DNA of 64,000 nt, from positions 1-64,000 of the forward strand of contig JAUNGB010000019.1 in the NCBI GenBank assembly GCA_030524715.1. The letters run 5' to 3'. The notes beneath the pieces were generated by a model that saw nothing but the letters and a program-made list of their open reading frames with translations, ran no database searches and was not told the DNA's origin. The stretch comes from Eubacteriales bacterium. Its GTDB lineage: Bacteria > Bacillota > Clostridia > Lachnospirales > Lachnospiraceae. Both the position numbers and the translations under genes were made by a program. Shown here piece after piece: positions 1 through 64,000 of this stretch; position 1 is the first letter of the stretch; every line of letters starts with the position of its first letter.

Positions 1-2388
1 GAAGCAAAATGGCGCACCAACTGGGAAAAGAACCCGGTAAACGTCAACGATGGAAAAAAACCGAAATATTACTGTCTGGATATGTTCCCATATCCGTCAG
101 GCAACGGACTTCACGTAGGACACTGGAGAGGCTACGTTATCTCCGATGTTTGGAGCCGTTATAAAATGCTTCAGGGATATTACCTGATCCACCCGATGGG
201 ATGGGATGCATTCGGCCTTCCGGCAGAAAACTACGCCATCAAAATGGGCGTGCACCCTGCAATTTCCACCGCAGAAAACGTAAAGAATATCAAATCGCAG
301 ATCAACGATATCGCTGCGATCTATGACTGGGATATGGAGGTTAACACCACAGACCCGAATTTCTACAAATGGACCCAGTGGATTTTCGTAAAAATGTTCA
401 AAGAAGGTCTTGCATACGAAAAAGAATTTCCAATTAACTGGTGTCCGTCCTGTAAGACAGGCCTTGCAAATGAAGAGGTTGTCAACGGCTGCTGCGAACG
501 CTGCGGCGCTACCGTTACCAAGAAAAACCTCCGCCAGTGGATGCTTCGTATTACCAAATATGCAGACCGTCTCTTAAATGACCTTGATAAGCTTGACTGG
601 CCGGAAAAAGTAAAGAAAATGCAGACAGACTGGATTGGCAAATCCTATGGTGCGGAAGTAGACTTCCCGGTAGACGGAAGAGAAGAGAAGATTACCGTTT
701 ATACCACCAGACCGGACACCCTGCACGGCGCTACCTTTATGGTACTCGCTCCGGAACACGCGCTGGCAGCCGGCCTTGCAACTCCGGAAACTCAGGAGGC
801 CGTAGACAAATACATCTACGACGCATCCATGAAGTCCAACGTAGATCGTCTTCAGGATAAAGAAAAGACAGGCGTCTTCACCGGAAGCTATGCCATTAAC
901 CCGTTAAACGGCAAAAAAATCCCCATCTGGCTGTCAGACTATGTACTGGCTGATTATGGTACAGGCGCGATCATGTGCGTACCTGCCCATGATGACCGTG
1001 ACTTTGAATTTGCTACAAAGTTTAATATTCCGATCATCCAGGTAATTGCCAAGGACGGAAAAGAAATTGAAAATATGACAGAGGCTTACACGGATGCTTC
1101 CGGTACCATGATCAACTCCGGAGACTGGAACGGCATGGAATCCGCGGTTCTGAAAAAAGAGGCTCCGATCATGATCGAAAAGATGGGCATCGGACGCAAG
1201 ACTGTCAACTACAAGCTTCGTGACTGGGTATTCTCCCGTCAGCGTTACTGGGGCGAGCCGATTCCGATCGTACACTGCCCGAAATGCGGCGCTGTTCCGG
1301 TACCGGAAGACCAGCTTCCGCTGACTCTGCCGGAGGTAGAAAGCTACCAGCCTACAGGAACCGGAGAATCTCCGCTTGCCGCTATTGACGAGTGGGTAAA
1401 CACCACCTGTCCGTGCTGCGGCGCACCGGCCAAACGCGAGACAAATACCATGCCGCAGTGGGCAGGCTCTTCCTGGTATTTCCTGCGTTACGTAGACAAT
1501 AAGAACGACAAAGAACTGGTATCCAAAGAAAAAGCAGACAAATACCTTCCGGTAGATATGTATATCGGCGGCGTAGAGCATGCGGTACTGCATCTTCTGT
1601 ATTCCAGATTCTATACAAAGTTCCTGTATGATATCGGCGTAATTGATTTTGACGAGCCGTTTACCAAGCTGTTCAATCAGGGTATGATCACTGGTAAGAA
1701 CGGTATCAAGATGAGTAAGTCCAAAGGAAATGTCGTTTCCCCGGATGATCTGGTTCGTGATTACGGCTGCGACTCCTTGAGAATGTACGAGCTGTTTGTA
1801 GGACCGCCGGAACTGGATGCAGAATGGGATGACCGTGGTATCGACGGTGTTTCCCGTTTCCTGAAGCGTTTCTGGAATCTTTCTCTTGACAGCATTGAAA
1901 AAGATGTTCCTGCAACACCGGAAATGGTAAAAACCCGCCACAGAATGGTTCACGATATTACCCAGCGTCTGGAAAGCTTCAGCCTGAACACCGTTATTTC
2001 CGGCTTTATGGAATATAACAACAAGCTGATCGATATCGCTAAGAAGTCCGGCGGCGCAGTTGATAAAGAAACCATTGAAACAGCCGTTATCCTGCTGGCA
2101 CCCTTTGCTCCTCACATTGCAGAAGAGCTGTGGGAGAGACTGGGCCATACAGATTCCGTATTCCATACCCAGTGGCCTGCACATGATGAAGAAGCCATGA
2201 AGGACGACGAAATCGAGGTTCCGGTACAGATCAACGGAAAAACAAAAGCAGTCATCAGTATTCCTGCTGAGATTTCCAAAGAAGACGCCATTGCAAAGGG
2301 CAAAGAGGCTATCGCTGACAAGCTTACCGGCAATGTCGTTAAAGAAATCTATGTACCGAAGAAGATCATCAATATTGTAATGAAATAA
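1..2388 (+). CDS. leuS: Leucyl-tRNA synthetase, 5' end missing
   Basis: Charges tRNA-Leu with leucine in the cytoplasm (class Ia synthetase). The reading frame is open from base 1, so the gene begins before the window. The first visible codons read EAKWRTNWEKNP, and the ATG at 82 is internal. Seen: the HIGH-type motif HVGHWRGY soon after position 100, paired zinc-type cysteines (CPSCKTG, CCERCG), the CP1 editing region with TTRPDTLHGATF and GTGAIMCVPAHDDRDFEF, and the KMSKS loop at 1708-1722. The C-terminal end is complete. A strong hairpin terminator follows directly. Family membership is certain from these motifs. Only the N-terminal tens of residues are missing. Confidence 0.97.
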   Translation, partial: EAKWRTNWEKNPVNVNDGKKPKYYCLDMFPYPSGNGLHVGHWRGYVISDVWSRYKMLQGYYLIHPMGWDAFGLPAENYAIKMGVHPAISTAENVKNIKSQINDIAAIYDWDMEVNTTDPNFYKWTQWIFVKMFKEGLAYEKEFPINWCPSCKTGLANEEVVNGCCERCGATVTKKNLRQWMLRITKYADRLLNDLDKLDWPEKVKKMQTDWIGKSYGAEVDFPVDGREEKITVYTTRPDTLHGATFMVLAPEHALAAGLATPETQEAVDKYIYDASMKSNVDRLQDKEKTGVFTGSYAINPLNGKKIPIWLSDYVLADYGTGAIMCVPAHDDRDFEFATKFNIPIIQVIAKDGKEIENMTEAYTDASGTMINSGDWNGMESAVLKKEAPIMIEKMGIGRKTVNYKLRDWVFSRQRYWGEPIPIVHCPKCGAVPVPEDQLPLTLPEVESYQPTGTGESPLAAIDEWVNTTCPCCGAPAKRETNTMPQWAGSSWYFLRYVDNKNDKELVSKEKADKYLPVDMYIGGVEHAVLHLLYSRFYTKFLYDIGVIDFDEPFTKLFNQGMITGKNGIKMSKSKGNVVSPDDLVRDYGCDSLRMYELFVGPPELDAEWDDRGIDGVSRFLKRFWNLSLDSIEKDVPATPEMVKTRHRMVHDITQRLESFSLNTVISGFMEYNNKLIDIAKKSGGAVDKETIETAVILLAPFAPHIAEELWERLGHTDSVFHTQWPAHDEEAMKDDEIEVPVQINGKTKAVISIPAEISKEDAIAKGKEAIADKLTGNVVKEIYVPKKIINIVMK

Positions 2389-2399
2389 GCGTAAAAGAG

Positions 2400-2443
2400 A
2401 GCCTAACCCTTTGAAATATAAGGAGTTAGGCTTTTACTTTTAT
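2400..2443 (+). terminator. Rho-independent terminator of leuS
   Basis: An 8-bp perfect stem, AGCCTAAC (2400-2407) pairing with GTTAGGCT (2425-2432), is followed by a T-rich run. It lies 11 bases after the leuS stop and marks the edge of the conserved core before an accessory island begins. Confidence 0.85.
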
Positions 2444-2453
2444 TTCATTGATA

Positions 2454-2495
2454 CTAAATCAGCTTTTTGGTTTTCTCGCCTTGATATACTGGCAT
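2454..2495 (-). pseudogene. Possible remnant of an integrase N-terminus
   Basis: On the minus strand an ATG at 2495 opens 13 codons, MPVYQGEKTKKLI, then TAG. Many tyrosine integrases of Firmicute integrative elements begin with a very similar MPVY...EKT... string, so this may be what is left of an integrase after a deletion. The similarity covers only a few residues and is from memory, so this is inference. It lies just downstream of the regulator remnant on the same strand, the usual order in small integrative elements. Confidence 0.25.
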
Positions 2496-2510
2496 TGTAT
2501 CATCTTCCTT

Positions 2511-2687
2511 TCATTCTGTCCGGGCAGGGTGTGAAATGATCGGAGCAAGGCAACGCTTACGATCAGACTTTTTTGCTAACGATTCTATTTGTTCTATAGC
2601 TTTATCCCGGCCTATGTCATTCAATTCTTCAAAGGTACTTATTATTCTTTCAACTTTCTTTGTAAACTTGATGGTAATTCGCGAAAT
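2511..2687 (-). pseudogene. Remnant resembling the C-terminal tail of an XRE-type repressor
   Basis: The minus strand is open from 2687 to a TGA at 2511 with no convincing start codon. The translation contains VERIISTFEELNDIGRDKAI followed by EQIESLAKK, an amphipathic helical tail. Similar tails (ELND.G..KA....) end many phage or ICE XRE repressors, so I read it as a truncated regulator whose DNA-binding half is lost. A 72-aa plus-strand frame across the same DNA (2536-2754) has no ribosome binding site and looks like chance. Confidence 0.3.
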
Positions 2688-2750
2688 TTACATGTTCTTT
2701 TATGCAGCAAGTAACATTACAGATGATACAATGAAGAAGGAGATATGTGC

Positions 2751-3284
2751 ATGAATATTACAAAATGTAAAGCAATCGTCGGGATATCAGCGATTAGCGC
2801 AATTTGCGGGAGCCTTGTTACTGGAAAAGTGATAAAACTGTTAAACACTCGGTTGAATAACAATAGAGTGGGGGTGATGACTCAGAAAGAAAATGGTAGG
2901 AAATATTATGCTCAGGTTATAAGACAGTTGAGATGGCGTTTGGACGATGCATATCAACAAATGCAGCAGGGACAACTCCGTTATGCGCTATATGATGCTT
3001 ATGTAGTATTTGAAGGAACTATGAAAATACTTATTCAGAGCGTATATGGCACTGAGGATATCGGAGATGATGCACTGCAAAATATGAAAATTTGTGAGCA
3101 GGAACATTTACTTGGTAATGATAAAGAATTCATCGGAAGATTACGGGAGGTTATTCATATATGCAGGATTAGTTTACATGACATTGCTGTACAAAATAGT
3201 CTGAATCACGGTAAAGTGCATTTCGCTATTATGCAGGTTAAGGAGTTATTGAATTTGGCTGAAGAGATATTAGTGAAGGCTTAG
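2751..3284 (+). CDS. Unrecognised protein with N-terminal hydrophobic segment and helical HEPN/DUF4145-like body
   Basis: 177 residues. The ATG at 2751 is preferred over the one at 2745 because AAGGAG (2737-2742) is then 8 bases away. A hydrophobic stretch lies near residues 9-28 (IVGISAISAICGSLV...), followed by an all-helical body containing RYALYDAYVVFEGTMKILI and, near the end, REVIHICRISLHD. The layout recalls HEPN/DUF4145 proteins, where an Arg...His motif sits in a similar position, but the canonical motif is not clear and I do not assign a function. It lies in the accessory island, is AT-rich compared with leuS, stands alone, and is closed by a strong terminator. Confidence 0.7.
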   Translation: MNITKCKAIVGISAISAICGSLVTGKVIKLLNTRLNNNRVGVMTQKENGRKYYAQVIRQLRWRLDDAYQQMQQGQLRYALYDAYVVFEGTMKILIQSVYGTEDIGDDALQNMKICEQEHLLGNDKEFIGRLREVIHICRISLHDIAVQNSLNHGKVHFAIMQVKELLNLAEEILVKA

Positions 3285-3286
3285 GA

Positions 3287-3346
3287 CAAAAGGTATGGCA
3301 GAAACTTACGAAAGAATGGATATACAGTTTCTGCCATACCTTTTTG
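3287..3346 (+). terminator. Long-stem bidirectional terminator
   Basis: AAAAGGTATGGCAGAAACT (from 3288) pairs with its complement at 3326-3344, with a 20-base loop and a T run. It immediately follows the stop of the preceding gene. On the opposite strand it can also serve the convergent XRE gene. Confidence 0.85.
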
Positions 3347-3382
3347 CCGAATTGAGTCACAAGAGTAGTGATGTCTGTCATA

Positions 3383-3649
3383 TTATGTCATAGATCGAAA
3401 ATCAAAAATTGTGTTCATGTCGCATTCCAAAATATGACAACAGGCAAATAAAAAGGAAACCGTAGGGTTTTGAGTCCCTTTTTCAATACGGTTGTATGAA
3501 TAGATGGAAATATCAATTCCACTGATTTGAAGTCTTGCAACCATATCAGTCTGTTTGATGTTCATAGACTTGCGCAATCTCGCAATGTTTTTCCCTAAAT
3601 CTATATCGTTTATCTGAATAACACGATCAATACTTTCTTGGCTCTTCAT
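3383..3649 (-). CDS. XRE-family (Cro/CI) transcriptional regulator
   Basis: 88 residues from the ATG at 3649, chosen because GGAGG lies 7 bases upstream. A longer start at 3667 lacks a site. The helix-turn-helix covers roughly residues 25-80: NIARLRKSMNIKQTDMVARL, then a recognition segment ISIYSYNRIEKGTQNPTVSF, then LFACCHILECDMNTIFDF. It is a single-domain DNA-binding protein. It is divergent from the DUF4230 gene, and an inverted repeat ATTGCA-N6-TGCAAT lies between them over that gene's promoter, so it probably controls that promoter and perhaps its own. Function beyond DNA binding is unknown. Confidence 0.85.
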   Translation of the reverse strand: MKSQESIDRVIQINDIDLGKNIARLRKSMNIKQTDMVARLQISGIDISIYSYNRIEKGTQNPTVSFLFACCHILECDMNTIFDFRSMT

Positions 3650-3694
3650 TGTTGTACCTCCACGCAATATTTTATGTATAATTGATAAAAAATA

Positions 3695-3724
3695 ATTGCA
3701 CGAGAATGCAATAAATGGTATTAT
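3695..3724 (+). promoter_or_regulatory. Promoter with overlapping palindromic operator for the DUF4230 gene
   Basis: -35 TTGCAC (3696-3701), a 17-base spacer and -10 TATTAT (3719-3724). The inverted repeat ATTGCA-CGAGAA-TGCAAT covers the -35, a classic place for repressor binding. The XRE gene just upstream and divergent is the natural candidate regulator. That link is inference. Confidence 0.6.
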
Positions 3725-3845
3725 AGAAGTGCAGGAGGGAAAAGAAACACATACAATCGATCACAGATTAGGAACGGTTGGTAGTTTTAGCAGTACATTG
3801 CGGATATGATGCCATAAGAAAATGTACAGGAGGAATTGAGAAGTT

Positions 3846-4478
3846 ATGAGAAAACCAAATCTAGAGACGTCAAGAAATAATGGGAAAATTATGTTTATCA
3901 AACAATTTTTTACTCGCAAATTAATAGCGGGGATTATAATTGTTTTAGTCATTGCAGGAATTATAATAGGAGTACAAAAATTTATTTCTTCCGTTAGCAA
4001 GACTACTAAAATAGGGTTTGAAGACATTGGAGAATTGGCTACACAATCTGTTTATTGCACGGAAGTAAACGTTACAGACGCATCAAGAAAACTATTTGGT
4101 GTTGATATTCCGTTTACACAGAGCAAATATATTTATAGTTATGATATAGTGATTAAAGCAGGTTACGATTTTGAAGAAATTGGATGGGACATAGATAAAA
4201 CTACTATTAAAGTTAAATTGCCGGAGGTTCAAATATTAAGTAGTGAAATAAATATGGATTCATTTAAATTGTACCACGAAGAAGAAAGCGTTTTCCGACA
4301 AATTACAATGTCGGAAAATAATGCTGCAATAAAATCAATGAAAGAAAACGCTGAAGAAAACGCTATTGCCAATGGGTTATTGGATAATGCCCGTTGTAAT
4401 GCGGAAACAATATTGACTAGTTTTTTTGCAAATGCATATAATTTGGAAAAATATGAGATAATTTTTGAAGGTAAGTAG
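3846..4478 (+). CDS. DUF4230 single-pass membrane protein
   Basis: 210 residues. After a short basic N-terminus (or from the second Met, MFIKQFF) there is a membrane helix at about residues 27-49 (LIAGIIIVLVIAGIIIGVQ). The rest would be outside the cell. The body matches DUF4230: a predicted beta-rich stretch YSYDIVIKAGYDFEEIGWDI followed by TTIKVKLPEVQILSSEINMD, then a long amphipathic helix and a C-terminal ...ILTSFFANAYNLEKYEIIFE. DUF4230 has no established biochemical role. AGGAGG lies 12 bases before the ATG. A tiny membrane peptide follows 11 bases downstream and may be co-expressed. AT-rich, in the accessory island. Confidence 0.8.
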   Translation: MRKPNLETSRNNGKIMFIKQFFTRKLIAGIIIVLVIAGIIIGVQKFISSVSKTTKIGFEDIGELATQSVYCTEVNVTDASRKLFGVDIPFTQSKYIYSYDIVIKAGYDFEEIGWDIDKTTIKVKLPEVQILSSEINMDSFKLYHEEESVFRQITMSENNAAIKSMKENAEENAIANGLLDNARCNAETILTSFFANAYNLEKYEIIFEGK

Positions 4479-4489
4479 GAAGTGTACGT

Positions 4490-4582
4490 ATGAAGAAATT
4501 CTTAAATATTTTCTTAAGGGTATTAATTATCTTTGTCGTAACTATTTCATTAATCTATCTTATATTATTTTTATCAGCTTGA
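4490..4582 (+). CDS. 30-residue single-helix membrane peptide
   Basis: An ATG at 4490 follows a weak AGGAAG site and opens 30 codons: MKKFLNIFLRVLIIFVVTIS and then LIYLILFLSA, ending at TGA 4580-4582. Two lysines precede an almost wholly hydrophobic helix, as in small membrane regulators or type I toxin-like peptides. Its position 11 bases behind the DUF4230 gene suggests one transcript. No homologue is recognised, and coding status rests on the ribosome binding site and composition. Confidence 0.45.
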   Translation: MKKFLNIFLRVLIIFVVTISLIYLILFLSA

Positions 4583-4701
4583 TGATAATAGAGTGAGTAG
4601 AAGGCTGGGAATCATAATTCTTTTACATACATTTAACTGGTAAAAAAACAGATAATGGTAAAATTATTTTTGAAATAGGCAATGGATGGAGGTGGCTTCT
4701 T

Positions 4702-5007
4702 ATGTTCTTAATGACGGTAATTATTCTGATAGTTTTGGGAGTTATAGGATTCTATATTACGAAAAGATATGATATGAGCGAAAAAACAGACAAAGGAATA
4801 GAAGTCTGTTATTGGAAATTAAGTTACAGGCGAAAATTCATCAGAACATTGTGGTTTATTCCTGTATCTATTATTATAATTATAGCATTTTATAAGCAAT
4901 CCCAATCATATACTTTTGCAGGGATAATTGGCGCTATGCTTTTTATATTAACTTTTGTTCAAGCTATCTATAATTACAAAAAATGGAAAAATGAAATTGA
5001 GTCATAG
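4702..5007 (+). CDS. Small three-helix membrane protein, function unknown
   Basis: 101 residues with GGAGG upstream of the ATG at 4702. Membrane segments lie at about residues 2-19 (FLMTVIILIVLGVIGFYI), 50-63 (WFIPVSIIIIIAF) and 70-90 (FAGIIGAMLFILTFVQAIY), with a basic loop between the first and second (KLSYRRKFIRT). The length and pattern recall SdpI/immunity-type small membrane proteins, but there is no diagnostic motif and I do not assign it. AT-rich, last gene before the first copy of the 231-bp direct repeat. Confidence 0.65.
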   Translation: MFLMTVIILIVLGVIGFYITKRYDMSEKTDKGIEVCYWKLSYRRKFIRTLWFIPVSIIIIIAFYKQSQSYTFAGIIGAMLFILTFVQAIYNYKKWKNEIES

Positions 5008-5044
5008 AATTTGTCCGGATTCTGACATTGACAAGAAAAAATAA

Positions 5045-5096
5045 GAGATAGCCGTTCCTGAACTTTGACAAGAGCAGGATGGCTATTTCTTATTTT
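5045..5096. terminator. Hairpin terminator, left repeat copy
   Basis: GATAGCCGTTCCTG pairs with CAGGATGGCTATTTC and is followed by TTATTTTT. The equivalent hairpin in the right copy has CAGGACGGC, so one change keeps pairing as a G-U pair. It would stop transcription from the small membrane protein gene upstream. Confidence 0.75.
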
Positions 5097-5179
5097 TCAA
5101 ATCTCAGTACAAATGGTTTTCGCCTCAGAGCGTGTTTGAAAATTACTCTGACGGGCGAAATAGTGTATACATCCTACTA

Positions 5180-5273
5180 TCACAAAATCCTCGTTGTCCA
5201 CTTACTGCAGTCCCACACATCCGACACCACATCCTGATAGAACTCCGGCTCATGGCAGATGAGAAGGATGCCT
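5180..5273 (-). pseudogene. Duplicated 3' tail of the ABC-F gene (last about 31 codons)
   Basis: The part of the left repeat corresponding to 7754-7847 is the end of the ABC-F coding sequence (EFYQDVVSDVWDCSKWTTRI and its stop). Homology stops at about 5273, after which the sequence is unrelated. There is no start and no upstream part, so it cannot make a protein. It is a footprint of the event that placed the ATPase/TOPRIM module here. Confidence 0.85.
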
Positions 5274-5391
5274 TAACAGTTGCTTTCTGCAATGATACTG
5301 GGTCAGATTTGAACGAAAAAGTGGGGCGATTTTACGGAAGAACCATTTTTTTATTGAAATCTTTCAATTCTCGAGAACAATAAAATAATAT

Positions 5392-5452
5392 CGTTAAAAA
5401 GATTAACGAAATCAGAATAAGAATTGACTTAACGGAAATCCTAACATATAAT
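5392..5452 (+). promoter_or_regulatory. Promoter and probable operator of the ATPase/TOPRIM operon
   Basis: -35 TTGACT (5424-5429), exactly 17 bases, then -10 TATAAT (5447-5452). A perfect inverted repeat CGTTAA-AAAGA-TTAACG lies at 5392-5408, and a third TTAACG half-site at 5429-5434 overlaps the -35. The longer direct repeat TTAACGAAATC / TTAACGGAAATC supports a bound regulator. No regulator gene is inside the repeats, so the protein would have to come from elsewhere. Confidence 0.7.
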
Positions 5453-5481
5453 AAAAGAAAAAGCAAAGGGGGTATATTGCA

Positions 5482-6870
5482 ATGCGTCATATCATTCGTC
5501 TGGTAGCGATGGAAATAGAGAATATTAAAAACGTTGGATATGGCAGGCTGGAGTTCTCCCAGGGAAAGAGCGGAAGTATCTTGGGGATCTACGGACAGAA
5601 CGGTTCCGGGAAAACGGTAGTTGTGGACTGCATGGTACTTCTGAAATGTCTGCTTTCCGGAAGGCGGATACCGTCTCATTTTTATCATTATATCAATGTG
5701 CTCAGCAAGAGCGGCCATGTTACTTATGAATTTGAGATCCGGGCAGATGAAGGCACTGTGTTCGTACAATATGAAGTGGAGTTGACAAAGAACGGAGAGA
5801 ACAACTTCTGCCTGAGTGGGGAAAAGCTCAGCATGAAGAAGCTGGAAGAGGGGAAACAGACACGTCTGACGCCTGTTTTTGATTATCGCAAAGGAGAGAA
5901 AGAGTTGTTCCGCCCGTTGAAATACTATTCCGTTTTTGAGAGAGAGATGGAGAGTATGGTAGCTCTGGGCATAGCGCAGCAGACTGCAGAGAATTTCAAT
6001 GAGGAGAAACAGGTCCCGGAAATTGGTTCCTTCCTGTTCTCAAAAAAAGCGCAGGAAGTGTTTGGGAAAGTACAAGGGGAAGCTGGAAAAATATATGCGC
6101 TCACAAAACCACTGCAGAATTATGGATTGTATGACATGGCAGTGATTGAGAACGCATATTATGGGCTTCTGGCTCTGAATCTGGATACCATCCCTGTGAA
6201 TGTGGACTGGCCGGATGCCATGAAACCGAAGATTACGGGAATTATGCTCAAACTGACGGACATCAATGTGGTGCCGAAAGAAATTTTTCCTTATGTAAAA
6301 AGCACCATTGAGCAGATTAATGTTGTCATGGGATCCCTGGTTCCGGATATCCGGATTGAGATTTACAATGCATTTGAGAAACTAACAGAGAAGGGGAAAG
6401 ACGGGATTCAGTTTGAAGTTATTACGATCCGGGGCGAGGCACGGATTCCTCTGCTGTATGAGTCGGCCGGTATTAAGAAGCTGATTTCTATATGCAGTAA
6501 TTTGGTGGCCTGCTATAACCGAGAATCCTACTGTCTGGTCGTGGATGAACTCGATTCCGGCATCTATGAATATTTGCTGGGAGAGTGCCTGGAGGTCATG
6601 CAGGAGAAAGCGAAAGGCCAGCTGATCTTTACCTCCCATAATCTGCGCCCGTTGGAAGTCCTGCAAAATGAGTTCCTTATCTATACCACCGTCAATCCGA
6701 ATAACCGCTACATCAAATCAGCCTATATTAAAAATACGCAGAATACAAGGCTTTCCTATCTGCGGAGCATCAAACTGGGCGGTCAGAAGGAGAAACTTTA
6801 TAACGAAACAAATATCTATGAGATGGAGCTGGCGATGCGCCGGGCCGGGAAGGTAGGCGCCCATGACTAA
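5482..6870 (+). CDS. AAA-family ATPase (AAA15/AAA21, OLD/RloA-like), probable defence protein
   Basis: 462 residues. Walker A GQNGSGKT at residues 38-45, directly after an SMC-like N-terminus (VAMEIENIKNVG). Late in the chain come an ABC-signature-like segment LLYESAGIKKLISICS, Walker B LVVDELDSGIY (D355, E356) and the switch histidine in FTSHNLRPLE (H386). This is the layout of the AAA15/AAA21 ATPases found in OLD-like, AbiL, RloAB and PARIS systems. GGGGG lies ahead of the ATG. Its stop overlaps the start of the TOPRIM-like gene by 8 bases, so the two are translationally coupled. By analogy with those systems it would sense infection and gate its partner. That is inference. Which named subtype, if any, is not decided. 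Confidence 0.85.
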   Translation: MRHIIRLVAMEIENIKNVGYGRLEFSQGKSGSILGIYGQNGSGKTVVVDCMVLLKCLLSGRRIPSHFYHYINVLSKSGHVTYEFEIRADEGTVFVQYEVELTKNGENNFCLSGEKLSMKKLEEGKQTRLTPVFDYRKGEKELFRPLKYYSVFEREMESMVALGIAQQTAENFNEEKQVPEIGSFLFSKKAQEVFGKVQGEAGKIYALTKPLQNYGLYDMAVIENAYYGLLALNLDTIPVNVDWPDAMKPKITGIMLKLTDINVVPKEIFPYVKSTIEQINVVMGSLVPDIRIEIYNAFEKLTEKGKDGIQFEVITIRGEARIPLLYESAGIKKLISICSNLVACYNRESYCLVVDELDSGIYEYLLGECLEVMQEKAKGQLIFTSHNLRPLEVLQNEFLIYTTVNPNNRYIKSAYIKNTQNTRLSYLRSIKLGGQKEKLYNETNIYEMELAMRRAGKVGAHD

Positions 6871-7576
6871 AAAGATTATCCTGCTTCTGGTAGAAGGTCC
6901 TACAGATGAAGACGCTCTGGCTCTTGTGTACTCCAAACTGGTCAGGGAGCATGACCTGGAATTTGATGTTCTCCATACGGACATTACAGCGGGGGAGGAC
7001 ATGACGGTGAAATACATTGCAGATCGGATTCAGGCAGAGGTGGCAGAATATTTACGAAAGCATCCGTACATCATAAAGGAAGACATCCTGAAGGTAGTCC
7101 AGATTATTGATACCGATGGCGCTTTCATCACGACCTCCCATATTCGTCAGTCAGACACAGGGAAAACCGAATATTTTGATACTTACATTGCAGCAAAGAA
7201 TAAAGACCGGTTGATCCGGCGCAATATAAGTAAGCGGAGGATCGTCTACCACCTGATGAAATCGGAAGAAGTGGCAGATTTCCCATACGAAATTTATTAT
7301 TTTTCCAGAAACCTGGAGCATGTACTCCATGATATTTCAGAGAATCTGGATGACGATGCGAAGGAAGACCTGGCATATGAAGTTGCGATGCGGTACAAGG
7401 ACCATCCGGAAGAATTTCTTCAGTTTTTGTATGACGACGCCTTTCATGTGCCGGGAACCTATGGAGAAACCTGGGAATTTATCATGGAAGATGTAAAATC
7501 TCTTGGGAGATATTCTAATATGGCGGTATTTTTTGAGAGACTGGGGATTACAGTGGAAGAAACGGAATTGTTGTAA
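6863..7576 (+). CDS. TOPRIM-like nuclease partner of the AAA ATPase
   Basis: 237 residues. The N-terminus IILLLVEGPTDEDALAL carries the TOPRIM glutamate (E11), and VVQIIDTDGAFI carries the D-x-D pair (D83, D85). The spacing fits a compact TOPRIM fold followed by a helical C-terminal part. TOPRIM partners of AAA15/21 ATPases (RloB-like, AriB-like, OLD nuclease domains) are usually metal-dependent nucleases that act during phage infection. That role is known for the families and inferred here. It starts 8 bases inside the end of the ATPase gene. It is followed by the right copy of the direct repeat, which begins with a terminator. I do not recognise a published family that matches the whole protein. 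Confidence 0.75.
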   Translation: MTKKIILLLVEGPTDEDALALVYSKLVREHDLEFDVLHTDITAGEDMTVKYIADRIQAEVAEYLRKHPYIIKEDILKVVQIIDTDGAFITTSHIRQSDTGKTEYFDTYIAAKNKDRLIRRNISKRRIVYHLMKSEEVADFPYEIYYFSRNLEHVLHDISENLDDDAKEDLAYEVAMRYKDHPEEFLQFLYDDAFHVPGTYGETWEFIMEDVKSLGRYSNMAVFFERLGITVEETELL

Positions 7577-7616
7577 ATTTCTGGCTTACCGGCTCACAAG
7601 CTTTTCAACTTATGAA

Positions 7617-7847
7617 AAGAAATAGCCGTTCCTGAACTTTGACGAGGGCAGGACGGCTATTTCTTATTTTTCAAATCTCAGTACAAATGGTTTTCGCCTC
7701 AGAGCGTGTTTGAAAATTACTCTGACGGGCGAAATAGTGTATACATCCTACTATCACAAAATCCTCGTTGTCCACTTACTGCAGTCCCACACATCCGACA
7801 CCACATCCTGATAGAACTCCGGCTCATGGCAGATGAGAAGAATGCTT
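7617..7847. repeat. Right copy of the 231-bp direct repeat
   Basis: The intact version: terminator hairpin plus the last codons of the ABC-F gene. Recombination with 5043-5273 would excise exactly 2574 bases carrying the ATPase/TOPRIM operon and leave a clean ABC-F 3' end. Confidence 0.95.
7619..7670. terminator. Bidirectional terminator between TOPRIM gene and ABC-F gene
   Basis: AAATAGCCGT-TCCTG pairs with CAGG-ACGGCTATTT, followed by TTCTTATTTTT on the plus strand and by a T-rich run on the minus strand. It serves two convergent genes. Confidence 0.85.
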
Positions 7848-9310
7848 CCGCGGTATTCCTTCAACGCCTGCTTTAACGCCTCCTTTGCATCTACATCCAG
7901 ATGGTTGGTCGGCTCGTCCAGAAGCAGGACATTGGTTTCTTTATTTACCAGTTTGCACAGACGGACCTTCGCCTGCTCGCCGCCGCTTAAGACACGCACC
8001 TGGCTTTCAATATGCTTGGTGGTAAGTCCGCATTTGGCAAGCGCGGAGCGGACCTCATACTGGGTATAGGAAGGAAATTCCGCCCATATTTCATCGATAC
8101 AGGTAGTCTTATTATCACCCTTTACCTCCTGCTCAAAGTAACCTATCTGAAGATTATCTCCAAGCTCACAGCTTCCCTTCAGGGAAGGAATCAGCCCAAG
8201 AATACTTTTGAGAAGCGTTGTCTTTCCGATTCCGTTGGCTCCCACAAGGGCAATCTTATGCCCCCGCTCCATAGAGAGAGTAAGCGGTCGGGAAAGAGGT
8301 TCCTCATAGCCGATCACAAGCTCCTTTGTCTCAAAGATATATTTTCCCGGCGTACGTCCCTGTTTGAAATGAAACTCCGGCTTCGGCCTCTCTGCCGCAA
8401 GCTCGATCACATCCATCTTATCCAGTTTTTTCTGACGGGACATTGCCATGTTCCGGGTGGCCACGCGCGCCTTATTCCGGGCTACAAAGTCCTTTAATTC
8501 GCTGATTTCCTGCTGCTGGCGGCGGTAAGCTGCTTCTATCTGGGCTTTCTTTACTGCATAGACCTCCTGAAAATGGTCATAGTCGCCCACATAACGGTTC
8601 AACTCCTGATTTTCCATATGATAAACCAGATTGATCACCTCATTCAGGAAAGGAATATCATGGGAAATCAGGACAAAGGCATTTTCATAGTCAATCAGAT
8701 ACCGTTTCAGCCATGCAATATGCCCCTCATCCAGATAGTTGGTCGGCTCGTCCAGAAGAAGAATGTCCGGCTTTTCCAGAAGCAGCTTGCCAAGGAGCAC
8801 TTTGGTACGCTGTCCGCCGCTTAGATCCGTCACATCTCTGTCAAGTCCGATATCCAGCAACCCAAGAGCGCGGGCAACCTCATCCACTTTCGCATCAATG
8901 ACATAAAAATCATGCATGGTAAGCGTATCCTGAATGGTCCCCAGTTCATCCATCATATCCATCATTTCATCCTCTGAAGCAGTTCCAAGCTTATCACAGA
9001 TCTGATTCATTTTTTCTTCCATCTCAAAGAGCCAGGCAAAGGCGGACTTGAGCACATCCCGGATAGTCATCCCCTGCGTCAGAACCGTGTGCTGATCCAG
9101 ATAGCCTACACGGACATTTTTCGCCCATTCGATCTTTCCTTCATCGGGCATTAATTTGCCGGTTACAATATTTAAAAAGGTCGACTTTCCTTCGCCGTTG
9201 GCGCCGACAAGCCCGATATGCTCGCCCTTTAAAAGTCGAAACGATACATCATGAAAAATGGCACGATCCCCGAAGCCATGTGTGAGGTGTTCAACATTTA
9301 AAATACTCAT
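7754..9310 (-). CDS. ABC-F family ATPase (YbiT/YkpA-like)
   Basis: 518 residues from the ATG at 9310, which has AAGGAAG 7 bases upstream. A longer frame start at 9370 has none. There are two ABC domains and no membrane segments. The first has Walker A GANGEGKST, signature LSGGQRTK and Walker B LLLDEPTNYLD. The linker is rich in charged helix (QIEAAYRRQQQEISELKDFV). The second has GANGIGKTT, LSGGEQAK and LLLDEPTNHLD. ABC-F proteins act on the ribosome as translation factors or antibiotic-protection factors. The linker does not single out a resistance subtype, so a housekeeping role like YbiT/YkpA is the better guess. Its 3' end is duplicated at 5180-5273. Three 26-bp tandem repeats lie upstream. 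Confidence 0.92.
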   Translation of the reverse strand: MSILNVEHLTHGFGDRAIFHDVSFRLLKGEHIGLVGANGEGKSTFLNIVTGKLMPDEGKIEWAKNVRVGYLDQHTVLTQGMTIRDVLKSAFAWLFEMEEKMNQICDKLGTASEDEMMDMMDELGTIQDTLTMHDFYVIDAKVDEVARALGLLDIGLDRDVTDLSGGQRTKVLLGKLLLEKPDILLLDEPTNYLDEGHIAWLKRYLIDYENAFVLISHDIPFLNEVINLVYHMENQELNRYVGDYDHFQEVYAVKKAQIEAAYRRQQQEISELKDFVARNKARVATRNMAMSRQKKLDKMDVIELAAERPKPEFHFKQGRTPGKYIFETKELVIGYEEPLSRPLTLSMERGHKIALVGANGIGKTTLLKSILGLIPSLKGSCELGDNLQIGYFEQEVKGDNKTTCIDEIWAEFPSYTQYEVRSALAKCGLTTKHIESQVRVLSGGEQAKVRLCKLVNKETNVLLLDEPTNHLDVDAKEALKQALKEYRGSILLICHEPEFYQDVVSDVWDCSKWTTRIL

Positions 9311-9394
9311 AGATAACTTCCTTTCTCGTTTGTCTGAAGCGGAATCCGCAATCTGTTTCCAATCTACCATAAAAGCTATCTGACTGCAAGGAAA

Positions 9395-9470
9395 AAGTAT
9401 GCTTTACAATTGCTCTGTATAAGTATGCTTTACAGTTGCTCTGTATAAGTATACTTTACAGTTGCTCTGT
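9395..9470. repeat. Three tandem 26-bp repeats upstream of the ABC-F gene
   Basis: Units at 9395-9420, 9421-9446 and 9447-9470, each AAGTATRCTTTACARTTGCTCT plus GTAT. They differ at two positions, and the last unit lacks its final two bases. They sit about 85 bases upstream of the ABC-F start and just behind the divergent HD gene promoter. They could be binding sites for a regulator or a replication-slippage product. Confidence 0.9.
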
Positions 9471-9528
9471 TACGGTTAATGTTTTCATTGAAACGAAACA
9501 TGAACAATAACCTGCTGTGAACTCCCTA

Positions 9529-9557
9529 TTGTATCGGGCAAAAAAGCAGAGTATAAT
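9529..9557 (+). promoter_or_regulatory. Sigma-A type promoter of the HD-domain gene
   Basis: -35 TTGTAT (9529-9534), 17-base spacer, -10 TATAAT (9552-9557). The start codon is 83 bases further on. Confidence 0.65.
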
Positions 9558-9639
9558 AAGTCTGTTGTCACAGATAAAAAGAGCGTAAAACGCGCGCTGC
9601 GCAGCAAAATACAGAGAACTTATCAAGGAGGGTATCAGC

Positions 9640-10224
9640 ATGAATGCAAATGTAACAAGAGAAGAAGCACTGACGCTTCTCAGAAAATATAACAAAGAGC
9701 CCTTTCATATCCTGCACGGACTGACAGTAGAGGGGGTTATGAAATGGTATGCAAAGGAAAACGGAGAAGATGAAGAGTTCTGGGGACTTGCAGGGCTTCT
9801 CCATGATGTAGATTTTGAAAACTGGCCGGAGGAACACTGTCAGAAAGCCCCGGAGCTTTTGAAGGAAATAAATGCTTCTGATGAATTGATCCACGCCGTA
9901 TGCAGCCATGGTTACGGAATTTGCTGCGACGTAGAGCCCAATTGCCTGATGGAAAAAATCCTGTTTGCCGCAGACGAATTAACAGGGCTGATCGGAGCCG
10001 CCGCAAAAATGCGTCCCTCAAAAAGCGTGATGGACATGGAAACCAAGAGCCTGAAAAAGAAATTCAAGGATAAACGCTTTGCGGCGGGCTGTTCCAGAGA
10101 CATTATTGAAAAAGGAGCGCAGATGCTTGGATGGGATTTAAACGAACTGTTTGAAAAAACCATCCTTGCCATGCGCTCCTGTGAAGAACATGTAAATCAT
10201 GAGATGGAGGCTCTCGGTCTGTAG
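9640..10224 (+). CDS. HD-domain (HDIG-like) hydrolase
   Basis: 194 residues, with AAGGAGGG before the ATG. The metal-binding HD signature is LAGLLHDVDFENWPEEH near residues 46-62, with an upstream histidine in HILHGLTVEGVM and a later conserved segment LIHAVCSHGYGICCD plus EKILFAADELTGLI. Small stand-alone proteins of this kind are predicted phosphohydrolases. The substrate is not known. It is monocistronic, transcribed away from the ABC-F gene and towards rqcH, with a palindromic element after it. Confidence 0.85.
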   Translation: MNANVTREEALTLLRKYNKEPFHILHGLTVEGVMKWYAKENGEDEEFWGLAGLLHDVDFENWPEEHCQKAPELLKEINASDELIHAVCSHGYGICCDVEPNCLMEKILFAADELTGLIGAAAKMRPSKSVMDMETKSLKKKFKDKRFAAGCSRDIIEKGAQMLGWDLNELFEKTILAMRSCEEHVNHEMEALGL

Positions 10225-10280
10225 ATTTACAGCAATGATTCCTAAATTGAGGAATATATCTTGTGGAAATGAATTTTCAA

Positions 10281-10345
10281 ACACGCTCCAGTACATCATT
10301 GCATTTATTAATTCAAGATTAGTGCAATGATGTGCTGAAGCGTGT
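10281..10345. repeat. Imperfect palindrome between HD gene and rqcH
   Basis: ACACGCT (10281-10287) and TACATCATTGCA (10292-10303) pair with TGCAATGATGTG (10323-10334) and AGCGTGT (10339-10345). It can act as a shared terminator for the convergent genes. Its flank carries the reverse complement of the recurrent AGAGCGTGTTTGAA motif. Confidence 0.75.
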
Positions 10346-10348
10346 AAT

Positions 10349-12097
10349 TTATTCAGTCTCCCGAATACCCGAGATATCCGGCGACGCCATCAGGGAATAG
10401 TTGGTATAATATACCACGAAGCCCGGTTTGGCCCCGCCGGGTTTTTTTACATGTTTTTTCTGGATATAATCGATCTCTACCTTGGGGGCTGTCCGCCCCT
10501 TGGAATAATAGGCCGCAAGCCTTCCCGCCTCTTCAAAGGTCCGATCCGGCAGTTCCCCGTCCTTTGTTTTTACTACCACATGAGAACCCGCCATCTTCTT
10601 GGCGTGAAACCACCAGTCATTTCCCGTTGCAAGCTTAAAGGTCAGCTCGTCATTCTGAAAATTATTCTTTCCCACATAAATATCATATCCGTCGCTGGAT
10701 ATGTAGTGGAAGGGCCTGGACTTTGCCTGCTGCTTTCTGCCTTTTTTGCCGCTGTAATGCTTTTTGATATATCCGTATTCTGTAAGCTCTTCCTTGATCT
10801 GGGCCAGGTCACTCTCAGCCAGTGCGATGTCCAGAGAATTGGAAATGGATTCCAGATGCTCGATCTCGCTCTCGGTCTCAGCCAGTTGCTCTGTGAGGGC
10901 TTCCTCCGTCCGTTTCAGTTTGCCGTATTTATCAAAATACTTTTTGGCATTTTCTCCGGGCGTCATAGTGGGATCCAGCGGGATCGTGATTTCCTCATTT
11001 GTATAATAATTCAATGCCGTAAAGGACTTGCATCCCTCTTCAAGCCCGTATCCATAGGTATTGATCAATTCTCCGTAAACCTTATATTTGTCTTTTTTAA
11101 CGGTATCCTTCATCTGCTTCTGCTGTAACTGGTATTTCTTCCTGTTACGTTCAAGAGCTGTCTGCACCACCCGGCGAAGATCCGAGGATTTCTGCCGGAT
11201 ACGGGTCAGGGTGTTTTTGGACGCGTAGTAGGCTTCCAGCATGGAAGATACGCTGTCAAACTCCTGCGCAGAATATTCGTCTCCATACTGTGTAAGAGGA
11301 AGTACGGCATACTCCACAGGTTCTCCGTCGCGGAAGATAATATTCGGAGTAAAGTCTCCCTCCGCCACCTGTTCCATCATACGGCGGAAGGTATGATACA
11401 GATGCACGCATGCCGTCTCATTCAGGGACTGCGCCGCATCGCTTCCGTCGATGGAGGCCCGGTAGCAGACTTCCTCCGCCATAACAGGGCTGATGCCTGT
11501 AAGGGAGGTATAGATAGCCTTGGAAATATTACAGGGCTTCCGGCAGACCTTCTCAATAAAGACCTCCTCCGTAACGGTAAGCGGCTCATCCTTTTCCTGT
11601 GTCTGCGGGATAAAATATTCTCTGCCGGGAAGCACCTCGCGAACCGAACTCATATGAGAGGAAACATGCTTGATGCTGTCCAGAATCATACGTTTCTCAT
11701 CGCAGAAGATAATATTGCTGTGCTTTCCCATCAGTTCAATGATCAAAAGCTTTTTACAGGGGTCGCCCATTTCATTGAGGTGCTCCAGTTCAAACTCCAC
11801 CACACGCTCCATGCCCGGCTGGCGGATTCCGGTAATCCTTGCGCTTCCGATATGCTTACGGAGCAGCATACAGAAATTGGGGGCGGTAAGAGGGCTTGGT
11901 TTGTTTTTTTCCGTAAAATAAAGAAGCGGAAGAGAAGCGCTGGCCGATAAAAGAAGCCTGCGCTGGCCGCCGGGGCCTTTTGCGGTTATCAAAAGCTCGT
12001 CCGCCTCCGGCTGGGCAATCTTATTAAAACGCCCTCCCTGAAGATTTTTATTTAATTCCTGAACCATTGCAGCAATGGTAATTCCGTCAAATGCCAT
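10349..12097 (-). CDS. rqcH: RqcH (NFACT family), ribosome quality control
   Basis: 582 residues, with AAGGAG ahead of the ATG. It binds stalled 50S subunits and recruits tRNA-Ala to add C-terminal alanine tails to stuck peptides. It belongs to the group long annotated as fibronectin-binding protein A. Seen: NFACT-N start MAFDGITIAAMVQELNKNLQ, LIIELMGKHSNIIFCD near residue 120, a central coiled-coil region (QLQQKQMKDTVKKDKYKVYG and around ALTEQLAETESEIEHLESIS), and the NFACT-R end with NDWWFHAKKMAGSHVVVKT and the basic KKHVKKPGGAKPG. Length is normal for the family. Divergent from the yicC operon, convergent with the HD gene. Confidence 0.95.
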   Translation of the reverse strand: MAFDGITIAAMVQELNKNLQGGRFNKIAQPEADELLITAKGPGGQRRLLLSASASLPLLYFTEKNKPSPLTAPNFCMLLRKHIGSARITGIRQPGMERVVEFELEHLNEMGDPCKKLLIIELMGKHSNIIFCDEKRMILDSIKHVSSHMSSVREVLPGREYFIPQTQEKDEPLTVTEEVFIEKVCRKPCNISKAIYTSLTGISPVMAEEVCYRASIDGSDAAQSLNETACVHLYHTFRRMMEQVAEGDFTPNIIFRDGEPVEYAVLPLTQYGDEYSAQEFDSVSSMLEAYYASKNTLTRIRQKSSDLRRVVQTALERNRKKYQLQQKQMKDTVKKDKYKVYGELINTYGYGLEEGCKSFTALNYYTNEEITIPLDPTMTPGENAKKYFDKYGKLKRTEEALTEQLAETESEIEHLESISNSLDIALAESDLAQIKEELTEYGYIKKHYSGKKGRKQQAKSRPFHYISSDGYDIYVGKNNFQNDELTFKLATGNDWWFHAKKMAGSHVVVKTKDGELPDRTFEEAGRLAAYYSKGRTAPKVEIDYIQKKHVKKPGGAKPGFVVYYTNYSLMASPDISGIRETE

Positions 12098-12151
12098 TTT
12101 GATTCTCCTTTTTCTGATTATGTTTTATAGTATAACACATAAAAAAAGGGT

Positions 12152-12180
12152 TTGACTAGGGTTTTAGAATCGACTATAAT
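12152..12180 (+). promoter_or_regulatory. Promoter of the yicC-remA-gmk-rpoZ operon
   Basis: -35 TTGACT (12152-12157), 17-base spacer, -10 TATAAT (12175-12180), 48 bases before the yicC start. Confidence 0.75.
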
Positions 12181-12228
12181 AAATCTGTATGCAAAGCTAT
12201 AAGAATTTCATGCGAAAAGAGAAAGATT

Positions 12229-13107
12229 ATGATAAAAAGTATGACAGGCTTCGGCCGTGCCGAAGTAGTGACAAATGAACGGAGAATTACCGTAGAATTA
12301 AAATCCGTCAATCACAGGTATCTGGATATGAGCATCAAGATGCCCAAAAAGCTGAGCTTTTTTGAAGGCGCTATCCGTAATCTCATGAAAACCTACATGC
12401 AGCGGGGGAAGGTAGATGTTTTTATTACCTATGAAGATTATACTCTGAACAGGGCGGCGCTGAAATACAACCGGGAACTGGCTAAAGAATACCTGGGATA
12501 TCTCCGTGAAATGGAAGAAGAGTTTGGCCTGGAGAACGATATCCGTGTTTCTACCCTTTCGCGCTATCCGGAGGTATTTACCATGGAAGAGCAGTCTATT
12601 GACGAGGATGAACTGTGGGGCTGCCTGGAAGGACCTTTGCGGGAAGCCTGCGAAAAGTTCGTGGAAACCCGCACGCGTGAAGGTGAAAATCTGAAAAATG
12701 ACCTACTGGACAAGCTTGACGGTCTTGACAGCAAGGTACAGCAGATAGAAGCACGTGCGCCTGAGATCATAAATGCCTACCGGGAGAAACTGGAGCAGAA
12801 GGTACATGAGCTTCTGGAGGATTCCCAGATCGACGACAGCCGCATTGCCGCCGAGGTCGTATTGTTTTCTGATAAAATCTGTAATGACGAGGAAACCGTA
12901 CGCCTTCGAAGCCATATCAGGGAAATGCGGAAGAACCTTCAGGAGAGCGAGGGTATCGGGCGGAAACTGGATTTCATGGCGCAGGAGATGAACCGGGAGG
13001 CCAACACCATTCTTTCCAAGGCTAATGATCTGGAGACCTCCAACATTGCCATCGACCTGAAAACCGAAATCGAGAAGATCCGGGAACAGATACAGAATAT
13101 TGAATAA
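12229..13107 (+). CDS. yicC: YicC/YloC family endoribonuclease
   Basis: 292 residues. Full family signature at both ends: MIKSMTGFGRAE with ELKSVNHRYLDMSIKMPK at the N-terminus, and VRLRSHIREMRKNLQESEGI, GRKLDFMAQEMNREANTILS, KANDLETSNIAIDLKTEIEK at the C-terminus (DUF1732 region). YicC proteins are oligomeric RNases, and the Bacillus member YloC has endoribonuclease activity. First gene of a conserved Firmicute operon with remA, gmk and rpoZ. It sits right behind a consensus promoter. Confidence 0.94.
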   Translation: MIKSMTGFGRAEVVTNERRITVELKSVNHRYLDMSIKMPKKLSFFEGAIRNLMKTYMQRGKVDVFITYEDYTLNRAALKYNRELAKEYLGYLREMEEEFGLENDIRVSTLSRYPEVFTMEEQSIDEDELWGCLEGPLREACEKFVETRTREGENLKNDLLDKLDGLDSKVQQIEARAPEIINAYREKLEQKVHELLEDSQIDDSRIAAEVVLFSDKICNDEETVRLRSHIREMRKNLQESEGIGRKLDFMAQEMNREANTILSKANDLETSNIAIDLKTEIEKIREQIQNIE

Positions 13108-13171
13108 CTTGAATAACAATCCGGAATTCGCCCGTCAAAAACGACAATGATAGCAGAGGAATGAGGCATAA

Positions 13172-13450
13172 ATGGCAAAATTAATCAATATAGGCTTTGG
13201 GAATGTGGTCAATTCTCAGAAAATCGTGGCAGTCGTCAATCCCGACGCCGCGCCTGTCAAGCGTTTGGTACAGAGTATTAAGGGGACGCAGTCCCTGATC
13301 GACGCAACGCAGGGCAGAAAAACAAAGGCTGTGATCGTCACCTCTGACGATTATCTGGTCCTTTCCGCGCTGCAGCCGGAGACCATCGCCAGACGCTTCG
13401 CAGAGGTTTACCAGAATGATATAGACAGGAGCGAAAAAAATGAATCATAA
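13172..13450 (+). CDS. remA: RemA/DUF370 family DNA-binding regulator
   Basis: 92 residues, MAKLINIGFGNVVNSQKIVA and then a conserved middle QSIKGTQSLIDATQGRKTKA. RemA forms ring-shaped oligomers that bind DNA and activate biofilm matrix genes in Bacillus. In Clostridia the family is conserved but the regulon is less clear. The yicC-remA-gmk-rpoZ order is the classic context. The last 11 bases overlap the start of gmk, so the two are translationally coupled. Confidence 0.92.
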   Translation: MAKLINIGFGNVVNSQKIVAVVNPDAAPVKRLVQSIKGTQSLIDATQGRKTKAVIVTSDDYLVLSALQPETIARRFAEVYQNDIDRSEKNES

Positions 13451-14069
13451 GGGAATCTTAGTTGTGGTGTCCGGTTTTTCCGGCGCCGGCAAGGGAACAG
13501 TCATGAAAGCATTGCTGAATCAATATGATAATTATGCGCTGTCTGTTTCCGTGACTACCAGACAGCCAAGACCCGGGGAAGAGGATGGGAGAGAATATTT
13601 CTTCCGTACCCGGGAAGAATTTGAAAGGCTCATTGAAGAGGACGCCCTGATAGAATATGCTCAATATGTAGGAAACTATTACGGAACTCCCCGTTCTTAT
13701 GTGGAGCAGAAACTGGCCGAGGGCAAAGATGTAATCCTGGAAATCGAAATCCAGGGTGCGATGAAGGTTAAAGAGAAAATTCCGGAGGCGCTGCTCGTCT
13801 TTGTAACGCCGCCTTCCATAGAAGAACTAAAGCATCGTCTTGTGGGACGCGGCACCGAGACGCCGGAGGTGATCGCTTCCCGGTTAAGCCGCGCGGGAGA
13901 AGAGGCAGAAGGTATGGAAGCCTACGAATATCTCCTGATTAACGACGATCTGGATACCTGTGTGAGGGAACTTCATCAGATTATCCAAAGCGAGCATTCC
14001 CGTTCTTCAAGGAATCCGGAATTTATTGACCGGCTTAAAGCAGAATCCGGAACATTTTTAAAGAAATAA
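13440..14069 (+). CDS. gmk: Guanylate kinase
   Basis: 209 residues. Phosphorylates GMP to GDP with ATP. P-loop SGFSGAGKGT at residues 11-20, then VSVTTRQPRPGEEDGREYFF and YAQYVGNYYGTP (GMP binding), EIEIQGAMKVKEK, and the lid region VGRGTETPEVIASRL. Length is normal. Start overlaps remA by 11 bases. Confidence 0.96.
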   Translation: MNHKGILVVVSGFSGAGKGTVMKALLNQYDNYALSVSVTTRQPRPGEEDGREYFFRTREEFERLIEEDALIEYAQYVGNYYGTPRSYVEQKLAEGKDVILEIEIQGAMKVKEKIPEALLVFVTPPSIEELKHRLVGRGTETPEVIASRLSRAGEEAEGMEAYEYLLINDDLDTCVRELHQIIQSEHSRSSRNPEFIDRLKAESGTFLKK

Positions 14070-14093
14070 AAATCAGCATAGCTTTAGCTGCGC

Positions 14094-14127
14094 GATCAAA
14101 GTAACCTATGAGATCAAAGTAACCTAT
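14094..14127. repeat. Two 16-bp direct repeats between gmk and rpoZ
   Basis: GATCAAAGTAACCTAT occurs at 14094-14109 and again at 14112-14127 (period 18). It lies about 30 bases ahead of rpoZ. It could be a local slippage duplication or a protein binding site. Confidence 0.8.
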
Positions 14128-14156
14128 ATTGAAACAAAATAAAAAGGAGAGATACT

Positions 14157-14456
14157 ATGATACATCCATCTTATTCAGAACTGATTCAGGCAATCAATAC
14201 TAACAGCGAGGAAGACGACAATACGATGATGCTCAACAGCCGTTATTCTCTGGTGCTTGCAACCAGCAAGCGTGCCCGTCAGCTTATTGCGGGCGCTGAG
14301 CCGCTGGTGCCCGGAGCAGCAGGCAAAAAGCCGCTTTCCGTCGCTATCGACGAATTTTATCAGGGGCAGGTTAAGATCCTTGCCGATACCCATGAGGATG
14401 AAGATGAGGAAATTTCCGTAAACGAACTGGAAGAAACCTCCGCAACTGAAGAATAA
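14157..14456 (+). CDS. rpoZ: RNA polymerase omega subunit
   Basis: 99 residues, AAGGAGAG before the ATG. MIHPSYSELIQAINTNS followed by SRYSLVLATSKRARQLIAGA is the omega core that folds around the beta-prime tail. The C-terminus is a long acidic tail (HEDEDEEISVNELEE). Position behind gmk is the standard one. Confidence 0.92.
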   Translation: MIHPSYSELIQAINTNSEEDDNTMMLNSRYSLVLATSKRARQLIAGAEPLVPGAAGKKPLSVAIDEFYQGQVKILADTHEDEDEEISVNELEETSATEE

Positions 14457-14466
14457 AGCAAATTAA

Positions 14467-14492
14467 AAAGGCTGCATGAAGCAGCCTTTACG
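14467..14492 (+). terminator. Weak hairpin between rpoZ and rimO
   Basis: AAAGGCTGC (14467-14475), loop ATGAA, GCAGCCTTT (14481-14489). The stem is perfect but the following T-run is short, so it may only attenuate transcription into rimO or protect an mRNA end. Confidence 0.5.
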
Positions 14493-14526
14493 CACATCAG
14501 GAGTTTGTACATTAGGAGTTTTTTAC

Positions 14527-15864
14527 ATGAAGTTACTGTTTATTTCACTTGGCTGTGACAAAAATCTGGCAGATTCCGAAGAAATGCTAGGACTTCTCAC
14601 CAGAAACGGCCACGAGATCGTAGACGACGAGAACCAGGCGGAGGCGATCATCATCAATACCTGCTGTTTTATTAATGACGCCAAGGAGGAAAGCGTAGAA
14701 ACCATCCTGGAAATGGCAGAATATAAAAAGGCGGGCGTCTGCAGAGTTCTGATAGTGACCGGCTGTATGGCGCAGCGCTATCAGAAGGAGATTATAGAAG
14801 AGATTCCCGAAGTAGACGCGGTGCTTGGCACCACTTCCTACGAGGACATTGTAAAGGCTGTGGAAGAGGCGGAAAAGGGCAGACGTTTCGAGGAATTTAA
14901 GGATATTGACTATCTTCCTCCGGACAGCGGCCGCCGGATCCTTACTACCGGAGGGCATTTCGGCTATCTAAAGATTGCCGAAGGCTGTGACAAGCACTGT
15001 ACCTACTGCATCATTCCAAGCCTGCGCGGACGATTCCGCAGCGTTCCTATGGAGCGCCTTCTGGCTCAGGCGCAGGATATGGCGGAGCAGGGCGTTAAGG
15101 AACTGATTCTGGTCGCCCAGGAGACGACCGTTTACGGCAAGGATCTATACGGCAAAAAATCTCTGCATATTCTTTTGCAGGAACTGTGCAAAATAAAGGG
15201 AATCCGCTGGATCCGCCTGTTATACTGTTATCCCGAGGAAATTTATGACGAACTGATCCAGGTAATGAAACAGGAGAAAAAAGTCTGTCACTATCTGGAT
15301 CTGCCTATCCAGCACGCCAGCGACAGGATCTTAAAACGGATGGGACGGCGCACTTCCCGTTCGGAGCTTGTAGAGATCATCACAAAGCTTCGCAGAGAAA
15401 TTCCGGATATTATCCTCCGCACTACGCTTATCACCGGATTTCCGGGAGAAACAGAAGAAGACCACCAGGAACTGATGGAGTTTATTGACGAAATGGAGTT
15501 TGACCGCCTTGGTGTATTTACCTACTCTCCGGAAGAAGATACGCCCGCGGCGTCTATGGAGGGACAGATTCCTGAAGAAGTAAAGGAAAAAAGAAGAGAG
15601 GAACTGATGGAGCTTCAGCAGGAAATCTCGTACGACAAAGGAACCGGCCGCATCGGACAGGAGCTGCTTGTTATGATCGAGGGTCAGGTTTCCGGAGAAA
15701 GCGCTTATATCGGGCGTACCTACGGCGACGCACCGAAGGTAGACGGCTATATCTTTGTGCAGACCGGAGAGCTTCTGATGACGGGAGACTTTGCAAAGGT
15801 ACGCGTAACCGGAGCTTTGGAATATGATTTGATAGGAGTGTTGGCTGATGAATACACCGAATAA
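14527..15864 (+). CDS. rimO: Ribosomal protein S12 methylthiotransferase RimO
   Basis: 445 residues from the ATG at 14527 (AGGAG 9 bases upstream). A longer frame from 14476 starts inside the preceding hairpin. Adds a methylthio group to an aspartate of S12. UPF0004 N-terminal domain with MKLLFISLGCDKNLADSE and IINTCCFINDAKEES, the radical-SAM cysteines C154, C158, C161 (CDKHCTYC) followed by IIPSLRGRFRS, and a C-terminal TRAM domain. RimO rather than MiaB is favoured by the DKNLADSE and PSLRGRFRS segments. Overlaps pgsA by 17 bases. Confidence 0.93.
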   Translation: MKLLFISLGCDKNLADSEEMLGLLTRNGHEIVDDENQAEAIIINTCCFINDAKEESVETILEMAEYKKAGVCRVLIVTGCMAQRYQKEIIEEIPEVDAVLGTTSYEDIVKAVEEAEKGRRFEEFKDIDYLPPDSGRRILTTGGHFGYLKIAEGCDKHCTYCIIPSLRGRFRSVPMERLLAQAQDMAEQGVKELILVAQETTVYGKDLYGKKSLHILLQELCKIKGIRWIRLLYCYPEEIYDELIQVMKQEKKVCHYLDLPIQHASDRILKRMGRRTSRSELVEIITKLRREIPDIILRTTLITGFPGETEEDHQELMEFIDEMEFDRLGVFTYSPEEDTPAASMEGQIPEEVKEKRREELMELQQEISYDKGTGRIGQELLVMIEGQVSGESAYIGRTYGDAPKVDGYIFVQTGELLMTGDFAKVRVTGALEYDLIGVLADEYTE

Positions 15865-16387
15865 ATTAACCGTTGCAAGAATGATACTTGTTCCGTTTCT
15901 GGTGGTCTTTCTGTTATCCGGATGGGGCGGGGACGCCAACCGGTATATCTGTCTGGCAATTTTTGTCATTGCCAGCGTTACGGACTGGTTTGACGGATAT
16001 CTTGCAAGGAAAAATAATCTCGTAACAAATTTCGGCAAATTTATGGATCCTCTGGCAGACAAGCTTCTGGTCTGCTCCGCTTTAATCTGTCTTATAGAAC
16101 TTGACAGGCTGGAAGCGTGGATCGTCATCATTATTATTGCCAGAGAATTTATTATCAGCGGTTTTCGTCTGATCGCCGCAGAAAACGGCGTAGTGATCGC
16201 CGCCAATTACTGGGGGAAATTCAAAACAGTATCCCAGATGATAATGATCATACTGCTGATTCTGGATTTCGGTGGAATTTTTGCAGTACTTGCCAGAGTT
16301 TTTGTCTGGATCTCCCTGGCTTTAACTGTAATTTCCCTTATGACTTATATTATCCAGAACCGCAAAGTCCTGTCCATGCAGGAATAA
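15848..16387 (+). CDS. pgsA: CDP-diacylglycerol--glycerol-3-phosphate 3-phosphatidyltransferase
   Basis: 179 residues. First committed step of phosphatidylglycerol synthesis, in the membrane. The CDP-alcohol transferase motif DG-x2-AR-x8-G-x3-D-x3-D is read as DGYLAR...GKFMDPLAD near residues 45-65. Starts NTPNKLTVARMILVPFLVVF. Several hydrophobic helices follow. AGGAG sits inside the end of rimO, whose last 17 bases it overlaps. It supplies phosphatidylglycerol, the substrate of the cardiolipin synthase further downstream. Confidence 0.94.
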   Translation: MNTPNKLTVARMILVPFLVVFLLSGWGGDANRYICLAIFVIASVTDWFDGYLARKNNLVTNFGKFMDPLADKLLVCSALICLIELDRLEAWIVIIIIAREFIISGFRLIAAENGVVIAANYWGKFKTVSQMIMIILLILDFGGIFAVLARVFVWISLALTVISLMTYIIQNRKVLSMQE

Positions 16388-16403
16388 GAGGAAAGGAGAA
16401 CCA

Positions 16404-17672
16404 ATGATTACAGAGCTTATTTCCGTTGGAACGGAAATTCTTTTAGGAAATATCGTAAATACAAACAGCGCTTATCTCTCAGAGAAATGCGCCCAATTAG
16501 GCTTGTCTGTTTATTATCAGACTGTAGTAGGAGATAATGAGGAGCGTATGAAGGAAACGATCCGTACGGCGCTTGGCCGTTCTGACATCGTTATTCTCAC
16601 AGGCGGGCTTGGGCCTACGGAGGACGACCTGACAAAAGAAGTAACAGCCCAGGTCATGGGAATGCCTCTGGTGGAGGATCCTCACAGCAAAGAGCTTCTG
16701 GAGGCTTATATGCAGCAGTACAAGGACAATCATTCCCAGCGCCGTATCACCGCCAATAATTATAAGCAGGCGCTGGTTCCACAGGGCGCGCTGGTTCTGG
16801 ACAACCATAACGGAACTGCGCCCGGACTCATCATGGAAAAAAACGGTAAGATTGCCATTCTTTTACCGGGGCCTCCCATTGAGATGAAGCCCATGTTCGA
16901 GGAGGAAGTTTTTCCATATCTCCGAAAAAAACAGCCGGAAATCATTTATTCCCAGATGGTAAAGATCTGCGGTATCGGAGAAAGCCAGGTTGCGGAAGAG
17001 ATTCAGGATCTTATCGAAAAACAGGAAAATCCCACCATTGCGCCTTACGCCAAAACAGGAGAGGTTCATCTGCGGATTACCGCCAAAGGTGAAAACGAAA
17101 AAGAATGCCGTAAGATGATCAAACCGGTAGTACGGGAATTAAAGGAACGCTTCGGCAAAAATATTTTTGCCACAGACGAGAAGAAAACTCTGGAAGAGGC
17201 TGTTGTAGATATGCTGAAGGATCAGGGGCTGACTCTTTCCCTGGCGGAATCCTGTACGGGCGGAGCGATCGCCTCCCGAATTGTCAGCGTGCCGGGAGCT
17301 TCGGAGGTTTTTACCCACGGCTTTGTAACTTACAGTAACCGCGCTAAAAGAAAATGTCTGGGAGTGAAAAAATCCACTCTGAAGGTTTTCGGTGCTGTTT
17401 CAGAAAAATGTGCAAAGGAAATGGCCAAAGGCGGCTGTTTTGCCGCTAAAACAGACATCTGCCTGTCTGTAACAGGACTTGCAGGCCCCGATGGCGGAAC
17501 CGAGGAAACGCCTGTAGGAACCGTATTTATGGGCTGCTGCTATAATGACAAGGTGATCACCCATGAATTTCATTTTACAGGAAACCGTGCAAAGATCCGG
17601 GAACAGGCTGCGGCCCATGCGCTGGCCATGCTCCGGGAATGTATGATGGAGGGAATCGTCAAGAAATCATAA
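16404..17672 (+). CDS. cinA: CinA, nicotinamide-nucleotide amidase / damage-inducible protein
   Basis: 422 residues with both CinA parts. The MoCF-like N-terminal domain reads TELISVGTEILLGNIVNTNS, VILTGGLGPTEDDLTKE and ILLPGPPIEMKPM. The C-terminal amidase domain has SLAESCTGGAIASRI, VTYSNRAKRKCLGV, SVTGLAGPDGGTEETPVGTV. The C-terminal domain deamidates NMN in pyridine-nucleotide salvage, while the other domain is linked to ADP-ribose pyrophosphatase activity. Last gene of the run. In many Firmicutes recA follows, but here a terminator and an AraC gene follow instead. Confidence 0.95.
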   Translation: MITELISVGTEILLGNIVNTNSAYLSEKCAQLGLSVYYQTVVGDNEERMKETIRTALGRSDIVILTGGLGPTEDDLTKEVTAQVMGMPLVEDPHSKELLEAYMQQYKDNHSQRRITANNYKQALVPQGALVLDNHNGTAPGLIMEKNGKIAILLPGPPIEMKPMFEEEVFPYLRKKQPEIIYSQMVKICGIGESQVAEEIQDLIEKQENPTIAPYAKTGEVHLRITAKGENEKECRKMIKPVVRELKERFGKNIFATDEKKTLEEAVVDMLKDQGLTLSLAESCTGGAIASRIVSVPGASEVFTHGFVTYSNRAKRKCLGVKKSTLKVFGAVSEKCAKEMAKGGCFAAKTDICLSVTGLAGPDGGTEETPVGTVFMGCCYNDKVITHEFHFTGNRAKIREQAAAHALAMLRECMMEGIVKKS

Positions 17673-17700
17673 CCTCCGCAATCTTTGAAATGAAAATACA

Positions 17701-17745
17701 GGGCGGGAATCTGAAAGAATCAGATTCCCGCCCCTTTACTTTACT
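17701..17745. terminator. Strong bidirectional terminator after cinA
   Basis: GGGCGGGAATCTGA (17701-17714), loop AAGAA, perfect complement 17720-17733, then CTTTACTTTACT. Shared with the convergent AraC gene. Confidence 0.9.
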
Positions 17746-18623
17746 GTACTCTTCCTATATTCCGTCGGCGTACATCCGTACTCCCGCAAAAATATTCGTG
17801 AAAAATAGCTCAGATGATTAAAACCGCAGGATACGGCAATCTGCGCGATACTGGACTGTGTATTTGCCAACAGATATCTGCTGACCTCCAGTCGGTATCT
17901 GTTGGCAAAATCAATAGGCGACTGCTGAAGATAGCGTTTAAAAATGATGCAGCATTTGCTGCGGCTTATATTTCCTGAAGCGGCGATCTCGTCAAGTGTT
18001 AATGTTTCCTGATAATGGGCATAGATATAAGAAACCATTTTTTTCTGCAGCGCCAGATCGCTGATATCGTATACGTTTTCATTTTCCAGTATGGATCTGT
18101 GCTGCCGGAAAAGGATGCGCCATAGGAGATAAAGGGCGCTTACAGCTTCCAGCTCATAAGCATCCCCGTTTTCTTTTTTCAGGAAAAGTATGCGTTTTAT
18201 CAGCTCCTGTACCTGATGATAGTTTTCTGAACACTCCGTATAGTAGAAATATTCGATATTTTTATTTTCAATAAACGGCGTGACATAGTTTTTGTATATA
18301 TTCGGATTTGCATTTAAAAGCCCGGGGTGAAAAAGAATACAGATAAATTTACACTCATGGCGAAAATGGGAATAACCATAGTGAAGCTGTTTTGAATTCA
18401 CTATTATGCAATCCCCCTCTTTCATCAGGATACTTCGGCCATTTATGTGATAATTCATTTCACCCTCTGTAATATATATCAATTCAATATCCTCATGCCA
18501 ATGGCAGAGGGCTTTCATATCCGGATAGTCTGATAAAATTCCGGTCCGGATGTAAAGCGGAATGTCCGGGTTGTCATAGTGGACAATCTCCGAGGCGTCC
18601 TGCATGACGTCTGTGTCTATCAT
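17736..18623 (-). CDS. AraC-family transcriptional regulator with cupin-type sensor
   Basis: 295 residues from the ATG at 18623, which has AGGAGGG upstream. The in-frame ATG at 18662 has none. The N-terminal part (residues about 20-110) resembles a cupin: CHWHEDIELIYITEGEMNYH, ILMKEGDCIIVNSKQLHYGY. The C-terminal 100 residues hold the double helix-turn-helix: LTLDEIAASGNISRSKCCII and IAQIAVSCGFNHLSYFSRIF, ending LREYGCTPTEYR. Probably senses a small molecule and controls the divergent MATE gene. That link is inference from position. Confidence 0.9.
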   Translation of the reverse strand: MIDTDVMQDASEIVHYDNPDIPLYIRTGILSDYPDMKALCHWHEDIELIYITEGEMNYHINGRSILMKEGDCIIVNSKQLHYGYSHFRHECKFICILFHPGLLNANPNIYKNYVTPFIENKNIEYFYYTECSENYHQVQELIKRILFLKKENGDAYELEAVSALYLLWRILFRQHRSILENENVYDISDLALQKKMVSYIYAHYQETLTLDEIAASGNISRSKCCIIFKRYLQQSPIDFANRYRLEVSRYLLANTQSSIAQIAVSCGFNHLSYFSRIFLREYGCTPTEYRKSTVK

Positions 18624-18739
18624 TCTTATACCCTCCTGAAATACGATTGTTACAAAAAACAAAGAAAAAAGTGCTAGATATCCGTTGTTTATTTTATTAT
18701 TATATCAATAAAAGAATAAACAGACAAGGAAGATATGGT

Positions 18740-20110
18740 ATGAAATATAACGAAAAAGTACAAAAAAACAGGGGATTTTATAAAAAACTGTTTTCATTGG
18801 TAATCCCTATCGCAATGCAGAATCTGATGTCTGCGATCGTTAGCGCGTCTGATGCCTTAATGCTGGGAATGCAGGGGCAGACGGCGCTTTCTGCAGTTTC
18901 ACTGGCAACGCAGGTGCAGTTTGTGCTGAATCTGTTTTTTGCGGCATTGACAATTGGAGCAACGGTTCTGGCAGCACAGTATTGGGGTAAAAAAGACATA
19001 AAATCCGTGGAACAGATATTGGCAATATCCCTTCGGGGTTCAGTCCTGATCTCAGTTCTGTTTTTTCTGGCAGCGGCTTTTTTCCCGGAGTTTCTTATGA
19101 GGATATTTACAAATGAGGCGGAGCTGATCGCTCCGGGAGCATCTTATCTGCGCATTGTAAGCGGCTCTTATCTTTGCATGGGCGTGTCGCAGATTTATCT
19201 GTGTATAATGAAAAACAGCGGCAGGACTCTGAGAAGCACAATTTATGGTTACTCCGCCGTCGTGATCAATCTGATATTGAATGCGGTTTTTATTTTTGGA
19301 CTGTGCGGTTTTCCTGTAATGGGAATCCGTGGGGCTGCCCTTGCAACATTGCTTGCAAGAATTGTGGAACTGATACTTGTCCTGTTTGAAAACCGGAAAA
19401 AGGAGGTGGTCCGTATCCGCCTGCAGTATCTGAAGAACCCAGGCCCTGTATTAAAAAAGGATTATACCTACTATACCTCCCCTGTTCTTGCCAATGAATT
19501 GGTGTGGGGATGCGGATTTACGATGTTTTCTGTGATCATGGGCCATCTGGGAAGTGATGCGGTTGCGGCAAATTCCATAGCGAATATCGTAAAAAATATA
19601 ATCGCCTGCTTTTGTCTTGGCATCGGTGCGGGAAGCGGGATTATTGTTGGAAATGAGCTTGGCGGAGGAAATCTGGAGAGGGCAAAGGAATACGGGCGGA
19701 AACTGTGCAGGATTGCGATTGTATCAGGAGCAGTGTCCGGAATTGTTCTTTTGGCTTTAAGCCCCGTGATTTTCCTGTTTGCCTCAAATTTAAGCATTCA
19801 GGCAAAAGAATATTTAAAAGTGATGCTGTATATATGCAGCTATTATCTGATCGGAAAATCAATCAACTCAACAGTTGTGGCAGGGATCTTTTGCGCCGGG
19901 GGAGACACAAAATTCGGGCTATGCTGTGATGCGGTAACTATGTGGATCATCATCATACCTGCAGGTGCTGTTGCAGCATTTGTGCTGAAGCTTCCGGTTC
20001 TGTGGGTATATTTCTGGCTCAATCTGGATGAATTTGTGAAACTGCCGGCAGTTTACCTGCATTATAAAAAATATAAATGGGTAAAAAACCTGACGGTAGA
20101 AAACAATTAA
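18740..20110 (+). CDS. MATE-family multidrug/organic cation exporter
   Basis: 456 residues from the ATG at 18740, with AAGGAAG 7 bases before it. An in-frame start at 18647 overlaps the promoter region. Twelve hydrophobic segments in two halves. Typical MATE strings are LFSLVIPIAMQNLMSAIVSA, SDALMLGMQGQTALSAVSLA, FCLGIGAGSGIIVGNELGGG (the second-half Q/G-rich motif) and LRIVSGSYLCMGVSQIYL. Exports drugs or metabolites using Na+ or H+. Divergent from the AraC regulator. Confidence 0.92.
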   Translation: MKYNEKVQKNRGFYKKLFSLVIPIAMQNLMSAIVSASDALMLGMQGQTALSAVSLATQVQFVLNLFFAALTIGATVLAAQYWGKKDIKSVEQILAISLRGSVLISVLFFLAAAFFPEFLMRIFTNEAELIAPGASYLRIVSGSYLCMGVSQIYLCIMKNSGRTLRSTIYGYSAVVINLILNAVFIFGLCGFPVMGIRGAALATLLARIVELILVLFENRKKEVVRIRLQYLKNPGPVLKKDYTYYTSPVLANELVWGCGFTMFSVIMGHLGSDAVAANSIANIVKNIIACFCLGIGAGSGIIVGNELGGGNLERAKEYGRKLCRIAIVSGAVSGIVLLALSPVIFLFASNLSIQAKEYLKVMLYICSYYLIGKSINSTVVAGIFCAGGDTKFGLCCDAVTMWIIIIPAGAVAAFVLKLPVLWVYFWLNLDEFVKLPAVYLHYKKYKWVKNLTVENN

Positions 20111-20145
20111 TTTCCATGACCCAAAACTTGCGGATGAGAGTATAG

Positions 20146-20171
20146 TTCAAGACTCGCGGGTGAGTCTTGAA
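20146..20171. repeat. Hairpin part of the dispersed palindrome family (copy D)
   Basis: TTCAAGACTC-GCGGGT-GAGTCTTGAA is a perfect 10-bp stem. It matches the terminal hairpin of the 86-bp repeats at 33461 and 63541, but the rest of that unit is missing here. Confidence 0.8.
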
Positions 20172-20234
20172 TGAATTTCATTGAGATTTTATTGAGAAGT
20201 GGTTGAGAAATTCATCTTTAATCTTAAAACCCGC

Positions 20235-20273
20235 TTGACAAACTATCAATTGATGATCATACTATCAATTGAT
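20235..20273 (+). promoter_or_regulatory. Promoter with twin palindromic operators
   Basis: -35 TTGACA (20235-20240). Palindrome ATCAATTGAT occurs at 20245-20254 and 20264-20273, a 19-base repeat ACTATCAATTGAT. The -10 is probably CATACT or TACTAT between them. Two identical sites on nearly the same helix face fit autoregulation by an antitoxin. The gene behind it encodes an antitoxin that has lost its DNA-binding half. Confidence 0.65.
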
Positions 20274-20289
20274 AAGGGGGCAAGAAAAA

Positions 20290-20571
20290 ATGGAGGCCAG
20301 CACATTATTAAGAAAGGTTTATATGAATTGTCCTTTATGTGACAAGATACATGAAGTTGAAGAAAGGAAACGTGTTACATCAATTATATTAAAAGGTGAA
20401 GAAGTAACCTACGAGGAGAGGTTTTATTTTTGTGCCAATGCGGACGAAGATGAAAATGAATTTGAAACAGGGGCTATGACTAATGAAAATCTCTTAAATG
20501 CCAGAAATTCATACCGTATTAAGAAGGGCTTGCTTACATCTTCTGAGATCGTCGAGGTAAGAGAAAGCTAA
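20290..20571 (+). pseudogene. Truncated MqsA-like antitoxin (zinc-finger half only)
   Basis: 93 residues from the ATG at 20290 (GGGGG upstream). Contains a CxxC zinc-finger start YMNCPLCDKIHEVEERKR, then EVTYEERFYFCANADEDE, then NARNSYRIKKGLLTSSEIVE and a stop after VRES. In full-length members (MqsA/YgiT type, also SocA/Panacea-linked antitoxins) the segment GLLTSxEIxxIRE leads straight into a helix-turn-helix. Here the chain ends at exactly that joint, so the DNA-binding part is missing. Family placement is from remembered consensus. It could be a short functional variant, but truncation is likelier given the decayed neighbours. No toxin gene is adjacent. Confidence 0.6.
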
Positions 20572-20633
20572 TAAGGCTACCGCAATCCCGCTGGTTTTAG
20601 ACAATGGATATCACTGAAAGAGAGGTATTGTTT

Positions 20634-21113
20634 ATGGAACGGAAAATTTTGCTGCTCGGCGATCCACAGCTCTATGAGATTTCCGAAAAAGTGACATGGG
20701 AAGAACTGGATGAGCTTCGCCCTGTTTTCACGGATATGTTTGACTGCATTAAAGGGATTCGTCGGGATTACGGTTTCGGAAGGGCGATCGCGGCCCCGCA
20801 GATCGGGGTAATGAAACGCCTTATATGTATTCTCACGGATAAGCCTTATGTGATCATTAACCCTGAAATTGAGTTTGTCGGAGATGAAATGATGGAACTA
20901 ATGGATGATTGTATGTCGTTCCCAAAGCTGCTTGTACGCGTACGGCGATATCGCCATTGCATATTACGCTATTTGGATGAGAACTGGGAACCGCAGGAAA
21001 TGTGGATGGATGATGATATGTCCGAACTGATTCAGCATGAGTACGACCATCTTGATGGCATTCTTGCGACTATGCGTGCAATCGACAATAAGTCTTTTGT
21101 GATGAGGGAGTAG
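20634..21113 (+). CDS. def: Peptide deformylase, divergent copy
   Basis: 159 residues from the ATG at 20634 (GAGAGG upstream). Removes the formyl group from nascent proteins. The three motifs are present but drifted: GRAIAAPQIG for GxGxAAPQ, DDCMSFP for EGCLS (the metal cysteine is kept), and QHEYDHLDG for the HExxH zinc site. The C-terminus is short. This is a secondary, type III-like deformylase rather than the main housekeeping copy, which would be expected elsewhere. DUF1810 gene starts 2 bases after its stop. Confidence 0.85.
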   Translation: MERKILLLGDPQLYEISEKVTWEELDELRPVFTDMFDCIKGIRRDYGFGRAIAAPQIGVMKRLICILTDKPYVIINPEIEFVGDEMMELMDDCMSFPKLLVRVRRYRHCILRYLDENWEPQEMWMDDDMSELIQHEYDHLDGILATMRAIDNKSFVMRE

Positions 21114-21115
21114 AA

Positions 21116-21559
21116 ATGAATAATAATTTGGAACGATTTTTAGCTGCACAGCAGACATATTACCGGACTGCCTTGCTAGAGATAAAAGCAGGGCAGAAGC
21201 GCAGCCACTGGATGTGGTTTATTTTTCCGCAGATTGCGGGACTTGGCTACAGTGAAACTGCCCGATATTATGCCATTAAGGATATGGATGAAGCGAAAGC
21301 ATATATGGAAAATGATACGCTTGGACACAATCTCATAGAGATATCGGAGGCACTGCTGGAAGTAAAGTCCGATAATGCGGAAAAAGTAATGGGCTGGCCG
21401 GATAACCTGAAACTGAAATCTTCCATGACTTTGTTTGCTCTGGCAAAACCGGAATGTGAAGTATTTCAGAAGGTGCTGGACAAGTTCTTCCACGGGGAAC
21501 GGGATCGGAAAACAGTAGAGATCCTATCGGGAAAAGATTCATCCAATATTTATACCTGA
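21116..21559 (+). CDS. DUF1810 family protein, C-terminus altered
   Basis: 147 residues. Strong family match: NLERFLAAQQTYYRTALLEI, SHWMWFIFPQIAGLGYSETA, LKSSMTLFALAKPECEVFQK, VLDKFFHGERDRKTVEIL. DUF1810 has no firm function. The last residues (SGKDSSNIYT) run into DNA that, in another frame, encodes the tail of a methyltransferase, so the natural end of this gene seems to have been replaced by a deletion join. The core domain is complete and the protein may still fold. Confidence 0.85.
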   Translation: MNNNLERFLAAQQTYYRTALLEIKAGQKRSHWMWFIFPQIAGLGYSETARYYAIKDMDEAKAYMENDTLGHNLIEISEALLEVKSDNAEKVMGWPDNLKLKSSMTLFALAKPECEVFQKVLDKFFHGERDRKTVEILSGKDSSNIYT

Positions 21560-21797
21560 TTGCTACAAAGAAAAATTTGAACTTATTTATCATGAGGAAT
21601 ATCCGTTGGAGGTGCACTTTACCCGTGAGAGCTGGAATGGCAGAATGAAAGCCTGCCGGGGCATTGGCGCTTCTCTTACAGAGCAGGAAGTTTCTGCATG
21701 GGAACAAGAGCATACAAAATTACTTGCTGAAATTGCTCCTGCGGAGTTTAATGTTTTACATTACGGTGCCATTGCTGAACTGAAAGTGAACAAATGA
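21537..21797 (+). pseudogene. C-terminal remnant of a class I SAM-dependent methyltransferase
   Basis: In the frame of codons starting at 21537 the DNA reads IHPIFIPDCYKEKFELIYHE then EYPLEVHFTRESWNGRMKAC and RGIGASLTEQEVSAWEQEH, ending VLHYGAIAELKVNK. The FTRESWxGRMKACRGIGAS block is typical of the C-terminus of small SAM methyltransferases. The SAM-binding N-terminal part is absent, and the frame enters directly from inside the DUF1810 gene. This is a clear deletion remnant followed by its original terminator. Confidence 0.75.
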
Positions 21798-21804
21798 TAA
21801 AATG

Positions 21805-21850
21805 GCGGCTTGAGAACAGAAAATTCTGTTTTCAAGCCGCTTGGTTTTCG
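21805..21850 (+). terminator. Terminator behind the methyltransferase remnant
   Basis: GCGGCTTGA-GAACAGAA pairs with TTCTGTTT-TCAAGCCGC (21805-21840) and a T-rich run follows. Confidence 0.85.
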
Positions 21851-21967
21851 GTGGATTTTGCTGTAATGTCGTTGCAGAGTTATCCATACTACAAAAGGAA
21901 AATAAATAACACTATTTGGAAAAAATGAGCTGTTATGCTTGATTTTTTTCTAATTACAACTCTGATA

Positions 21968-22011
21968 TTGTATCATAACTTAAAATGAGTTATAATACAG
22001 AAAAAAGTTAT
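21968..22011 (+). promoter_or_regulatory. Autoregulated promoter of the AbiE-like pair
   Basis: -35 TTGTAT (21968-21973), 17-base spacer, -10 TATAAT (21991-21996). The spacer carries the inverted repeat ATAACT-N7-AGTTAT (21975-21993), and a third AGTTAT lies at 22006-22011. AbiE-type antitoxins repress their own promoters through such repeats. Confidence 0.65.
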
Positions 22012-22027
22012 AAATGGAGGTGATAAG

Positions 22028-22987
22028 ATGGAATACCTCAAGCAGGTCCTAGGAATTGAAGTGCTTTACGAAAATACAGTCTTAGAGCATTTGCCAAACT
22101 TTATCAGTACAAGATACGCTTTGCAGAGGGTATCTCTAAATGGGCAGAAAGCTGTTTTTGTGTATCCTAAAACTGAATTGGAGCAGGTGAAAATATTAAA
22201 AAAGCATTTGGAACGGGTGCAAAAGAGCGCAGATTGCTCTGTGATACTGGTGCTGGAAAAGATCACTGCACGGCAGAAACAGTATCTGATTCGAGAAAAA
22301 ATAGCATTTATTGTAGAAGAAAAGCAAATATATCTGCCTTTCATGGCAGTATATTTGCAAGAACGCTGTAATGCAGAAAAGAACAATCGAGAGGGAATCC
22401 TGCCATCAGCTCAGATGCTCTTACTTCATTTTATTTATGAGGGAGCAAGGGAACTATCAACAAGTCAGGCAGCAAAAGATTTAGATTTGACACCAACATC
22501 TATTTCCAGGGCATCCAAACAGCTTGAAGAAAAGGGGCTTTTGAAAGCAAGAAAAGTTGGAGTGCAGAAGATATTATTTTCGGATGATTCGCCAGAAGAT
22601 CTGTTTCATAGAGCAGGTAAGATTTTACTCAGTCCGGTGAAAAGAACTGTCTATGTTCCCGAAGAGAGAATAGGGACAAAATTGCTGGAAAGCGGCTATT
22701 CTGCACTGGCAGAGTATTCGATGCTCAATGCCCCAAGAGTTCGCTGTTGTGCTTCGGAAAAAATATCCCAGTGGAATAGCTTCATGACAAATGACTTACA
22801 GGATTCACATTCGCAAGTGGAAGTTGAAATGTGGAGATATGACCCGCGAAAATTATCAAAGGCAAAAATGGTCGATGAGCTTTCTCTGGCATTGTCGCTC
22901 AAGGAAGATGCAGATGAACGGGTAGAAGAAGCAGTGGAGGAAATGTTAAATAATCTGTGGAGGAAAATAGATGGTAACAGGAATTGA
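22028..22987 (+). CDS. AbiEi-like antitoxin / winged-helix regulator
   Basis: 319 residues, GGAGGTG upstream. N-terminal half of unknown fold (EYLKQVLGIEVLYENTVLEH...). A MarR-like winged helix lies at about residues 135-185 (MLLLHFIYEGARELSTSQAA, DLDLTPTSISRASKQLEEKG, LLKARKVG). The C-terminal half ends in an acidic helix. The gene overlaps the next one by 17 bases, and that one is a nucleotidyltransferase of AbiEii type. This is the layout of type IV toxin-antitoxin pairs that abort phage infection. Here the toxin is broken, so the protein may survive only as a regulator. Confidence 0.75.
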   Translation: MEYLKQVLGIEVLYENTVLEHLPNFISTRYALQRVSLNGQKAVFVYPKTELEQVKILKKHLERVQKSADCSVILVLEKITARQKQYLIREKIAFIVEEKQIYLPFMAVYLQERCNAEKNNREGILPSAQMLLLHFIYEGARELSTSQAAKDLDLTPTSISRASKQLEEKGLLKARKVGVQKILFSDDSPEDLFHRAGKILLSPVKRTVYVPEERIGTKLLESGYSALAEYSMLNAPRVRCCASEKISQWNSFMTNDLQDSHSQVEVEMWRYDPRKLSKAKMVDELSLALSLKEDADERVEEAVEEMLNNLWRKIDGNRN

Positions 22988-23568
22988 AAGCTTTAAGGAA
23001 TGGTTCAAGGGTAACGAAAGCCAGTATGCAATTATTGGGGGAACGGCATGTGACATTCTGATGACAGAAGAGGGTCTGGATTTCCGTGCAACAAAAGATA
23101 TTGACCTTGTTCTGATTATTGAAGCAGTGGATATGGCATTTGGAAGAAAGTTATGGGAATATGTAAAGCATGCAGGATATATCGAGCTTATCGGCAATCC
23201 TTCTGGACGATGACTACTATGAGTTTCTGAAACAGGGGAAAGTGACCATTGATGGCGTGACTGTTTTGGATGCTGCATATTTGATTCCGTTTAAGGCAAA
23301 GGCGTGGATGGATTTGACGGAGCGCAAAGCATCAGGGGAACACATTGACAGCAAAAATATCAAAAAGCATAAAAATGATGTTTTTCGGTTGACTGAACTA
23401 ATTGATCCTATGGTCAAGGTCGTGGCTCCCAGAAGGGTTTATGTGGATATACAGGAATTTGTTGATCGGATGAAAGACGAGCCGATTGATATTAAGAAGT
23501 TGGGGATTATAGGAAGAACAAAAGATCAGATTCTTCAGGAAGTAGGAGAATTGTATGTGTTACTATGA
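22971..23568 (+). pseudogene. AbiEii-like nucleotidyltransferase toxin, disrupted by internal deletion
   Basis: The first frame starts at 22971 and has the nucleotidyltransferase core: YAIIGGTACDILMTEEGLDF then RATKDIDLVLIIE (GG...DxD), running to WEYVKHAGYIEL, then stops at 23213. The second frame, from about 23170, reads DISSLSAILLDDDYYEFLKQ, VLDAAYLIPFKAKAWMDLTE, KHKNDVFRLTELI, to the stop at 23568. In intact relatives some 50-60 residues separate these two blocks. Here they are fused at a short GGATAT-like join in different frames. The toxin should be inactive. A frameshifted product is possible but would lack the middle region. Confidence 0.75.
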
Positions 23569-23640
23569 TTTTGGAATTTCTGGTGTAAGAATACTGGGTT
23601 GTAGGGAAGTGATATGACATAGAAAAAAATATAAAATTTT

Positions 23641-23678
23641 AAAGCAAGGGGCGGCGGCAAGCCGCCGCTCCTTGCTTT
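23641..23678. terminator. Long GC-rich terminator
   Basis: AAAGCAAGG-GGCGGCGGC pairs with GCCGCCG-CTCCTTGCTTT. On the minus strand it is followed by TTAAAATTTTAT. It ends the two minus-strand genes upstream of it and also shields the toxin remnant. Confidence 0.85.
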
Positions 23679-23949
23679 ACCGTATCATACGCATCAGATT
23701 TACAACCCGGTCCAGTTTGGCTGCTTCCTGTGGGGATTTTCCCATTTTCAGGACCTCTATGACAGCGGAAATTTCATTGGACGAAAAATTCAGTCCGTTG
23801 TTTTTTCCCTGGGCGGCAGCGTTCATGAGAAACGGGAGAAGATCATTGGCGCTTTTGGTATTTCCCTGCTCTGCAAGGCTCTGGAGCATATCCAGCTTGG
23901 ATTTGTCAACATTCTGCAACTTGGGGTTATTTTTCCAGTCTTCATTCAT
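23677..23949 (-). CDS. Small helical protein of unknown function (paired with the next gene)
   Basis: 90 residues from the ATG at 23949 (AAGG about 8 bases upstream). An alternative start at 24033 would add a basic 28-residue leader and overlap the upstream stop. Sequence: MNEDWKNNPKLQNVDKSKLD, MLQSLAEQGNTKSANDLLPF, then GLNFSSNEISAVIEVLKMGK and DRVVNLMRMI. No cysteines, no membrane segment, no known motif. Co-directional with the 24020-24355 gene, which shares the ending style (...D.MVNIM.MVQMI), so the two may be distant paralogues. Not recognised. Confidence 0.65.
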   Translation of the reverse strand: MNEDWKNNPKLQNVDKSKLDMLQSLAEQGNTKSANDLLPFLMNAAAQGKNNGLNFSSNEISAVIEVLKMGKSPQEAAKLDRVVNLMRMIR

Positions 23950-24019
23950 AGCCTTTACCTTATTTCCTTTCTTATTTCTATTATTTCTTATATTTTTTCC
24001 TTTCCTGTGTTGCGGTTGG

Positions 24020-24355
24020 TCACGGGGTTTCATTCATTACCTTGATCATCTGTACCATTGCCATGATATTTACCATCTGGTCGAGCTTCTGTCTGGTTTC
24101 GCCATAGCTGAAGCTTCGGATGTCGTCAAGCATTTCCATGGGATCCGTATTTTCGGCGGCACAGACGCGTACACTTTGATTTGCCGGTGAAAAGAGAGCC
24201 AGAGCATTGGAAAGCTCCTGAAATTTCGTAAATACAGAAACAATCTGCTGTCCGGCAGGAGGCAGATAGGGAACCGCCGCTTTAAGCATCTGAGCCTGGT
24301 CGTTGCTTACCATCTGATCTAAAGTCGTTTGGGAAATATTATGATTAGAAGCCAT
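24020..24355 (-). CDS. Small helical protein of unknown function
   Basis: 111 residues from the ATG at 24355. The ATG at 24364 touches the AAGGA site, whereas 24355 is 9 bases away. Reads MASNHNISQTTLDQMVSNDQ, AQMLKAAVPYLPPAGQQIVS, VFTKFQELSNALALFSPAN, ending QKLDQMVNIMAMVQMIKVMN. Contains the phrase TLDQMVSNDQAQMLKAAVPYL with a Pro-Pro turn, repeated in looser form in the gene behind it. The neighbouring Gly/Cys-rich and cell-wall hydrolase genes hint at a sporulation or surface context. That is only context. Confidence 0.7.
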   Translation of the reverse strand: MASNHNISQTTLDQMVSNDQAQMLKAAVPYLPPAGQQIVSVFTKFQELSNALALFSPANQSVRVCAAENTDPMEMLDDIRSFSYGETRQKLDQMVNIMAMVQMIKVMNETP

Positions 24356-24429
24356 ATTTTTCATTCCTTTTTAAGCATATGCTTTTTATTATTAAAGTAT
24401 GACGCAGCAGTCCTTTCTGACATATGATA

Positions 24430-24442
24430 TGGTATGATACCA
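24430..24442. promoter_or_regulatory. 13-bp palindrome in divergent region
   Basis: TGGTATGATACCA is a perfect palindrome around a central G. It lies 66 bases upstream of the minus-strand gene (ATG at 24364/24355) and upstream of the 44-residue gene at 24563. Candidate operator. Confidence 0.4.
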
Positions 24443-24450
24443 GTGTCAAA

Positions 24451-24505
24451 ATATCAAATGTGCAGGGATTCTGTTTAGAATTATGCTACTCTAGAGCGTC
24501 TTGAA
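24451..24505 (+). repeat. Degenerate copy C of the dispersed palindrome family
   Basis: ATATCAAATGTGCAGGGATT, then CTGTTTAGAATTATG, matches the first 35 bases of the 86-bp unit at 33461 with four mismatches. It then diverges into CTAGAGCGTCTTGAA, a form of the other recurrent motif. Confidence 0.75.
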
Positions 24506-24562
24506 TCTCTGGCATCTTCATTATGGTATGTGAAAAATTTAAGAAGGGAGACAGTCACGTAA

Positions 24563-24697
24563 ATGGAAGAAAAAAAACAGAAGGTTGTGCTGGATGGAAA
24601 TGCATTTTATGAGATAGATCTGGAATGCGTCAGAAAGAAACAAAAAGAACGGCAGACGCCGCAGAAAAAGAACCAGCAGAAAGGGCAGAGGAATTAA
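24563..24697 (+). CDS. 44-residue basic peptide
   Basis: ATG at 24563 after a GGGAG some 13 bases upstream. Reads MEEKKQKVVLDGNAFYEIDL then ECVRKKQKERQTPQKKNQQK and GQRN. It begins with a short ordered-looking segment and ends in a Lys/Gln/Arg-rich tail. Its stop codon is inside the terminator hairpin. I know of similar short proteins in Lachnospiraceae but no function. Composition and terminator placement support a real gene. Confidence 0.5.
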   Translation: MEEKKQKVVLDGNAFYEIDLECVRKKQKERQTPQKKNQQKGQRN

Positions 24698-24713
24698 CCT
24701 CTGCCCCTTCTTT
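24683..24713. terminator. Terminator overlapping the stop of the 44-residue gene
   Basis: GGGCAGAGG (24683-24691), loop AATTAA, CCTCTGCCC (24698-24706), then CTTCTTT. Shared with the convergent Gly/Cys-rich gene. Confidence 0.8.
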
Positions 24714-24724
24714 GCCGGGAAGTA

Positions 24725-25012
24725 TCAGCAGCATCCGTTACCGCCGCATAACAGCAGCAGAATGATGATGATCCAGCAGCAGTCGCCGCCATTGCTGCCG
24801 CAGCCATTACCGCAGCCATTGCCACAGCCATTGCCGTTTCCGCAGAGGCACAGAAGGATGATGATCCACAGGATACAACTGCAGGAGTTGTTTCCAAACC
24901 CGCCGTTTCCCAGTCCGCAAAGACCGAAATTACCGCAGTTGTTATTGCCGCAGCCGTTGTCGCATCCACATCCATTATCACATCCACAGTTTGTAGCAGC
25001 TAAATCACTCAT
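24725..25012 (-). CDS. Gly/Cys/Asn-rich protein (chorion-like, HCB-13 type)
   Basis: 95 residues from the ATG at 25012 (GGAGG upstream). Reads MSDLAATNCGCDNGCGCDNG, with stretches of CGNN, then CSCILWIIILLCLCGNG, a GNGCGNGCG tract, and a second CCWIIIILLLLCGG. It has two short hydrophobic segments each flanked by cysteines, and very high Gly, Cys and Asn. Proteins with this start and layout are annotated in clostridia as chorion class high-cysteine HCB protein 13. Function unknown, and coat or spore-surface roles are only suggested. The Gly-Cys tracts are coded by short DNA repeats that may vary between strains. Confidence 0.75.
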   Translation of the reverse strand: MSDLAATNCGCDNGCGCDNGCGNNNCGNFGLCGLGNGGFGNNSCSCILWIIILLCLCGNGNGCGNGCGNGCGSNGGDCCWIIIILLLLCGGNGCC

Positions 25013-25128
25013 TGTAAAATCCTCCAAATTTTGTTTACACTCCATACTATGTGTGGGACAGGGTATGTGTTACAAAAGAATTTAATGTTACTGTTTTTGC
25101 CGTAAGTGTAAACAGTAAGTATAAACAG

Positions 25129-25192
25129 CAACAAATCAACGAAAGATAAATGTGTAACAAATGTATAACAACAAATCGGCGAAAGATAAATG
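25129..25192. repeat. Pair of 24-bp direct repeats in the promoter region of the hydrolase gene
   Basis: CAACAAATCAACGAAAGATA (25129 on) and CAACAAATCGGCGAAAGATA (25169 on), each followed by AATG, period 40. They lie in the 321-base gap between the divergent Gly/Cys-rich gene and the hydrolase gene. They could be regulator sites. Otherwise the gap is AT-rich without a gene. Confidence 0.8.
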
Positions 25193-25333
25193 GAGTTGAC
25201 AGGTCCCACCGTTTCCTTTATAATGTAATCATGCATGTAACATTTTTGTAATTATTTTTGTAACCAATGTTGTGATCAATGAAATGTTTTTGACACATTT
25301 TGTCAGGCACATTACAGGAAATGGGGAACGTGA

Positions 25334-26728
25334 ATGAAGAAAATTTTAAGGAAGAATCATCTTCGGGTCTTTTTGACGGCATTGCTGTTATTTGCCGCCT
25401 GTATGTTACTTCCTGTCTCAGCTTCGGATGTTCAGGCAAAGACGGAAACAACTACCGGCTTTACCACCATAAGCGGCAAGACCTATTACATAAAAAAAGA
25501 TGGTTCCAAGCAAAAAGGCTGGCTGACGCTCAATGGCAAAAAATACTATTTCAACACCAAGACAGGCGTCCAGCTAAAAGGCTGGCAGACCGATTCATCC
25601 GGTAAAAAAATCCGGTATTTTACAAAAGGCCAGGGATACATGGTAACAGGCTTCCTCACTGACAGCAACGGGAATACCAGATATTTTAATAAAGAGGACG
25701 GACTGATGGTACGGGGCTGGATGACTGATTCGCAGGGAAATAAATATTATTTTTCCAAGGGCGCAGGCGTTATGGCCAAGGGCTGGCTCAAGGACAGCAA
25801 GGACCGGAAGCGCTATTTCAGCAAGGCAAGCGGACGTATGCTTACCGGGTGGCAGACTGATACCAGCGGGAATACCCGTTACTTTGATAAATCCACTGGC
25901 ATTATGGATACCGGACTGAAGCGTATCAGCGGATACTATTATTATTTTTCCAAAACCACGGGAGTACGCTACCAGAAAGGCTTCGGAACCACAGGCGGCA
26001 AGAAATATTATTTCAATCCTGAGAACGGACGCGCCCAGACAGGATGGCTTGAATTGGACGGCAAGAAATACTATTTCGACGTAAAGGGCGTCATGTATGT
26101 AAGTACCACCGCCACCATAAGTGGACAGACCTATCTTTTTGACGCGGATGGGGTCGCTACGGTAAACAAATATGTTCTGGAAGGCGATGCTGTTAAAGTA
26201 TATGACAACGGAAGGAACTATTATCTCCGGAAGGAATTTCTGGAGCATCCCGGCGTTGCAACAGGAGAGGTTTCCGACCTGGATCTGCTGGCCGCGCTGG
26301 TAGAAGCAGAAGCGGGAGATCAGGGCAAGGTTGGTATGGAAGCTGTCGCGCTCTGCGTACTGAACCGTACCATCAAGCCGGATAAAGAATTTCCTTCTTC
26401 CATACGCTATGTTATCTATATGGGAAAAGATTTCCCCCAGTATTCCGTAGTCAGTGGAACTTCCCTCCTGAAGAGACTTCAGGGGCAGTTTTATAACAAA
26501 ACCCTGGCCTATGAGGCGGCTTCCGAGGCAATGGAAATTTTTGAAAAATATGTAACAGACGGAACTCCAAGGAAGCTTCCCGGCTTCAAGGCCGATTTCA
26601 ATTATATGTACTTTATGATGGAAAGCTCCTTCTACCAAATGCCAAATCTTGATTTCAAGAGAGTAGAAAGCTTCCTGTATAAGGATCATATGTTCTTTGT
26701 TGACTGGGTTGTTCCTTCATCAAAATAA
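25334..26728 (+). CDS. Secreted cell-wall hydrolase: choline/glucan-binding repeats plus SleB-like domain
   Basis: 464 residues. Signal peptide about residues 1-35 (RVFLTALLLFAACMLLPVSA). Then about 11 tandem CW-binding repeats, each like GWLTLNGKKYYFNTKTGVQL or GWQTDTSGNTRYFDKSTGIM, to about residue 280. The C-terminal domain (from about 315) matches Hydrolase_2/SleB: DLDLLAALVEAEAGDQGKVG with MEAVALCVLNRTIK, where the glutamate in EAEAGDQ is the likely catalytic acid. SleB enzymes are lytic transglycosylases acting on spore cortex or wall. The repeats should anchor this one to wall polymers. Monocistronic or followed 23 bases later by the MutS-like gene. Confidence 0.88.
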   Translation: MKKILRKNHLRVFLTALLLFAACMLLPVSASDVQAKTETTTGFTTISGKTYYIKKDGSKQKGWLTLNGKKYYFNTKTGVQLKGWQTDSSGKKIRYFTKGQGYMVTGFLTDSNGNTRYFNKEDGLMVRGWMTDSQGNKYYFSKGAGVMAKGWLKDSKDRKRYFSKASGRMLTGWQTDTSGNTRYFDKSTGIMDTGLKRISGYYYYFSKTTGVRYQKGFGTTGGKKYYFNPENGRAQTGWLELDGKKYYFDVKGVMYVSTTATISGQTYLFDADGVATVNKYVLEGDAVKVYDNGRNYYLRKEFLEHPGVATGEVSDLDLLAALVEAEAGDQGKVGMEAVALCVLNRTIKPDKEFPSSIRYVIYMGKDFPQYSVVSGTSLLKRLQGQFYNKTLAYEAASEAMEIFEKYVTDGTPRKLPGFKADFNYMYFMMESSFYQMPNLDFKRVESFLYKDHMFFVDWVVPSSK

Positions 26729-26751
26729 ACCATAAACAAGAGGTTTTATTT

Positions 26752-28467
26752 ATGAATCCTTATATCACTGTAATTCTGTGGGCGGCAGTCATTGTCGCCC
26801 TGTTTATCCTTCTGATCGTAAGGGATAACCGTAAACGCAAGAAGCTTCTGCTGAATAAAATACGCCGTGTCTACGGCAATGTCCCGGAACGTGAATATGA
26901 ACCCGGGGATATAGAAAAGATTTCTCATTATTTCTATCGGAAATGCGGCGGAAATAATAAGAAGTTTGTCATCGACGACATTACATGGAACGATCTTGAT
27001 ATGGACAGCGTGTACATGATGGTAAACCAGACCCTGTCCTCCCCGGGGGAGGACGTCCTGTATGCTATGATGAGGACGCCTGTATTTACACAGGAGGAAA
27101 TCGACAAGAGGGATTCCTTGTCCGAATTTTTCAGGACTCATCAGGCAGAGCGGGAGCAGATGCAATGGCTGCTTTTTCAGGTGGGCAAGACACGGTTCGG
27201 TTCTCTGTCCGATACCATTTTGGCGTTGGAATCAGCCCCCGTCGTTTCCCCGGGCATTCATCTTGCTATGTTGGCTGCTCTGATCCTCAGCCTTGCTGTG
27301 GTGCTTCCGCTTTCGCCTCTTCACGGTTTTTTCCTGTTCTTTATCCTCAGCATTACAAATATTTCTATTTACTACGGGGGTAAGGACCGGAAGCTTGTGG
27401 AAACGTATCTTGACTGCTTCTCCAGCCTTCTTCGGATGCTTGGAGCGGCAGATCAGATGGAAGCTGTGGACTGGCCCGAGGTACAGGAGCAGATGGAACG
27501 CATCCGTGAAGGAAAAAAATCCTTTTCACGGCTTCGTAAGCGGGCAGTATTTCTCACCGGCAAAAATACTGGAACCGGAGATCCCCTGCAGATGATTTTA
27601 GATTATGTGCGTATGGTATTCCATGTGGATATCCTCACCTATAATGCCACCCTGAGAGAGGTACAGGGCAAAGCGGATAAGATCATGCTGCTCATAGACA
27701 GTATCGGAGAGTTGGACGCAGCCATTTCCATTGCGTCCTTCCGGGAGCTTCTTGTCCTTTCCTGCAAACCGGAGTTTGTTCCCTATACCGGAGGTAAAAT
27801 ACAGCTTAAGACGGAGGATCTGTATCATCCCCTGATCTCAGAACCGGTTGCCAACAGCCTGCACGCGGCAGGCGGAACCCTGGTCACAGGCTCCAATGCA
27901 TCCGGTAAATCCACCTTCCTCAAAAATATTGCCGTCAACAGCATCCTTGCCCAGACTATCGCCACCTGCACCTGCGCATCCTACCGGGCGCCGTTTCTGA
28001 AGGTGATGACCTCCATGGCGCTTCGGGACGATCTGTCCGGCGGCGAGAGCTACTTCATCGTGGAAATCAAGTCCCTGAAACGTATTCTGGACGAAAGCCG
28101 CAAAAAAGAGCCTCTTTTGTGTATTATAGACGAGGTGCTCCGGGGAACCAACACCATCGAGCGGATCGCCGCCTCTTCCCGGATCCTTAAGGAACTGTCA
28201 AAGGACTGGGCGCTTCCCTTTGCCGCCACCCATGACATTGAGCTTTCTTACATTTTAGAGGGAATTTATGAGAATTATCATTTTGAAGAGGAAGTAAAGG
28301 ACAATCAGGTAATCTTTAATTACCTTCTTCAAAAGGGAAGGGCGACTACCAGAAACGCCATCAAGCTTCTGGACGTTCTTGGATATGACGCCAGGCTTGT
28401 ACAGGACGCCCGTAAGGCCGCTTCAGACTTTGAGCACACAGGCGTCTGGAAGCCGATGCATTCTTAA
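26752..28467 (+). CDS. Membrane-anchored MutS-like ATPase
   Basis: 571 residues. An N-terminal membrane helix (ITVILWAAVIVALFILLIV) and another pair near residues 165-205 (GIHLAMLAALILSLAVVLPL, GFFLFFILSITNISIYYG), then the MutS ATPase domain: Walker A TGSNASGKSTFLKN at about residue 380, a signature-like RDDLSGGESYFIVEIK, and Walker B LLCIIDEVLRGTNTIER near 459. It lacks the mismatch-recognition domain I of MutS, so a role in classic mismatch repair is unlikely. Proteins of this architecture are common in Firmicutes and uncharacterised. Confidence 0.88.
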   Translation: MNPYITVILWAAVIVALFILLIVRDNRKRKKLLLNKIRRVYGNVPEREYEPGDIEKISHYFYRKCGGNNKKFVIDDITWNDLDMDSVYMMVNQTLSSPGEDVLYAMMRTPVFTQEEIDKRDSLSEFFRTHQAEREQMQWLLFQVGKTRFGSLSDTILALESAPVVSPGIHLAMLAALILSLAVVLPLSPLHGFFLFFILSITNISIYYGGKDRKLVETYLDCFSSLLRMLGAADQMEAVDWPEVQEQMERIREGKKSFSRLRKRAVFLTGKNTGTGDPLQMILDYVRMVFHVDILTYNATLREVQGKADKIMLLIDSIGELDAAISIASFRELLVLSCKPEFVPYTGGKIQLKTEDLYHPLISEPVANSLHAAGGTLVTGSNASGKSTFLKNIAVNSILAQTIATCTCASYRAPFLKVMTSMALRDDLSGGESYFIVEIKSLKRILDESRKKEPLLCIIDEVLRGTNTIERIAASSRILKELSKDWALPFAATHDIELSYILEGIYENYHFEEEVKDNQVIFNYLLQKGRATTRNAIKLLDVLGYDARLVQDARKAASDFEHTGVWKPMHS

Positions 28468-28498
28468 GGGCTTATTTGAAAATTGCAGAAATGAATTT

Positions 28499-28534
28499 CT
28501 ACCTGTTCTGTTGGATTAGCAACCGCACAGGTAG
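28499..28534. repeat. Small inverted repeat in the mutS-like/rnhA gap
   Basis: CTACCTGT (28499-28506) and ACAGGTAG (28527-28534) can form an 8-bp stem with a 20-base loop, followed by AACATATTTGTTTT. Possible terminator of the MutS-like gene. The rest of this 193-base gap shows nothing else clear. Confidence 0.4.
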
Positions 28535-28660
28535 AACATATTTGTTTTAACCCGTTTTTTATTGGACGCAGATAAGCCGCACGGTTCCCTGCGCTCATGA
28601 GTATGCTGCAGAGCGGAATGTGAATGTCCGCTTTACCGATCATTGTAAAGGAGTAAAGTA

Positions 28661-29146
28661 ATGTTAGTAAAAATATACACCGACGGCTCCGCAAGGGGCA
28701 ACCCGGACGGGCCGGGAGGCTACGGAACCATTCTTCATTATACGGATCCCAAGGGGCAGCTTCACACAAGAGAATACAGCCAGGGCTACCGTAAGACCAC
28801 CAACAACCGTATGGAGCTGATGGCTGCTATCGTGGGACTGGAAGCGCTGACGCGCCCCTGCCAGGTGGAACTGTATTCGGATTCCAAATACCTGGTGGAC
28901 GCCTTTAACCAGCACTGGATCGACAGTTGGCTGAAAAAGGGCTGGAAACGGGGGAAAAACGAACCTGTCAAAAACATCGATCTGTGGCAGCGGCTCTTAA
29001 AAGCTAAAGCCCCCCATCAGGTGACTTTCCACTGGGTAAAGGGGCATGACGGTCATGAAGAGAATGAACGGTGCGATTTTCTTGCCACCTCCGCAGCGGA
29101 CGGAGACAATTTAATTGAGGATAAAATCATCGATTTGCCGCTTTAA
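28661..29146 (+). CDS. rnhA: Ribonuclease HI
   Basis: 161 residues, AAGGAG before the ATG. Degrades RNA in RNA-DNA hybrids. Catalytic carboxylates D8 ([17 protein letters not shown]), E52 (NNRMELMAA), D74 (LYSDSKYLV) and the late aspartate in [11 protein letters not shown]. The handle region with [16 protein letters not shown] is present, as in E. coli RNase HI. Length normal. Confidence 0.95.
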
Positions 29147-29171
29147 GTTGTTAAAATGCAGGGAAAATTTC

Positions 29172-29200
29172 TTGACAAATAAATTCTCTGTTTGTATACT
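29172..29200 (+). promoter_or_regulatory. Promoter of the tyrS leader
   Basis: -35 TTGACA (29172-29177), 17-base spacer, -10 TATACT (29195-29200). Transcription would start at about 29207, just ahead of the T-box leader. Confidence 0.85.
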
Positions 29201-29206
29201 TGCTAT

Positions 29207-29552
29207 TAGTATATGAAAAAGCATTGAAGGGAAATAGTAACGTAAGGAAAGCAGACAGAGAGCAGCCGGCTGGTGAGAGGCGCCTGTGGCACTTATGCGA
29301 ATACCTCCCGGAGCCGCGCACCGAAAATAGCGTACTGCCTGTCGTATTTTTTGCAGGAGGGCAGCGCCAGGGCATATGGAAAGAGATTTCTGAATAACAG
29401 AGTAGGCTGCGCCGGTCTGGCACCCGTTATCGTGCTGAAGTGATGAAATACGTCACTTACGGAGGCAGAGAATGTGAGTTCTCTGTAAATTTAGGTGGTA
29501 ACACGGGACCCGGTTCTCGTCCTAAAAAGGACAGGAACCGGGGATTTTTATA
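29207..29552 (+). promoter_or_regulatory. T-box riboswitch (tyrosine) controlling tyrS
   Basis: Leader of about 345 bases that binds uncharged tRNA-Tyr and prevents termination. The specifier loop contains GAATACC with the Tyr codon TAC at 29302-29304. Stem I also shows the AGAGAG...GGTGAGAG elements. The conserved T-box AGGTGGTAACACGGG lies at 29493-29507. The terminator is CCCGGTTCTCGTCCT (29509-29523) paired with AGGACAGGAACCGGG (29528-29542) plus a T run. The T-box sequence overlaps the antiterminator position as expected. tyrS begins 18 bases after the T run. Confidence 0.93.
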
Positions 29553-29569
29553 TTCAGGAGGAAAAAAAC

Positions 29570-30796
29570 ATGACACTTTGGGAAGAGCTTCAGGCCAGAG
29601 GCCTGATTGCCCAGGTAACTGACGAGGAAGAGATCAAAGAGATGGTTAACGCCGGAAAAGCCACCTTCTATATTGGCTTTGACCCCACCGCGGACAGCCT
29701 TCATGTGGGACATTTTATGGCGCTTTGTCTGATGAAGCGTCTTCAGATGGCGGGAAACCGTCCTATCGCGCTGCTGGGCGGCGGAACCGGTATGATCGGC
29801 GACCCTTCCGGAAGAACCGATATGCGTCAGATGATGACAAAGGAAACGATCCAGCACAATATTGACTGCTTTAAGAAGCAGATGGAACGGTTCATCGACT
29901 TTTCCGACGGAAAGGCTCTGATGGTCAACAATGCGGACTGGCTGATGAATTTAAATTATGTGGAGCTTTTAAGGGAAGTGGGACCCCATTTTTCCGTAAA
30001 CCGTATGCTCACCGCGGAATGCTACAAGCAGCGTATGGAAAGAGGCTTAAGCTTCCTGGAATTTAATTACATGATCATGCAGAGCTATGATTTCTATATG
30101 TTATACCAGAAATACGGCTGCAACATGCAGTTCGGCGGCGACGACCAGTGGAGCAACATGCTTGGCGGTACGGAGCTGATCCGGCGCAAGCTTGGAGGCG
30201 ACGCTTACGCTATGACCATTACGCTGCTTCTTAATTCTGAAGGCAAGAAGATGGGCAAAACCCAGTCCGGAGCCGTATGGCTTGACCCGAACAAGACCTC
30301 GCCCTTTGATTTCTATCAGTACTGGAGAAATGTGGACGACGCGGACGTTATTAAATGTATGCGCCTTTTAACCTTCCTTCCTCTGGAAGAGATCGACGAA
30401 ATGGCCAAATGGGAGGGAAGCCAGTTAAATAAGGCAAAAGAAATCCTTGCTTACGAGCTTACGAACCTGGTACACGGCGAAGAAGAGGCAAAGAAAGCGC
30501 AGGAGGGCGCAAGGGCGCTTTTTGCAGGCGGAGCCAACACCGACAATATGCCTGCTACAGAGCTTACGGCTGAAGATTTCACCGACGGTTCCATTGACCT
30601 GATCTCCATGCTGGTAAAAGCCGGACTGGTTCCTACCCGTTCCGAAGGCCGCCGTGCCATCGAACAGGGCGGCGTCTCCATTGACGGAGAGAAGATCACG
30701 GATATCAGGCATCTGGTATCCAAAGATTCCCTTACCGGAGACGGCGTAGTACTGAAACGAGGAAAGAAGAAATTTAATAAAGTATATGCGAAATAA
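29570..30796 (+). CDS. tyrS: Tyrosyl-tRNA synthetase
   Basis: 408 residues from the ATG at 29570 (AGGAGG upstream). An in-frame ATG at 29495 lies inside the T-box and cannot be used. Class Ic synthetase: [20 protein letters not shown] carries the HIGH motif, [13 protein letters not shown] binds tyrosine/t[12 protein letters not shown] is the KMSKS loop, and a C-terminal S4 domain ([20 protein letters not shown]) ends the protein. Regulated by the T-box. alaS follows closely and may share the transcript. Confidence 0.97.
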
Positions 30797-30818
30797 TCGC
30801 ATCAGGAGGAGATTAACA

Positions 30819-33458
30819 ATGAAAAAATATGGAGTGAACGAACTTCGCCAGATGTTCCTGGACTTCATGGAGAGCAAAGGACATCTGATCATGAAAAGCT
30901 TTTCCCTGGTACCCCAGGGCGACAAGAGCGTCCTGCTGATCAACGCAGGGATGACGCCTTTAAAGCCTTATTTCACAGGCGCAGAGATTCCGCCGCGGAA
31001 AAGGGTTTCCACCTGCCAGAAATGTATCCGTACAGGTGATATTGAAAACGTAGGAAAAACAGCCCGCCACGGCACCTTCTTTGAAATGCTCGGAAACTTC
31101 TCCTTTGGAGATTACTTCAAAAGAGAAGCCCTTAACTGGTCCTGGGAATTTCTCACCGAGGTGGTAGGCCTTGACCCGGACAGACTGTACCCGTCCGTTT
31201 ATCTGGAAGACGACGAGGCTTTTGATATCTGGAATAAAGAAATCGGCATTCCGGCGGAACGTATTTTCCGTTTCGGAAAAGAGGATAACTTCTGGGAGCA
31301 CGGCGCAGGTCCCTGCGGTCCATGTTCTGAGATCTACTATGACCGCGGGGAAAAATACGGCTGCGGCAAACCGGGATGTACCGTAGGCTGTGACTGCGAC
31401 CGTTATATTGAAGTATGGAACAACGTATTCACCCAGTTTGAAAACGACGGCAACGGTAATTATACTGAACTGACACAGAAGAACATTGATACCGGTATGG
31501 GTCTGGAACGTCTGGCTGTCGTGGTACAGGATGTGGACTCCATTTTTGACGTGGACACCATCTGCGCCCTGCGCAACCAGGTCAGTGAAATTTCCGGAAA
31601 GGAATACGGAAAGGTGTATGACCACGACGTATCCATCCGCCTGATCACCGACCATATCCGTTCCGCTACCTTTATGATCTCTGACGGTATCATGCCGACT
31701 AATGAAGGAAGAGGCTACGTACTCCGCCGTCTCATCCGCCGTGCGGCCCGTCATGGACGTCTTCTTGGCATTGAGGGAACCTTCCTGACCAAATTAAGCG
31801 CAACCGTGATCGAAGGTTCTAAGGACGGTTATCCGGAGCTTGAGGATAAAAAGGAATTTATCTTCAAGGTTCTGACCAACGAAGAAAATCAGTTTAACAA
31901 GACTATCGATCAGGGACTGCGCATTCTGGCCGATATGGAAGAAGAGATGAAAGCAGCTGGTGAAAAGACCCTTTCCGGCGACAATGCGTTCAAATTATAT
32001 GATACTTATGGATTCCCGCTGGATCTGACCAAAGAGATCCTGGAGGAAAAGGGCTATGGAGTAGACGAGGACGGCTTCCACAAAGCGATGGAAAAGCAGC
32101 GTACCAAGGCCCGTGAAGCCCGTGAGGTAACAAACTATATGGGTGCGGATGCAACTGTCTATGACGAGATCGACGCTTCCGTTACCAGCGAATTTGTAGG
32201 CTATGACAACTTGACCTTCGATTCCAAAGTAACAGTCCTGACTTCCGAGACAGAGATCGTTGATTCTCTTCTGGAAGGCCAGAAAGGAACCATCTTTGTA
32301 GAAAAGACCCCGTTCTATGCAACCATGGGCGGCCAGGAGGGCGATACCGGAATCATCGAAACCGCCAACGGAAGATTTGTCGTAGAAGACACCATTAAGC
32401 TGCGCGGCGGCAAGTTCGGCCACGTAGGACATATGGAATCCGGGATGATCTCTTCAGAAGACACTGTTTCCCTGAAGGTTGACAAACAGGGACGTAAGAA
32501 TACCGCAAAGAACCACAGTGCGACCCACCTTCTCCAGAAGGCGCTGAAAACAGTTCTCGGTTCCCATGTAGAGCAGAAGGGTTCTCTGGTAACTCCTGAC
32601 AGGCTGCGTTTTGACTTTGCCCATTTCCAGGCAATGACCCAGGATGAGATCTCACAGGTAGAAAAGATCGTGCAGGAACAGATCGAGGCAGGACTTGAAG
32701 TCCGTACTGACATCATGGACATTGAGGAAGCCAAGAAATCCGGCGCAATGGCATTGTTCGGAGAAAAATACGACCAGAAGGTACGTGTGGTTTCCATGGG
32801 AGACTTCTCCAAGGAGCTTTGTGGCGGTACCCACGTAAGCAACACAGCTTCCATTAACCAATTTAAGATCCTCAGCGAATCCGGTATCGCGGCAGGCGTA
32901 CGCCGTATTGAGGCGCTGACCGGAAATGCGGTTCTGGAATACTATAAGAAAGAAGAAGAAACCCTATTGGATGCAGCCAGGGCCCTGAAAGCGGCTCCCT
33001 CTGAGGTATTGACAAAGATCGCTCACTTGCAGGCAGAACTGAAAGCCGCGCAGAGCGAAAACGAATCCTTAAAGAGCAAGCTTGCACAGGGCGCCCTTGG
33101 AGACGTCATGAATAAAGTAGTTGAGGTCAAAGGCGTGAAGCTTCTTGCCGCAAAGGTCGAGGGCGTGGATATGAACGGCCTCCGCGACCTGGGAGACCAG
33201 TTAAAGGAAAAACTGGGAGAGGGCGTCGTTGTCCTTGCAGCCGTAAACGGCGGGAAGGTCAGCCTTCTTTCCATGGTAACTGACGCCGCCCAGAAAGCAG
33301 GCGCACATGCCGGAAACCTGATCAAGGCAACCGCAGCCATCGTAGGAGGCGGCGGCGGCGGACGTCCCAACATGGCCCAGGCCGGCGGCAAGAATCCCGA
33401 AAAAGCCCAGGAAGCCATCGACGCTGTCGCAGACATTCTGGAAGGCCAGTTAAAATAA
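30819..33458 (+). CDS. alaS: Alanyl-tRNA synthetase
   Basis: 879 residues from the ATG at 30819 with AGGAGG before it. Aminoacylation core: NELRQMFLDFMESKGHLIMK, PLKPYFTGAEIPPRKR, HGTFFEMLGNFSFGDYFKRE, and WNNVFTQFE. The editing domain has the zinc ligands HSATHLLQ (HxxxH) and CGGTHV (CxxxH). The C-terminal DHHA1 domain ends GGGGGRPNMAQAGGKNPEKA. Full length. Likely cotranscribed with tyrS, which would put it under Tyr T-box control too. Confidence 0.97.
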   Translation: MKKYGVNELRQMFLDFMESKGHLIMKSFSLVPQGDKSVLLINAGMTPLKPYFTGAEIPPRKRVSTCQKCIRTGDIENVGKTARHGTFFEMLGNFSFGDYFKREALNWSWEFLTEVVGLDPDRLYPSVYLEDDEAFDIWNKEIGIPAERIFRFGKEDNFWEHGAGPCGPCSEIYYDRGEKYGCGKPGCTVGCDCDRYIEVWNNVFTQFENDGNGNYTELTQKNIDTGMGLERLAVVVQDVDSIFDVDTICALRNQVSEISGKEYGKVYDHDVSIRLITDHIRSATFMISDGIMPTNEGRGYVLRRLIRRAARHGRLLGIEGTFLTKLSATVIEGSKDGYPELEDKKEFIFKVLTNEENQFNKTIDQGLRILADMEEEMKAAGEKTLSGDNAFKLYDTYGFPLDLTKEILEEKGYGVDEDGFHKAMEKQRTKAREAREVTNYMGADATVYDEIDASVTSEFVGYDNLTFDSKVTVLTSETEIVDSLLEGQKGTIFVEKTPFYATMGGQEGDTGIIETANGRFVVEDTIKLRGGKFGHVGHMESGMISSEDTVSLKVDKQGRKNTAKNHSATHLLQKALKTVLGSHVEQKGSLVTPDRLRFDFAHFQAMTQDEISQVEKIVQEQIEAGLEVRTDIMDIEEAKKSGAMALFGEKYDQKVRVVSMGDFSKELCGGTHVSNTASINQFKILSESGIAAGVRRIEALTGNAVLEYYKKEEETLLDAARALKAAPSEVLTKIAHLQAELKAAQSENESLKSKLAQGALGDVMNKVVEVKGVKLLAAKVEGVDMNGLRDLGDQLKEKLGEGVVVLAAVNGGKVSLLSMVTDAAQKAGAHAGNLIKATAAIVGGGGGGRPNMAQAGGKNPEKAQEAIDAVADILEGQLK

Positions 33459-33460
33459 AT

Positions 33461-33546
33461 ATATCAGATGTGCAGGGATTCGGTTTGGAATTATGTCAGC
33501 ATAGCTGACCCGAATCCCGCACCAAGACTCGCGAGCGAGTCTTGAA
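33461..33546 (+). repeat. 86-bp structured repeat, copy A
   Basis: Begins three bases after the alaS stop. Nested hairpins: GGGATTCGG with CCGAATCCC around an inner GTCAGC-ATA-GCTGAC, then CAAGACTCGC-GA-GCGAGTCTTG. The same unit, inverted and with only a few changes, is at 63541-63626. Partial copies are at 24451 and 20146. Confidence 0.92.
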
Positions 33547-33567
33547 TTAATCTCTTAGAGTTCAATT

Positions 33568-33597
33568 CTCCGCAGCTTTGCTGCGGGGAGTTTTTTC
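33568..33597 (+). terminator. Terminator behind alaS and repeat A
   Basis: CTCCGCAGC-TTT-GCTGCGGGGAG followed by six T. One base is bulged. Confidence 0.8.
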
Positions 33598-33650
33598 TTG
33601 TGTTTACAGGGGACATCTGCTAAAATAAGTATACATACTAATACTGCGGC

Positions 33651-33665
33651 TAGAGCGTGTTTGAA
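33651..33665 (+). repeat. Recurrent motif TAGAGCGTGTTTGAA
   Basis: One of several near-identical short motifs in intergenic DNA. Others are at 5126-5140, 7700-7714, 44151-44165 (GTGG variant), 24492-24505 (variant) and, reversed, 10272-10287. Confidence 0.6.
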
Positions 33666-33694
33666 GTCCGCAGGCGAAAAGGAGGGAAAGTAGA

Positions 33695-34294
33695 ATGAAG
33701 AAAAAATGTAAAAAGATAAGTATGGGCGTTTTGATACTATTGGCGTGCATTCTGGGGTTCTCTGTTTCCGTATATGCCAAAGATACGGTTGCAAAAGTAA
33801 CCAGCAAACGCTACTCTAATTCAAAAACACAGTACAGCGTCATAAGCGGTAAAACGCAGGCAGGAAAAACCGTCTGGAAATATACCACCAGCAAATTTAC
33901 CGCCACAGAATTAGATTCCGCAAGCTATAAAGTAAGAGGCTCTTACGTTTATCTTATCGATCATACGGCAAACAACATGCTGTACATAAAGCTGAATAAA
34001 CAAACCGGAAAGGTCGTCTGCCGGAAAAAATTCAGTTCCTCTTACAACATGGGAGGCGCAGCCATGTATGTGGACAGCAGCGGAAATCTGTATTCGATGG
34101 GTTACTATAATGACTGGATCGCCAAATTTTCTTCAAAAGGAAAGCTGCTGTGGAAGAAAAAAATCAACAGTAAGTACTATTGGCCATCTAAGATGACAGC
34201 TTCCAACAATAAGCTGACCGTATATTTTGACGGCTATTATAACGGAAGAGTTATTCTTAATATGAAAACAGGAAAGATACTTTCATACAAGTAA
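33695..34294 (+). CDS. Secreted protein with beta-propeller-like repeats, function unknown
   Basis: 199 residues, AAGGAGGG before the ATG. Signal peptide about residues 1-28 (MGVLILLACILGFSVSVYA). The mature part is rich in Lys, Ser, Tyr and short beta strands, with blocks such as SYKVRGSYVYLIDHTANNML, YIKLNKQTGKVVCRKKF, YVDSSGNLYSMGYYNDWIAK, and GRVILNMKTGKILSY. The pattern of Gly-Asn turns between strands resembles PQQ/YncE-like propeller blades, but only two or three blades would fit. No catalytic motif is seen. Confidence 0.7.
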   Translation: MKKKCKKISMGVLILLACILGFSVSVYAKDTVAKVTSKRYSNSKTQYSVISGKTQAGKTVWKYTTSKFTATELDSASYKVRGSYVYLIDHTANNMLYIKLNKQTGKVVCRKKFSSSYNMGGAAMYVDSSGNLYSMGYYNDWIAKFSSKGKLLWKKKINSKYYWPSKMTASNNKLTVYFDGYYNGRVILNMKTGKILSYK

Positions 34295-34405
34295 CTCAAG
34301 CAGCTTAAGAAATAAGTGTTTTTATATCTGTCCATTACAGTTATAAGGCTTTCGGGATTTGTTCAAAAATTGGTTGAAAAACTTTGTAAAAATAACCAAA
34401 AGTTG

Positions 34406-34435
34406 TTGACGAAAGCTACGGCAATGATATATAAT
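34406..34435 (+). promoter_or_regulatory. Promoter of rpsU
   Basis: -35 TTGACG (34406-34411), 18-base spacer, -10 TATAAT (34430-34435), about 79 bases before the rpsU start. Confidence 0.75.
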
Positions 34436-34513
34436 AACTACTGTGCAAGAAAAATACCCAGACAGTTGTATTTAAGCACAATCTACAACTGGAGGGAGGT
34501 TAGGTGTGAGTCT

Positions 34514-34690
34514 ATGTCAAATGTAATCGTAAAAGAGAACGAGACTTTAGATAGCGCTCTTCGCAGATTTAAGAGAAGCTGTGCTAAAGCAGGTATCCAG
34601 CAGGAAATCCGCAAGAGAGAGCATTACGAGAAACCAAGCGTTCGCCGTAAGAAAAAATCTGAAGCCGCAAGAAAACGTAAATATAATTAA
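34514..34690 (+). CDS. rpsU: Ribosomal protein S21
   Basis: 58 residues from the ATG at 34514 (AGGTG about 7 bases upstream). [20 protein letters not shown] then [20 protein letters not shown] and a basic tail [13 protein letters not shown]. Small-subunit protein near the mRNA exit. Stands alone between its own promoter and terminator. Confidence 0.97.
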
Positions 34691-34699
34691 TTGTGCGCG

Positions 34700-34731
34700 A
34701 AAATCCCTGACGCTACGTCAGGGATTTTTAA
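34700..34731 (+). terminator. Terminator of rpsU
   Basis: AAATCCCTGACG-CTA-CGTCAGGGATTT followed by TTA. Perfect 12-bp stem. Confidence 0.92.
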
Positions 34732-34790
34732 CTAACAACTTTGTGACAAATTTAACATAGGCACATACGAATATAAATTGGAGAAAAACT

Positions 34791-36353
34791 ATGAATCTAA
34801 TCATGATGCCATTAAAGAAAATTTCAAAGCTTTTGTTCAACCGGATTTTTTATGTCGCGTTCGCCCTGCTGGTACAGCTTGGATGGATATTGATCACTGT
34901 ATTCCGGCTGGCCAACTACTCCAAATACATTTCCGTAGGGCTTAACATTTTAAGTGTTCTGGTTGTCCTGTGGATTGCAAATAAAAAGATCAATCCATCC
35001 TATAAGCTTGGCTGGACATTGCTGATCATGACCATACCTGTCTTTGGATTGACTCTTTACTTTTTGTTCGGCCAGTCCAGGATTGCAAACATCATGCAGC
35101 GAAAATATGAGGACGTCCAGAAAGAAAGCGCCGATTACCTGAAGCAGGATCCTGTAACGGAGGAAAAATTAAAGGCTGAGGATTTTTCCGCTGCCAACCA
35201 GTCAGAATATATTTATCAGGCTTCCGGCTTTCCTGTCTATGAACATACCTCTGCGGAATATTTTCAGGTAGGAGACGATATGTTCCCGGTTCTTGTACAG
35301 GAGCTTGAGCAGGCGCGTCACTATATTTATATTGAATATTTCATCATCAACGACGGAGTTATGTGGCGGACGATCCTGGATATTCTGGAACGGAAAGCCT
35401 CCGAGGGGGTGGATGTACGACTGATTTATGATGATTTCGGCTGCCTCACTACCTTGCCCTATAAATACTATGAAACCCTCCGGGCCAAAGGAATCAAATG
35501 CCAGGTATTTAATTCCTTCCGTCCCATTCTGAATATCATCCAGAACAACCGTGACCATCGGAAAATCTGCGTCATTGACGGCCATACCGGATTTACAGGT
35601 GGAATTAATCTGGCAGACGAATACATTAACCAAAAGGAACGTTTCGGCCACTGGAAGGATACGGCCGTCATGCTGAAGGGAGATGCCGTCTGGAATATGA
35701 CAGCCATGTTCCTGCACATGTGGATTGTAGTCACTAATTCCAAAGAGACGATTTGTTTTGAGGATTACCTTCCTCACAGATACCATCCGGAGCCATTTAA
35801 GGGAAGCGGATATGTGCAGCCCTTCTGCGATACGCCTCTGGATAAGGAGATCGTAGGAGAGAACGTTTACCTCAATATTATTAACCGCGCCAGACATTAT
35901 GTGTACATCTGTACTCCGTATCTTATTATTGACAATGAAATGATGACCGCTCTTTGTCTGGCGGCCAAAAGCGGCGTAGACGTAAGGATCATGACCCCCG
36001 CTGTTCCGGACAAAAAAATGGTCTTTCTTTTGACCCAGTCCTACTATGAGCAGCTTCTGGAAGCCGGAGTGAAGATTTATGAATACCAGCCGGGCTTTTT
36101 ACACGCCAAGTCCTTTGTGTGTGATGATGAGATCGCAGTGGTAGGCACGATCAATCTCGACTACCGAAGCCTGTACCTGCATTTTGAAGACGGCGTCTGG
36201 ATGTACAAAAATGACGTTATTGGGGAAATCAGGGATGATTTTGTCGATACCATGGATTACTGCGAGCCTATCAGCATTGAATTCTGCCACAGCCGCAATT
36301 TCCTTATCCACGGTATTCAGAGCATCCTGCGCCTTCTGGCTCCCATGCTGTAA
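34791..36353 (+). CDS. cls: Cardiolipin synthase
   Basis: 520 residues. Joins two phosphatidylglycerols to make cardiolipin. Two N-terminal membrane helices (FYVAFALLVQLGWILITVF and ISVGLNILSVLVVLWIANKK), a PLDc_N-like segment LGWTLLIMTIPVFGLTLYFL, and two phospholipase-D HKD motifs: HRKICVIDGHTGFTGGINLA near residue 255 and HAKSFVCDDEIAVVGTINLD near 438. Length and order are standard for Firmicute Cls. Product of pgsA feeds this step. Confidence 0.95.
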   Translation: MNLIMMPLKKISKLLFNRIFYVAFALLVQLGWILITVFRLANYSKYISVGLNILSVLVVLWIANKKINPSYKLGWTLLIMTIPVFGLTLYFLFGQSRIANIMQRKYEDVQKESADYLKQDPVTEEKLKAEDFSAANQSEYIYQASGFPVYEHTSAEYFQVGDDMFPVLVQELEQARHYIYIEYFIINDGVMWRTILDILERKASEGVDVRLIYDDFGCLTTLPYKYYETLRAKGIKCQVFNSFRPILNIIQNNRDHRKICVIDGHTGFTGGINLADEYINQKERFGHWKDTAVMLKGDAVWNMTAMFLHMWIVVTNSKETICFEDYLPHRYHPEPFKGSGYVQPFCDTPLDKEIVGENVYLNIINRARHYVYICTPYLIIDNEMMTALCLAAKSGVDVRIMTPAVPDKKMVFLLTQSYYEQLLEAGVKIYEYQPGFLHAKSFVCDDEIAVVGTINLDYRSLYLHFEDGVWMYKNDVIGEIRDDFVDTMDYCEPISIEFCHSRNFLIHGIQSILRLLAPML

Positions 36354-36426
36354 GATCATAAAGAGAAATCACCGGATACACTCCGTATAGGATCGGCAGA
36401 AAATGTACTGATTACATTATTACCCT

Positions 36427-36463
36427 AAGCGGCTCCAGGATGTTTCTGGACCGCTTTTTTATT
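36427..36463 (+). terminator. Terminator of cls
   Basis: AAGCGG-CTCCAG pairs with CTGGA-CCGCTT, followed by six T. The rest of the 265-base gap up to the next gene is AT-rich. A TTGACA at 36521-36526 may belong to that gene's promoter, but no well-spaced -10 is seen. Confidence 0.85.
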
Positions 36464-36618
36464 CATGCCTGCATGTCCATTTGGCCGGAAACCGCCCAAT
36501 ATGGGAGTGGAGGAAAATGTGTTTTGACAAACCAAAAATAACGGATTCCTGTCATATTTTTCATCTGTTTCTTTTAAAATAGAATAACGACAGATGGAAT
36601 AAATCCCGGGAGAATGTT

Positions 36619-37821
36619 ATGTTTTGGAAATGGAAGAAAAGCCTGTGCGCCGTGCTCGCCGCCGTCCTCCTTTTACCGGCGCCTCTTCAGGTTCGCGCTG
36701 AAACACAGGGGACACAGGAACATACGGAGAGCGGGGATACCGCCCTTGTCTCTGCCCCAGGCGCTGTTTTAATGGAAGCCAGTACAGGAACACTGATCTA
36801 TGAAAAAGACAAGGATACCAGACGAAGTCCTGCAAGCATCACAAAGATCATGACCCTGATCCTGATTTTTGACGCCATTGAAAACGGAACACTGAAAATG
36901 GAGGATACCGTCACCACCAGCGCTCACGCAAAGTCCATGGGAGGCTCCCAGGTCTTTCTGGAGGAAGGGGAAACCCAGGATGTGGAAACTATGATCAAGT
37001 GCATCGTCATCGCTTCCGGAAACGACGCCAGCGTAGCCATGGCAGAGCATATCGGAGGCAGCGAAGCGGAATTTGTCCGGCAGATGAATGAGCGGGCGGC
37101 AGGGCTTGGTATGACAAATACTCATTTTGAGGACTGCTGCGGCCTTACGGATTCCCCAAACCACTATACCACCGCCTATGATATCGCCCTTATGAGCCGG
37201 GAACTGATCACAAAATACCCTGCAGTTCTGGAATATTCCTCCATCTGGATGGAAAATATCACCCATGTTACCCGTCAGGGAAGCAGCGAATTCTGCCTGA
37301 CCAATACTAACAAACTGATCCGCTCTTACGACGGCTGCGTCGGCCTGAAAACAGGAAGCACCAGCCTTGCTAAATTCTGCCTGTCCGCAGTTGCCGTACG
37401 CAACGGCATTACCCTGATCTCTGTGGTCATGGCAGCGCCCGACGTAAAAGCCCGATTCAGGGATGCGTCCGCCCTGTTAAACTATGGCTTCTCCAAATGC
37501 AGTCTTTACACAGACGAATCCCCGGATAAGCTTCCCTCCCTTCCTGTACGGCGAGGGGTTAAGGACAGCGTTTCCCTTACCTATGAAAAAAATTTCCGGT
37601 ATCTGAATACAGACGGAAAGGCCATTACCAATGTAACCAAAAAGCTGAAGCTTCCAAAGGAGACGGAGGCGCCTGTCAAAAAAGGCAGCCAGGCAGGAGA
37701 ACTTTGTTATTATATGGACGACGTAAAGCTGGGCAGCGTACGGGTCCTGTACGGAAGTTCCATACGGAGGGCCACCTATACAGACTGCCTGAAAAAAGCG
37801 GCGAAAGCGGTATTTTCCTGA
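36619..37821 (+). CDS. D-alanyl-D-alanine carboxypeptidase (S11, DacF-like)
   Basis: 400 residues. Trims the terminal D-Ala from peptidoglycan pentapeptides outside the membrane. Signal peptide about 1-27 (LCAVLAAVLLLPAPLQVRA). Catalytic motifs: S73-I-T-K76 (SPASITKIM), S133-G-N135 (ASGNDASVAM) and K244-T-G246 (GLKTGSTSLAKFC). A C-terminal beta domain follows, with no obvious membrane anchor at the end (ends DCLKKAAKAVFS, possibly amphipathic). Sporulation-type S11 enzymes look alike, and the exact paralogue is not resolved. A second S11 gene is at 42881. Confidence 0.93.
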   Translation: MFWKWKKSLCAVLAAVLLLPAPLQVRAETQGTQEHTESGDTALVSAPGAVLMEASTGTLIYEKDKDTRRSPASITKIMTLILIFDAIENGTLKMEDTVTTSAHAKSMGGSQVFLEEGETQDVETMIKCIVIASGNDASVAMAEHIGGSEAEFVRQMNERAAGLGMTNTHFEDCCGLTDSPNHYTTAYDIALMSRELITKYPAVLEYSSIWMENITHVTRQGSSEFCLTNTNKLIRSYDGCVGLKTGSTSLAKFCLSAVAVRNGITLISVVMAAPDVKARFRDASALLNYGFSKCSLYTDESPDKLPSLPVRRGVKDSVSLTYEKNFRYLNTDGKAITNVTKKLKLPKETEAPVKKGSQAGELCYYMDDVKLGSVRVLYGSSIRRATYTDCLKKAAKAVFS

Positions 37822-37850
37822 TCAAACTACATAGAAAGGCTCAGATTCTT

Positions 37851-37880
37851 TTGACAAAGGCCATAGTACAGAGGTATAAT
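37851..37880 (+). promoter_or_regulatory. Promoter of the ABC exporter gene
   Basis: -35 TTGACA (37851-37856), 18-base spacer, -10 TATAAT (37875-37880), 29 bases before the start codon. Confidence 0.8.
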
Positions 37881-37909
37881 AACTTCCGTATAAACGATGG
37901 AGGCAGATT

Positions 37910-39658
37910 ATGGAACCAAAGAAGAAAAAAACAGGAAAATTAAAAATGCTCGCCGGCTATTACAAACCCTATAAAGGGCTGTTTCTGGCGGATTTGTTTT
38001 TTGCGATCCTGGGCGCCGCCGTTACCCTTGTCATTCCGCTTCTGGTGCGGTATATTATGAATACAGTAGGAAGTATGCCCTTATCCGAAGCCAGGACTGT
38101 GATCTTAAAAATCGGTGCCGTCATGCTGGCCCTTGTGCTGATCCAGCTTGGAAGCCGGTATTTTATCACTTTTTACGGACATATGATGGGCGCCTATATC
38201 GAGCATGATATGCGTAATGAAATCTTCAGCCATTATCAGAAGCTTTCTTTCGCATTTTACGACAACCAGAAGGTAGGGCACCTTCTTTCCCGGATCACCA
38301 GTGACCTTTTTGATATCAGCGAGCTTCTCCATCACGGGCCGGAGGATATCATTATTTCCTTTATCAAGCTTGCAGGAGCGCTGGCCATCCTTATAAACAT
38401 CAATTGGAAAATGGCAGTCATCTGCTTTGGCATTGTTCTTGTGATGCTGGCTTACGCGCTGATCTACAACCGCCGGATGAAACACGCTTTTAAAGAAAAC
38501 CGTGCCCGGATCGCGGATATCAACAGCCAGATCGAAGACAGCCTTGCCGGGATCCGCGTTGTCAAGTCATTTGGAAACGAAAGCCGTGAGATCGAAAAAT
38601 TTGAAAAAGGCAACGCCCGCTTTGTGGATGCCAAGAGGCTCAGCTATCGCTATATGGCAGGCTATCACGCCGGTATGGATGCTTTTACGACCCTGATAAC
38701 AGTGGCGTCGCTGGTTGCAGGCGCTTTTTTCCTCACAAACGGTACACTGACCGCAGCGGATCTGGTTACTTTTCTTTTATATATTAACAATTTTACAGAA
38801 CCGGTCACCAAACTTGTAAACTTTACGGAGCAGTTCCAGAACGGATACAGCGGCTATGACCGTTTCCTGGAAATGATGTCCATAGCGCCGGATATCGAGG
38901 ACGCTCCGGATGCCATTTCTCTGGATCATGTAAAAGGCGATATTCGTTTTGACGAGGTTTCCTTCCACTATGAAGAAAATCAGGAGGAAGTGCTTTCCCA
39001 TGTCAACCTTGAAGTAAAGCCGGGAGATTATGTAGCTCTGGTAGGAAGCTCCGGCGCAGGCAAAACAACGCTCTGCAGCCTGATCCCCCGCTTTTATGAT
39101 GTTTCAGGAGGCACGATCTATCTGGACGGCATCGATATCCGCAAAATTAAACTGAAGGATCTGCGCAGACAGATCGGAATCGTTCAGCAGGACGTTTATC
39201 TCTTTGCCGGTACCATTATGGAAAACATCCGCTACGGCAAGCCCGATGCCACGGACGAAGAGGTGATCCGAGCCGCCAAAGCGGCCAATGCCCATTCCTT
39301 TATTATGGAAATGCCTGCGGACTATGACACTGATATCGGCCAGCGGGGAGTAAAGCTTTCGGGAGGGCAGAAGCAGCGCCTCTCCATTGCCAGGGCTTTC
39401 CTTAAGAACCCGCCCATCCTGATTTTTGACGAGGCCACCTCGGCTCTGGACAACAGAAGCGAAAAGGTCGTCCAGGAATCCCTGGAGCGTCTTGCCAAAG
39501 ACCGTACCACATTCGTCATTGCCCATCGGCTGTCCACGATCCGCAATGCAAGAAGGATTCTGGTTCTGACAGATGAGGGTATTGCCGAGGAAGGTACCCA
39601 TCAGGAGCTGATGGCCCAAAACGGCGTATACGCCGAATTATGCAGGGCAGGACTTTAA
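37910..39658 (+). CDS. ABC exporter, fused permease and ATPase (MsbA/LmrA type)
   Basis: 582 residues, GGAGG before the ATG. Six membrane helices in the first about 320 residues (LFLADLFFAILGAAVTLVIP etc.) and then a nucleotide-binding domain: Walker A GSSGAGKTTLCSL, Q-loop GIVQQDVYLF, signature KLSGGQKQRLSIA, Walker B ILIFDEATSALD, H-loop FVIAHRLSTIR. A homodimeric or heterodimeric half-transporter. Substrate (lipid or drug) cannot be told. Followed 25 bases later by the phosphoesterase gene. Confidence 0.95.
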   Translation: MEPKKKKTGKLKMLAGYYKPYKGLFLADLFFAILGAAVTLVIPLLVRYIMNTVGSMPLSEARTVILKIGAVMLALVLIQLGSRYFITFYGHMMGAYIEHDMRNEIFSHYQKLSFAFYDNQKVGHLLSRITSDLFDISELLHHGPEDIIISFIKLAGALAILININWKMAVICFGIVLVMLAYALIYNRRMKHAFKENRARIADINSQIEDSLAGIRVVKSFGNESREIEKFEKGNARFVDAKRLSYRYMAGYHAGMDAFTTLITVASLVAGAFFLTNGTLTAADLVTFLLYINNFTEPVTKLVNFTEQFQNGYSGYDRFLEMMSIAPDIEDAPDAISLDHVKGDIRFDEVSFHYEENQEEVLSHVNLEVKPGDYVALVGSSGAGKTTLCSLIPRFYDVSGGTIYLDGIDIRKIKLKDLRRQIGIVQQDVYLFAGTIMENIRYGKPDATDEEVIRAAKAANAHSFIMEMPADYDTDIGQRGVKLSGGQKQRLSIARAFLKNPPILIFDEATSALDNRSEKVVQESLERLAKDRTTFVIAHRLSTIRNARRILVLTDEGIAEEGTHQELMAQNGVYAELCRAGL

Positions 39659-39683
39659 TAAGGAAATCTTTTAAAGGAGATTT

Positions 39684-40496
39684 ATGAGCAAAACATTCCG
39701 AACAAAATCCTATAAAATTCAGACACATAAGGTAACGGATGCACGGGGCGCCCGTTTCGCGGTGCTCACCGACCTGCACGGGCTGGTTTTTGGAAAAAAC
39801 CATTCCCTTTTGCTTCAGGCGATCCGCAGTGCGCGGCCTGACGCGGTTCTCATTCTGGGCGACATGATCGTCAGAAGCGAGTGTTCCTCCTTTCCGGAAG
39901 CGGAAAGCCTGCTTTTTCAGCTTGCCGGGGAATTTCGTGTTTATTATGCTCTCGGAAACCACGAATACAAGCTTTTGATCAGTCAGGAACACCGCGGCCT
40001 TTATCTGGACTATGAAAAGCGGCTTACTGAAGCAGGAATCTGTTTTTTGCATAATGAACACGCCCCTCTGGAAATATGCGGAACAGACTATACCTTTTAT
40101 GGGCTGGAGCTTCCCATTGAATATTACGGAAAGCCCTTTTCCCCGAAGCTCAGCCTGGGGGAAACAGAGCGTCTTCTGGGAAAGCCCGCCCCGGACAGCG
40201 TCAATATTCTTATGGCGCATAATCCCAAATACGGGGACACCTATTTCTCCTGGGGAGCAGACCTTATTCTTTCCGGACATTACCACGGAGGAATCTTACG
40301 GTTCAATGAGAACCATGGTCTGGCCTGCCCTCAGTATCTCCTGTTTCCGCCTTATTGCTGCGGAGCCTTTCACAGGGGAGAGCAGCATATGATCGTCAGC
40401 GCAGGCCTTGGAGAGCATACCATCCCTGTACGCATCCACAATCCCCGGGAGCTGATCATTGTCACTGTCAGTCCCAAACAGACAGAAAGAGGTTGA
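39684..40496 (+). CDS. Calcineurin-like metallophosphoesterase
   Basis: 270 residues, AAGGAG before the ATG. Metal ligands in order: AVLTDLHGLVF (D-x-H), LILGDMIV (GD), YALGNHEYK (GNHE), and LILSGHYHGGILRF (GHxHGG). No membrane helix, unlike the YkuE/YpbG relatives that have one. Predicted cytoplasmic phosphoesterase of unknown substrate. Sits between the ABC exporter and scpA, with scpA starting 4 bases after its stop, so it belongs to this operon. Confidence 0.92.
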   Translation: MSKTFRTKSYKIQTHKVTDARGARFAVLTDLHGLVFGKNHSLLLQAIRSARPDAVLILGDMIVRSECSSFPEAESLLFQLAGEFRVYYALGNHEYKLLISQEHRGLYLDYEKRLTEAGICFLHNEHAPLEICGTDYTFYGLELPIEYYGKPFSPKLSLGETERLLGKPAPDSVNILMAHNPKYGDTYFSWGADLILSGHYHGGILRFNENHGLACPQYLLFPPYCCGAFHRGEQHMIVSAGLGEHTIPVRIHNPRELIIVTVSPKQTERG

Positions 40497-40500
40497 CGAT

Positions 40501-41286
40501 ATGGCAATCCCTGTAAAACTAAGCGTTTTTGAAGGACCGTTGGATCTGCTTCTCCACCTGATCGATAAAAATAAGATCGACATCTACGATATCCCTATCG
40601 TAGAAATTACAGATCAATATATGGAATATATTCACGCTATGGAGAGAGAAGATCTGGGGGTCATGAGCGAATTTCTGGTCATGGCTGCCACTCTTCTCGA
40701 CATCAAGTGCCGTATGCTTCTTCCAAAGGAAATTAACGAGGAAGGCGAAGAAGAAGATCCCCGTGCGGAACTGGTTGCCAGGCTTCTGGAATACAAAACA
40801 TACAAATATATGTCTTATGAGCTGAAGGACCGCATGGACGATGCCGCCGGTGTTTTTTTCAAAAAGCCCACCGTTCCCCGGGAGGTACTGGCCTACCAGG
40901 AGCCTGTGGATCCTCAGGAGCTTTTAAAGGGAATTACTCTGGAAAAGCTGAACGCTATTTATAAATCGGTTGTCCGCCGTCAGGAAGACAAGATCGATCC
41001 TATTCGCAGTAAATTCGGAAAGATCGAGCAGGAAGAGGTGAGCCTGTCCGAAAAAATGCTGGAAATGAAAGAATATGCAAAAAATCATAAAAGCTTCAGC
41101 TTCCGGCAGCTTCTGGAAGACCAGCATTCCAGGATCCAGGTGATCGTGACCTTTTTGTCCATTCTGGAATTGATGAAAATGGGACATATCCATGTTTCCC
41201 AGGAGGGACTGTTCGGAGATATTTCCATAGAAGTGGCTGACGACCCGGACACATGGAAAAATTTAACGGAATTTGCAGAAGAATAG
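40501..41286 (+). CDS. scpA: Segregation and condensation protein A
   Basis: 261 residues from the ATG at 40501 (AGAGG upstream). An in-frame ATG at 40459 lies inside the previous gene. Kleisin subunit of the SMC-ScpAB condensin: PVKLSVFEGPLDLLLHLIDK, then NKIDIYDIPIVEITDQYMEY and EFLVMAATLLDIKCRMLLPK. The C-terminal winged helix has VIVTFLSILELMKMGHIHVS. scpB follows after a 122-base gap that holds only its ribosome binding region. Confidence 0.95.
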   Translation: MAIPVKLSVFEGPLDLLLHLIDKNKIDIYDIPIVEITDQYMEYIHAMEREDLGVMSEFLVMAATLLDIKCRMLLPKEINEEGEEEDPRAELVARLLEYKTYKYMSYELKDRMDDAAGVFFKKPTVPREVLAYQEPVDPQELLKGITLEKLNAIYKSVVRRQEDKIDPIRSKFGKIEQEEVSLSEKMLEMKEYAKNHKSFSFRQLLEDQHSRIQVIVTFLSILELMKMGHIHVSQEGLFGDISIEVADDPDTWKNLTEFAEE

Positions 41287-41408
41287 AGCTGACCGAATTT
41301 TGGACAAACAGACTGCAAAATGAGGAATGCAGATTGCGGGAACGAATTATCGAATCCGCTCCGGTTTCTGCCCGGGGCGGGAACTGATAACAGGAATGAG
41401 GTTATTTT

Positions 41409-41978
41409 GTGGAATTAAAAAAAATCGAGGCTGCCATAGAAGCAATTCTCTTTGCCATGGGAGACGCCGTGGAGCTGGAGGCCATTGCCAGGGCAGTAGA
41501 GCAGGACAATAGGACTACACAGAGGATTCTCCGCCGCCTGATGGACCGGTACCGGGAGGAAGACCGGGGGATCCAGATCATCGAGCTGGAAAATTCTTAT
41601 CAGATGTGCACCAAAAAAGAATATTACGAATATCTTATCCGGATCGCCATGCAGCCGAAAAAACCGGTTCTTACGGACGTTATGCTGGAAACCCTGTCCA
41701 TCATTGCCTATAAACAGCCGGTAACAAAAGCGGAAATCGAAAAAATACGAGGCGTAAAATGCGACCACGCTATTAATAAGCTGATCGAATACAGCCTGGT
41801 TAAGGAACTGGGAAGGCTGGACGCTCCGGGAAGACCCCTTCTGTTCGGAACCACGGAGGAATTTCTGCGTTCCTTCGGCGTGCAGGCGCTGGAAGAGCTT
41901 CCTGTGCCTGATCCGGTAAAGCTTGAGGATTTCAAGGCAGAAGCAGAAGAAGAAATCCAGCTTCGTCTGGATGTATAA
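41409..41978 (+). CDS. scpB: Segregation and condensation protein B
   Basis: 189 residues, GTG start at 41409 (VELKKIEAAIEAILF) with GAGG upstream. Paired winged-helix protein that binds ScpA: AIEAILFAMGDAVELEAIAR, QPKKPVLTDVMLETLSIIAY, KQPVTKAEIEKIRGVKCDHA, and LGRLDAPGRPLLFGTTEEFL. These are the diagnostic ScpB blocks. Works with scpA in chromosome condensation. Confidence 0.95.
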   Translation: MELKKIEAAIEAILFAMGDAVELEAIARAVEQDNRTTQRILRRLMDRYREEDRGIQIIELENSYQMCTKKEYYEYLIRIAMQPKKPVLTDVMLETLSIIAYKQPVTKAEIEKIRGVKCDHAINKLIEYSLVKELGRLDAPGRPLLFGTTEEFLRSFGVQALEELPVPDPVKLEDFKAEAEEEIQLRLDV

Positions 41979-41992
41979 GAAAGGGAAAACAC

Positions 41993-42787
41993 ATGCCGAC
42001 TACTTACACTCATGATTTATTTGGAAAAATGGTATACCACAGACTGCCGCAAAAAATGCAGGATATCATCCGCAAAAACGGCAATCTCTACCGGATCGGG
42101 CTTCATGGCCCGGACATTTTCTTTTATTATCTGACAAACGGAAAGATTACAGGAACGGGTATCCGGATGCACAGGGAGCCTGCCCGTGACTTTTTTGAAA
42201 AGGGCATGGGGATAGTCCGTGAAACAGGGAGCCGCCCGCTTCTTGCTTACCTTCTGGGATTTGCCTGCCATTATCTTCTTGACTCGGCCTGCCATCCCTA
42301 TGTAAATCAGGTTGCCGGGCAGGGCGAGTTTTCCCATACGGTACTGGAAAAGGAATTTGACAGGGCGCTGATGCTGGAAACGGGCAAAAATCCCCATCAC
42401 TTTTATCCATCGGACTGCATTGTGCCCAAAAGGTCTTATGCCCGTGTCATTCACAAAGTGATCCCTGAAATTTCAGCCCCTAAAATCTATACATCTCTCC
42501 GGCTGATGAAATTTATCACTAATGCCATGGTTTATGATAATCGGGGCAAGCGCACCCGTATGCTTGGATTGTTTTCAAGGATCGCCGGAAAGAAAAATTC
42601 TTCCGCTATCATGGAATATTTTATGGCGGAAGAGCCGATTCCAGGAACCCGCAAACCTGTCCGGGAGTTAAACAAGCTGTTCGAGAGCGCCGTCACGGAA
42701 GCGCCGGAGGCATTGGAGGAACTGTTTGCTCTGTCTGAAACGGAGGCGCCCCTGTCTGAAAGATGGAACAGGACTTATAACGGATAA
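41993..42787 (+). CDS. Zinc-dependent phospholipase C-like protein
   Basis: 264 residues. N-terminal region MPTTYTHDLFGKMVYHRLPQ, GLHGPDIFFYYL, and LLAYLLGFACHYLLDSACHP match the histidine/aspartate metal-ligand pattern of the zinc-dependent PLC/S1-P1 nuclease fold (HxxxG/D...H...H). There is no signal peptide, so it would be cytoplasmic, and real lipase activity is unproven for this subgroup. Starts 14 bases after scpB and ends at a terminator. Confidence 0.8.
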   Translation: MPTTYTHDLFGKMVYHRLPQKMQDIIRKNGNLYRIGLHGPDIFFYYLTNGKITGTGIRMHREPARDFFEKGMGIVRETGSRPLLAYLLGFACHYLLDSACHPYVNQVAGQGEFSHTVLEKEFDRALMLETGKNPHHFYPSDCIVPKRSYARVIHKVIPEISAPKIYTSLRLMKFITNAMVYDNRGKRTRMLGLFSRIAGKKNSSAIMEYFMAEEPIPGTRKPVRELNKLFESAVTEAPEALEELFALSETEAPLSERWNRTYNG

Positions 42788-42794
42788 CACGGCG

Positions 42795-42822
42795 GCACAG
42801 CGTCTTGCTGTGCTGTTTTTAT
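42795..42822 (+). terminator. Terminator of the scpAB operon
   Basis: GCACAGC-GTCTT-GCTGTGC followed by TGTTTTTA. Confidence 0.85.
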
Positions 42823-42880
42823 GGTAATATTACGGACAAGTATGAATAAAATAATCCTATAATCGGGAAAGAGGTGGATA

Positions 42881-44077
42881 ATGAAACCGAGACATATTAC
42901 CGCAATTACCATATTAACGGCCGCCATACTGATCTCGCAGGTTTCCGTTCAGACTGTATCAGCAGACAGCCCGGGAAATCTTTACGCGCTTTCCGCCGTT
43001 CTGATGGATGGGGATTCCGGAAGAGTACTTTACGAAAAAGAGGGAGATACTCCACGCCCTAATGCCAGCACTACCAAGGTTCTTACCTGCATCCTTGCTC
43101 TGGAAAACGCCCCGGGGGACGATTATGTCACTGTCTCCGCAAATGCTGCCTCACAGCCTGAAGTCCGTCTGAATCTTCGGGAAGGGGAGCAGTATTATCT
43201 GGAAGATCTTCTCTATTCTCTGATGCTGAAAAGCCACAACGACTCAGCGGTAGCCATCGCAGAGCATATCGGGGGATCCGTGGAGGGCTTTGCAGCAATG
43301 ATGAATGCCAAAGCGGAAGAGATCGGATGTACGGACACGCATTTCGTCACCCCCAACGGGCTGGATGCCTCGGACAGCGGGGGAGAGCACCATACTACCG
43401 CCAGGGATCTTTCCCTGATCATGCGTTATGCCATCCGGAATAAAACCTTTCTGAAGATTACGCAGACCCGGGATTATGCCTTTTCCGATCTGGGAGGAAC
43501 CCGTCAGTTTTCCATTCACAACACCAACGCGCTCCTTGATATGACGGACGGGGTTCTGTCCGGAAAAACAGGATTTACCGGAAATGCAGGCTACTGCTAC
43601 GTATGCGCCTGTGAAAAGGACGGAAAGACCCTGATCGTCTCGCTTCTGGGCTGCGGCTGGCCTAATAACAGGACCTACAAATGGAAGGATACCATGGCCC
43701 TTCTTGATTACGGCAGCGCCAACTACGAATACCGTACCTTTTATCAGGAGCCTGTCCTGGATTCCGTAGAGGTGACTGACGGGGTAACCGATGGACAATG
43801 GCCGGGAAGTAAAATCCGCGTAGAAGGGATCTGCTCCGTTTCTGACGAAGAAAAGCAGAAGAAAATCCTTCTCAGAAAAGACGAGAGCGTTACGCAAAAG
43901 GTCGTCCTTCCCCGGAAGCTTTTGGCTCCGGTGACGAAAGGGCAGTCCATCGGTTCCGTATCTTATTATCTGGGAGATCAGCTTTTGTACAGCTTTCCGG
44001 TTCTCGCCCGGCAAAGCATCGGAAAAATCAGCTACCAGTGGTGCGTAGACCGGGTTTTCCATGACTTTTTCCATTAA
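42881..44077 (+). CDS. D-alanyl-D-alanine carboxypeptidase (second S11 gene)
   Basis: 398 residues, AGAGGTGG before the ATG. Signal peptide about 1-28 (AITILTAAILISQVSVQTVS). Active-site motifs S63-T-T-K66 (NASTTKVLT), S-H-N (LKSHNDSAVAIAEHIGG) and K-T-G (LSGKTGFTGNAGYC). C-terminal beta domain, then a hydrophilic end (SYQWCVDRVFHDFFH). It differs from the 36619 gene by SHN instead of SGN, which is the pattern of several clostridial and spore-associated PBPs. Own transcription unit, closed by a strong terminator. Confidence 0.93.
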   Translation: MKPRHITAITILTAAILISQVSVQTVSADSPGNLYALSAVLMDGDSGRVLYEKEGDTPRPNASTTKVLTCILALENAPGDDYVTVSANAASQPEVRLNLREGEQYYLEDLLYSLMLKSHNDSAVAIAEHIGGSVEGFAAMMNAKAEEIGCTDTHFVTPNGLDASDSGGEHHTTARDLSLIMRYAIRNKTFLKITQTRDYAFSDLGGTRQFSIHNTNALLDMTDGVLSGKTGFTGNAGYCYVCACEKDGKTLIVSLLGCGWPNNRTYKWKDTMALLDYGSANYEYRTFYQEPVLDSVEVTDGVTDGQWPGSKIRVEGICSVSDEEKQKKILLRKDESVTQKVVLPRKLLAPVTKGQSIGSVSYYLGDQLLYSFPVLARQSIGKISYQWCVDRVFHDFFH

Positions 44078-44150
44078 GTTTTTATCCCGCTGCGTTTCAC
44101 CCAGTGGGAGCTTTAAACTTCCACTGACATAAATCCCCCATATCCCCGCT

Positions 44151-44223
44151 TAGAGCGTGGTTGAAAATTCATTTCAGGAAGCTGCACAGGGCAAAAAAAT
44201 TTTGCCTTGTGCAACTTTTTTTA
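44151..44223 (+). terminator. Terminator preceded by the AGAGCGTGG motif
   Basis: GCTGCACAGGGCAAAA (44181-44196), loop AAA, TTTTGCCTTGTGCAAC, then seven T. One mismatch in 16 pairs. The stretch 44151-44175 carries the TAGAGCGTGGTTGAAAATTC form of the recurrent motif. Confidence 0.9.
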
Positions 44224-44255
44224 GGTTAAATATTTAACAAAAAACAGAAAACCTA

Positions 44256-44284
44256 TTGAAAATTTCTTGGAAAAAGGGTACAAT
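44256..44284 (+). promoter_or_regulatory. Promoter of the decarboxylase cluster
   Basis: -35 TTGAAA (44256-44261), 17-base spacer, -10 TACAAT (44279-44284), with TATAAT just beyond. Confidence 0.7.
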
Positions 44285-44346
44285 TATAATCGGCTAAAAT
44301 TTTGGTTATACTTTAAAATTCTTATACAAATGGAGGGCTAATGAGA

Positions 44347-45783
44347 ATGAGTAATGCAACACAAAGCTTAGCAGGCACAAGAATTACTTCTTTGCTTGAC
44401 GCGAACAGTTTTGTTGAAATCGGACAAAGTGTAACAGCCAGATCGACAGATTTCAACATGACTGAGAACAAGGCACCTTCCGATGGTGTTATTACCGGAT
44501 ACGGTGTCATTGACGGGAATCTGGTTTATGTTTACAGCCAGGATGCTTCCGTACTGAACGGAACCGTAGGGGAAATGCATGCGAAGAAGATCTGCAGCTT
44601 ATACGACCTGGCCATCAAGACCGGAGCTCCGGTAATCGGCCTGGTAGACTGCGCAGGACTCCGTCTTCAGGAAGCGACCGATGCTCTGGAAGCATTCGGA
44701 AACATCTATCTGAAGCAGACGCTTGCATCCGGCGTGATTCCGCAGATCACAGCGATCTTCGGAACCTGCGGCGGCGGTATGGCAGTGATTCCTGCTTTAA
44801 CTGACTTTACATTCATCGAATCCAAAAAAGGCAAAATGTTTGTAAACACTCCAAATGCGCTGGAAGGCAACCATGTATCCAAATGCGATACTTCAGACGC
44901 TGTATTCCAGAGTGAAGAAACCGGACTGATCGACGTAGTGGGAACAGAAGAAGAAATTCTCGGACAGATCCGCGAACTTGTCAGCCTGCTTCCTTCCAAC
45001 TTCGAGGACAATGATTCCTATGGAGAATGCACAGACGACCTGAACCGCGTATGCGAAGACCTGGAGAACTGCACAGGCGATACCGCCATCGCGCTTTCCA
45101 GAATCGCTGATAACGGCGCGTTTTTTGAGATCAAGGCAAACTACGGCAAGGATATCGCGGCAGGCTTCATCCGCCTGAACGGCATAACCGTCGGCGCCGT
45201 TGCCAACAGAAGCGAGATCTATGACGCAGAAGGCAATAAGACGGAAGAATTTGACGGCACTCTTTCCGCAAGGGGAGCAAGAAAGGCCGCTGATTTCGTA
45301 AAATTCTGCGACGCTTTTGATATTCCTGTACTTACTCTTACCAACGTAACAGGCTTCAAGGCTACCCTGTGCAACGAAAAGATGATGGCGCAGTCCGTGG
45401 GTGAAATGATCCATGCTTTTGCAGACGCGACCGTTCCCAAGGTAAACGTTATCATCGGCAAGGCATACGGTAATGCTTACGTTGCCATGAACAGCAAGGC
45501 CATCGGCGCTGACATTGTTTATGCATGGGAGAATGCAGAAATCGGAATGATGGATGCTTCCCTGGCGGCCAAGATCATGTACGCCGGAGCAGACGCAGCA
45601 ACCTTAAACGAAAAAGCTGCCGCTTACAGAGAGCTGCAGTCCAGCGTTAATTCTGCCGCAGCAAGAGGCTATGTGGATACTATCATCAGTCCGGCAGATA
45701 CCAGAAAATACGTGATTGGCGCTTTTGAGATGCTTTTCACAAAAAGGGAAGACCGTCCGGCTAAAAAACATGGAACGGTCTAA
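44347..45783 (+). CDS. mmdA: Acyl-CoA carboxyltransferase subunit (MmdA / 12S-like)
   Basis: 478 residues from the ATG at 44347 (GGAGGG 9 bases upstream). The ATG at 44341 is too close to that site. Crotonase-type biotin carboxyltransferase that moves CO2 between biotin and an acyl-CoA such as methylmalonyl-CoA/propionyl-CoA. N-terminal half SDGVITGYGVIDGNLVYVYS and FGTCGGGMAVIPALTDFTFI. C-terminal half ILTLTNVTGF-type TLTNVTGFKATLCNEK, KVNVIIGKAYGNAYVAMNSK. It is shorter than classical MmdA. First gene of a cluster with a gamma-type subunit, biotin carrier, Na+ pump and a second carboxyltransferase. Confidence 0.85.
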   Translation: MSNATQSLAGTRITSLLDANSFVEIGQSVTARSTDFNMTENKAPSDGVITGYGVIDGNLVYVYSQDASVLNGTVGEMHAKKICSLYDLAIKTGAPVIGLVDCAGLRLQEATDALEAFGNIYLKQTLASGVIPQITAIFGTCGGGMAVIPALTDFTFIESKKGKMFVNTPNALEGNHVSKCDTSDAVFQSEETGLIDVVGTEEEILGQIRELVSLLPSNFEDNDSYGECTDDLNRVCEDLENCTGDTAIALSRIADNGAFFEIKANYGKDIAAGFIRLNGITVGAVANRSEIYDAEGNKTEEFDGTLSARGARKAADFVKFCDAFDIPVLTLTNVTGFKATLCNEKMMAQSVGEMIHAFADATVPKVNVIIGKAYGNAYVAMNSKAIGADIVYAWENAEIGMMDASLAAKIMYAGADAATLNEKAAAYRELQSSVNSAAARGYVDTIISPADTRKYVIGAFEMLFTKREDRPAKKHGTV

Positions 45784-45796
45784 GTGAGGTGAGCAT

Positions 45797-46537
45797 ATGA
45801 AGCAGATTATGAAGAGAGTGTCATCTGTCTGTGCCGCACTTTTTTGTGCAGTTACCGTAACCGTATCCGGCGCAGTTATTGTGTCTGCCGCCGATGAGAC
45901 TGACGGAACTGTCGAATCACAGGTTATCATGATCGCAGAGGGCCTGACAGATACCATTATTCCTTTATCCGAGGAAGATATTGACTCCTACATGAATTCC
46001 GGCGACGCCTTTACAATGTCTGCGATGGAATCCTGGACTTCGGCAAAGGCAGAAGTCGGCGAACTGGTAGAAGCAAAGGAAGCCGAGGTAGAATACAGCG
46101 ACGGACAGTATACTGTTACCGTACCTGTGGATTTTGAAGAACTGGATGCAAATTTTGTCTATGTTTTTGATGAGGATTCCACGCCTACATCCATGACCGT
46201 AGACGTCCAGTATCCAATGTCCTATACTCTGCAAAGAGCCGGCATGAACACCCTTATGGGAATCGGAACCGTGTTTGTAATGCTCGTTTTCCTGAGCTTT
46301 GTGATCTATCTGTTCAAATTTATCCCGGGTCTTGTAGGCGGCAATAAAAAGAAAGAGGCTCAGCCGCAGGCTCCTGCCCCGGCTGTAGCGGCAGCTCCTG
46401 CCGCGCCTGTGGAGGAGATTACTGACGATACGGAGCTGATCGCAGTAATCGCAGCAGCGATCGCAGCTTCTGAGGGAACCAGCACCGACGGATTCGTTGT
46501 CCGTTCCATCCGTAAAGTGAATCGTAAAAGAAGGTAA
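45797..46537 (+). CDS. oadG: OadG-type gamma subunit with an exported N-terminal domain
   Basis: 246 residues. Residues about 1-32 form a signal-like helix (VCAALFCAVTVTVSGAVIVS). About 110 residues of acidic domain follow (SEEDIDSYMNSGDAFTMSAM, DGQYTVTVPVDFEELDANFV). A membrane helix at about 155-175 (MGIGTVFVMLVFLSFVIYLF) and a cytoplasmic Ala/Pro-rich linker ending in TELIAVIAAAIAASEGTSTD with the basic FVVRSIRKVNRKRR close it. The last part is the OadG signature, which docks the carboxyltransferase to the pump. Typical OadG is about half as long. The extracellular domain is the odd part. Confidence 0.82.
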   Translation: MKQIMKRVSSVCAALFCAVTVTVSGAVIVSAADETDGTVESQVIMIAEGLTDTIIPLSEEDIDSYMNSGDAFTMSAMESWTSAKAEVGELVEAKEAEVEYSDGQYTVTVPVDFEELDANFVYVFDEDSTPTSMTVDVQYPMSYTLQRAGMNTLMGIGTVFVMLVFLSFVIYLFKFIPGLVGGNKKKEAQPQAPAPAVAAAPAAPVEEITDDTELIAVIAAAIAASEGTSTDGFVVRSIRKVNRKRR

Positions 46538-46560
46538 ATAACATTTAGGAGGATTTAAAA

Positions 46561-46932
46561 ATGAAAAGTTATACAATTACCGTTAACGGAACCGCATATG
46601 AAGTAACTGTAGAAGAAACCGGAAGCGTATCCGCACCGGTCGCAGCAGCTCCGGCAGCAGCGCCGAAGGCTGCTCCGAAAGCCGCTCCAAAGGCTGCCGC
46701 TCCCGCAGCAGGCGCAGGCGCTGTTAAGGTTACCGCTTCTGTACCAGGCAAGGTTCTGAAGATCGCAGCTTCTGTAGGCCAGGCAGTAAAAGCAGGAGAC
46801 AGCATCGTAATTCTGGAATCCATGAAAATGGAAATCCCTGTAGTAGCTCCTCAGGACGGTACCGTTGCAAGCATTGATGTTGCTGAAGGCGCCTCTGTAG
46901 AAAATGGAGATACTTTGGCAACAATGAACTAA
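46561..46932 (+). CDS. Biotin carboxyl carrier protein (GcdC/1.3S-like)
   Basis: 123 residues, AGGAGG upstream. Short N-terminal beta segment, an Ala/Pro linker (APAAAPKAAPKAAPKAAAPA), then the biotinyl domain with VILESMKMEIPV. The biotinylated lysine is K89. The carrier shuttles the carboxyl group between the two carboxyltransferases and the membrane pump. Confidence 0.93.
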   Translation: MKSYTITVNGTAYEVTVEETGSVSAPVAAAPAAAPKAAPKAAPKAAAPAAGAGAVKVTASVPGKVLKIAASVGQAVKAGDSIVILESMKMEIPVVAPQDGTVASIDVAEGASVENGDTLATMN

Positions 46933-46948
46933 TTCAGGAGGTAATCAA

Positions 46949-48097
46949 ATGTCTTATGTAACAGAGACCTTATCCAACCTGCTTCATCAAACAGCATTCT
47001 TCAATCTTACATGGGGCAATTACCTGATGATCCTGGTTGCGTGCGTATTCTTATATCTTGCAATCGCAAAGGGATTTGAACCGCTTCTGCTGGTTCCCAT
47101 CGCATTCGGTATGCTCCTGGTTAATATTTATCCGGACATTATGGCAAGCCCGGAGGAAATGTCAAATGGAGTAGGCGGACTTCTTCATTATTTTTATATT
47201 CTGGATGAGTGGAGTATTTTACCTTCCCTTATCTTTATGGGCGTCGGCGCGATGACAGACTTTGGTCCGCTGATCGCTAACCCGAAGAGCTTCCTGATGG
47301 GAGCCGCTGCACAGCTTGGTATTTATGTAGCATACTTCCTTGCTATTTTCCTTGGCTTCAACGGAAAAGCAGCGGCAGCGATCTCCATTATCGGCGGAGC
47401 TGACGGCCCGACCTCCATTTTCCTTGCAGGTAAGCTTGGACAGACAGCCCTGATGGGTCCTATCGCGGTAGCGGCATATTCCTATATGTCCCTGGTTCCG
47501 ATCATCCAGCCGCCAATCATGAAGGCCTTCACCACAGAGGAAGAACGTAAGATCAAAATGGAACAGCTTCGTCCTGTTACCAAACTGGAAAAGATTTTAT
47601 TCCCGATCGTTATCACCATCGTTGTCTGCATGATCCTTCCGACTACAGCTCCCCTTGTCGGTATGCTGATGCTCGGTAACCTGTTCAGAGAATGCGGCGT
47701 TGTAAAGCAGTTAACAGAAACCGCTTCCAACGCTATGATGTACATCGTTGTTATCCTTCTTGGAACTTCTGTAGGCGCATCCACCAGCGCGGAAGCATTC
47801 CTGAATGTAGACACTCTGAAGATCGTGGTATTAGGTCTGGTGGCATTTGCCTTTGGTACATGGGGCGGCGTCATGCTCGGTAAGCTGATGTGCAAGCTGT
47901 CAGGCGGCAAGATCAATCCGCTGATCGGTTCTGCAGGCGTATCCGCAGTTCCCATGGCAGCCCGTGTATCCCAGAAGGTCGGCGCGGAGGCTGATCCCAC
48001 CAACTTCCTTCTGATGCACGCAATGGGCCCGAACGTTGCCGGCGTTATCGGTACAGCAGTAGCTGCCGGAACCTTTATGGCAATATATGGATTATGA
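46949..48097 (+). CDS. oadB: Na+-translocating decarboxylase beta subunit
   Basis: 382 residues, about 9-11 membrane helices. The conserved IIGGADGPTSIFLAGKLGQT and the C-terminal NPLIGSAGVSAVPMAARVSQ with NFLLMHAMGPNVAGVIG are the OadB/MmdB/GcdB signatures around the Na+ path. Decarboxylates carboxybiotin and exports Na+. AGGAGG upstream. Confidence 0.95.
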   Translation: MSYVTETLSNLLHQTAFFNLTWGNYLMILVACVFLYLAIAKGFEPLLLVPIAFGMLLVNIYPDIMASPEEMSNGVGGLLHYFYILDEWSILPSLIFMGVGAMTDFGPLIANPKSFLMGAAAQLGIYVAYFLAIFLGFNGKAAAAISIIGGADGPTSIFLAGKLGQTALMGPIAVAAYSYMSLVPIIQPPIMKAFTTEEERKIKMEQLRPVTKLEKILFPIVITIVVCMILPTTAPLVGMLMLGNLFRECGVVKQLTETASNAMMYIVVILLGTSVGASTSAEAFLNVDTLKIVVLGLVAFAFGTWGGVMLGKLMCKLSGGKINPLIGSAGVSAVPMAARVSQKVGAEADPTNFLLMHAMGPNVAGVIGTAVAAGTFMAIYGL

Positions 48098-48101
48098 CCT
48101 A

Positions 48102-48225
48102 GAGCACTTAATGAAAGCGAGTGTAAACGAAGCTTGAATTTAGTGCGAAGGTCGTTCGAAGGAACTTAATGAGAGCAAGCCAGAGGCGCAGCTCGAATTT
48201 AGTGAATCGAACTTCCTTGATTATT
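48102..48225. repeat. Two imperfect hairpin repeats between oadB and the PycB-like gene
   Basis: Two similar units of about 55-60 bases, each starting ACTTAATGARAGCRAG and containing GAATTTAGTG. Each can fold, for example GCACTTAAT with ATTTAGTGC. They sit inside the operon and could set the ratio of up- and downstream subunits by mRNA stability. No promoter is evident. Confidence 0.7.
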
Positions 48226-48248
48226 TAATATATAAGGAGAAAAACATT

Positions 48249-49661
48249 ATGGCAGAAATTGAAAAAAAACCTGTTAAAATTGTGGAAACCATTCTGCGTG
48301 ATGCCCACCAGTCCCTGATCGCGACCCGTATGAGCACAGAGCAGATGCTTCCGATCGTTGATAAGCTTGATAAAGTCGGCTACCATGCAGTAGAATGCTG
48401 GGGCGGCGCTACCTTTGACGCTTCCCTCCGTTTCCTGAAGGAAGACCCGTGGGACAGACTCCGTAAATTACGCGACGGCTTCAAGAATACCAAGCTGCAG
48501 ATGCTGTTCCGCGGACAGAATATCCTTGGATACCGTCCATATGCAGATGATGTAGTAGAATATTTCGTACAGAAATCCGTTGCCAACGGCATTGACATCA
48601 TCCGTATCTTTGACTGCTTAAACGACATGCGTAACCTTCAGACAGCCGTTTCCGCAGCAAATAAAGAAAAAGCTCACGCACAGGTAGCTCTTTCCTATAC
48701 ATTGGGCGATGCTTATACTCTGGAATACTGGACCACCATCGCAAAACAGATCGAGGAGATGGGCGCAGATTCCATCTGTATCAAGGATATGGCAGGCCTT
48801 CTGGTTCCCTATAAAGCAACCGAGCTGGTAACCGCCCTGAAAGAAGCTGTAAAGATCCCTATCGATCTTCACACCCATTATACCTCCGGCGTCGCTTCCA
48901 TGACTTACTTAAAAGCAGTAGAAGCAGGGGTAGATATCATCGACACCGCTATGTCTCCGTTCGCACTGGGTACCTCCCAGCCGGCAACTGAGGTTATGGT
49001 AGAAACCTTCAAGGGCACTCCGTACGACACAGGCTTTGACCAGAATCTTCTGGCAGAGATTGCCGACTACTTCCGTCCTATCCGCGACGAAGCTCTGGAA
49101 AGCGGCCTTCTGAACCCGAAGAACATGGGCGTAAACATCAAGACCCTGTTGTACCAGGTACCGGGCGGTATGTTATCCAACCTGACCTCCCAGTTAAAGG
49201 AACAGCATGCGGAAGATAAATTCTACGAGGTTCTGGAAGAGGTTCCGCGTGTACGTAAAGACCTGGGCGAGCCGCCTCTGGTTACGCCGTCCTCCCAGAT
49301 CGTTGGAACACAGGCTGTATTTAACGTAGTAATGGGCGAAAGATACAAGATCGCTACCAAAGAAACCAAGGATATCTTAAGCGGTAAATACGGCGCAACC
49401 GTAAAACCGTTTAACCCTGAAGTACAGAAGAAGTGTATCGGAGACACCCAGCCGATCACCTGCCGTCCTGCAGACCTTATCGACAACGAGTTGGATAAGC
49501 TGGAAAGCGAAATGGCTCAGTACAAAGAGCAGGATGAGGACGTTCTGTCCTACGCACTGTTCCCGCAGGTTGCTACTGATTTCTTCAAATACCGTCAGGC
49601 ACAGAAGACCGGAGTAGATGAAACGACAGCGGATACAAAGAACGGAGCTTATCCGGTATAA
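48249..49661 (+). CDS. oadA: Oxaloacetate/pyruvate carboxyltransferase (PycB / OadA / 5S-like)
   Basis: 470 residues, AAGGAG upstream. TIM-barrel carboxyltransferase: ETILRDAHQSLIATR (D18), ECWGGATFDASLRFL, DSICIKDMAGLL with the carbamylated lysine K179, and DLHTHYTSG with zinc histidines H208 and H210. The conserved C-terminal LLYQVPGGMLSNLTSQLKEQ is present. No biotin domain is fused, so it must use the separate carrier. Moves CO2 from oxaloacetate to biotin or back. Lies in the same direction as the mmdA-oadG-BCCP-oadB genes. Confidence 0.92.
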   Translation: MAEIEKKPVKIVETILRDAHQSLIATRMSTEQMLPIVDKLDKVGYHAVECWGGATFDASLRFLKEDPWDRLRKLRDGFKNTKLQMLFRGQNILGYRPYADDVVEYFVQKSVANGIDIIRIFDCLNDMRNLQTAVSAANKEKAHAQVALSYTLGDAYTLEYWTTIAKQIEEMGADSICIKDMAGLLVPYKATELVTALKEAVKIPIDLHTHYTSGVASMTYLKAVEAGVDIIDTAMSPFALGTSQPATEVMVETFKGTPYDTGFDQNLLAEIADYFRPIRDEALESGLLNPKNMGVNIKTLLYQVPGGMLSNLTSQLKEQHAEDKFYEVLEEVPRVRKDLGEPPLVTPSSQIVGTQAVFNVVMGERYKIATKETKDILSGKYGATVKPFNPEVQKKCIGDTQPITCRPADLIDNELDKLESEMAQYKEQDEDVLSYALFPQVATDFFKYRQAQKTGVDETTADTKNGAYPV

Positions 49662-49690
49662 CAGATCCTTTATACAGAATACAGACATTG

Positions 49691-49722
49691 GCCCGCCGGA
49701 AAACCGGCGGGCTTGTTTTATC
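49691..49722. terminator. Bidirectional terminator ending the cluster
   Basis: GCCCGCCGG-AAAA-CCGGCGGGC then TTGTTTTAT. Shared with the convergent gene ending at 49721. Confidence 0.93.
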
Positions 49723-51058
49723 AGTCAGCCAGGAGAGTATAGTAATCGTCGCCCGTCTGCTTTATAAAGGATACAGAAGCCAAATCCACACGAATGGCCG
49801 GACGGACGGCGTCATGGCGCCGTCCCACGAAGCTGTGGTAGGTTCCGCTGCCGACTGTGTAAATATAAGCTGCATAATAGTTATTGAGGCCCATTGTACG
49901 AAGCCACCAGCAGGTGTTTCCGTTGGATTGTTTTTTATATCCGTCATGCTGGAGAGAATATTCTGTTACCTGCAGGGTACGTGTGGCCGTTGATTTAAAA
50001 AAGTCCGGATAAAAGCCATACGCCGGATTTGTCACTTCTTCAACAGATAATAAAAACACTTTATCTTCCGTATCCTTTCCTCCTGACGTACCGTATTTTG
50101 GATTATCTTCCGTTTCTACAAGACTGTCAATAATTGCATTTGCCTCCGTACCGGTAAACGCTGTTTCTAAAAACTCCCCGTTTAAAAATTTACGGAGGGA
50201 GCTGGTTTCCCATGTAAATTCCTGGAAAGTATCGATAATATTGCGATCCTCCAGTCCGTATTCAGACAGAAGAAAAACGGCGTCGTCCGTAACCTCCAGG
50301 ACTCTCCACAGAATTGGTTCGGAACCTGTAGCCAGGTCATTGTCCTGTTCATAGTGCCCGAAGTACAGCCTGTCTCCGGACCATTCATCATCCTGCGTAT
50401 AGTCAGAGGCGTTTTGGGGATTGCCTACGGGAATCGTTCTCTGGGAAACGGAGACTGTTATGCTTGCCTTCCTGGTCGTGCCGCAGATATCTGCAACTGC
50501 TGTGATTTCCGCTGTTCCGGAAGTCCCTCCCCCACGTACCAGGCCGCGGTGACCGGATAAGGTGACAGACGCAACGGAGGGATTGCTTGAAGTATAGGAA
50601 ATGGAACTGAATACGCCTTTGGTAAGAACCGGATAAACGGTAGTGGTCTGATCGGTTTCTATGTTGGAATCGTCCACTTTTAAGGAAAGCTTCCCGGCAC
50701 GGGCCTCAACTACCGTTTCATATACCTCGTTTGTTGTTTTGTCGACGGCGGTAATTAACGCTTTTCCTTCTGCTTTGGCAATTAAAACTCCCTGATCTGC
50801 CTCAACGATTTTTTCATCGGAAGAAGTTATCTGATAACGTTCCTCGCTGAACTCTTCCGGAAGTTCCAGTCTGGATGTATTTCCGGAATAAATAACCAGT
50901 ATTTCCTCTTCCGGTGTATTTGCTATTTTTTCGGCAGCTTCTTTTGACGCCATGGAAGGTGACGTTCCGGAAGGAAGAAAATGAATGATTACGATAATGT
51001 CGCATATCAGGAAACAAAGAAGTATTCCGATCAGAATAATTCGTCTTTTATTTTTCAT
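49721..51058 (-). CDS. Membrane-anchored protein with Ig-like (BIG2) and DUF6273 domains
   Basis: 445 residues from the ATG at 51058 (AAAGGA upstream). Two earlier in-frame ATGs lack sites. An N-terminal membrane helix (IILIGILLCFLICDIIVIIH) is followed by a bacterial Ig-like stretch (TTTVYPVLTKGVFSSISYTS, SNPSVASVT, GTAEITAVADICGTTRKASI). The C-terminal DUF6273 domain contains LYFGHYEQDND, EPILWRVLEVTDDAVFLLSE, WWLRTMGLNNYYAAYI and RRHDAVRPAIRVDL. It is an extracellular surface protein. DUF6273 is common in gut Firmicutes and of unknown function. Confidence 0.82.
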   Translation of the reverse strand: MKNKRRIILIGILLCFLICDIIVIIHFLPSGTSPSMASKEAAEKIANTPEEEILVIYSGNTSRLELPEEFSEERYQITSSDEKIVEADQGVLIAKAEGKALITAVDKTTNEVYETVVEARAGKLSLKVDDSNIETDQTTTVYPVLTKGVFSSISYTSSNPSVASVTLSGHRGLVRGGGTSGTAEITAVADICGTTRKASITVSVSQRTIPVGNPQNASDYTQDDEWSGDRLYFGHYEQDNDLATGSEPILWRVLEVTDDAVFLLSEYGLEDRNIIDTFQEFTWETSSLRKFLNGEFLETAFTGTEANAIIDSLVETEDNPKYGTSGGKDTEDKVFLLSVEEVTNPAYGFYPDFFKSTATRTLQVTEYSLQHDGYKKQSNGNTCWWLRTMGLNNYYAAYIYTVGSGTYHSFVGRRHDAVRPAIRVDLASVSFIKQTGDDYYTLLAD

Positions 51059-51223
51059 ATATGGTAGTCCTTTCATGATTATTTCACTATGCAATCCTTA
51101 TTATATCATGAGAATGTCCGGAAGGATAGAATTTCTTTGTCAACGTCTGTTCTGGGACAATAAGGATCAGAGGAAGTGTGCGTTTTTTCCTTATTTTGTC
51201 TTTATAAGAGAAGAGAAAAGGAC

Positions 51224-51252
51224 TTGTTCTATTTGCTCCTTTTTGCTATAAT
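51224..51252 (+). promoter_or_regulatory. Promoter of the flavoprotein gene
   Basis: -35 TTGTTC (51224-51229), 17-base spacer, -10 TATAAT (51247-51252). Confidence 0.65.
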
Positions 51253-51283
51253 ATCTTCATATTGTTTTTTGAGAGGACGTATC

Positions 51284-52513
51284 ATGAACAGAGTTGCAAT
51301 TGTTGGCGGCGGTCCGGCCGGAATGCTTGCAGGGATTTATGCGGCACAAAACGGCAATGAGGTACATTTATTTGAAAAAAATGAAAAATTAGGCAAAAAG
51401 CTGTATATTACAGGCAAGGGTAGATGTAATGTGACGAATGCCTGTGATACAGAGGAACTGTTTCCTGCTGTGATGAGCAACGGAAAGTTTCTTTACAGCG
51501 CCTTTTATACGTATAATAGCCATGACGTCATGGAATTTTTTGAAAAGGCGGGCGTTCCCCTTAAGGTGGAGCGGGGGAACCGTGTGTTTCCGGTATCAGA
51601 TCATTCCTCCGACATCATTCGCGCACTGGAGCGGAAGCTTAAGCAGGAAGGCGTAAAGATCCATCTTAATACAGAAGTAAAACGTATCCTTGCGTCGGAC
51701 GGAACCGTTGCCGGAGTGGAATTGTCGGATGGAAGGATCGTGGACGCAGATGATGTGATCATAGCGACCGGCGGCCTTTCTTATCCTTCTACCGGCTCCA
51801 CCGGCGACGGTTACCGGTTTGCCAGGGAAACCGGACATAAGGTAACAGAACTGAAGCCTTCTCTTGTACCGCTGAAAACAAAAGAAGAGTATATCCCAAG
51901 GCTTCAGGGGCTTTCTTTGAGAAATACAGGATTGACGGTCAAAAACGGAAAAAAAGTCCTGTACAAAGATTTTGGAGAGATGATGTTTACCCATTTCGGC
52001 GTGACAGGCCCTATGATCCTTTCCGCAAGCGCCCATATTGGAAAAGCGTTGGAAAAGGGAGAACTTTCTGCTTTTCTGGATCTGAAGCCCGCGCTTACCC
52101 ATGAGCAGCTTGACGCCAGGATCCTGCGGGAATTTGACGCAGCGCCAAATAAGCAGTTTAAAAATGTGATCGGCGTTCTCTTTCCGTCCTCCCTGACTCC
52201 GGTGATAATGGAGCTTGGCGGAATCTCCCCGGATAAGGTCATTCACGAAATATCCCGGGAAGAGCGTCTGCGGTTTGGCGCGTTGATAAAGGCGTTTCCC
52301 TTTACGATTGTCGGAATGGGAGAATTTAAAGAAGCCATCATTACAAGAGGCGGCATTTCGGTAAAGGAGATCGATCCGGGTACGATGGAGTCCAAAATTA
52401 TGAAGTGTCTTTATTTTATCGGCGAGGTATTGGATCTGGATGCCGTTACCGGAGGATATAACCTTCAGATCGCATGGTCTACGGCATATCTTGCAGGAAA
52501 TGCTGTGGGGTAA
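51284..52513 (+). CDS. BaiN/HI0933-family NAD(P)/FAD-dependent oxidoreductase
   Basis: 409 residues from the ATG at 51284 (GAGAGGA upstream). FAD-binding start NRVAIVGGGPAGMLAGIYAA, then KKLYITGKGRCNVTNACD, ATGGLSYPSTGSTGDGYRFA, GEMMFTHFGVTGPMILSASA, RGGISVKEIDPGTMESK and GEVLDLDAVTGGYNLQIAWS. These are the full set of HI0933/YhiN motifs. The BaiN member acts in bile acid reduction, but most members are housekeeping and uncharacterised, so a bile acid role here is not claimed. Leads the cmk-ispH-rpsA run. Confidence 0.93.
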   Translation: MNRVAIVGGGPAGMLAGIYAAQNGNEVHLFEKNEKLGKKLYITGKGRCNVTNACDTEELFPAVMSNGKFLYSAFYTYNSHDVMEFFEKAGVPLKVERGNRVFPVSDHSSDIIRALERKLKQEGVKIHLNTEVKRILASDGTVAGVELSDGRIVDADDVIIATGGLSYPSTGSTGDGYRFARETGHKVTELKPSLVPLKTKEEYIPRLQGLSLRNTGLTVKNGKKVLYKDFGEMMFTHFGVTGPMILSASAHIGKALEKGELSAFLDLKPALTHEQLDARILREFDAAPNKQFKNVIGVLFPSSLTPVIMELGGISPDKVIHEISREERLRFGALIKAFPFTIVGMGEFKEAIITRGGISVKEIDPGTMESKIMKCLYFIGEVLDLDAVTGGYNLQIAWSTAYLAGNAVG

Positions 52514-52585
52514 GAAAGAATCCCGCTTTGCTCTTCTTAAAAGAGAACAGTGTGAATAAATCATATTTACAAGGAGGAATTGGGA

Positions 52586-53257
52586 ATGGTATACAACATT
52601 GCCATTGACGGTCCTGCGGGAGCAGGGAAGAGTACGATTGCAAAGAGAGTGGCAAAGGAGCTTTCTTTTATTTATGTGGATACAGGCGCCATGTACCGCG
52701 CTATGGCGTTATATCTTTTAAGGCAGCATGCGGACATTGCAGACCCGTCTGAGATCGCCGCTGTTTGTCAGAATGCGGATATTTCGATCGAATACCATGA
52801 CGGAGAGCAGATAGTTCTCCTGAACGGTGAAAATGTAAATGCTTTTCTGCGCACCGAAGAGGTAGGGAATATGGCTTCCGTAAGCTCCCCCAATCCCCGG
52901 GTACGTGAGAAGCTTTTAAACCTGCAGAGGGATCTTGCGGCACGCCAGAGCGTCGTCATGGACGGCAGGGATATCGGAACCACGATCCTCCCCCATGCAG
53001 ATGTGAAGATCTACCTGACTGCCAGCTCCGCCACCAGGGCAAGACGCCGTTTAAGGGAACTTGAAGAAAAGGGGATCCCCTGCAGCCTTCAGGAGATTCA
53101 GAGGGATATCGAGGAACGGGACATGCGGGACATGAACCGTGAGATCTCACCTCTTCGTCAGGCAGAAGACGCTGTGCTCATCGATTCCTCCCAAATGGGA
53201 ATTGAAGAAGTAGTAAAGGCAATATTACAGGTTTATCACGCAAAAGTTGTAGAATAA
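52586..53257 (+). CDS. cmk: Cytidylate kinase
   Basis: 223 residues from the ATG at 52586 (AAGGAGG 8 bases upstream). P-loop AIDGPAGAGKSTIAKR, then FIYVDTGAMYRAMAL, SVVMDGRDIGTTILPHADVK and LTASSATRARRR. Phosphorylates CMP and dCMP. Confidence 0.96.
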   Translation: MVYNIAIDGPAGAGKSTIAKRVAKELSFIYVDTGAMYRAMALYLLRQHADIADPSEIAAVCQNADISIEYHDGEQIVLLNGENVNAFLRTEEVGNMASVSSPNPRVREKLLNLQRDLAARQSVVMDGRDIGTTILPHADVKIYLTASSATRARRRLRELEEKGIPCSLQEIQRDIEERDMRDMNREISPLRQAEDAVLIDSSQMGIEEVVKAILQVYHAKVVE

Positions 53258-53269
53258 AGGACAGACGCC

Positions 53270-54136
53270 ATGAAAGTAAAAGTAGCTAAAACAGCCGGCT
53301 TCTGCTTCGGAGTAAAGCGGGCAGTAGACAAAGTCTACGAATTGATCGACAGCGGGGTTTCTCCCATTTATACTCTTGGCCCCATCATCCACAATGAAGA
53401 AGTGGTTGCGGATCTTGCGTCCAGAGGGGTGCGGGTAATCTCCGAGGAGGATCTTCCCGGGATCAGAAACGGCACTGTCGTTATCCGTTCCCACGGTGTG
53501 GGAAAGGCTGTCTACGATAAATTAAAGGCTTCCGGCATTACCTGTGTGGATGTAACCTGTCCTTTTGTATTGAAAATCCACCGCATAGTCCAACGGGAAA
53601 GCGCCGCGGGAAGTCATATTGTTATCATCGGAGACGCGGCTCATCCGGAGGTCATCGGGATCTGCGGATGGTGCATGGGAAGCTATACGGTCTTAAACAG
53701 TCCTTCGGAAGCAGAGAGTTTCCTTCCTCCTGCGGACAAACCGCTGTGCATTGTTGCACAAACGACATTTAATTACAACAAATTTAAAGAATTAGTTGAA
53801 ATTCTCGGCAAAAAGAGGTATTATAATAATGTTTTAAATATTATCAATATTTTAAACACTATTTGTAACGCTACCGAAGAACGGCAGAAAGAAGCTAAAA
53901 ACATAGCCGGAGAGGTAGACACTATGCTTGTCGTTGGGGGCAGGCACAGTTCCAATACTCAAAAGCTGTTTGAAATATGTAAAAAGGAATGTGGAAATAC
54001 TTACTATATACAAACACCTGTAGACTTGGATTCTGAAATGTTCCAATGCAGTAGTTATGTAGGTATTACAGCAGGGGCGTCCACCCCAAAGAAAATTATT
54101 GAGGAGGTTCAAGAACATGTCAGAATTAAGTTTTGA
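53270..54136 (+). CDS. ispH: 4-hydroxy-3-methylbut-2-enyl diphosphate reductase
   Basis: 288 residues. Last step of the MEP isoprenoid pathway. The iron-sulfur cysteines lie in TAGFCFGVKRAV (C12), CVDVTCPFVLKIH and NTICNATEERQ. Other blocks are TLGPIIHNEEVV, VIIGDAAHPEV, VVGGRHSSNTQKL, and YVGITAGASTPKKII. It is not fused to S1 but overlaps rpsA by 20 bases. The DNA of the second half (from about 53760) is clearly AT-richer than the first half and carries an internal promoter-like sequence. Confidence 0.95.
   Translation: MKVKVAKTAGFCFGVKRAVDKVYELIDSGVSPIYTLGPIIHNEEVVADLASRGVRVISEEDLPGIRNGTVVIRSHGVGKAVYDKLKASGITCVDVTCPFVLKIHRIVQRESAAGSHIVIIGDAAHPEVIGICGWCMGSYTVLNSPSEAESFLPPADKPLCIVAQTTFNYNKFKELVEILGKKRYYNNVLNIINILNTICNATEERQKEAKNIAGEVDTMLVVGGRHSSNTQKLFEICKKECGNTYYIQTPVDLDSEMFQCSSYVGITAGASTPKKIIEEVQEHVRIKF
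53796..53824 (+). promoter_or_regulatory. Possible internal promoter for rpsA within ispH
   Basis: TTGAAA (53796-53801), 17-base spacer, TATTAT (53819-53824), about 290 bases ahead of rpsA. It lies in the AT-rich part of ispH, so chance is possible. Confidence 0.35.
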
Positions 54137-55205
54137 ACAGATGCTGGAAGATTCCGTAAAAACTATCAGAAATGGAGAAATCGTACAGGGTACTGTCATC
54201 GATGTTAAAGAAGATGAAATCATCCTGAATATCGGGTATAAAGCAGACGGTATTATCACGAAGAGCGAATACTCAAATGATGCAGGTATCGTACTGGCAG
54301 ACGTTGTACATCCTGGCGACACTATGGAAGCCAAGGTTCTCAAGGTAAACGACGGCGAGGGACAGGTAATCCTGACCTACAAGAGACTTGCGGCAGAGAA
54401 GGGCAACAAGCGCCTGGAAGAGGCATTTGAGAGCCAGGAGGTATTAAAGGCGACCGTTACTCAGGTACTGGACGGCGGCTTATGCGTCAATGTGGAAGAA
54501 ACAAGAGTCTTCATTCCTGCAAGCCTGGTATCCGATACCTACGAGAAGGATTTATCCAAATATGCCGATCAGGAAATCGAATTTGTAATTACAGAATTCA
54601 ATCCGAGAAGACGCCGTATCATCGGTAACCGCAAGCAGCTTCTTGTGGCAGCTAAGGCTGAGAAGCAGAAGGAATTAATGGAAAGAATCCATGTTGGCGA
54701 CACAGTTGAGGGTGTTGTCAAGAATGTAACTGATTTCGGTGCATTTATCGATTTAGGCGGCGCTGACGGACTGCTTCATATTTCCGAGATGTCCTGGGGC
54801 AGAGTAGAGAACCCGAAGAAGGTCTTCACTGTAGGCCAGGAGGTTAAGGTTCTCATCAAGGATATCAACGGAGATAAGATCGCTCTTTCTCTGAAATTCC
54901 CGGAAGAAAATCCATGGCTGACCGCTGCTGAGAAATTTGCAGTAGGCAATGTGATCACCGGCAGAGTTGCGCGTATGACAGATTTCGGCGCTTTCGTAGA
55001 GCTGGCTCCCGGAATTGACGCGCTGCTTCATGTATCTCAGATTTCCAGAGAACATGTGGCAAAGCCGTCTGACGTACTTTCCATCGGACAGGTGATCGAA
55101 GCTAAGGTTGTTGATTTTAACGGCGAAGACAAGAAGATCAGCTTAAGCATGAAGGCTCTGGAATCCGCTGCTCCTGCAGAGGAAGCTCCGGCCGAAGAGG
55201 AATAA
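54117..55205 (+). CDS. rpsA: Ribosomal protein S1
   Basis: 362 residues from the ATG at 54117 (GAGGAGG 9 bases upstream), inside the end of ispH. Four S1 RNA-binding repeats: GEIVQGTVIDVKEDEIILNI, LKATVTQVLDGGLCVNVE, GDTVEGVVKNVTDFGAFIDL and GNVITGRVARMTDFGAFVEL. The last two are the canonical ones. Ends in an Ala/Glu-rich tail. The shorter, four-domain form is usual in Firmicutes. Confidence 0.93.
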   Translation: MSELSFEQMLEDSVKTIRNGEIVQGTVIDVKEDEIILNIGYKADGIITKSEYSNDAGIVLADVVHPGDTMEAKVLKVNDGEGQVILTYKRLAAEKGNKRLEEAFESQEVLKATVTQVLDGGLCVNVEETRVFIPASLVSDTYEKDLSKYADQEIEFVITEFNPRRRRIIGNRKQLLVAAKAEKQKELMERIHVGDTVEGVVKNVTDFGAFIDLGGADGLLHISEMSWGRVENPKKVFTVGQEVKVLIKDINGDKIALSLKFPEENPWLTAAEKFAVGNVITGRVARMTDFGAFVELAPGIDALLHVSQISREHVAKPSDVLSIGQVIEAKVVDFNGEDKKISLSMKALESAAPAEEAPAEEE

Positions 55206-55279
55206 TCGCCGCTGTCAGAATAGTATTGCCGGACAGAGCTGACCCTTTGTATTGGCAGAAATGTTGTGAAAGAAAAATC

Positions 55280-55317
55280 AGGGATATTGCACAAAATGCG
55301 ATATCCCTTTTTCTTTA
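55280..55317. terminator. Terminator between rpsA and the YprB-like gene
   Basis: AGGGATAT-TGC pairs with GCG-ATATCCCT, then TTTTTCTTT. Convergent genes share it. Confidence 0.85.
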
Positions 55318-55322
55318 CTGTT

Positions 55323-56393
55323 TTATGGATTTTTGAGCTTTTCCGCGGCATTTTCAGACCTTGTCGGCTCCTTCCAGTTCAGCGAATCCAGGTAATAGGG
55401 CATGGTATGGCGCAGAAAGGGCGTATGGCGGCAGTCATTCTCTAAAAAGCTTTCTGTGCACAGAAACCAGGTATAACAGTTTTCCTTCTTTGCAGGAACC
55501 CTGGCTTTTTTTGCTACATAGGCGCTTAAGGATTTGGGAATGACCGTATCCTCCAGAGGAAGATAGTCATAGTTTTTATAATCGTCATAATATTGACGAA
55601 GCGTTCCGTCTTTCATGGGAAGCAGCAGCCGTGCCTTTGTTCCCTCGGCCCGAAGATAAAAATGTTTACTGCCGTTGGATACAGGAACCGGAAGGGGAAA
55701 GGGCAGTATCAGCTCCGCCGTCACTTCCCTGTCGTCTGCTGTAACCTTGTCCACATCAAAATCGCCCTGATAAAGGGCAAGATACGAAAGCATGGAGAAG
55801 ATATTTCCAAGCCCCAGCAGATCCTCCCTGTTATGTCCGAGAACCTCTTCTAAAAGCTGGGAATCATGGGATTTCACGTAGCTGCGGCAGCATCTGATAC
55901 ACGCCCTGCCATCACAGTATTTACGCCCCGGAAGGCCAAGGAACGCCTCCAGTTCCGGCTGTTTCATCCCGGAAAGCTTAAGAAGAGGGGCGCATTTTTT
56001 AAGAGAACGGTACAGATCCAGGGAGGGAAGCTCTCCAAAGGGAGAAGGAATTCCGTGCAGGGCATACCGCGCCTGCAAAAACGGCTGGTCAAACCGGTCT
56101 CCGTTATACTGGATCGTACAGGTAGCTTTTTGAAGAAAATCTGAAAAAGCGGTCAACAAATCCGCTTCCTCATCCTGGCCTTCGCCCAGCCACTGGTAAA
56201 GCTGCCAGCCGTTTTCTTCATAGACAACAGCGCCGATGAGATAAACAAACGCTGTGCTGCGGGACAATCCTGTTGTTTCAATATCATAAAAAGCAGGAGA
56301 AAATTCTGAAAATTCAGCAATGTACATCGATAAATTTTTAACGGTATCAAAGCCTGGAAAGCCTTGTAAAATAGGCATTTTTTTAACAATCAT
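55323..56393 (-). CDS. YprB-like ribonuclease H-fold exonuclease
   Basis: 356 residues. DEDD-type 3'-5' exonuclease signature: SPAFYDIETTGLSRSTAFVY (D, E), CTIQYNGDRFDQPFL (D), and VLGHNREDLLGLGNIFSML (last D). The cysteine-rich KYCDGRACIRCC segment lies between. Matches the YprB ribonuclease H-like domain of Firmicutes. Substrate unknown. A C-terminal beta-rich domain follows. Divergent from the CmpB-like gene. Confidence 0.88.
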   Translation of the reverse strand: MIVKKMPILQGFPGFDTVKNLSMYIAEFSEFSPAFYDIETTGLSRSTAFVYLIGAVVYEENGWQLYQWLGEGQDEEADLLTAFSDFLQKATCTIQYNGDRFDQPFLQARYALHGIPSPFGELPSLDLYRSLKKCAPLLKLSGMKQPELEAFLGLPGRKYCDGRACIRCCRSYVKSHDSQLLEEVLGHNREDLLGLGNIFSMLSYLALYQGDFDVDKVTADDREVTAELILPFPLPVPVSNGSKHFYLRAEGTKARLLLPMKDGTLRQYYDDYKNYDYLPLEDTVIPKSLSAYVAKKARVPAKKENCYTWFLCTESFLENDCRHTPFLRHTMPYYLDSLNWKEPTRSENAAEKLKNP

Positions 56394-56510
56394 GTTATTT
56401 CATATCCTTTCTTGATTGTATTTAATTATACACAAAATTTTGTAAATTTGGTAGTGAATTTTTTTTGAAAAAGAGTTATTATAATAAGTAGAGATAAGGA
56501 GAAAAATCTT

Positions 56511-57368
56511 ATGTGGGACTTAACGATCAATGGCGTCGATTTTTATCACATTATTAACTGGTTTATTATTTACAGCTTTTTGGGATGGGCGTGGGAAACC
56601 TGCTATGTTTCCGCCAAGGTAGGACACTATGTGAACCGTGGCTTTGTCAACGGTCCGTTCTGTACCATCTACGGATGCGGCGCAGTTTCTGTTTATCTGA
56701 TCCTGAAGCCCCTTGAGGACAGCCTTATTCTTCTGTTTCTCGGAGGAATCGTTGTGGCAACGGTGCTGGAATATTTCACCGCGGTTTTGATGGAAAGTAT
56801 CTTCCATACATCCTGGTGGGACTACAGCGACAAAAAATTTAATTTTCAGGGCAGGATCTGCCTTGGAGCATCCCTTGGCTGGGGAGCCTTTACGGTTCTT
56901 CTGTTCCGTGTGCTGCATCCGGTGGTAGAGGATATCGTAGAACTGTATCCGGTATTTGCGGGAGAGGTCAGCGTATGCGTCATCGGCGTAGCCTATGCTT
57001 ATGACTTTTGTACGTCCGCTGCAGCAGCTTTCCATCTGCACGAACGTATTCCGGCATGGGAGCAGGCGATGGAGGAAAAACGCGGCGAACTTCTCATGAA
57101 GCTCAATACCTCTATGCAAAGCTGGGCACAGTCAAGAGACGTTTCTTTAGATTCTGTCAAGGAACGGATTGAGGACGTTGAGTTTTTAAAGGCGTTTGAA
57201 GACAAACGTCAGTCGCTGATGCTGGAGGTTTCTACGGAAATGCGTATGTATAAAGAAGCTCTTGCTGCTAAGATCGGCCATAATACCAGCCGTTTCGTAA
57301 AAGCATATCCGCATTTGAACCGCGGCTACCGCCTGCACAAAGAAAAAAAGAACAAAACGGAAAAGTAA
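56511..57368 (+). CDS. CmpB-like putative membrane protein (annotated ABC transporter permease)
   Basis: 285 residues, AAGGAG upstream. About five membrane helices, with FIIYSFLGWAWETCYVSAKV, YVNRGFVNGPFCTIYGCGAV, TSWWDYSDKKFNFQGRICLG and ASLGWGAFTVLLFRVLHPVV, which are the fingerprints of the CmpB family. The C-terminal about 80 residues are soluble and helical. No ABC ATPase is next to it and the transport role is unproven. Confidence 0.85.
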   Translation: MWDLTINGVDFYHIINWFIIYSFLGWAWETCYVSAKVGHYVNRGFVNGPFCTIYGCGAVSVYLILKPLEDSLILLFLGGIVVATVLEYFTAVLMESIFHTSWWDYSDKKFNFQGRICLGASLGWGAFTVLLFRVLHPVVEDIVELYPVFAGEVSVCVIGVAYAYDFCTSAAAAFHLHERIPAWEQAMEEKRGELLMKLNTSMQSWAQSRDVSLDSVKERIEDVEFLKAFEDKRQSLMLEVSTEMRMYKEALAAKIGHNTSRFVKAYPHLNRGYRLHKEKKNKTEK

Positions 57369-57387
57369 TCCGTCTGCATCAAAAACC

Positions 57388-57406
57388 AGCTCTCAGGAGC
57401 TTTTTA
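57388..57406 (+). terminator. Short hairpin ahead of rnfC
   Basis: AGCTC-TCAG-GAGCT then TTTTA. Only five pairs. It may terminate the CmpB-like transcript weakly. No clear promoter for rnf was found nearby. Confidence 0.4.
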
Positions 57407-57426
57407 TAAAGGAGGGAATGATACAT

Positions 57427-58743
57427 ATGGGACTTTTAACCTTTAAGGGTGGCATCCACCCTTATGACGGCAAAGAATTGTCCAAAGGCAATCCGATTGA
57501 GAAATATCTTCCGAAGGGGGAAATGGTTTATCCGGTTTCTCAGCATATCGGCGCGCCTGCCGCACCGATCGTCAAAAAAGGCGACCATGTTCTTGCCGGA
57601 CAGATACTGGCTAATGCCGGAGGCTTTGTATCCTCACCGATACACGCTTCCGTTTCCGGTACGGTCAAGGGCATTGAACCGCGGCTGACGTCCACCGGCT
57701 CCATGGTCAATTCCATCATTGTGGAAAATGACCAGCAGTACGAGGAGGTGGAATTTACTCCCGCATCCCTGGAAAGCTTATCCAAGGAGGATATCTTAAA
57801 CAGGATCCGGGAGGGTGGAGTAGTCGGCATGGGAGGCGCCGGATTCCCCACACACGTGAAGCTTTCTCCCAAGGATCCGGACAAGATCGAATACGTACTC
57901 GTCAACGGCGCCGAATGTGAGCCATATCTGACCAGCGACTATCGAAGGATGCTGGAGGAACCGCAGAAGATCGTGGACGGCTTAAAGGTCATGCTCACTC
58001 TGTTTGACAATGCCAAAGGCTATATCTGTGTGGAGGATAACAAGCCTGACTGTATTGCAAAGCTTCAGGATCTCGTAAAGGATATCCCGCGTATTGAAGT
58101 GAAGGAACTGATGACCAAATACCCCCAGGGCGGTGAACGTACTTTGATTTATGCCACCACCGGAAGGGAAATCAATTCTTCTATGCTTCCTGCCGACGTA
58201 GGCTGCGTAGTGGACAATGTGGACACGGTAGTTGCCATCTACAATGCTGTTCTTCTTGGACGCCCTGTTATGGACCGTATCGTCACGGTAACCGGAGACG
58301 CGATCAAAGCCCCTAAGAATTTTTCTGTTCTTACGGGAACCAACATGGAAGAACTGATCGAAGCGGCAGGAGGTCTTAAGGACAGCACTGCCAAGGTGAT
58401 TTCCGGCGGACCTATGATGGGGTTTGCCATGTACGACCTGAAGGTACCGTGTATTAAGACTACGTCCGCATTCTTATGCCTGGAGCATGACGCGGTATCT
58501 GAAGCAAAACAGACTGCCTGCATTAACTGCGGAAGATGCGTCAGCGTCTGTCCCGGCCATGTGCTCCCGGCACGTCTGGCTACTTTTGCAGAACACGGAA
58601 ACATGGAAGCCTTCCAGAAGTTTGACGGCATGGAATGCTGTGAATGCGGCTGCTGCAGCTATGTATGCCCAGCTAAGAGACCGCTGACACAGAGTATCAA
58701 GTCCATGCGTAAAATGGTTCTTGCCAGCCGTAAGAAGAAATAA
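57427..58743 (+). CDS. rnfC: Rnf complex subunit C
   Basis: 438 residues from the ATG at 57427 (GGAGGG 10 bases upstream). The ATG at 57418 nearly touches that site. Peripheral NADH/FMN- and iron-sulfur-binding subunit: KGDHVLAGQILANAGGF, GVVGMGGAGFPTHVKLS, and two ferredoxin clusters CINCGRCVSVCPGHVLP and CCECGCCSYVCPAKRPL. First gene of rnfCDGEAB, which couples reduced ferredoxin oxidation to NAD+ reduction and ion export. Confidence 0.96.
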   Translation: MGLLTFKGGIHPYDGKELSKGNPIEKYLPKGEMVYPVSQHIGAPAAPIVKKGDHVLAGQILANAGGFVSSPIHASVSGTVKGIEPRLTSTGSMVNSIIVENDQQYEEVEFTPASLESLSKEDILNRIREGGVVGMGGAGFPTHVKLSPKDPDKIEYVLVNGAECEPYLTSDYRRMLEEPQKIVDGLKVMLTLFDNAKGYICVEDNKPDCIAKLQDLVKDIPRIEVKELMTKYPQGGERTLIYATTGREINSSMLPADVGCVVDNVDTVVAIYNAVLLGRPVMDRIVTVTGDAIKAPKNFSVLTGTNMEELIEAAGGLKDSTAKVISGGPMMGFAMYDLKVPCIKTTSAFLCLEHDAVSEAKQTACINCGRCVSVCPGHVLPARLATFAEHGNMEAFQKFDGMECCECGCCSYVCPAKRPLTQSIKSMRKMVLASRKKK

Positions 58744-58758
58744 AGGGGGAGTTAGAAA

Positions 58759-59736
58759 ATGGATCAGATGTTACACGTATCATCCAACCCTCATGTCAGG
58801 GATAAGATGACCACCGACAGGATCATGCAGCTGGTAGTGATCGCGCTGCTTCCTGCCAGCTTATTTGGAATCTGGAATTTCGGCCTTCACGCCCTTCTGG
58901 TAATTCTCGTATCCGTGATTTCCAGCGTAGGTTTTGAATGGCTTTACGATCACTTTATGCACAAACAAAATACAATAGGGGATTTCAGCGCCGTTGTCAC
59001 AGGGCTTCTGCTCGCGCTTAATATGCCGCCGCAGATCCCTCTTTGGATGCCGGTTCTCGGAAGCGCCTTTGCCATCATCGTGGTAAAACAGCTTTTCGGC
59101 GGTCTTGGCCAGAACATCATGAACCCGGCTCTTGCGGGAAGATGCTTCCTGATGATCTCCTTTACGGGAAAGATGACGGATTTCTCCGTATCTGAAAATT
59201 TCCGCGGCGTTGTAGACACGGTTTCCGGCGCCACCCCTCTGGCAGCACTAAAGGCGCAGGGCTTCACGGAAGGCTCCGTCCCCGTTGCCAATCTGTTTCT
59301 CGGAAACATCCAGGGTACCATCGGAGAGACGTCGGCGCTTGCTATTCTGATCGGCGCGGCAATCCTCCTTGTTTTCAAGGTCATTGACTTAAAGGTACCC
59401 CTTACATATATCGGCAGCTTTGCCGTATTTGTCATCTTATATATGCTTTTCTCCGGTATGGACTTTGACGGAAATTATTTCTTAAGCCAGATCTTCGGCG
59501 GCGGTCTGATGCTCGGTGCCTGGTTTATGGCGACCGACTATGTTACCACTCCGATCACTCCCACCGGACAGCTTGTGTACGGCTGTGTACTCGGTATTCT
59601 GACCGCAGTCTTCCGTCTGTTCGGAGGCTCCGCAGAGGGTGTTTCCTATGCGATCATCTTCTGTAACCTTCTGGTTCCGCTGATCGAACGTGTGACCAGA
59701 CCGACAGCATTCGGGAAAGGAGGCAAAAAAGCATGA
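58759..59736 (+). CDS. rnfD: Rnf complex subunit D
   Basis: 325 residues, about nine membrane helices. Starts MDQMLHVSSNPHVRDKMTTD. The covalent FMN site is in DTVSGATPLAALKAQGF, with the threonine of SGAT as the attachment residue. Overlaps rnfG by 4 bases. Confidence 0.96.
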   Translation: MDQMLHVSSNPHVRDKMTTDRIMQLVVIALLPASLFGIWNFGLHALLVILVSVISSVGFEWLYDHFMHKQNTIGDFSAVVTGLLLALNMPPQIPLWMPVLGSAFAIIVVKQLFGGLGQNIMNPALAGRCFLMISFTGKMTDFSVSENFRGVVDTVSGATPLAALKAQGFTEGSVPVANLFLGNIQGTIGETSALAILIGAAILLVFKVIDLKVPLTYIGSFAVFVILYMLFSGMDFDGNYFLSQIFGGGLMLGAWFMATDYVTTPITPTGQLVYGCVLGILTAVFRLFGGSAEGVSYAIIFCNLLVPLIERVTRPTAFGKGGKKA

Positions 59737-60347
59737 GCAATTCTATCGTAAAAGATACCCTTGCCATTACGGTGATCACTCTGGTTGCCGGACTTGCCCT
59801 GGGTATTGTGCAGGATATCACTGCAGACCCTATTGCGCAGCAGCAGTTAAAAGCAAAGCAGGAAGCGTATCAGGCAGTATTTTCCGATGCGGACAGCTTC
59901 GAAGAGGTTGTTCTTTCTGAGGAAGACGCCGCAGACCTGCAGGCGTATCTGGACGAAAACGGCTACGGCGCCCAGAGGATCGACGAGGTAATGGGCGCGC
60001 TGGACAGCTCCGGAGCAGAGATCGGTTATGCCTTTACCGTTACTACCACTGAGGGCTACGGCGGAGACATCCAGTTTGCCATGGGCGTACAGACGGACGG
60101 AACCATGAACGGAATCTCCATCCTTGATATCAGCGAGACGGCAGGGCTTGGTATGAAGGCCACTACTGCGGATTTCCAGGATCAGTTTAAGGACAAAAAT
60201 GTAGAGAAATTTGAATATACCAAAAACGGGGCTGCCGCGGACAACCAGATCGATGCCTTAAGCGGCGCCACCATTACCACGAATGCTATGACAAACGGCG
60301 TAAACGCCGGATTGTGTGCGTTCCAGTATGTGAAGGGAGGGTTATAA
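59733..60347 (+). CDS. rnfG: Rnf complex subunit G
   Basis: 204 residues. One N-terminal membrane helix (LAITVITLVAGLALGIVQDI) and an extracellular flavin domain with covalent FMN at LSGATITTNAMTNGV (last Thr of SGATxTT). GYGGDIQFAMGVQTDG and SETAGLGMKAT are family blocks. Confidence 0.95.
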   Translation: MSNSIVKDTLAITVITLVAGLALGIVQDITADPIAQQQLKAKQEAYQAVFSDADSFEEVVLSEEDAADLQAYLDENGYGAQRIDEVMGALDSSGAEIGYAFTVTTTEGYGGDIQFAMGVQTDGTMNGISILDISETAGLGMKATTADFQDQFKDKNVEKFEYTKNGAAADNQIDALSGATITTNAMTNGVNAGLCAFQYVKGGL

Positions 60348-60350
60348 AAG

Positions 60351-61064
60351 ATGAAAGCAAATACACCTGCTGAACGATTGAAAAACGGTATCATCACAGA
60401 GAACCCTACTTTTGTGCTGATGCTGGGTATGTGTCCGACTCTTGCGGTTACCACCTCCGCTACCAATGGTATCGGAATGGGACTGACCACCACCGTTATT
60501 CTGGCTGCCTCTAACCTGATGATTTCCCTTCTTCGGAAGTTCATCCCGGACAGAGTCCGTATGCCTGCTTTTATTGTCGTGGTCGCTTCTTTTGTAACCA
60601 TTGTACAGCTTCTTCTTGAGGGATTTATTCCAAGCCTGTATTCGGCTCTTGGAATTTATATTCCTTTGATCGTTGTTAACTGTATCATCCTTGGCCGTGC
60701 GGAGGCATACGCTTCCAAAAATCCGCCGATCCCTTCTTTGTTTGACGGTATCGGTATGGGCCTTGGCTTTACCTTAAGTATCACCTGTATCGGCGCAGTG
60801 AGAGAGCTGCTGGGCGCAGGACAGTTATTCGGAAAACAGATTCTGCCTCTGGCGGATGCTGCCGCCGGAAAAATGGGCTACGAGCCGATCACCATCTTTA
60901 TTCTGGCTCCCGGCGCCTTTTTCGTCCTGGCGTTCCTTTCCGCCCTGCAGAACAAGTTTAAGCTTGGCGCTGCCAAGAGAGGAATCGATCCGAGTAATCC
61001 GGATTCCTGCGGCGGTGCATGTGCATCCTGCGGCAACAGTATGTGTAAAGGAAAAAGGGGGTAA
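60351..61064 (+). CDS. rnfE: Rnf complex subunit E
   Basis: 237 residues, six membrane helices. ENPTFVLMLGMCPTLAVTTS and VNCIILGRAEAYASKNPPIP are diagnostic. The cysteine-rich tail CGGACASCGNSMCKGKRG is an extra not present in all members. Rnf integral subunit. Confidence 0.95.
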   Translation: MKANTPAERLKNGIITENPTFVLMLGMCPTLAVTTSATNGIGMGLTTTVILAASNLMISLLRKFIPDRVRMPAFIVVVASFVTIVQLLLEGFIPSLYSALGIYIPLIVVNCIILGRAEAYASKNPPIPSLFDGIGMGLGFTLSITCIGAVRELLGAGQLFGKQILPLADAAAGKMGYEPITIFILAPGAFFVLAFLSALQNKFKLGAAKRGIDPSNPDSCGGACASCGNSMCKGKRG

Positions 61065-61070
61065 AGAGCC

Positions 61071-61646
61071 ATGAAAGAATTATTGATCATCGCAATTGGT
61101 TCAGCCCTTGTCAATAACGTGGTTCTGAGCCAGTTTCTGGGACTCTGTCCGTTTTTGGGCGTTTCCAAAAAAATCGAGACGGCGGCAGGTATGGGCGGAG
61201 CGGTTATCTTCGTTATTACCCTTTCCTCCTTTGTTACCAGCCTGATCTATCAGTTTATCCTGATACCGACGCATCTGGAATATCTGCAGACTATCGTATT
61301 TATTCTGATCATTGCGGCCCTGGTGCAGTTTGTGGAAATGTTCCTGAAAAAAGCTATGCCTTCCCTGTATCAGGCCCTTGGGGTTTACCTTCCTCTGATC
61401 ACAACCAACTGCGCGGTTCTTGGCGTGGCTATCATTAACGTGCAGAAAAGCTATAACGTATTGGAAGGTACCATCAACGGATTTGCGACGGCAGTGGGAT
61501 TTACGATCTCCATCGTGCTGATGGCAGGTCTTCGTGAAAAGATTGAATACAATGACATTCCGAAAGCATTCCAGGGATTTCCTATCGTGCTTCTGACGGC
61601 AGGATTGATGGCAATTGCATTTTTCGGTTTCTCAGGACTGATTTAA
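61071..61646 (+). CDS. rnfA: Rnf complex subunit A
   Basis: 191 residues, six membrane helices. SALVNNVVLSQFLGLCPFLG with the conserved cysteine, and LPLITTNCAVLGVAIINVQK with another. These cysteines bind the [2Fe-2S] cluster between RnfA and RnfE. Confidence 0.95.
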   Translation: MKELLIIAIGSALVNNVVLSQFLGLCPFLGVSKKIETAAGMGGAVIFVITLSSFVTSLIYQFILIPTHLEYLQTIVFILIIAALVQFVEMFLKKAMPSLYQALGVYLPLITTNCAVLGVAIINVQKSYNVLEGTINGFATAVGFTISIVLMAGLREKIEYNDIPKAFQGFPIVLLTAGLMAIAFFGFSGLI

Positions 61647-61659
61647 GGAGGCGGATGAG

Positions 61660-62454
61660 ATGAATGTTGGAGCAATTATCACAGCAACCATAGTAGTTGC
61701 GGCAGTTGGCCTCTTTATCGGCATTTTCCTGGGAATTGCCGGGAATAAGTTCGCGGTTGAGGTGGATGAGAGAGAAGTAGCAGTCCGTGAAGCCCTTCCG
61801 GGCAATAATTGCGGCGGCTGCGGTTTTCCGGGCTGTGACGGCCTTGCGGCTGCCATCGCCAGGGGGGAAGCCCCTGTCAATGGATGTCCTGTCGGCGGCG
61901 ACGCTGTGGGCAAGGTCATCGCAGGCATTATGGGACAGGAGGTTGTGGAAACTGCCCGTCAGGTGGCGTTTGTCAAATGTACCGGAACCTGTGAAAAGAC
62001 AAAGAATAATTATGATTACACAGGTGTGGAAGACTGTGAAATGATGGCGTTTGTTCCCGGCGGCGGAGCAAAGGCATGTAATTATGGCTGTATGGGCTTT
62101 GGAAGCTGTGTGAAGGCATGTCCGTTCGATGCGATCCATATCGTGAACGGTGTGGCTGTGGTGGACAGAGAGGCCTGTAAGGCCTGCGGCAAGTGTGTGG
62201 CAAAATGTCCGAATCACCTGATTGAGCTGGTTCCTTATGAACAGATCACATTTGTGGGATGCAGTTCCCATGCCAAGGGCAAGGCCGTGACCAGCGCCTG
62301 CGAGGTGGGCTGTATCGGATGTAAGAAGTGTGAGAAGACCTGTGAGAACGGGGCTATTACAGTGACGGATTTCTGCGCGCATATTGACTATAGTAAGTGC
62401 ACGAACTGCGGGGCTTGTAAGGAGGCTTGCCCGCGGGGGATTATCCTGTCATAA
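61660..62454 (+). CDS. rnfB: Rnf complex subunit B (ferredoxin-type)
   Basis: 264 residues. An N-terminal membrane helix (ITATIVVAAVGLFIGIFLGI), the cluster PGNNCGGCGFPGCDGLAAAI, then several ferredoxin sites: YGCMGFGSCVKACPFDAI, CKACGKCVAKCPNH, CEVGCIGCKKCEKTC and CTNCGACKEACPRG. It accepts electrons from ferredoxin. Last gene of the operon. No strong terminator directly behind it, but a long palindrome starts 23 bases later. Confidence 0.96.
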   Translation: MNVGAIITATIVVAAVGLFIGIFLGIAGNKFAVEVDEREVAVREALPGNNCGGCGFPGCDGLAAAIARGEAPVNGCPVGGDAVGKVIAGIMGQEVVETARQVAFVKCTGTCEKTKNNYDYTGVEDCEMMAFVPGGGAKACNYGCMGFGSCVKACPFDAIHIVNGVAVVDREACKACGKCVAKCPNHLIELVPYEQITFVGCSSHAKGKAVTSACEVGCIGCKKCEKTCENGAITVTDFCAHIDYSKCTNCGACKEACPRGIILS

Positions 62455-62477
62455 AAATACGCGAAAAATAAGGACGC

Positions 62478-62748
62478 GTGAAACAATAAGGACGCCGGAG
62501 GGCGCTCCTTCCCGGCGGCATTACGGCTTCGGGGCCTAAGATTCACTAAGCTCCCGTATTTTTGCTAAAGGCGTGAACCGAATTTCTGAACTCGCTGAGA
62601 ATAGGTAAATCTACTTTCTTCAAGACGAACGCTCAGACAGCAGAAATTCGGCCCACAACGCAAAAATCCGCGAACTAAGTGAATCTAAGACCCCTGTAGA
62701 GGCAATGCCGCCGGGAAGGAGCGCCCTCCGGCTGTTTATTGGTTTCAC
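62478..62748. repeat. Long imperfect inverted repeat (two about 110-base arms)
   Basis: Left arm 62478-62588, 52-base centre, right arm 62641-62748. The arms start GTGAAAC and end GTTTCAC, and share long matches such as CCGGAGGGCGCTCCTTCCCG and GCCGAATTTCTG-type ends, with several loops of mismatch. No reading frame of note. Could be a mobile element without a gene, a structured RNA, or a very long terminator for rnf. Confidence 0.9.
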
Positions 62749-63093
62749 TTGGAAGGAGAGTGAAAAAACCGGGAGGCTGTGCCGCCGGAAAGGAACGCCC
62801 GGCGTTTATACATTACCTGAGCGCTGTTGCACATTACCTGGGTGTTATTGGCGGAATTGCGGGGAATCCCATTTTTTCAATAGAATATCAGGATGTCAAA
62901 GAATCTTTGCGCACCAAAATCTCTTATGTAAATATCTGATTGCTTTCTTTTTTATCTTCCAATCGTTATAATAATTCCAAAAGACAATTATACGTTGTCA
63001 GCCACAAGCCCGGGCAGTTAGTGCAAGGCTTGGGTATCAACAGTAACCCAAAAGATAAATTTATCAATGGCTATGAAAAAGGAGGTATATAGT
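62749..63093. other. Intergenic region before the XRE gene
   Basis: Next to the palindrome a shorter GC-rich stretch (about 62768-62808, CCGGGAGGCTGTGCCGCCGG and so on) resembles part of it. Beyond that the DNA is AT-rich. Two short frames here (66 and 88 codons) overlap the palindrome and have no ribosome binding site. I see no convincing gene. Confidence 0.6.
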
Positions 63094-63537
63094 ATGAGTA
63101 TTGGACAACAAATATCAGGCATACGGAAGGAACATCAACTGACACAGGAGAAATTCGGCGAGCTGTTCCATGTCACCAGGCAAACTGTATCAAATTGGGA
63201 AAATGAAAAAAGCTACCCGGATCTGCAGACTTTGGTAAATATGAGTGAAATGTTTGATATCTCTTTAGATAGATTATTGAAGGAGGATATTCAGATGGTA
63301 AAAAAGATTGATGAAGAAAGATTGTATGGCGCAATGGCCAGACGGGAGAAATCCCGCATAGATTTTTTCACCGGCGCCGGTACCGGTTTGATCATTTCAT
63401 GCTTGGTGTCTCCTGATTCTATAAGAAGGACTATCGTAATCTGCATTGGAATCATTTTGATAGGAATCGGCTGGTACAAAAAATCGAGATTTGATAAAAC
63501 AATTATTCAGTATCTGGATGAGCAGGACGAATTGTAA
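63094..63537 (+). CDS. XRE-family regulator with C-terminal membrane helices
   Basis: 147 residues from the ATG at 63094 (GGAGG 8 bases upstream). N-terminal helix-turn-helix: IGQQISGIRKEHQLTQEKFG, ELFHVTRQTVSNWENEKSYP, DLQTLVNMSEMFDISLDRLL. The C-terminal part has two short hydrophobic stretches (GAGTGLIISCLVS and TIVICIGIILIGIGW). It is a membrane-tethered regulator of the type found beside transporters. Its target is not apparent. Followed by the inverted 86-bp repeat B. Confidence 0.85.
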   Translation: MSIGQQISGIRKEHQLTQEKFGELFHVTRQTVSNWENEKSYPDLQTLVNMSEMFDISLDRLLKEDIQMVKKIDEERLYGAMARREKSRIDFFTGAGTGLIISCLVSPDSIRRTIVICIGIILIGIGWYKKSRFDKTIIQYLDEQDEL

Positions 63538-63540
63538 TTT

Positions 63541-63626
63541 TTCAAGACTCGCTCGCGAGTCTTGGTGCGGGATTCGGGTCAGTTACGCTGACATAATTCC
63601 AAAGCGAATCCCTGCACATCTGATAT
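63541..63626 (-). repeat. 86-bp structured repeat, copy B (inverted relative to A)
   Basis: The reverse complement of 33461-33546 with only a few differences. Changes in the inner hairpin (GTCAGCGTAACTGAC against GTCAGCATAGCTGAC) partly preserve pairing. Starts three bases after the stop of the XRE gene, as copy A starts just after alaS. Confidence 0.92.
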
Positions 63627-63727
63627 AGGTTACTGTCTTGCTATTTGGGCGGTCTTATGGTAAGTTATAAATGAAAACATTATTCTTTTGGCTATAAAGC
63701 CAGTTATGCCTGGATGGAGGAAAAATG

Positions 63728-64000
63728 ATGATAAACAAACTTGATTCTATCGAATTTAGACTTAAAGAATTGCATGATTTTACCTGGTTAAAGAAATATG
63801 GCACAGCTTTTTGGGCTGTTGATGAAACAGGTTCGGGATGTGTTGGTATCGGTATGCAGAATGCACGTAAAAAATATTTCATTAAAATTGCGGGTGTAAA
63901 TACAATCGAAGCAGAAGTATCACCAGAAGAATCTATTGAACTGTTAAAAGAAGCAGTTCATTTATATTACGACTTAAGACACCCGAATTTAGTGAAAATT
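63728..64000 (+). CDS. Protein-kinase-like (Ser/Thr kinase or aminoglycoside-phosphotransferase fold), 3' end outside window
   Basis: At least 91 codons from the ATG at 63728 (GGAGG 7 bases upstream). The ATG one codon earlier is closer than usual. Reads MINKLDSIEFRLKELHDFTW, LKKYGTAFWAVDETGSGCVG, MQNARKKYFIKIAGVNTIEA, and ends at the window edge in LLKEAVHLYYDLRHPNLVKI. KYFIKIAG carries the ATP lysine and RHPNLVKI resembles the C-helix end of Hanks-type kinases. The catalytic loop lies beyond the window, so activity cannot be judged. Confidence 0.7.
   Translation, partial: MINKLDSIEFRLKELHDFTWLKKYGTAFWAVDETGSGCVGIGMQNARKKYFIKIAGVNTIEAEVSPEESIELLKEAVHLYYDLRHPNLVKI

What the first reader, a model, noticed from the sequence alone, without database searches (positions are those of the whole stretch)
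5043..7847. Two-gene ATPase/TOPRIM module between duplicated ends of a neighbouring gene
The operon at 5482-7576 is bracketed by two 231-bp direct repeats (5043-5273 and 7617-7847, constant offset 2574, no indels, few mismatches). The repeat is the 3' end plus terminator of the ABC-F gene. Loss of one copy would restore an uninterrupted locus. This suggests the module arrived as a circle carrying the 3' end, or by capture at the gene's end, and that it can still leave by recombination. It shows how a small defence unit without an integrase can move.
Basis: partly seen in the sequence, partly recalled or inferred. Interest (0 to 1): 0.75.

Follow-up and report, generated by a model that had tools for sequence, protein, structure and literature searches.

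The report
Defence-like gene pair beside orphan gene tip
In a gut bacterium related to Blautia, a two-gene, defence-like unit sits between two nearly identical copies of the end of a neighbouring gene, most likely a scar of how it was spliced in by ordinary host recombination, so the case is real and instructive but probably not a new kind of mobile element.

Summary
In detail: 5043-5273 and 7617-7847 are direct copies (225 of 231 identical, no indels), the only pair found by an ungapped scan of the window (60 nt or more). Each holds the ABC-F gene's last 31 codons plus its terminator. Between them lie an AbiLi-like ATPase gene and a TOPRIM-like gene.

The pair is horizontally mobile: 92% and 88% DNA identity to copies in two genomes whose longer matches to this region are otherwise 66-79%. 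Gene-end copies hugging the pair occur at none of 9 other loci with both flanks held. One locus (L122) is bracketed more widely by a dispersed 120-nt repeat. At the kbl-M18 site, 2 of 6 genomes are filled and 4 empty, without duplication. No second ABC-F tip was found in 20 congeners.

Best reading: one-sided homologous acquisition. The incoming DNA anchored in ABC-F, joined illegitimately at 5273/5274, and left the recipient's old tip as an orphan, as proposed for Vibrio T6SS and Rhs "orphan 3' ends". Loss by recombination between the copies is plausible but untested. No same-species genome was available, so the true empty allele was not seen.

The parts
5043..5273 (.). left repeat: terminator region plus orphan 3' tip (last 31 codons) of ABC-F
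5180..5273 (-). orphan ABC-F coding tip, cut off at 5273
5037..5097 (.). hairpin with long symmetric A/T arms (bidirectional terminator-like), left copy
   Evidence: z -9.0 plus, -8.4 minus
5274..5335 (.). spacer of unknown origin, right after the illegitimate-looking joint 5273/5274
   Evidence: one search found no match reaching into it except a 28-nt piece in G059 (E 0.002)
5336..5385 (+). 84% match to a ~55-nt end sequence present at 5 other places of the same genome, 3 of them reaching a contig end; abuts the module's left edge (mobile-element-end-like, inference)
5392..5408 (.). palindrome CGTTAAAAAGATTAACG; its core GTTAA-N5-TTAAC is kept upstream of the module in 8 of 10 aligned loci (window included)
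   Evidence: homology to other copies starts at 5373-5382 in 5 of 7 loci
5424..5452 (+). sigma-70-type promoter-like site of the module (TTGACT - 17 - TATAAT)
   Evidence: 11 of 12 matches; conserved
5482..6870 (+). AAA/ABC-type ATPase, 462 aa, AbiLi-like
   Evidence: (AAA_21 2.6e-08; PADLOC AbiLi 8.1e-24)
6863..7576 (+). TOPRIM-like protein, 237 aa (VEGPTDE and DTDG motifs)
7577..7616 (.). 40-nt spacer between module stop codon and right repeat
7617..7847 (.). right repeat: terminator region plus real 3' end of ABC-F
7754..9370 (-). ABC-F family ATPase gene (longest ORF; the true start may be about 60 nt inside)
2389..5042 (.). A+T-rich (33% GC) variable part of the leuS-ABC-F interval with an HTH gene, a DUF4230 gene and two unassigned ORFs; these proteins had no hit in the 20 congener regions

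Best explanation
The bracket is a scar of one-sided homologous acquisition. A DNA piece from a close relative, carrying ABC-F, its terminator and, just beyond it, the ATPase/TOPRIM-like pair, paired with the recipient's ABC-F gene and crossed over there. The recipient's old tip and terminator stayed behind on the left as an orphan, while the complete gene end lies on the right. Shown: the duplication, its borders, the horizontal spread of the pair, and the absence of such gene-end copies at the other loci examined. Inferred: the order of events and the linear one-sided route. Also inferred: the pair works as an ATPase sensor plus TOPRIM nuclease-type effector against phage or other foreign DNA, and the two copies can recombine to drop the pair.
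For: The left copy is the truncated one (tip only), the right copy the complete gene end, the order expected when the gene core is the anchor. The 137-nt non-coding part of the repeat was not seen behind ABC-F in 29 of 29 other genus members aligned (by eye), and in 60 other genomes searched no match covers more than its terminator part, so donor and recipient were probably close kin. The left hairpin has long symmetric arms while the right one is cut short at 7617, as if the left flank is native and the right join is where the module meets the terminator. The pair is 92% identical to Candidatus Blautia pullistercoris and 88% to Candidatus Scatomonas, whose longer matches (150 nt or more) to window 1-13500 are otherwise 66-79%. 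Of 9 other loci with both flanks held, none has gene-end copies hugging the pair. At kbl-M18 the pair is present in 2 of 6 genomes that have the two genes adjacent and absent in 4, and neither filled locus shows direct repeats of 30 nt or more. The leuS-ABC-F interval is a variable site in 7 congeners. PMC5361080 (passages) proposes the same mechanism for orphan immunity genes and cites it for Rhs orphan 3' regions; PMC2884548 (passages) describes it for small variable segments in general.
Against: No same-species genome was available, so neither the empty recipient allele nor a donor with the pair but no left tip was seen. The 100 nt between the left tip and the module contain a 50-nt stretch resembling a multi-copy end sequence, so the left side may have had more than one event. 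In one other genome (L122) the pair lies inside a 5.8-kb stretch bracketed by 120-nt, 97% identical direct repeats with a Phage_integrase gene farther off; in two others transposase genes or remnants lie close by. Element-borne transport is therefore not excluded. The sequence alone cannot separate a linear from a circular incoming molecule.
Confidence: 0.47

Rival explanations
1. A circle carrying the pair and the 231-nt ABC-F end integrated by a single homologous crossover (Campbell type), and can leave the same way.
For: Gives exactly the same structure, a module between two direct copies. The 186-nt identical core is long enough for RecA by general knowledge.
Against: Needs the same illegitimate joint plus formation of a circle. 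The 2.3 kb between the copies are filled by the two module genes. No relative of the ATPase was confirmed in IMG/VR by a search that reaches close relatives only, and no exact match to a 48-nt piece of the repeat there. In plasmids and phages only ATPase relatives under 60% identity: 8 and 3 records.
Confidence: 0.15
2. The ABC-F end was duplicated first, or an insertion sequence or other element inserted there first; the pair was put between the copies later, possibly with a mobile element, and replaced earlier cargo.
For: 5336-5385 resembles an end sequence found at five other places of the same genome and stops where the module's conserved left edge begins. Elsewhere the pair is near a Y1 transposase gene (L069), a DDE transposase remnant (L073), or inside a dispersed-repeat bracket (L122). 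The leuS-ABC-F interval is a busy insertion site.
Against: Requires two or more events. No remnant of other coding cargo was recognised between the copies.
Confidence: 0.22
3. Remnant of an integrase-type element that integrates at the 3' end of ABC-F and supplies a replacement tip (as recalled for e14/phage 21 at icd).
For: Long gene-end duplication with differences clustered at the ends. A Phage_integrase gene lies 6-7 kb from the pair at another locus, L122.
Against: No integrase or excisionase between the copies. No second ABC-F tip found in 20 congeners' regions. At the other loci read, the pair is not beside ABC-F.
Confidence: 0.07
4. Assembly artefact or strain mixture: the 186-nt identical core let the assembler join the wrong flanks.
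For: Draft of 210 contigs with 5.02% estimated contamination.
Against: The two copies differ at both ends, so the core-to-5274 joint and the core-to-ABC-F joint should each come from real reads (inference). Window 4702-9370 has only short other matches in this genome.
Confidence: 0.06

Closest known systems
Homology-facilitated illegitimate recombination and the orphan immunity-gene / Rhs 3'-tip arrays it is proposed to create (PMC5361080, passages seen; PMC3240628, start of abstract in listing)
   Same: A conserved gene serves as anchor, the other end joins without homology, and the old 3' end is left as an orphan downstream of the new cargo.
   Different: Here the anchor is an ABC-F gene, old and new tips are almost identical, and the cargo is an ATPase/TOPRIM-like pair rather than an effector with its immunity gene. 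The event itself was not observed.
AbiL (AbiLi ATPase plus AbiLii)
   Same: ATPase matches PADLOC AbiLi at 8e-24, and 26 of 26 aligned members match it; two-gene operon.
   Different: The partner gives no AbiLii match: window protein 0 families at E<=1, and AbiLii is not among the 14 families matched by any of the 26 aligned members.
PARIS (AriA/AriB), MADS mad3/mad4, HEC-01 and PDC ATPase-TOPRIM pairs
   Same: The ATPase matches AriA, mad3, HEC-01A and PDC-M12A models. A few partner relatives match mad4 (3 of 26), HEC-01B (2 of 26) and PDC-M12B (1 of 26) weakly.
   Different: All are distant matches; AriB is not among the families matched; a MADS gene set was not looked for beyond the pair.
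Small variable segments of bacterial genomes (PMC2884548, passages seen)
   Same: Small cargo at a variable intergenic site, probably by illegitimate or homology-assisted recombination. That paper finds 10 to 18% of its segments flanked by repeats, most of them under 30 bp.
   Different: The flanking repeat here is 231 nt and comes from a gene end.

Membership tests
Product of homology-facilitated illegitimate recombination | Homologous anchor at one end of the acquired DNA | tested here: inconclusive
   Complete ABC-F on one side and truncated tip on the other; donor and recipient alleles not available
Product of homology-facilitated illegitimate recombination | Non-homologous joint at the other end, no integrase in the insert | tested here: met
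   The copies stop matching at 5273/7847, and the insert holds only the two module genes
Product of homology-facilitated illegitimate recombination | Recipient allele without the insert exists | not testable with these tools
   No same-species genome held; nearest ABC-F matches are 83% identical; other species carry other cargo at the site
Integrase-driven element at a gene 3' end | Integrase gene in or beside the element | tested here: not met
   No such ORF between the copies; four ORFs in 2745-5007 beside it hit HTH, DUF4230 or no family above its cut-off
IS-flanked composite transposon | IS copies at both ends | tested here: not met
   Only a 50-nt end-like stretch on the left
AbiL abortive infection system | AbiLi-type ATPase | tested here: met
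   PADLOC AbiLi 8.1e-24, 26 of 26 aligned members
AbiL abortive infection system | AbiLii-type partner | tested here: not met
   No AbiLii hit at E<=1 for the window protein or any of the 26 aligned members (14 families listed)
ATPase-TOPRIM defence pair (general kind) | TOPRIM motifs in the partner | tested here: inconclusive
   Invariant E11, D83 and D85 in 26 aligned proteins; Toprim PF01751 in 7 of 26, best 0.0011, not in the window protein; no structure prediction possible
ATPase-TOPRIM defence pair (general kind) | Protects against phage | not testable with these tools
   needs an assay

The most novel reading that the evidence does not exclude
The pair is a portable cassette with fixed edges: homology begins at 5373-5382, just upstream of a conserved palindrome GTTAA-N5-TTAAC, and ends near the last codons. 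It is moved between unrelated intergenic sites by a factor supplied in trans. At this locus the 231-nt gene-end copies make it a reversible on/off unit that the population loses and regains by recombination.
Probability: 0.08. Interest if true: 0.7.

Novelty: new member of a known kind. Interest (0 to 1): 0.36.

Why it matters
It is a clean, small example of how a two-gene defence-like unit may enter a genome without an integrase of its own, and it leaves a readable scar that points to the gene that served as anchor. If the one-sided route is right, orphan gene tips next to defence genes could be used to find many such acquisitions and their direction. If the copies recombine in living cells, the unit's loss rate becomes directly measurable.

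Tried and rejected
Repeat as an intrinsic part of the module: rejected as a general rule. Searches scanned 11 loci. L071 and L074 are not informative because one flank is missing. Of the 9 with both flanks (also compared gapped, flank against flank), L069, L070, L072, L073, L124 and L209 show no match between the flanks. L122 has a 120-nt, 97% pair about 2 kb away on each side, with a third copy elsewhere in that genome. L125 has two short pairs (26 and 30 nt). L123 has two diverged pairs (56 and 71 nt, 73-77%). I had first written that no other locus had flanking repeats; the check found L122, and I lowered the best explanation from 0.50 to 0.47 and raised the element-first rival from 0.20 to 0.22.

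ABC-F tips in 20 congener regions: the extra hits of 35-101 nt lie in the part where the two ABC domains of such genes resemble each other, except one 48-nt inverted hit outside the gene in G044.

Phage or circle origin: ATPase sought in IMG/VR (close relatives only, none confirmed), a 48-nt exact piece of the repeat in IMG/VR (none), ATPase in plasmids (8 records) and phages (3 records), all under 60% identity.

Structured RNA or tRNA at the site: no Rfam match at gathering score in 2389-10500, no tRNA in the window.

Terminator part 7617-7681 as a dispersed mobile element: it recurs in 13 of 61 searched genomes, own included. By eye, 12 of the 14 copies outside the window sit at the end of a small Hol_Tox-like ORF; one was tested (L076).

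Polarising the silent mismatch at 5267 with relatives: both states occur, undecided.

Empty-site test at the L123 site: no informative relative.

Fold of the TOPRIM-like protein: structure prediction switched off, replaced by sequence profiles, which were weak.

Literature on the exact situation: searches returned 2 and 1 papers, none read; I make no claim that it is unpublished.
Full report
Observation. Two direct copies, 5043-5273 and 7617-7847, lie 2574 nt apart with 225 of 231 positions equal and no indel. An ungapped scan finds no other direct repeat of 60 nt or more in the 64-kb window. Identity at the same offset drops to 62 of 200 and 50 of 200 just outside. The six mismatches sit at the ends; 186 nt in the middle are identical, which six random mismatches allowed in about 2 of 10,000 trials. 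This fits later homogenisation of the middle, or alleles that differed only at the ends; I cannot tell which.

What the repeat is. The right copy is the true end of an ABC-F gene on the minus strand (7754-9370; ribo_prot_ABC_F 1.5e-117) plus 137 nt of downstream DNA with two hairpins. The left copy has the same downstream DNA and the last 31 codons, then stops at 5273. Behind ABC-F in 29 other genus members aligned, this 137-nt stretch was not seen (by eye). In 60 other genomes searched, no match covers more than its terminator part. So both copies probably come from the same or a very near lineage. The terminator part belongs to a family that in other genomes of the genus mostly ends small Hol_Tox-like ORFs (12 of 14 copies by eye; one tested, Pfam Hol_Tox 2e-05). 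In the present arrangement ORF 4702-5007 and the module each have a terminator copy behind them.

What lies between. The ATPase (5482-6870) matches AAA_21 and PADLOC AbiLi. The second protein (6863-7576) matches nothing convincingly on its own. An alignment with 25 relatives, chosen for an ORF of at least 200 aa, shows an invariant VEG..D motif and D.D in DTDG, and 7 of 26 members touch Pfam Toprim, best E 0.0011. A hit to the second protein is present beside the ATPase in 33 of 36 distinct relative loci (39 loci given, two fetched twice and one without the ATPase counted out). In six of them (L043, L047, L056, L072, L073, L122) the second ORF is truncated or split while the ATPase ORF is long; at least L073 comes from a metagenome assembly. 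In the family sample, 29 of 200 genomes, own included, hold an ATPase relative at 1e-10; the window's own genome has a second, 39% identical one. The module has its own promoter-like site and a palindrome kept in 8 of 10 aligned loci, absent in the two most distant. Homology to other copies begins at 5373-5382 in 5 of 7 loci and ends at 7548-7549 in 3.

Mobility. The module is 92% identical to a copy in Candidatus Blautia pullistercoris and 88% to one in Candidatus Scatomonas merdigallinarum. Other matches of 150 nt or more between window 1-13500 and those genomes are 66-79%, and some shorter ones are higher, up to 94% for a terminator piece. The closest loci came from one scan that confirmed 6 of 28 pattern matches. 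The neighbours differ: Ku and ligase genes (L071), a DDE transposase remnant (L073), a Y1 transposase gene (L069) and, farther off, a Phage_integrase gene (L122), kbl and an M18-type peptidase gene (L072; named by eye). Of 9 loci with both flanks held, six show no match between the two flanks and none has gene-end copies hugging the pair. Against this, L122 lies within a 5.8-kb stretch between 120-nt repeats, 97% identical, that have a third copy in that genome; L125 and L123 have short or diverged pairs.

A second site. At kbl-M18, six of 41 searched genomes have the two genes adjacent: four are empty with 126-382 nt between the genes, two are filled. The empty genomes' stretch before the M18 gene was not detectable in the filled spacers, where local alignment recovers only the kbl terminator on the left and the ribosome-binding site on the right. 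This suggests that host DNA was replaced rather than duplicated, but the stretch is short and the test weak. A similar test at the L123 site was uninformative.

The site. In 20 congeners' 20-kb regions around ABC-F, 7 have a leuS hit of 90% or more nearby (two others have a 48% hit, not counted), with intervals of 0.8-5.2 kb and cargo that differs, G041 and G021 alike and G023, G042 and G027 sharing one gene type by eye. None of the 20 has a hit to the module proteins there, and no second ABC-F tip was found. These are other species, 83% identical at best over ABC-F, so they show a variable site but not the true empty allele.

Mechanism. The truncated copy is on the side away from the gene, and the complete one joins the gene. 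That is the order left when an incoming piece anchors in the gene core and its far end is joined without homology inside the recipient's tip. PMC5361080 (passages) proposes this for T6SS orphan immunity genes and cites the same idea for Rhs orphan 3' regions. PMC2884548 (passages) describes homology-assisted illegitimate recombination for small variable segments and reports repeats beside 10 to 18% of them, mostly under 30 bp. A circle with single crossover, or an older duplication filled later, gives the same final structure. The 50-nt stretch at 5336-5385 that resembles a multi-copy end sequence, and the element traces near other copies, are the best reasons to keep the element-first rival alive.

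Verdict. The structure is real and the module is mobile between species. The gene-end repeat looks like a local scar rather than a transfer device, and continued excision is plausible but unshown. The function as phage defence is inferred from profile matches only. That the genome is Blautia-like is inferred: G054, in the window's genus, has a contig of the same length as the named Blautia sp. MSJ-19 contig of L070.

Noticed in passing
L071 (Candidatus Blautia pullistercoris) 2-3522: The closest copy of the module lies directly behind Ku and ATP-dependent ligase genes (Pfam Ku 1.4e-47, DNA_ligase_A_M 5.1e-32): NHEJ genes beside an ATPase/TOPRIM-like pair.
   Followed up: partly
window 5336-5385; G000 contigs C162, C6, C160, C32, C11: A ~55-nt end sequence (with TTGAAAACTTTCAA, ending CTCTCAAG) recurs 97-98% identical in five places, three reaching contig ends; probably the end of an unidentified multi-copy element.
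   Followed up: partly
L122 6086-6205 and 11929-12048: 120-nt direct repeats, 97% identical, bracket a 5.8-kb stretch that includes another copy of the module; a third copy lies at the edge of contig C17 of the same genome.
   Followed up: partly
L043, L047, L056, L072, L073, L122: The TOPRIM-like gene is truncated or split while the ATPase ORF is long, as if the effector is often lost.
   Followed up: partly
window 2544-2570: 27-nt, 96% match to L076/L126 just behind the terminator copy there, where the Hol_Tox ORF lies: perhaps a second toxin-gene relic in the leuS-ABC-F interval.
   Followed up: no
L038 / G013 contig C51 15567-16296: The ABC-F gene of this congener appears to lack its middle, the break lying where the two ABC domains resemble each other; deletion or assembly fault.
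   Followed up: no
window 9395-9472: Three tandem copies of a 26-nt unit upstream of the ABC-F gene.
   Followed up: no
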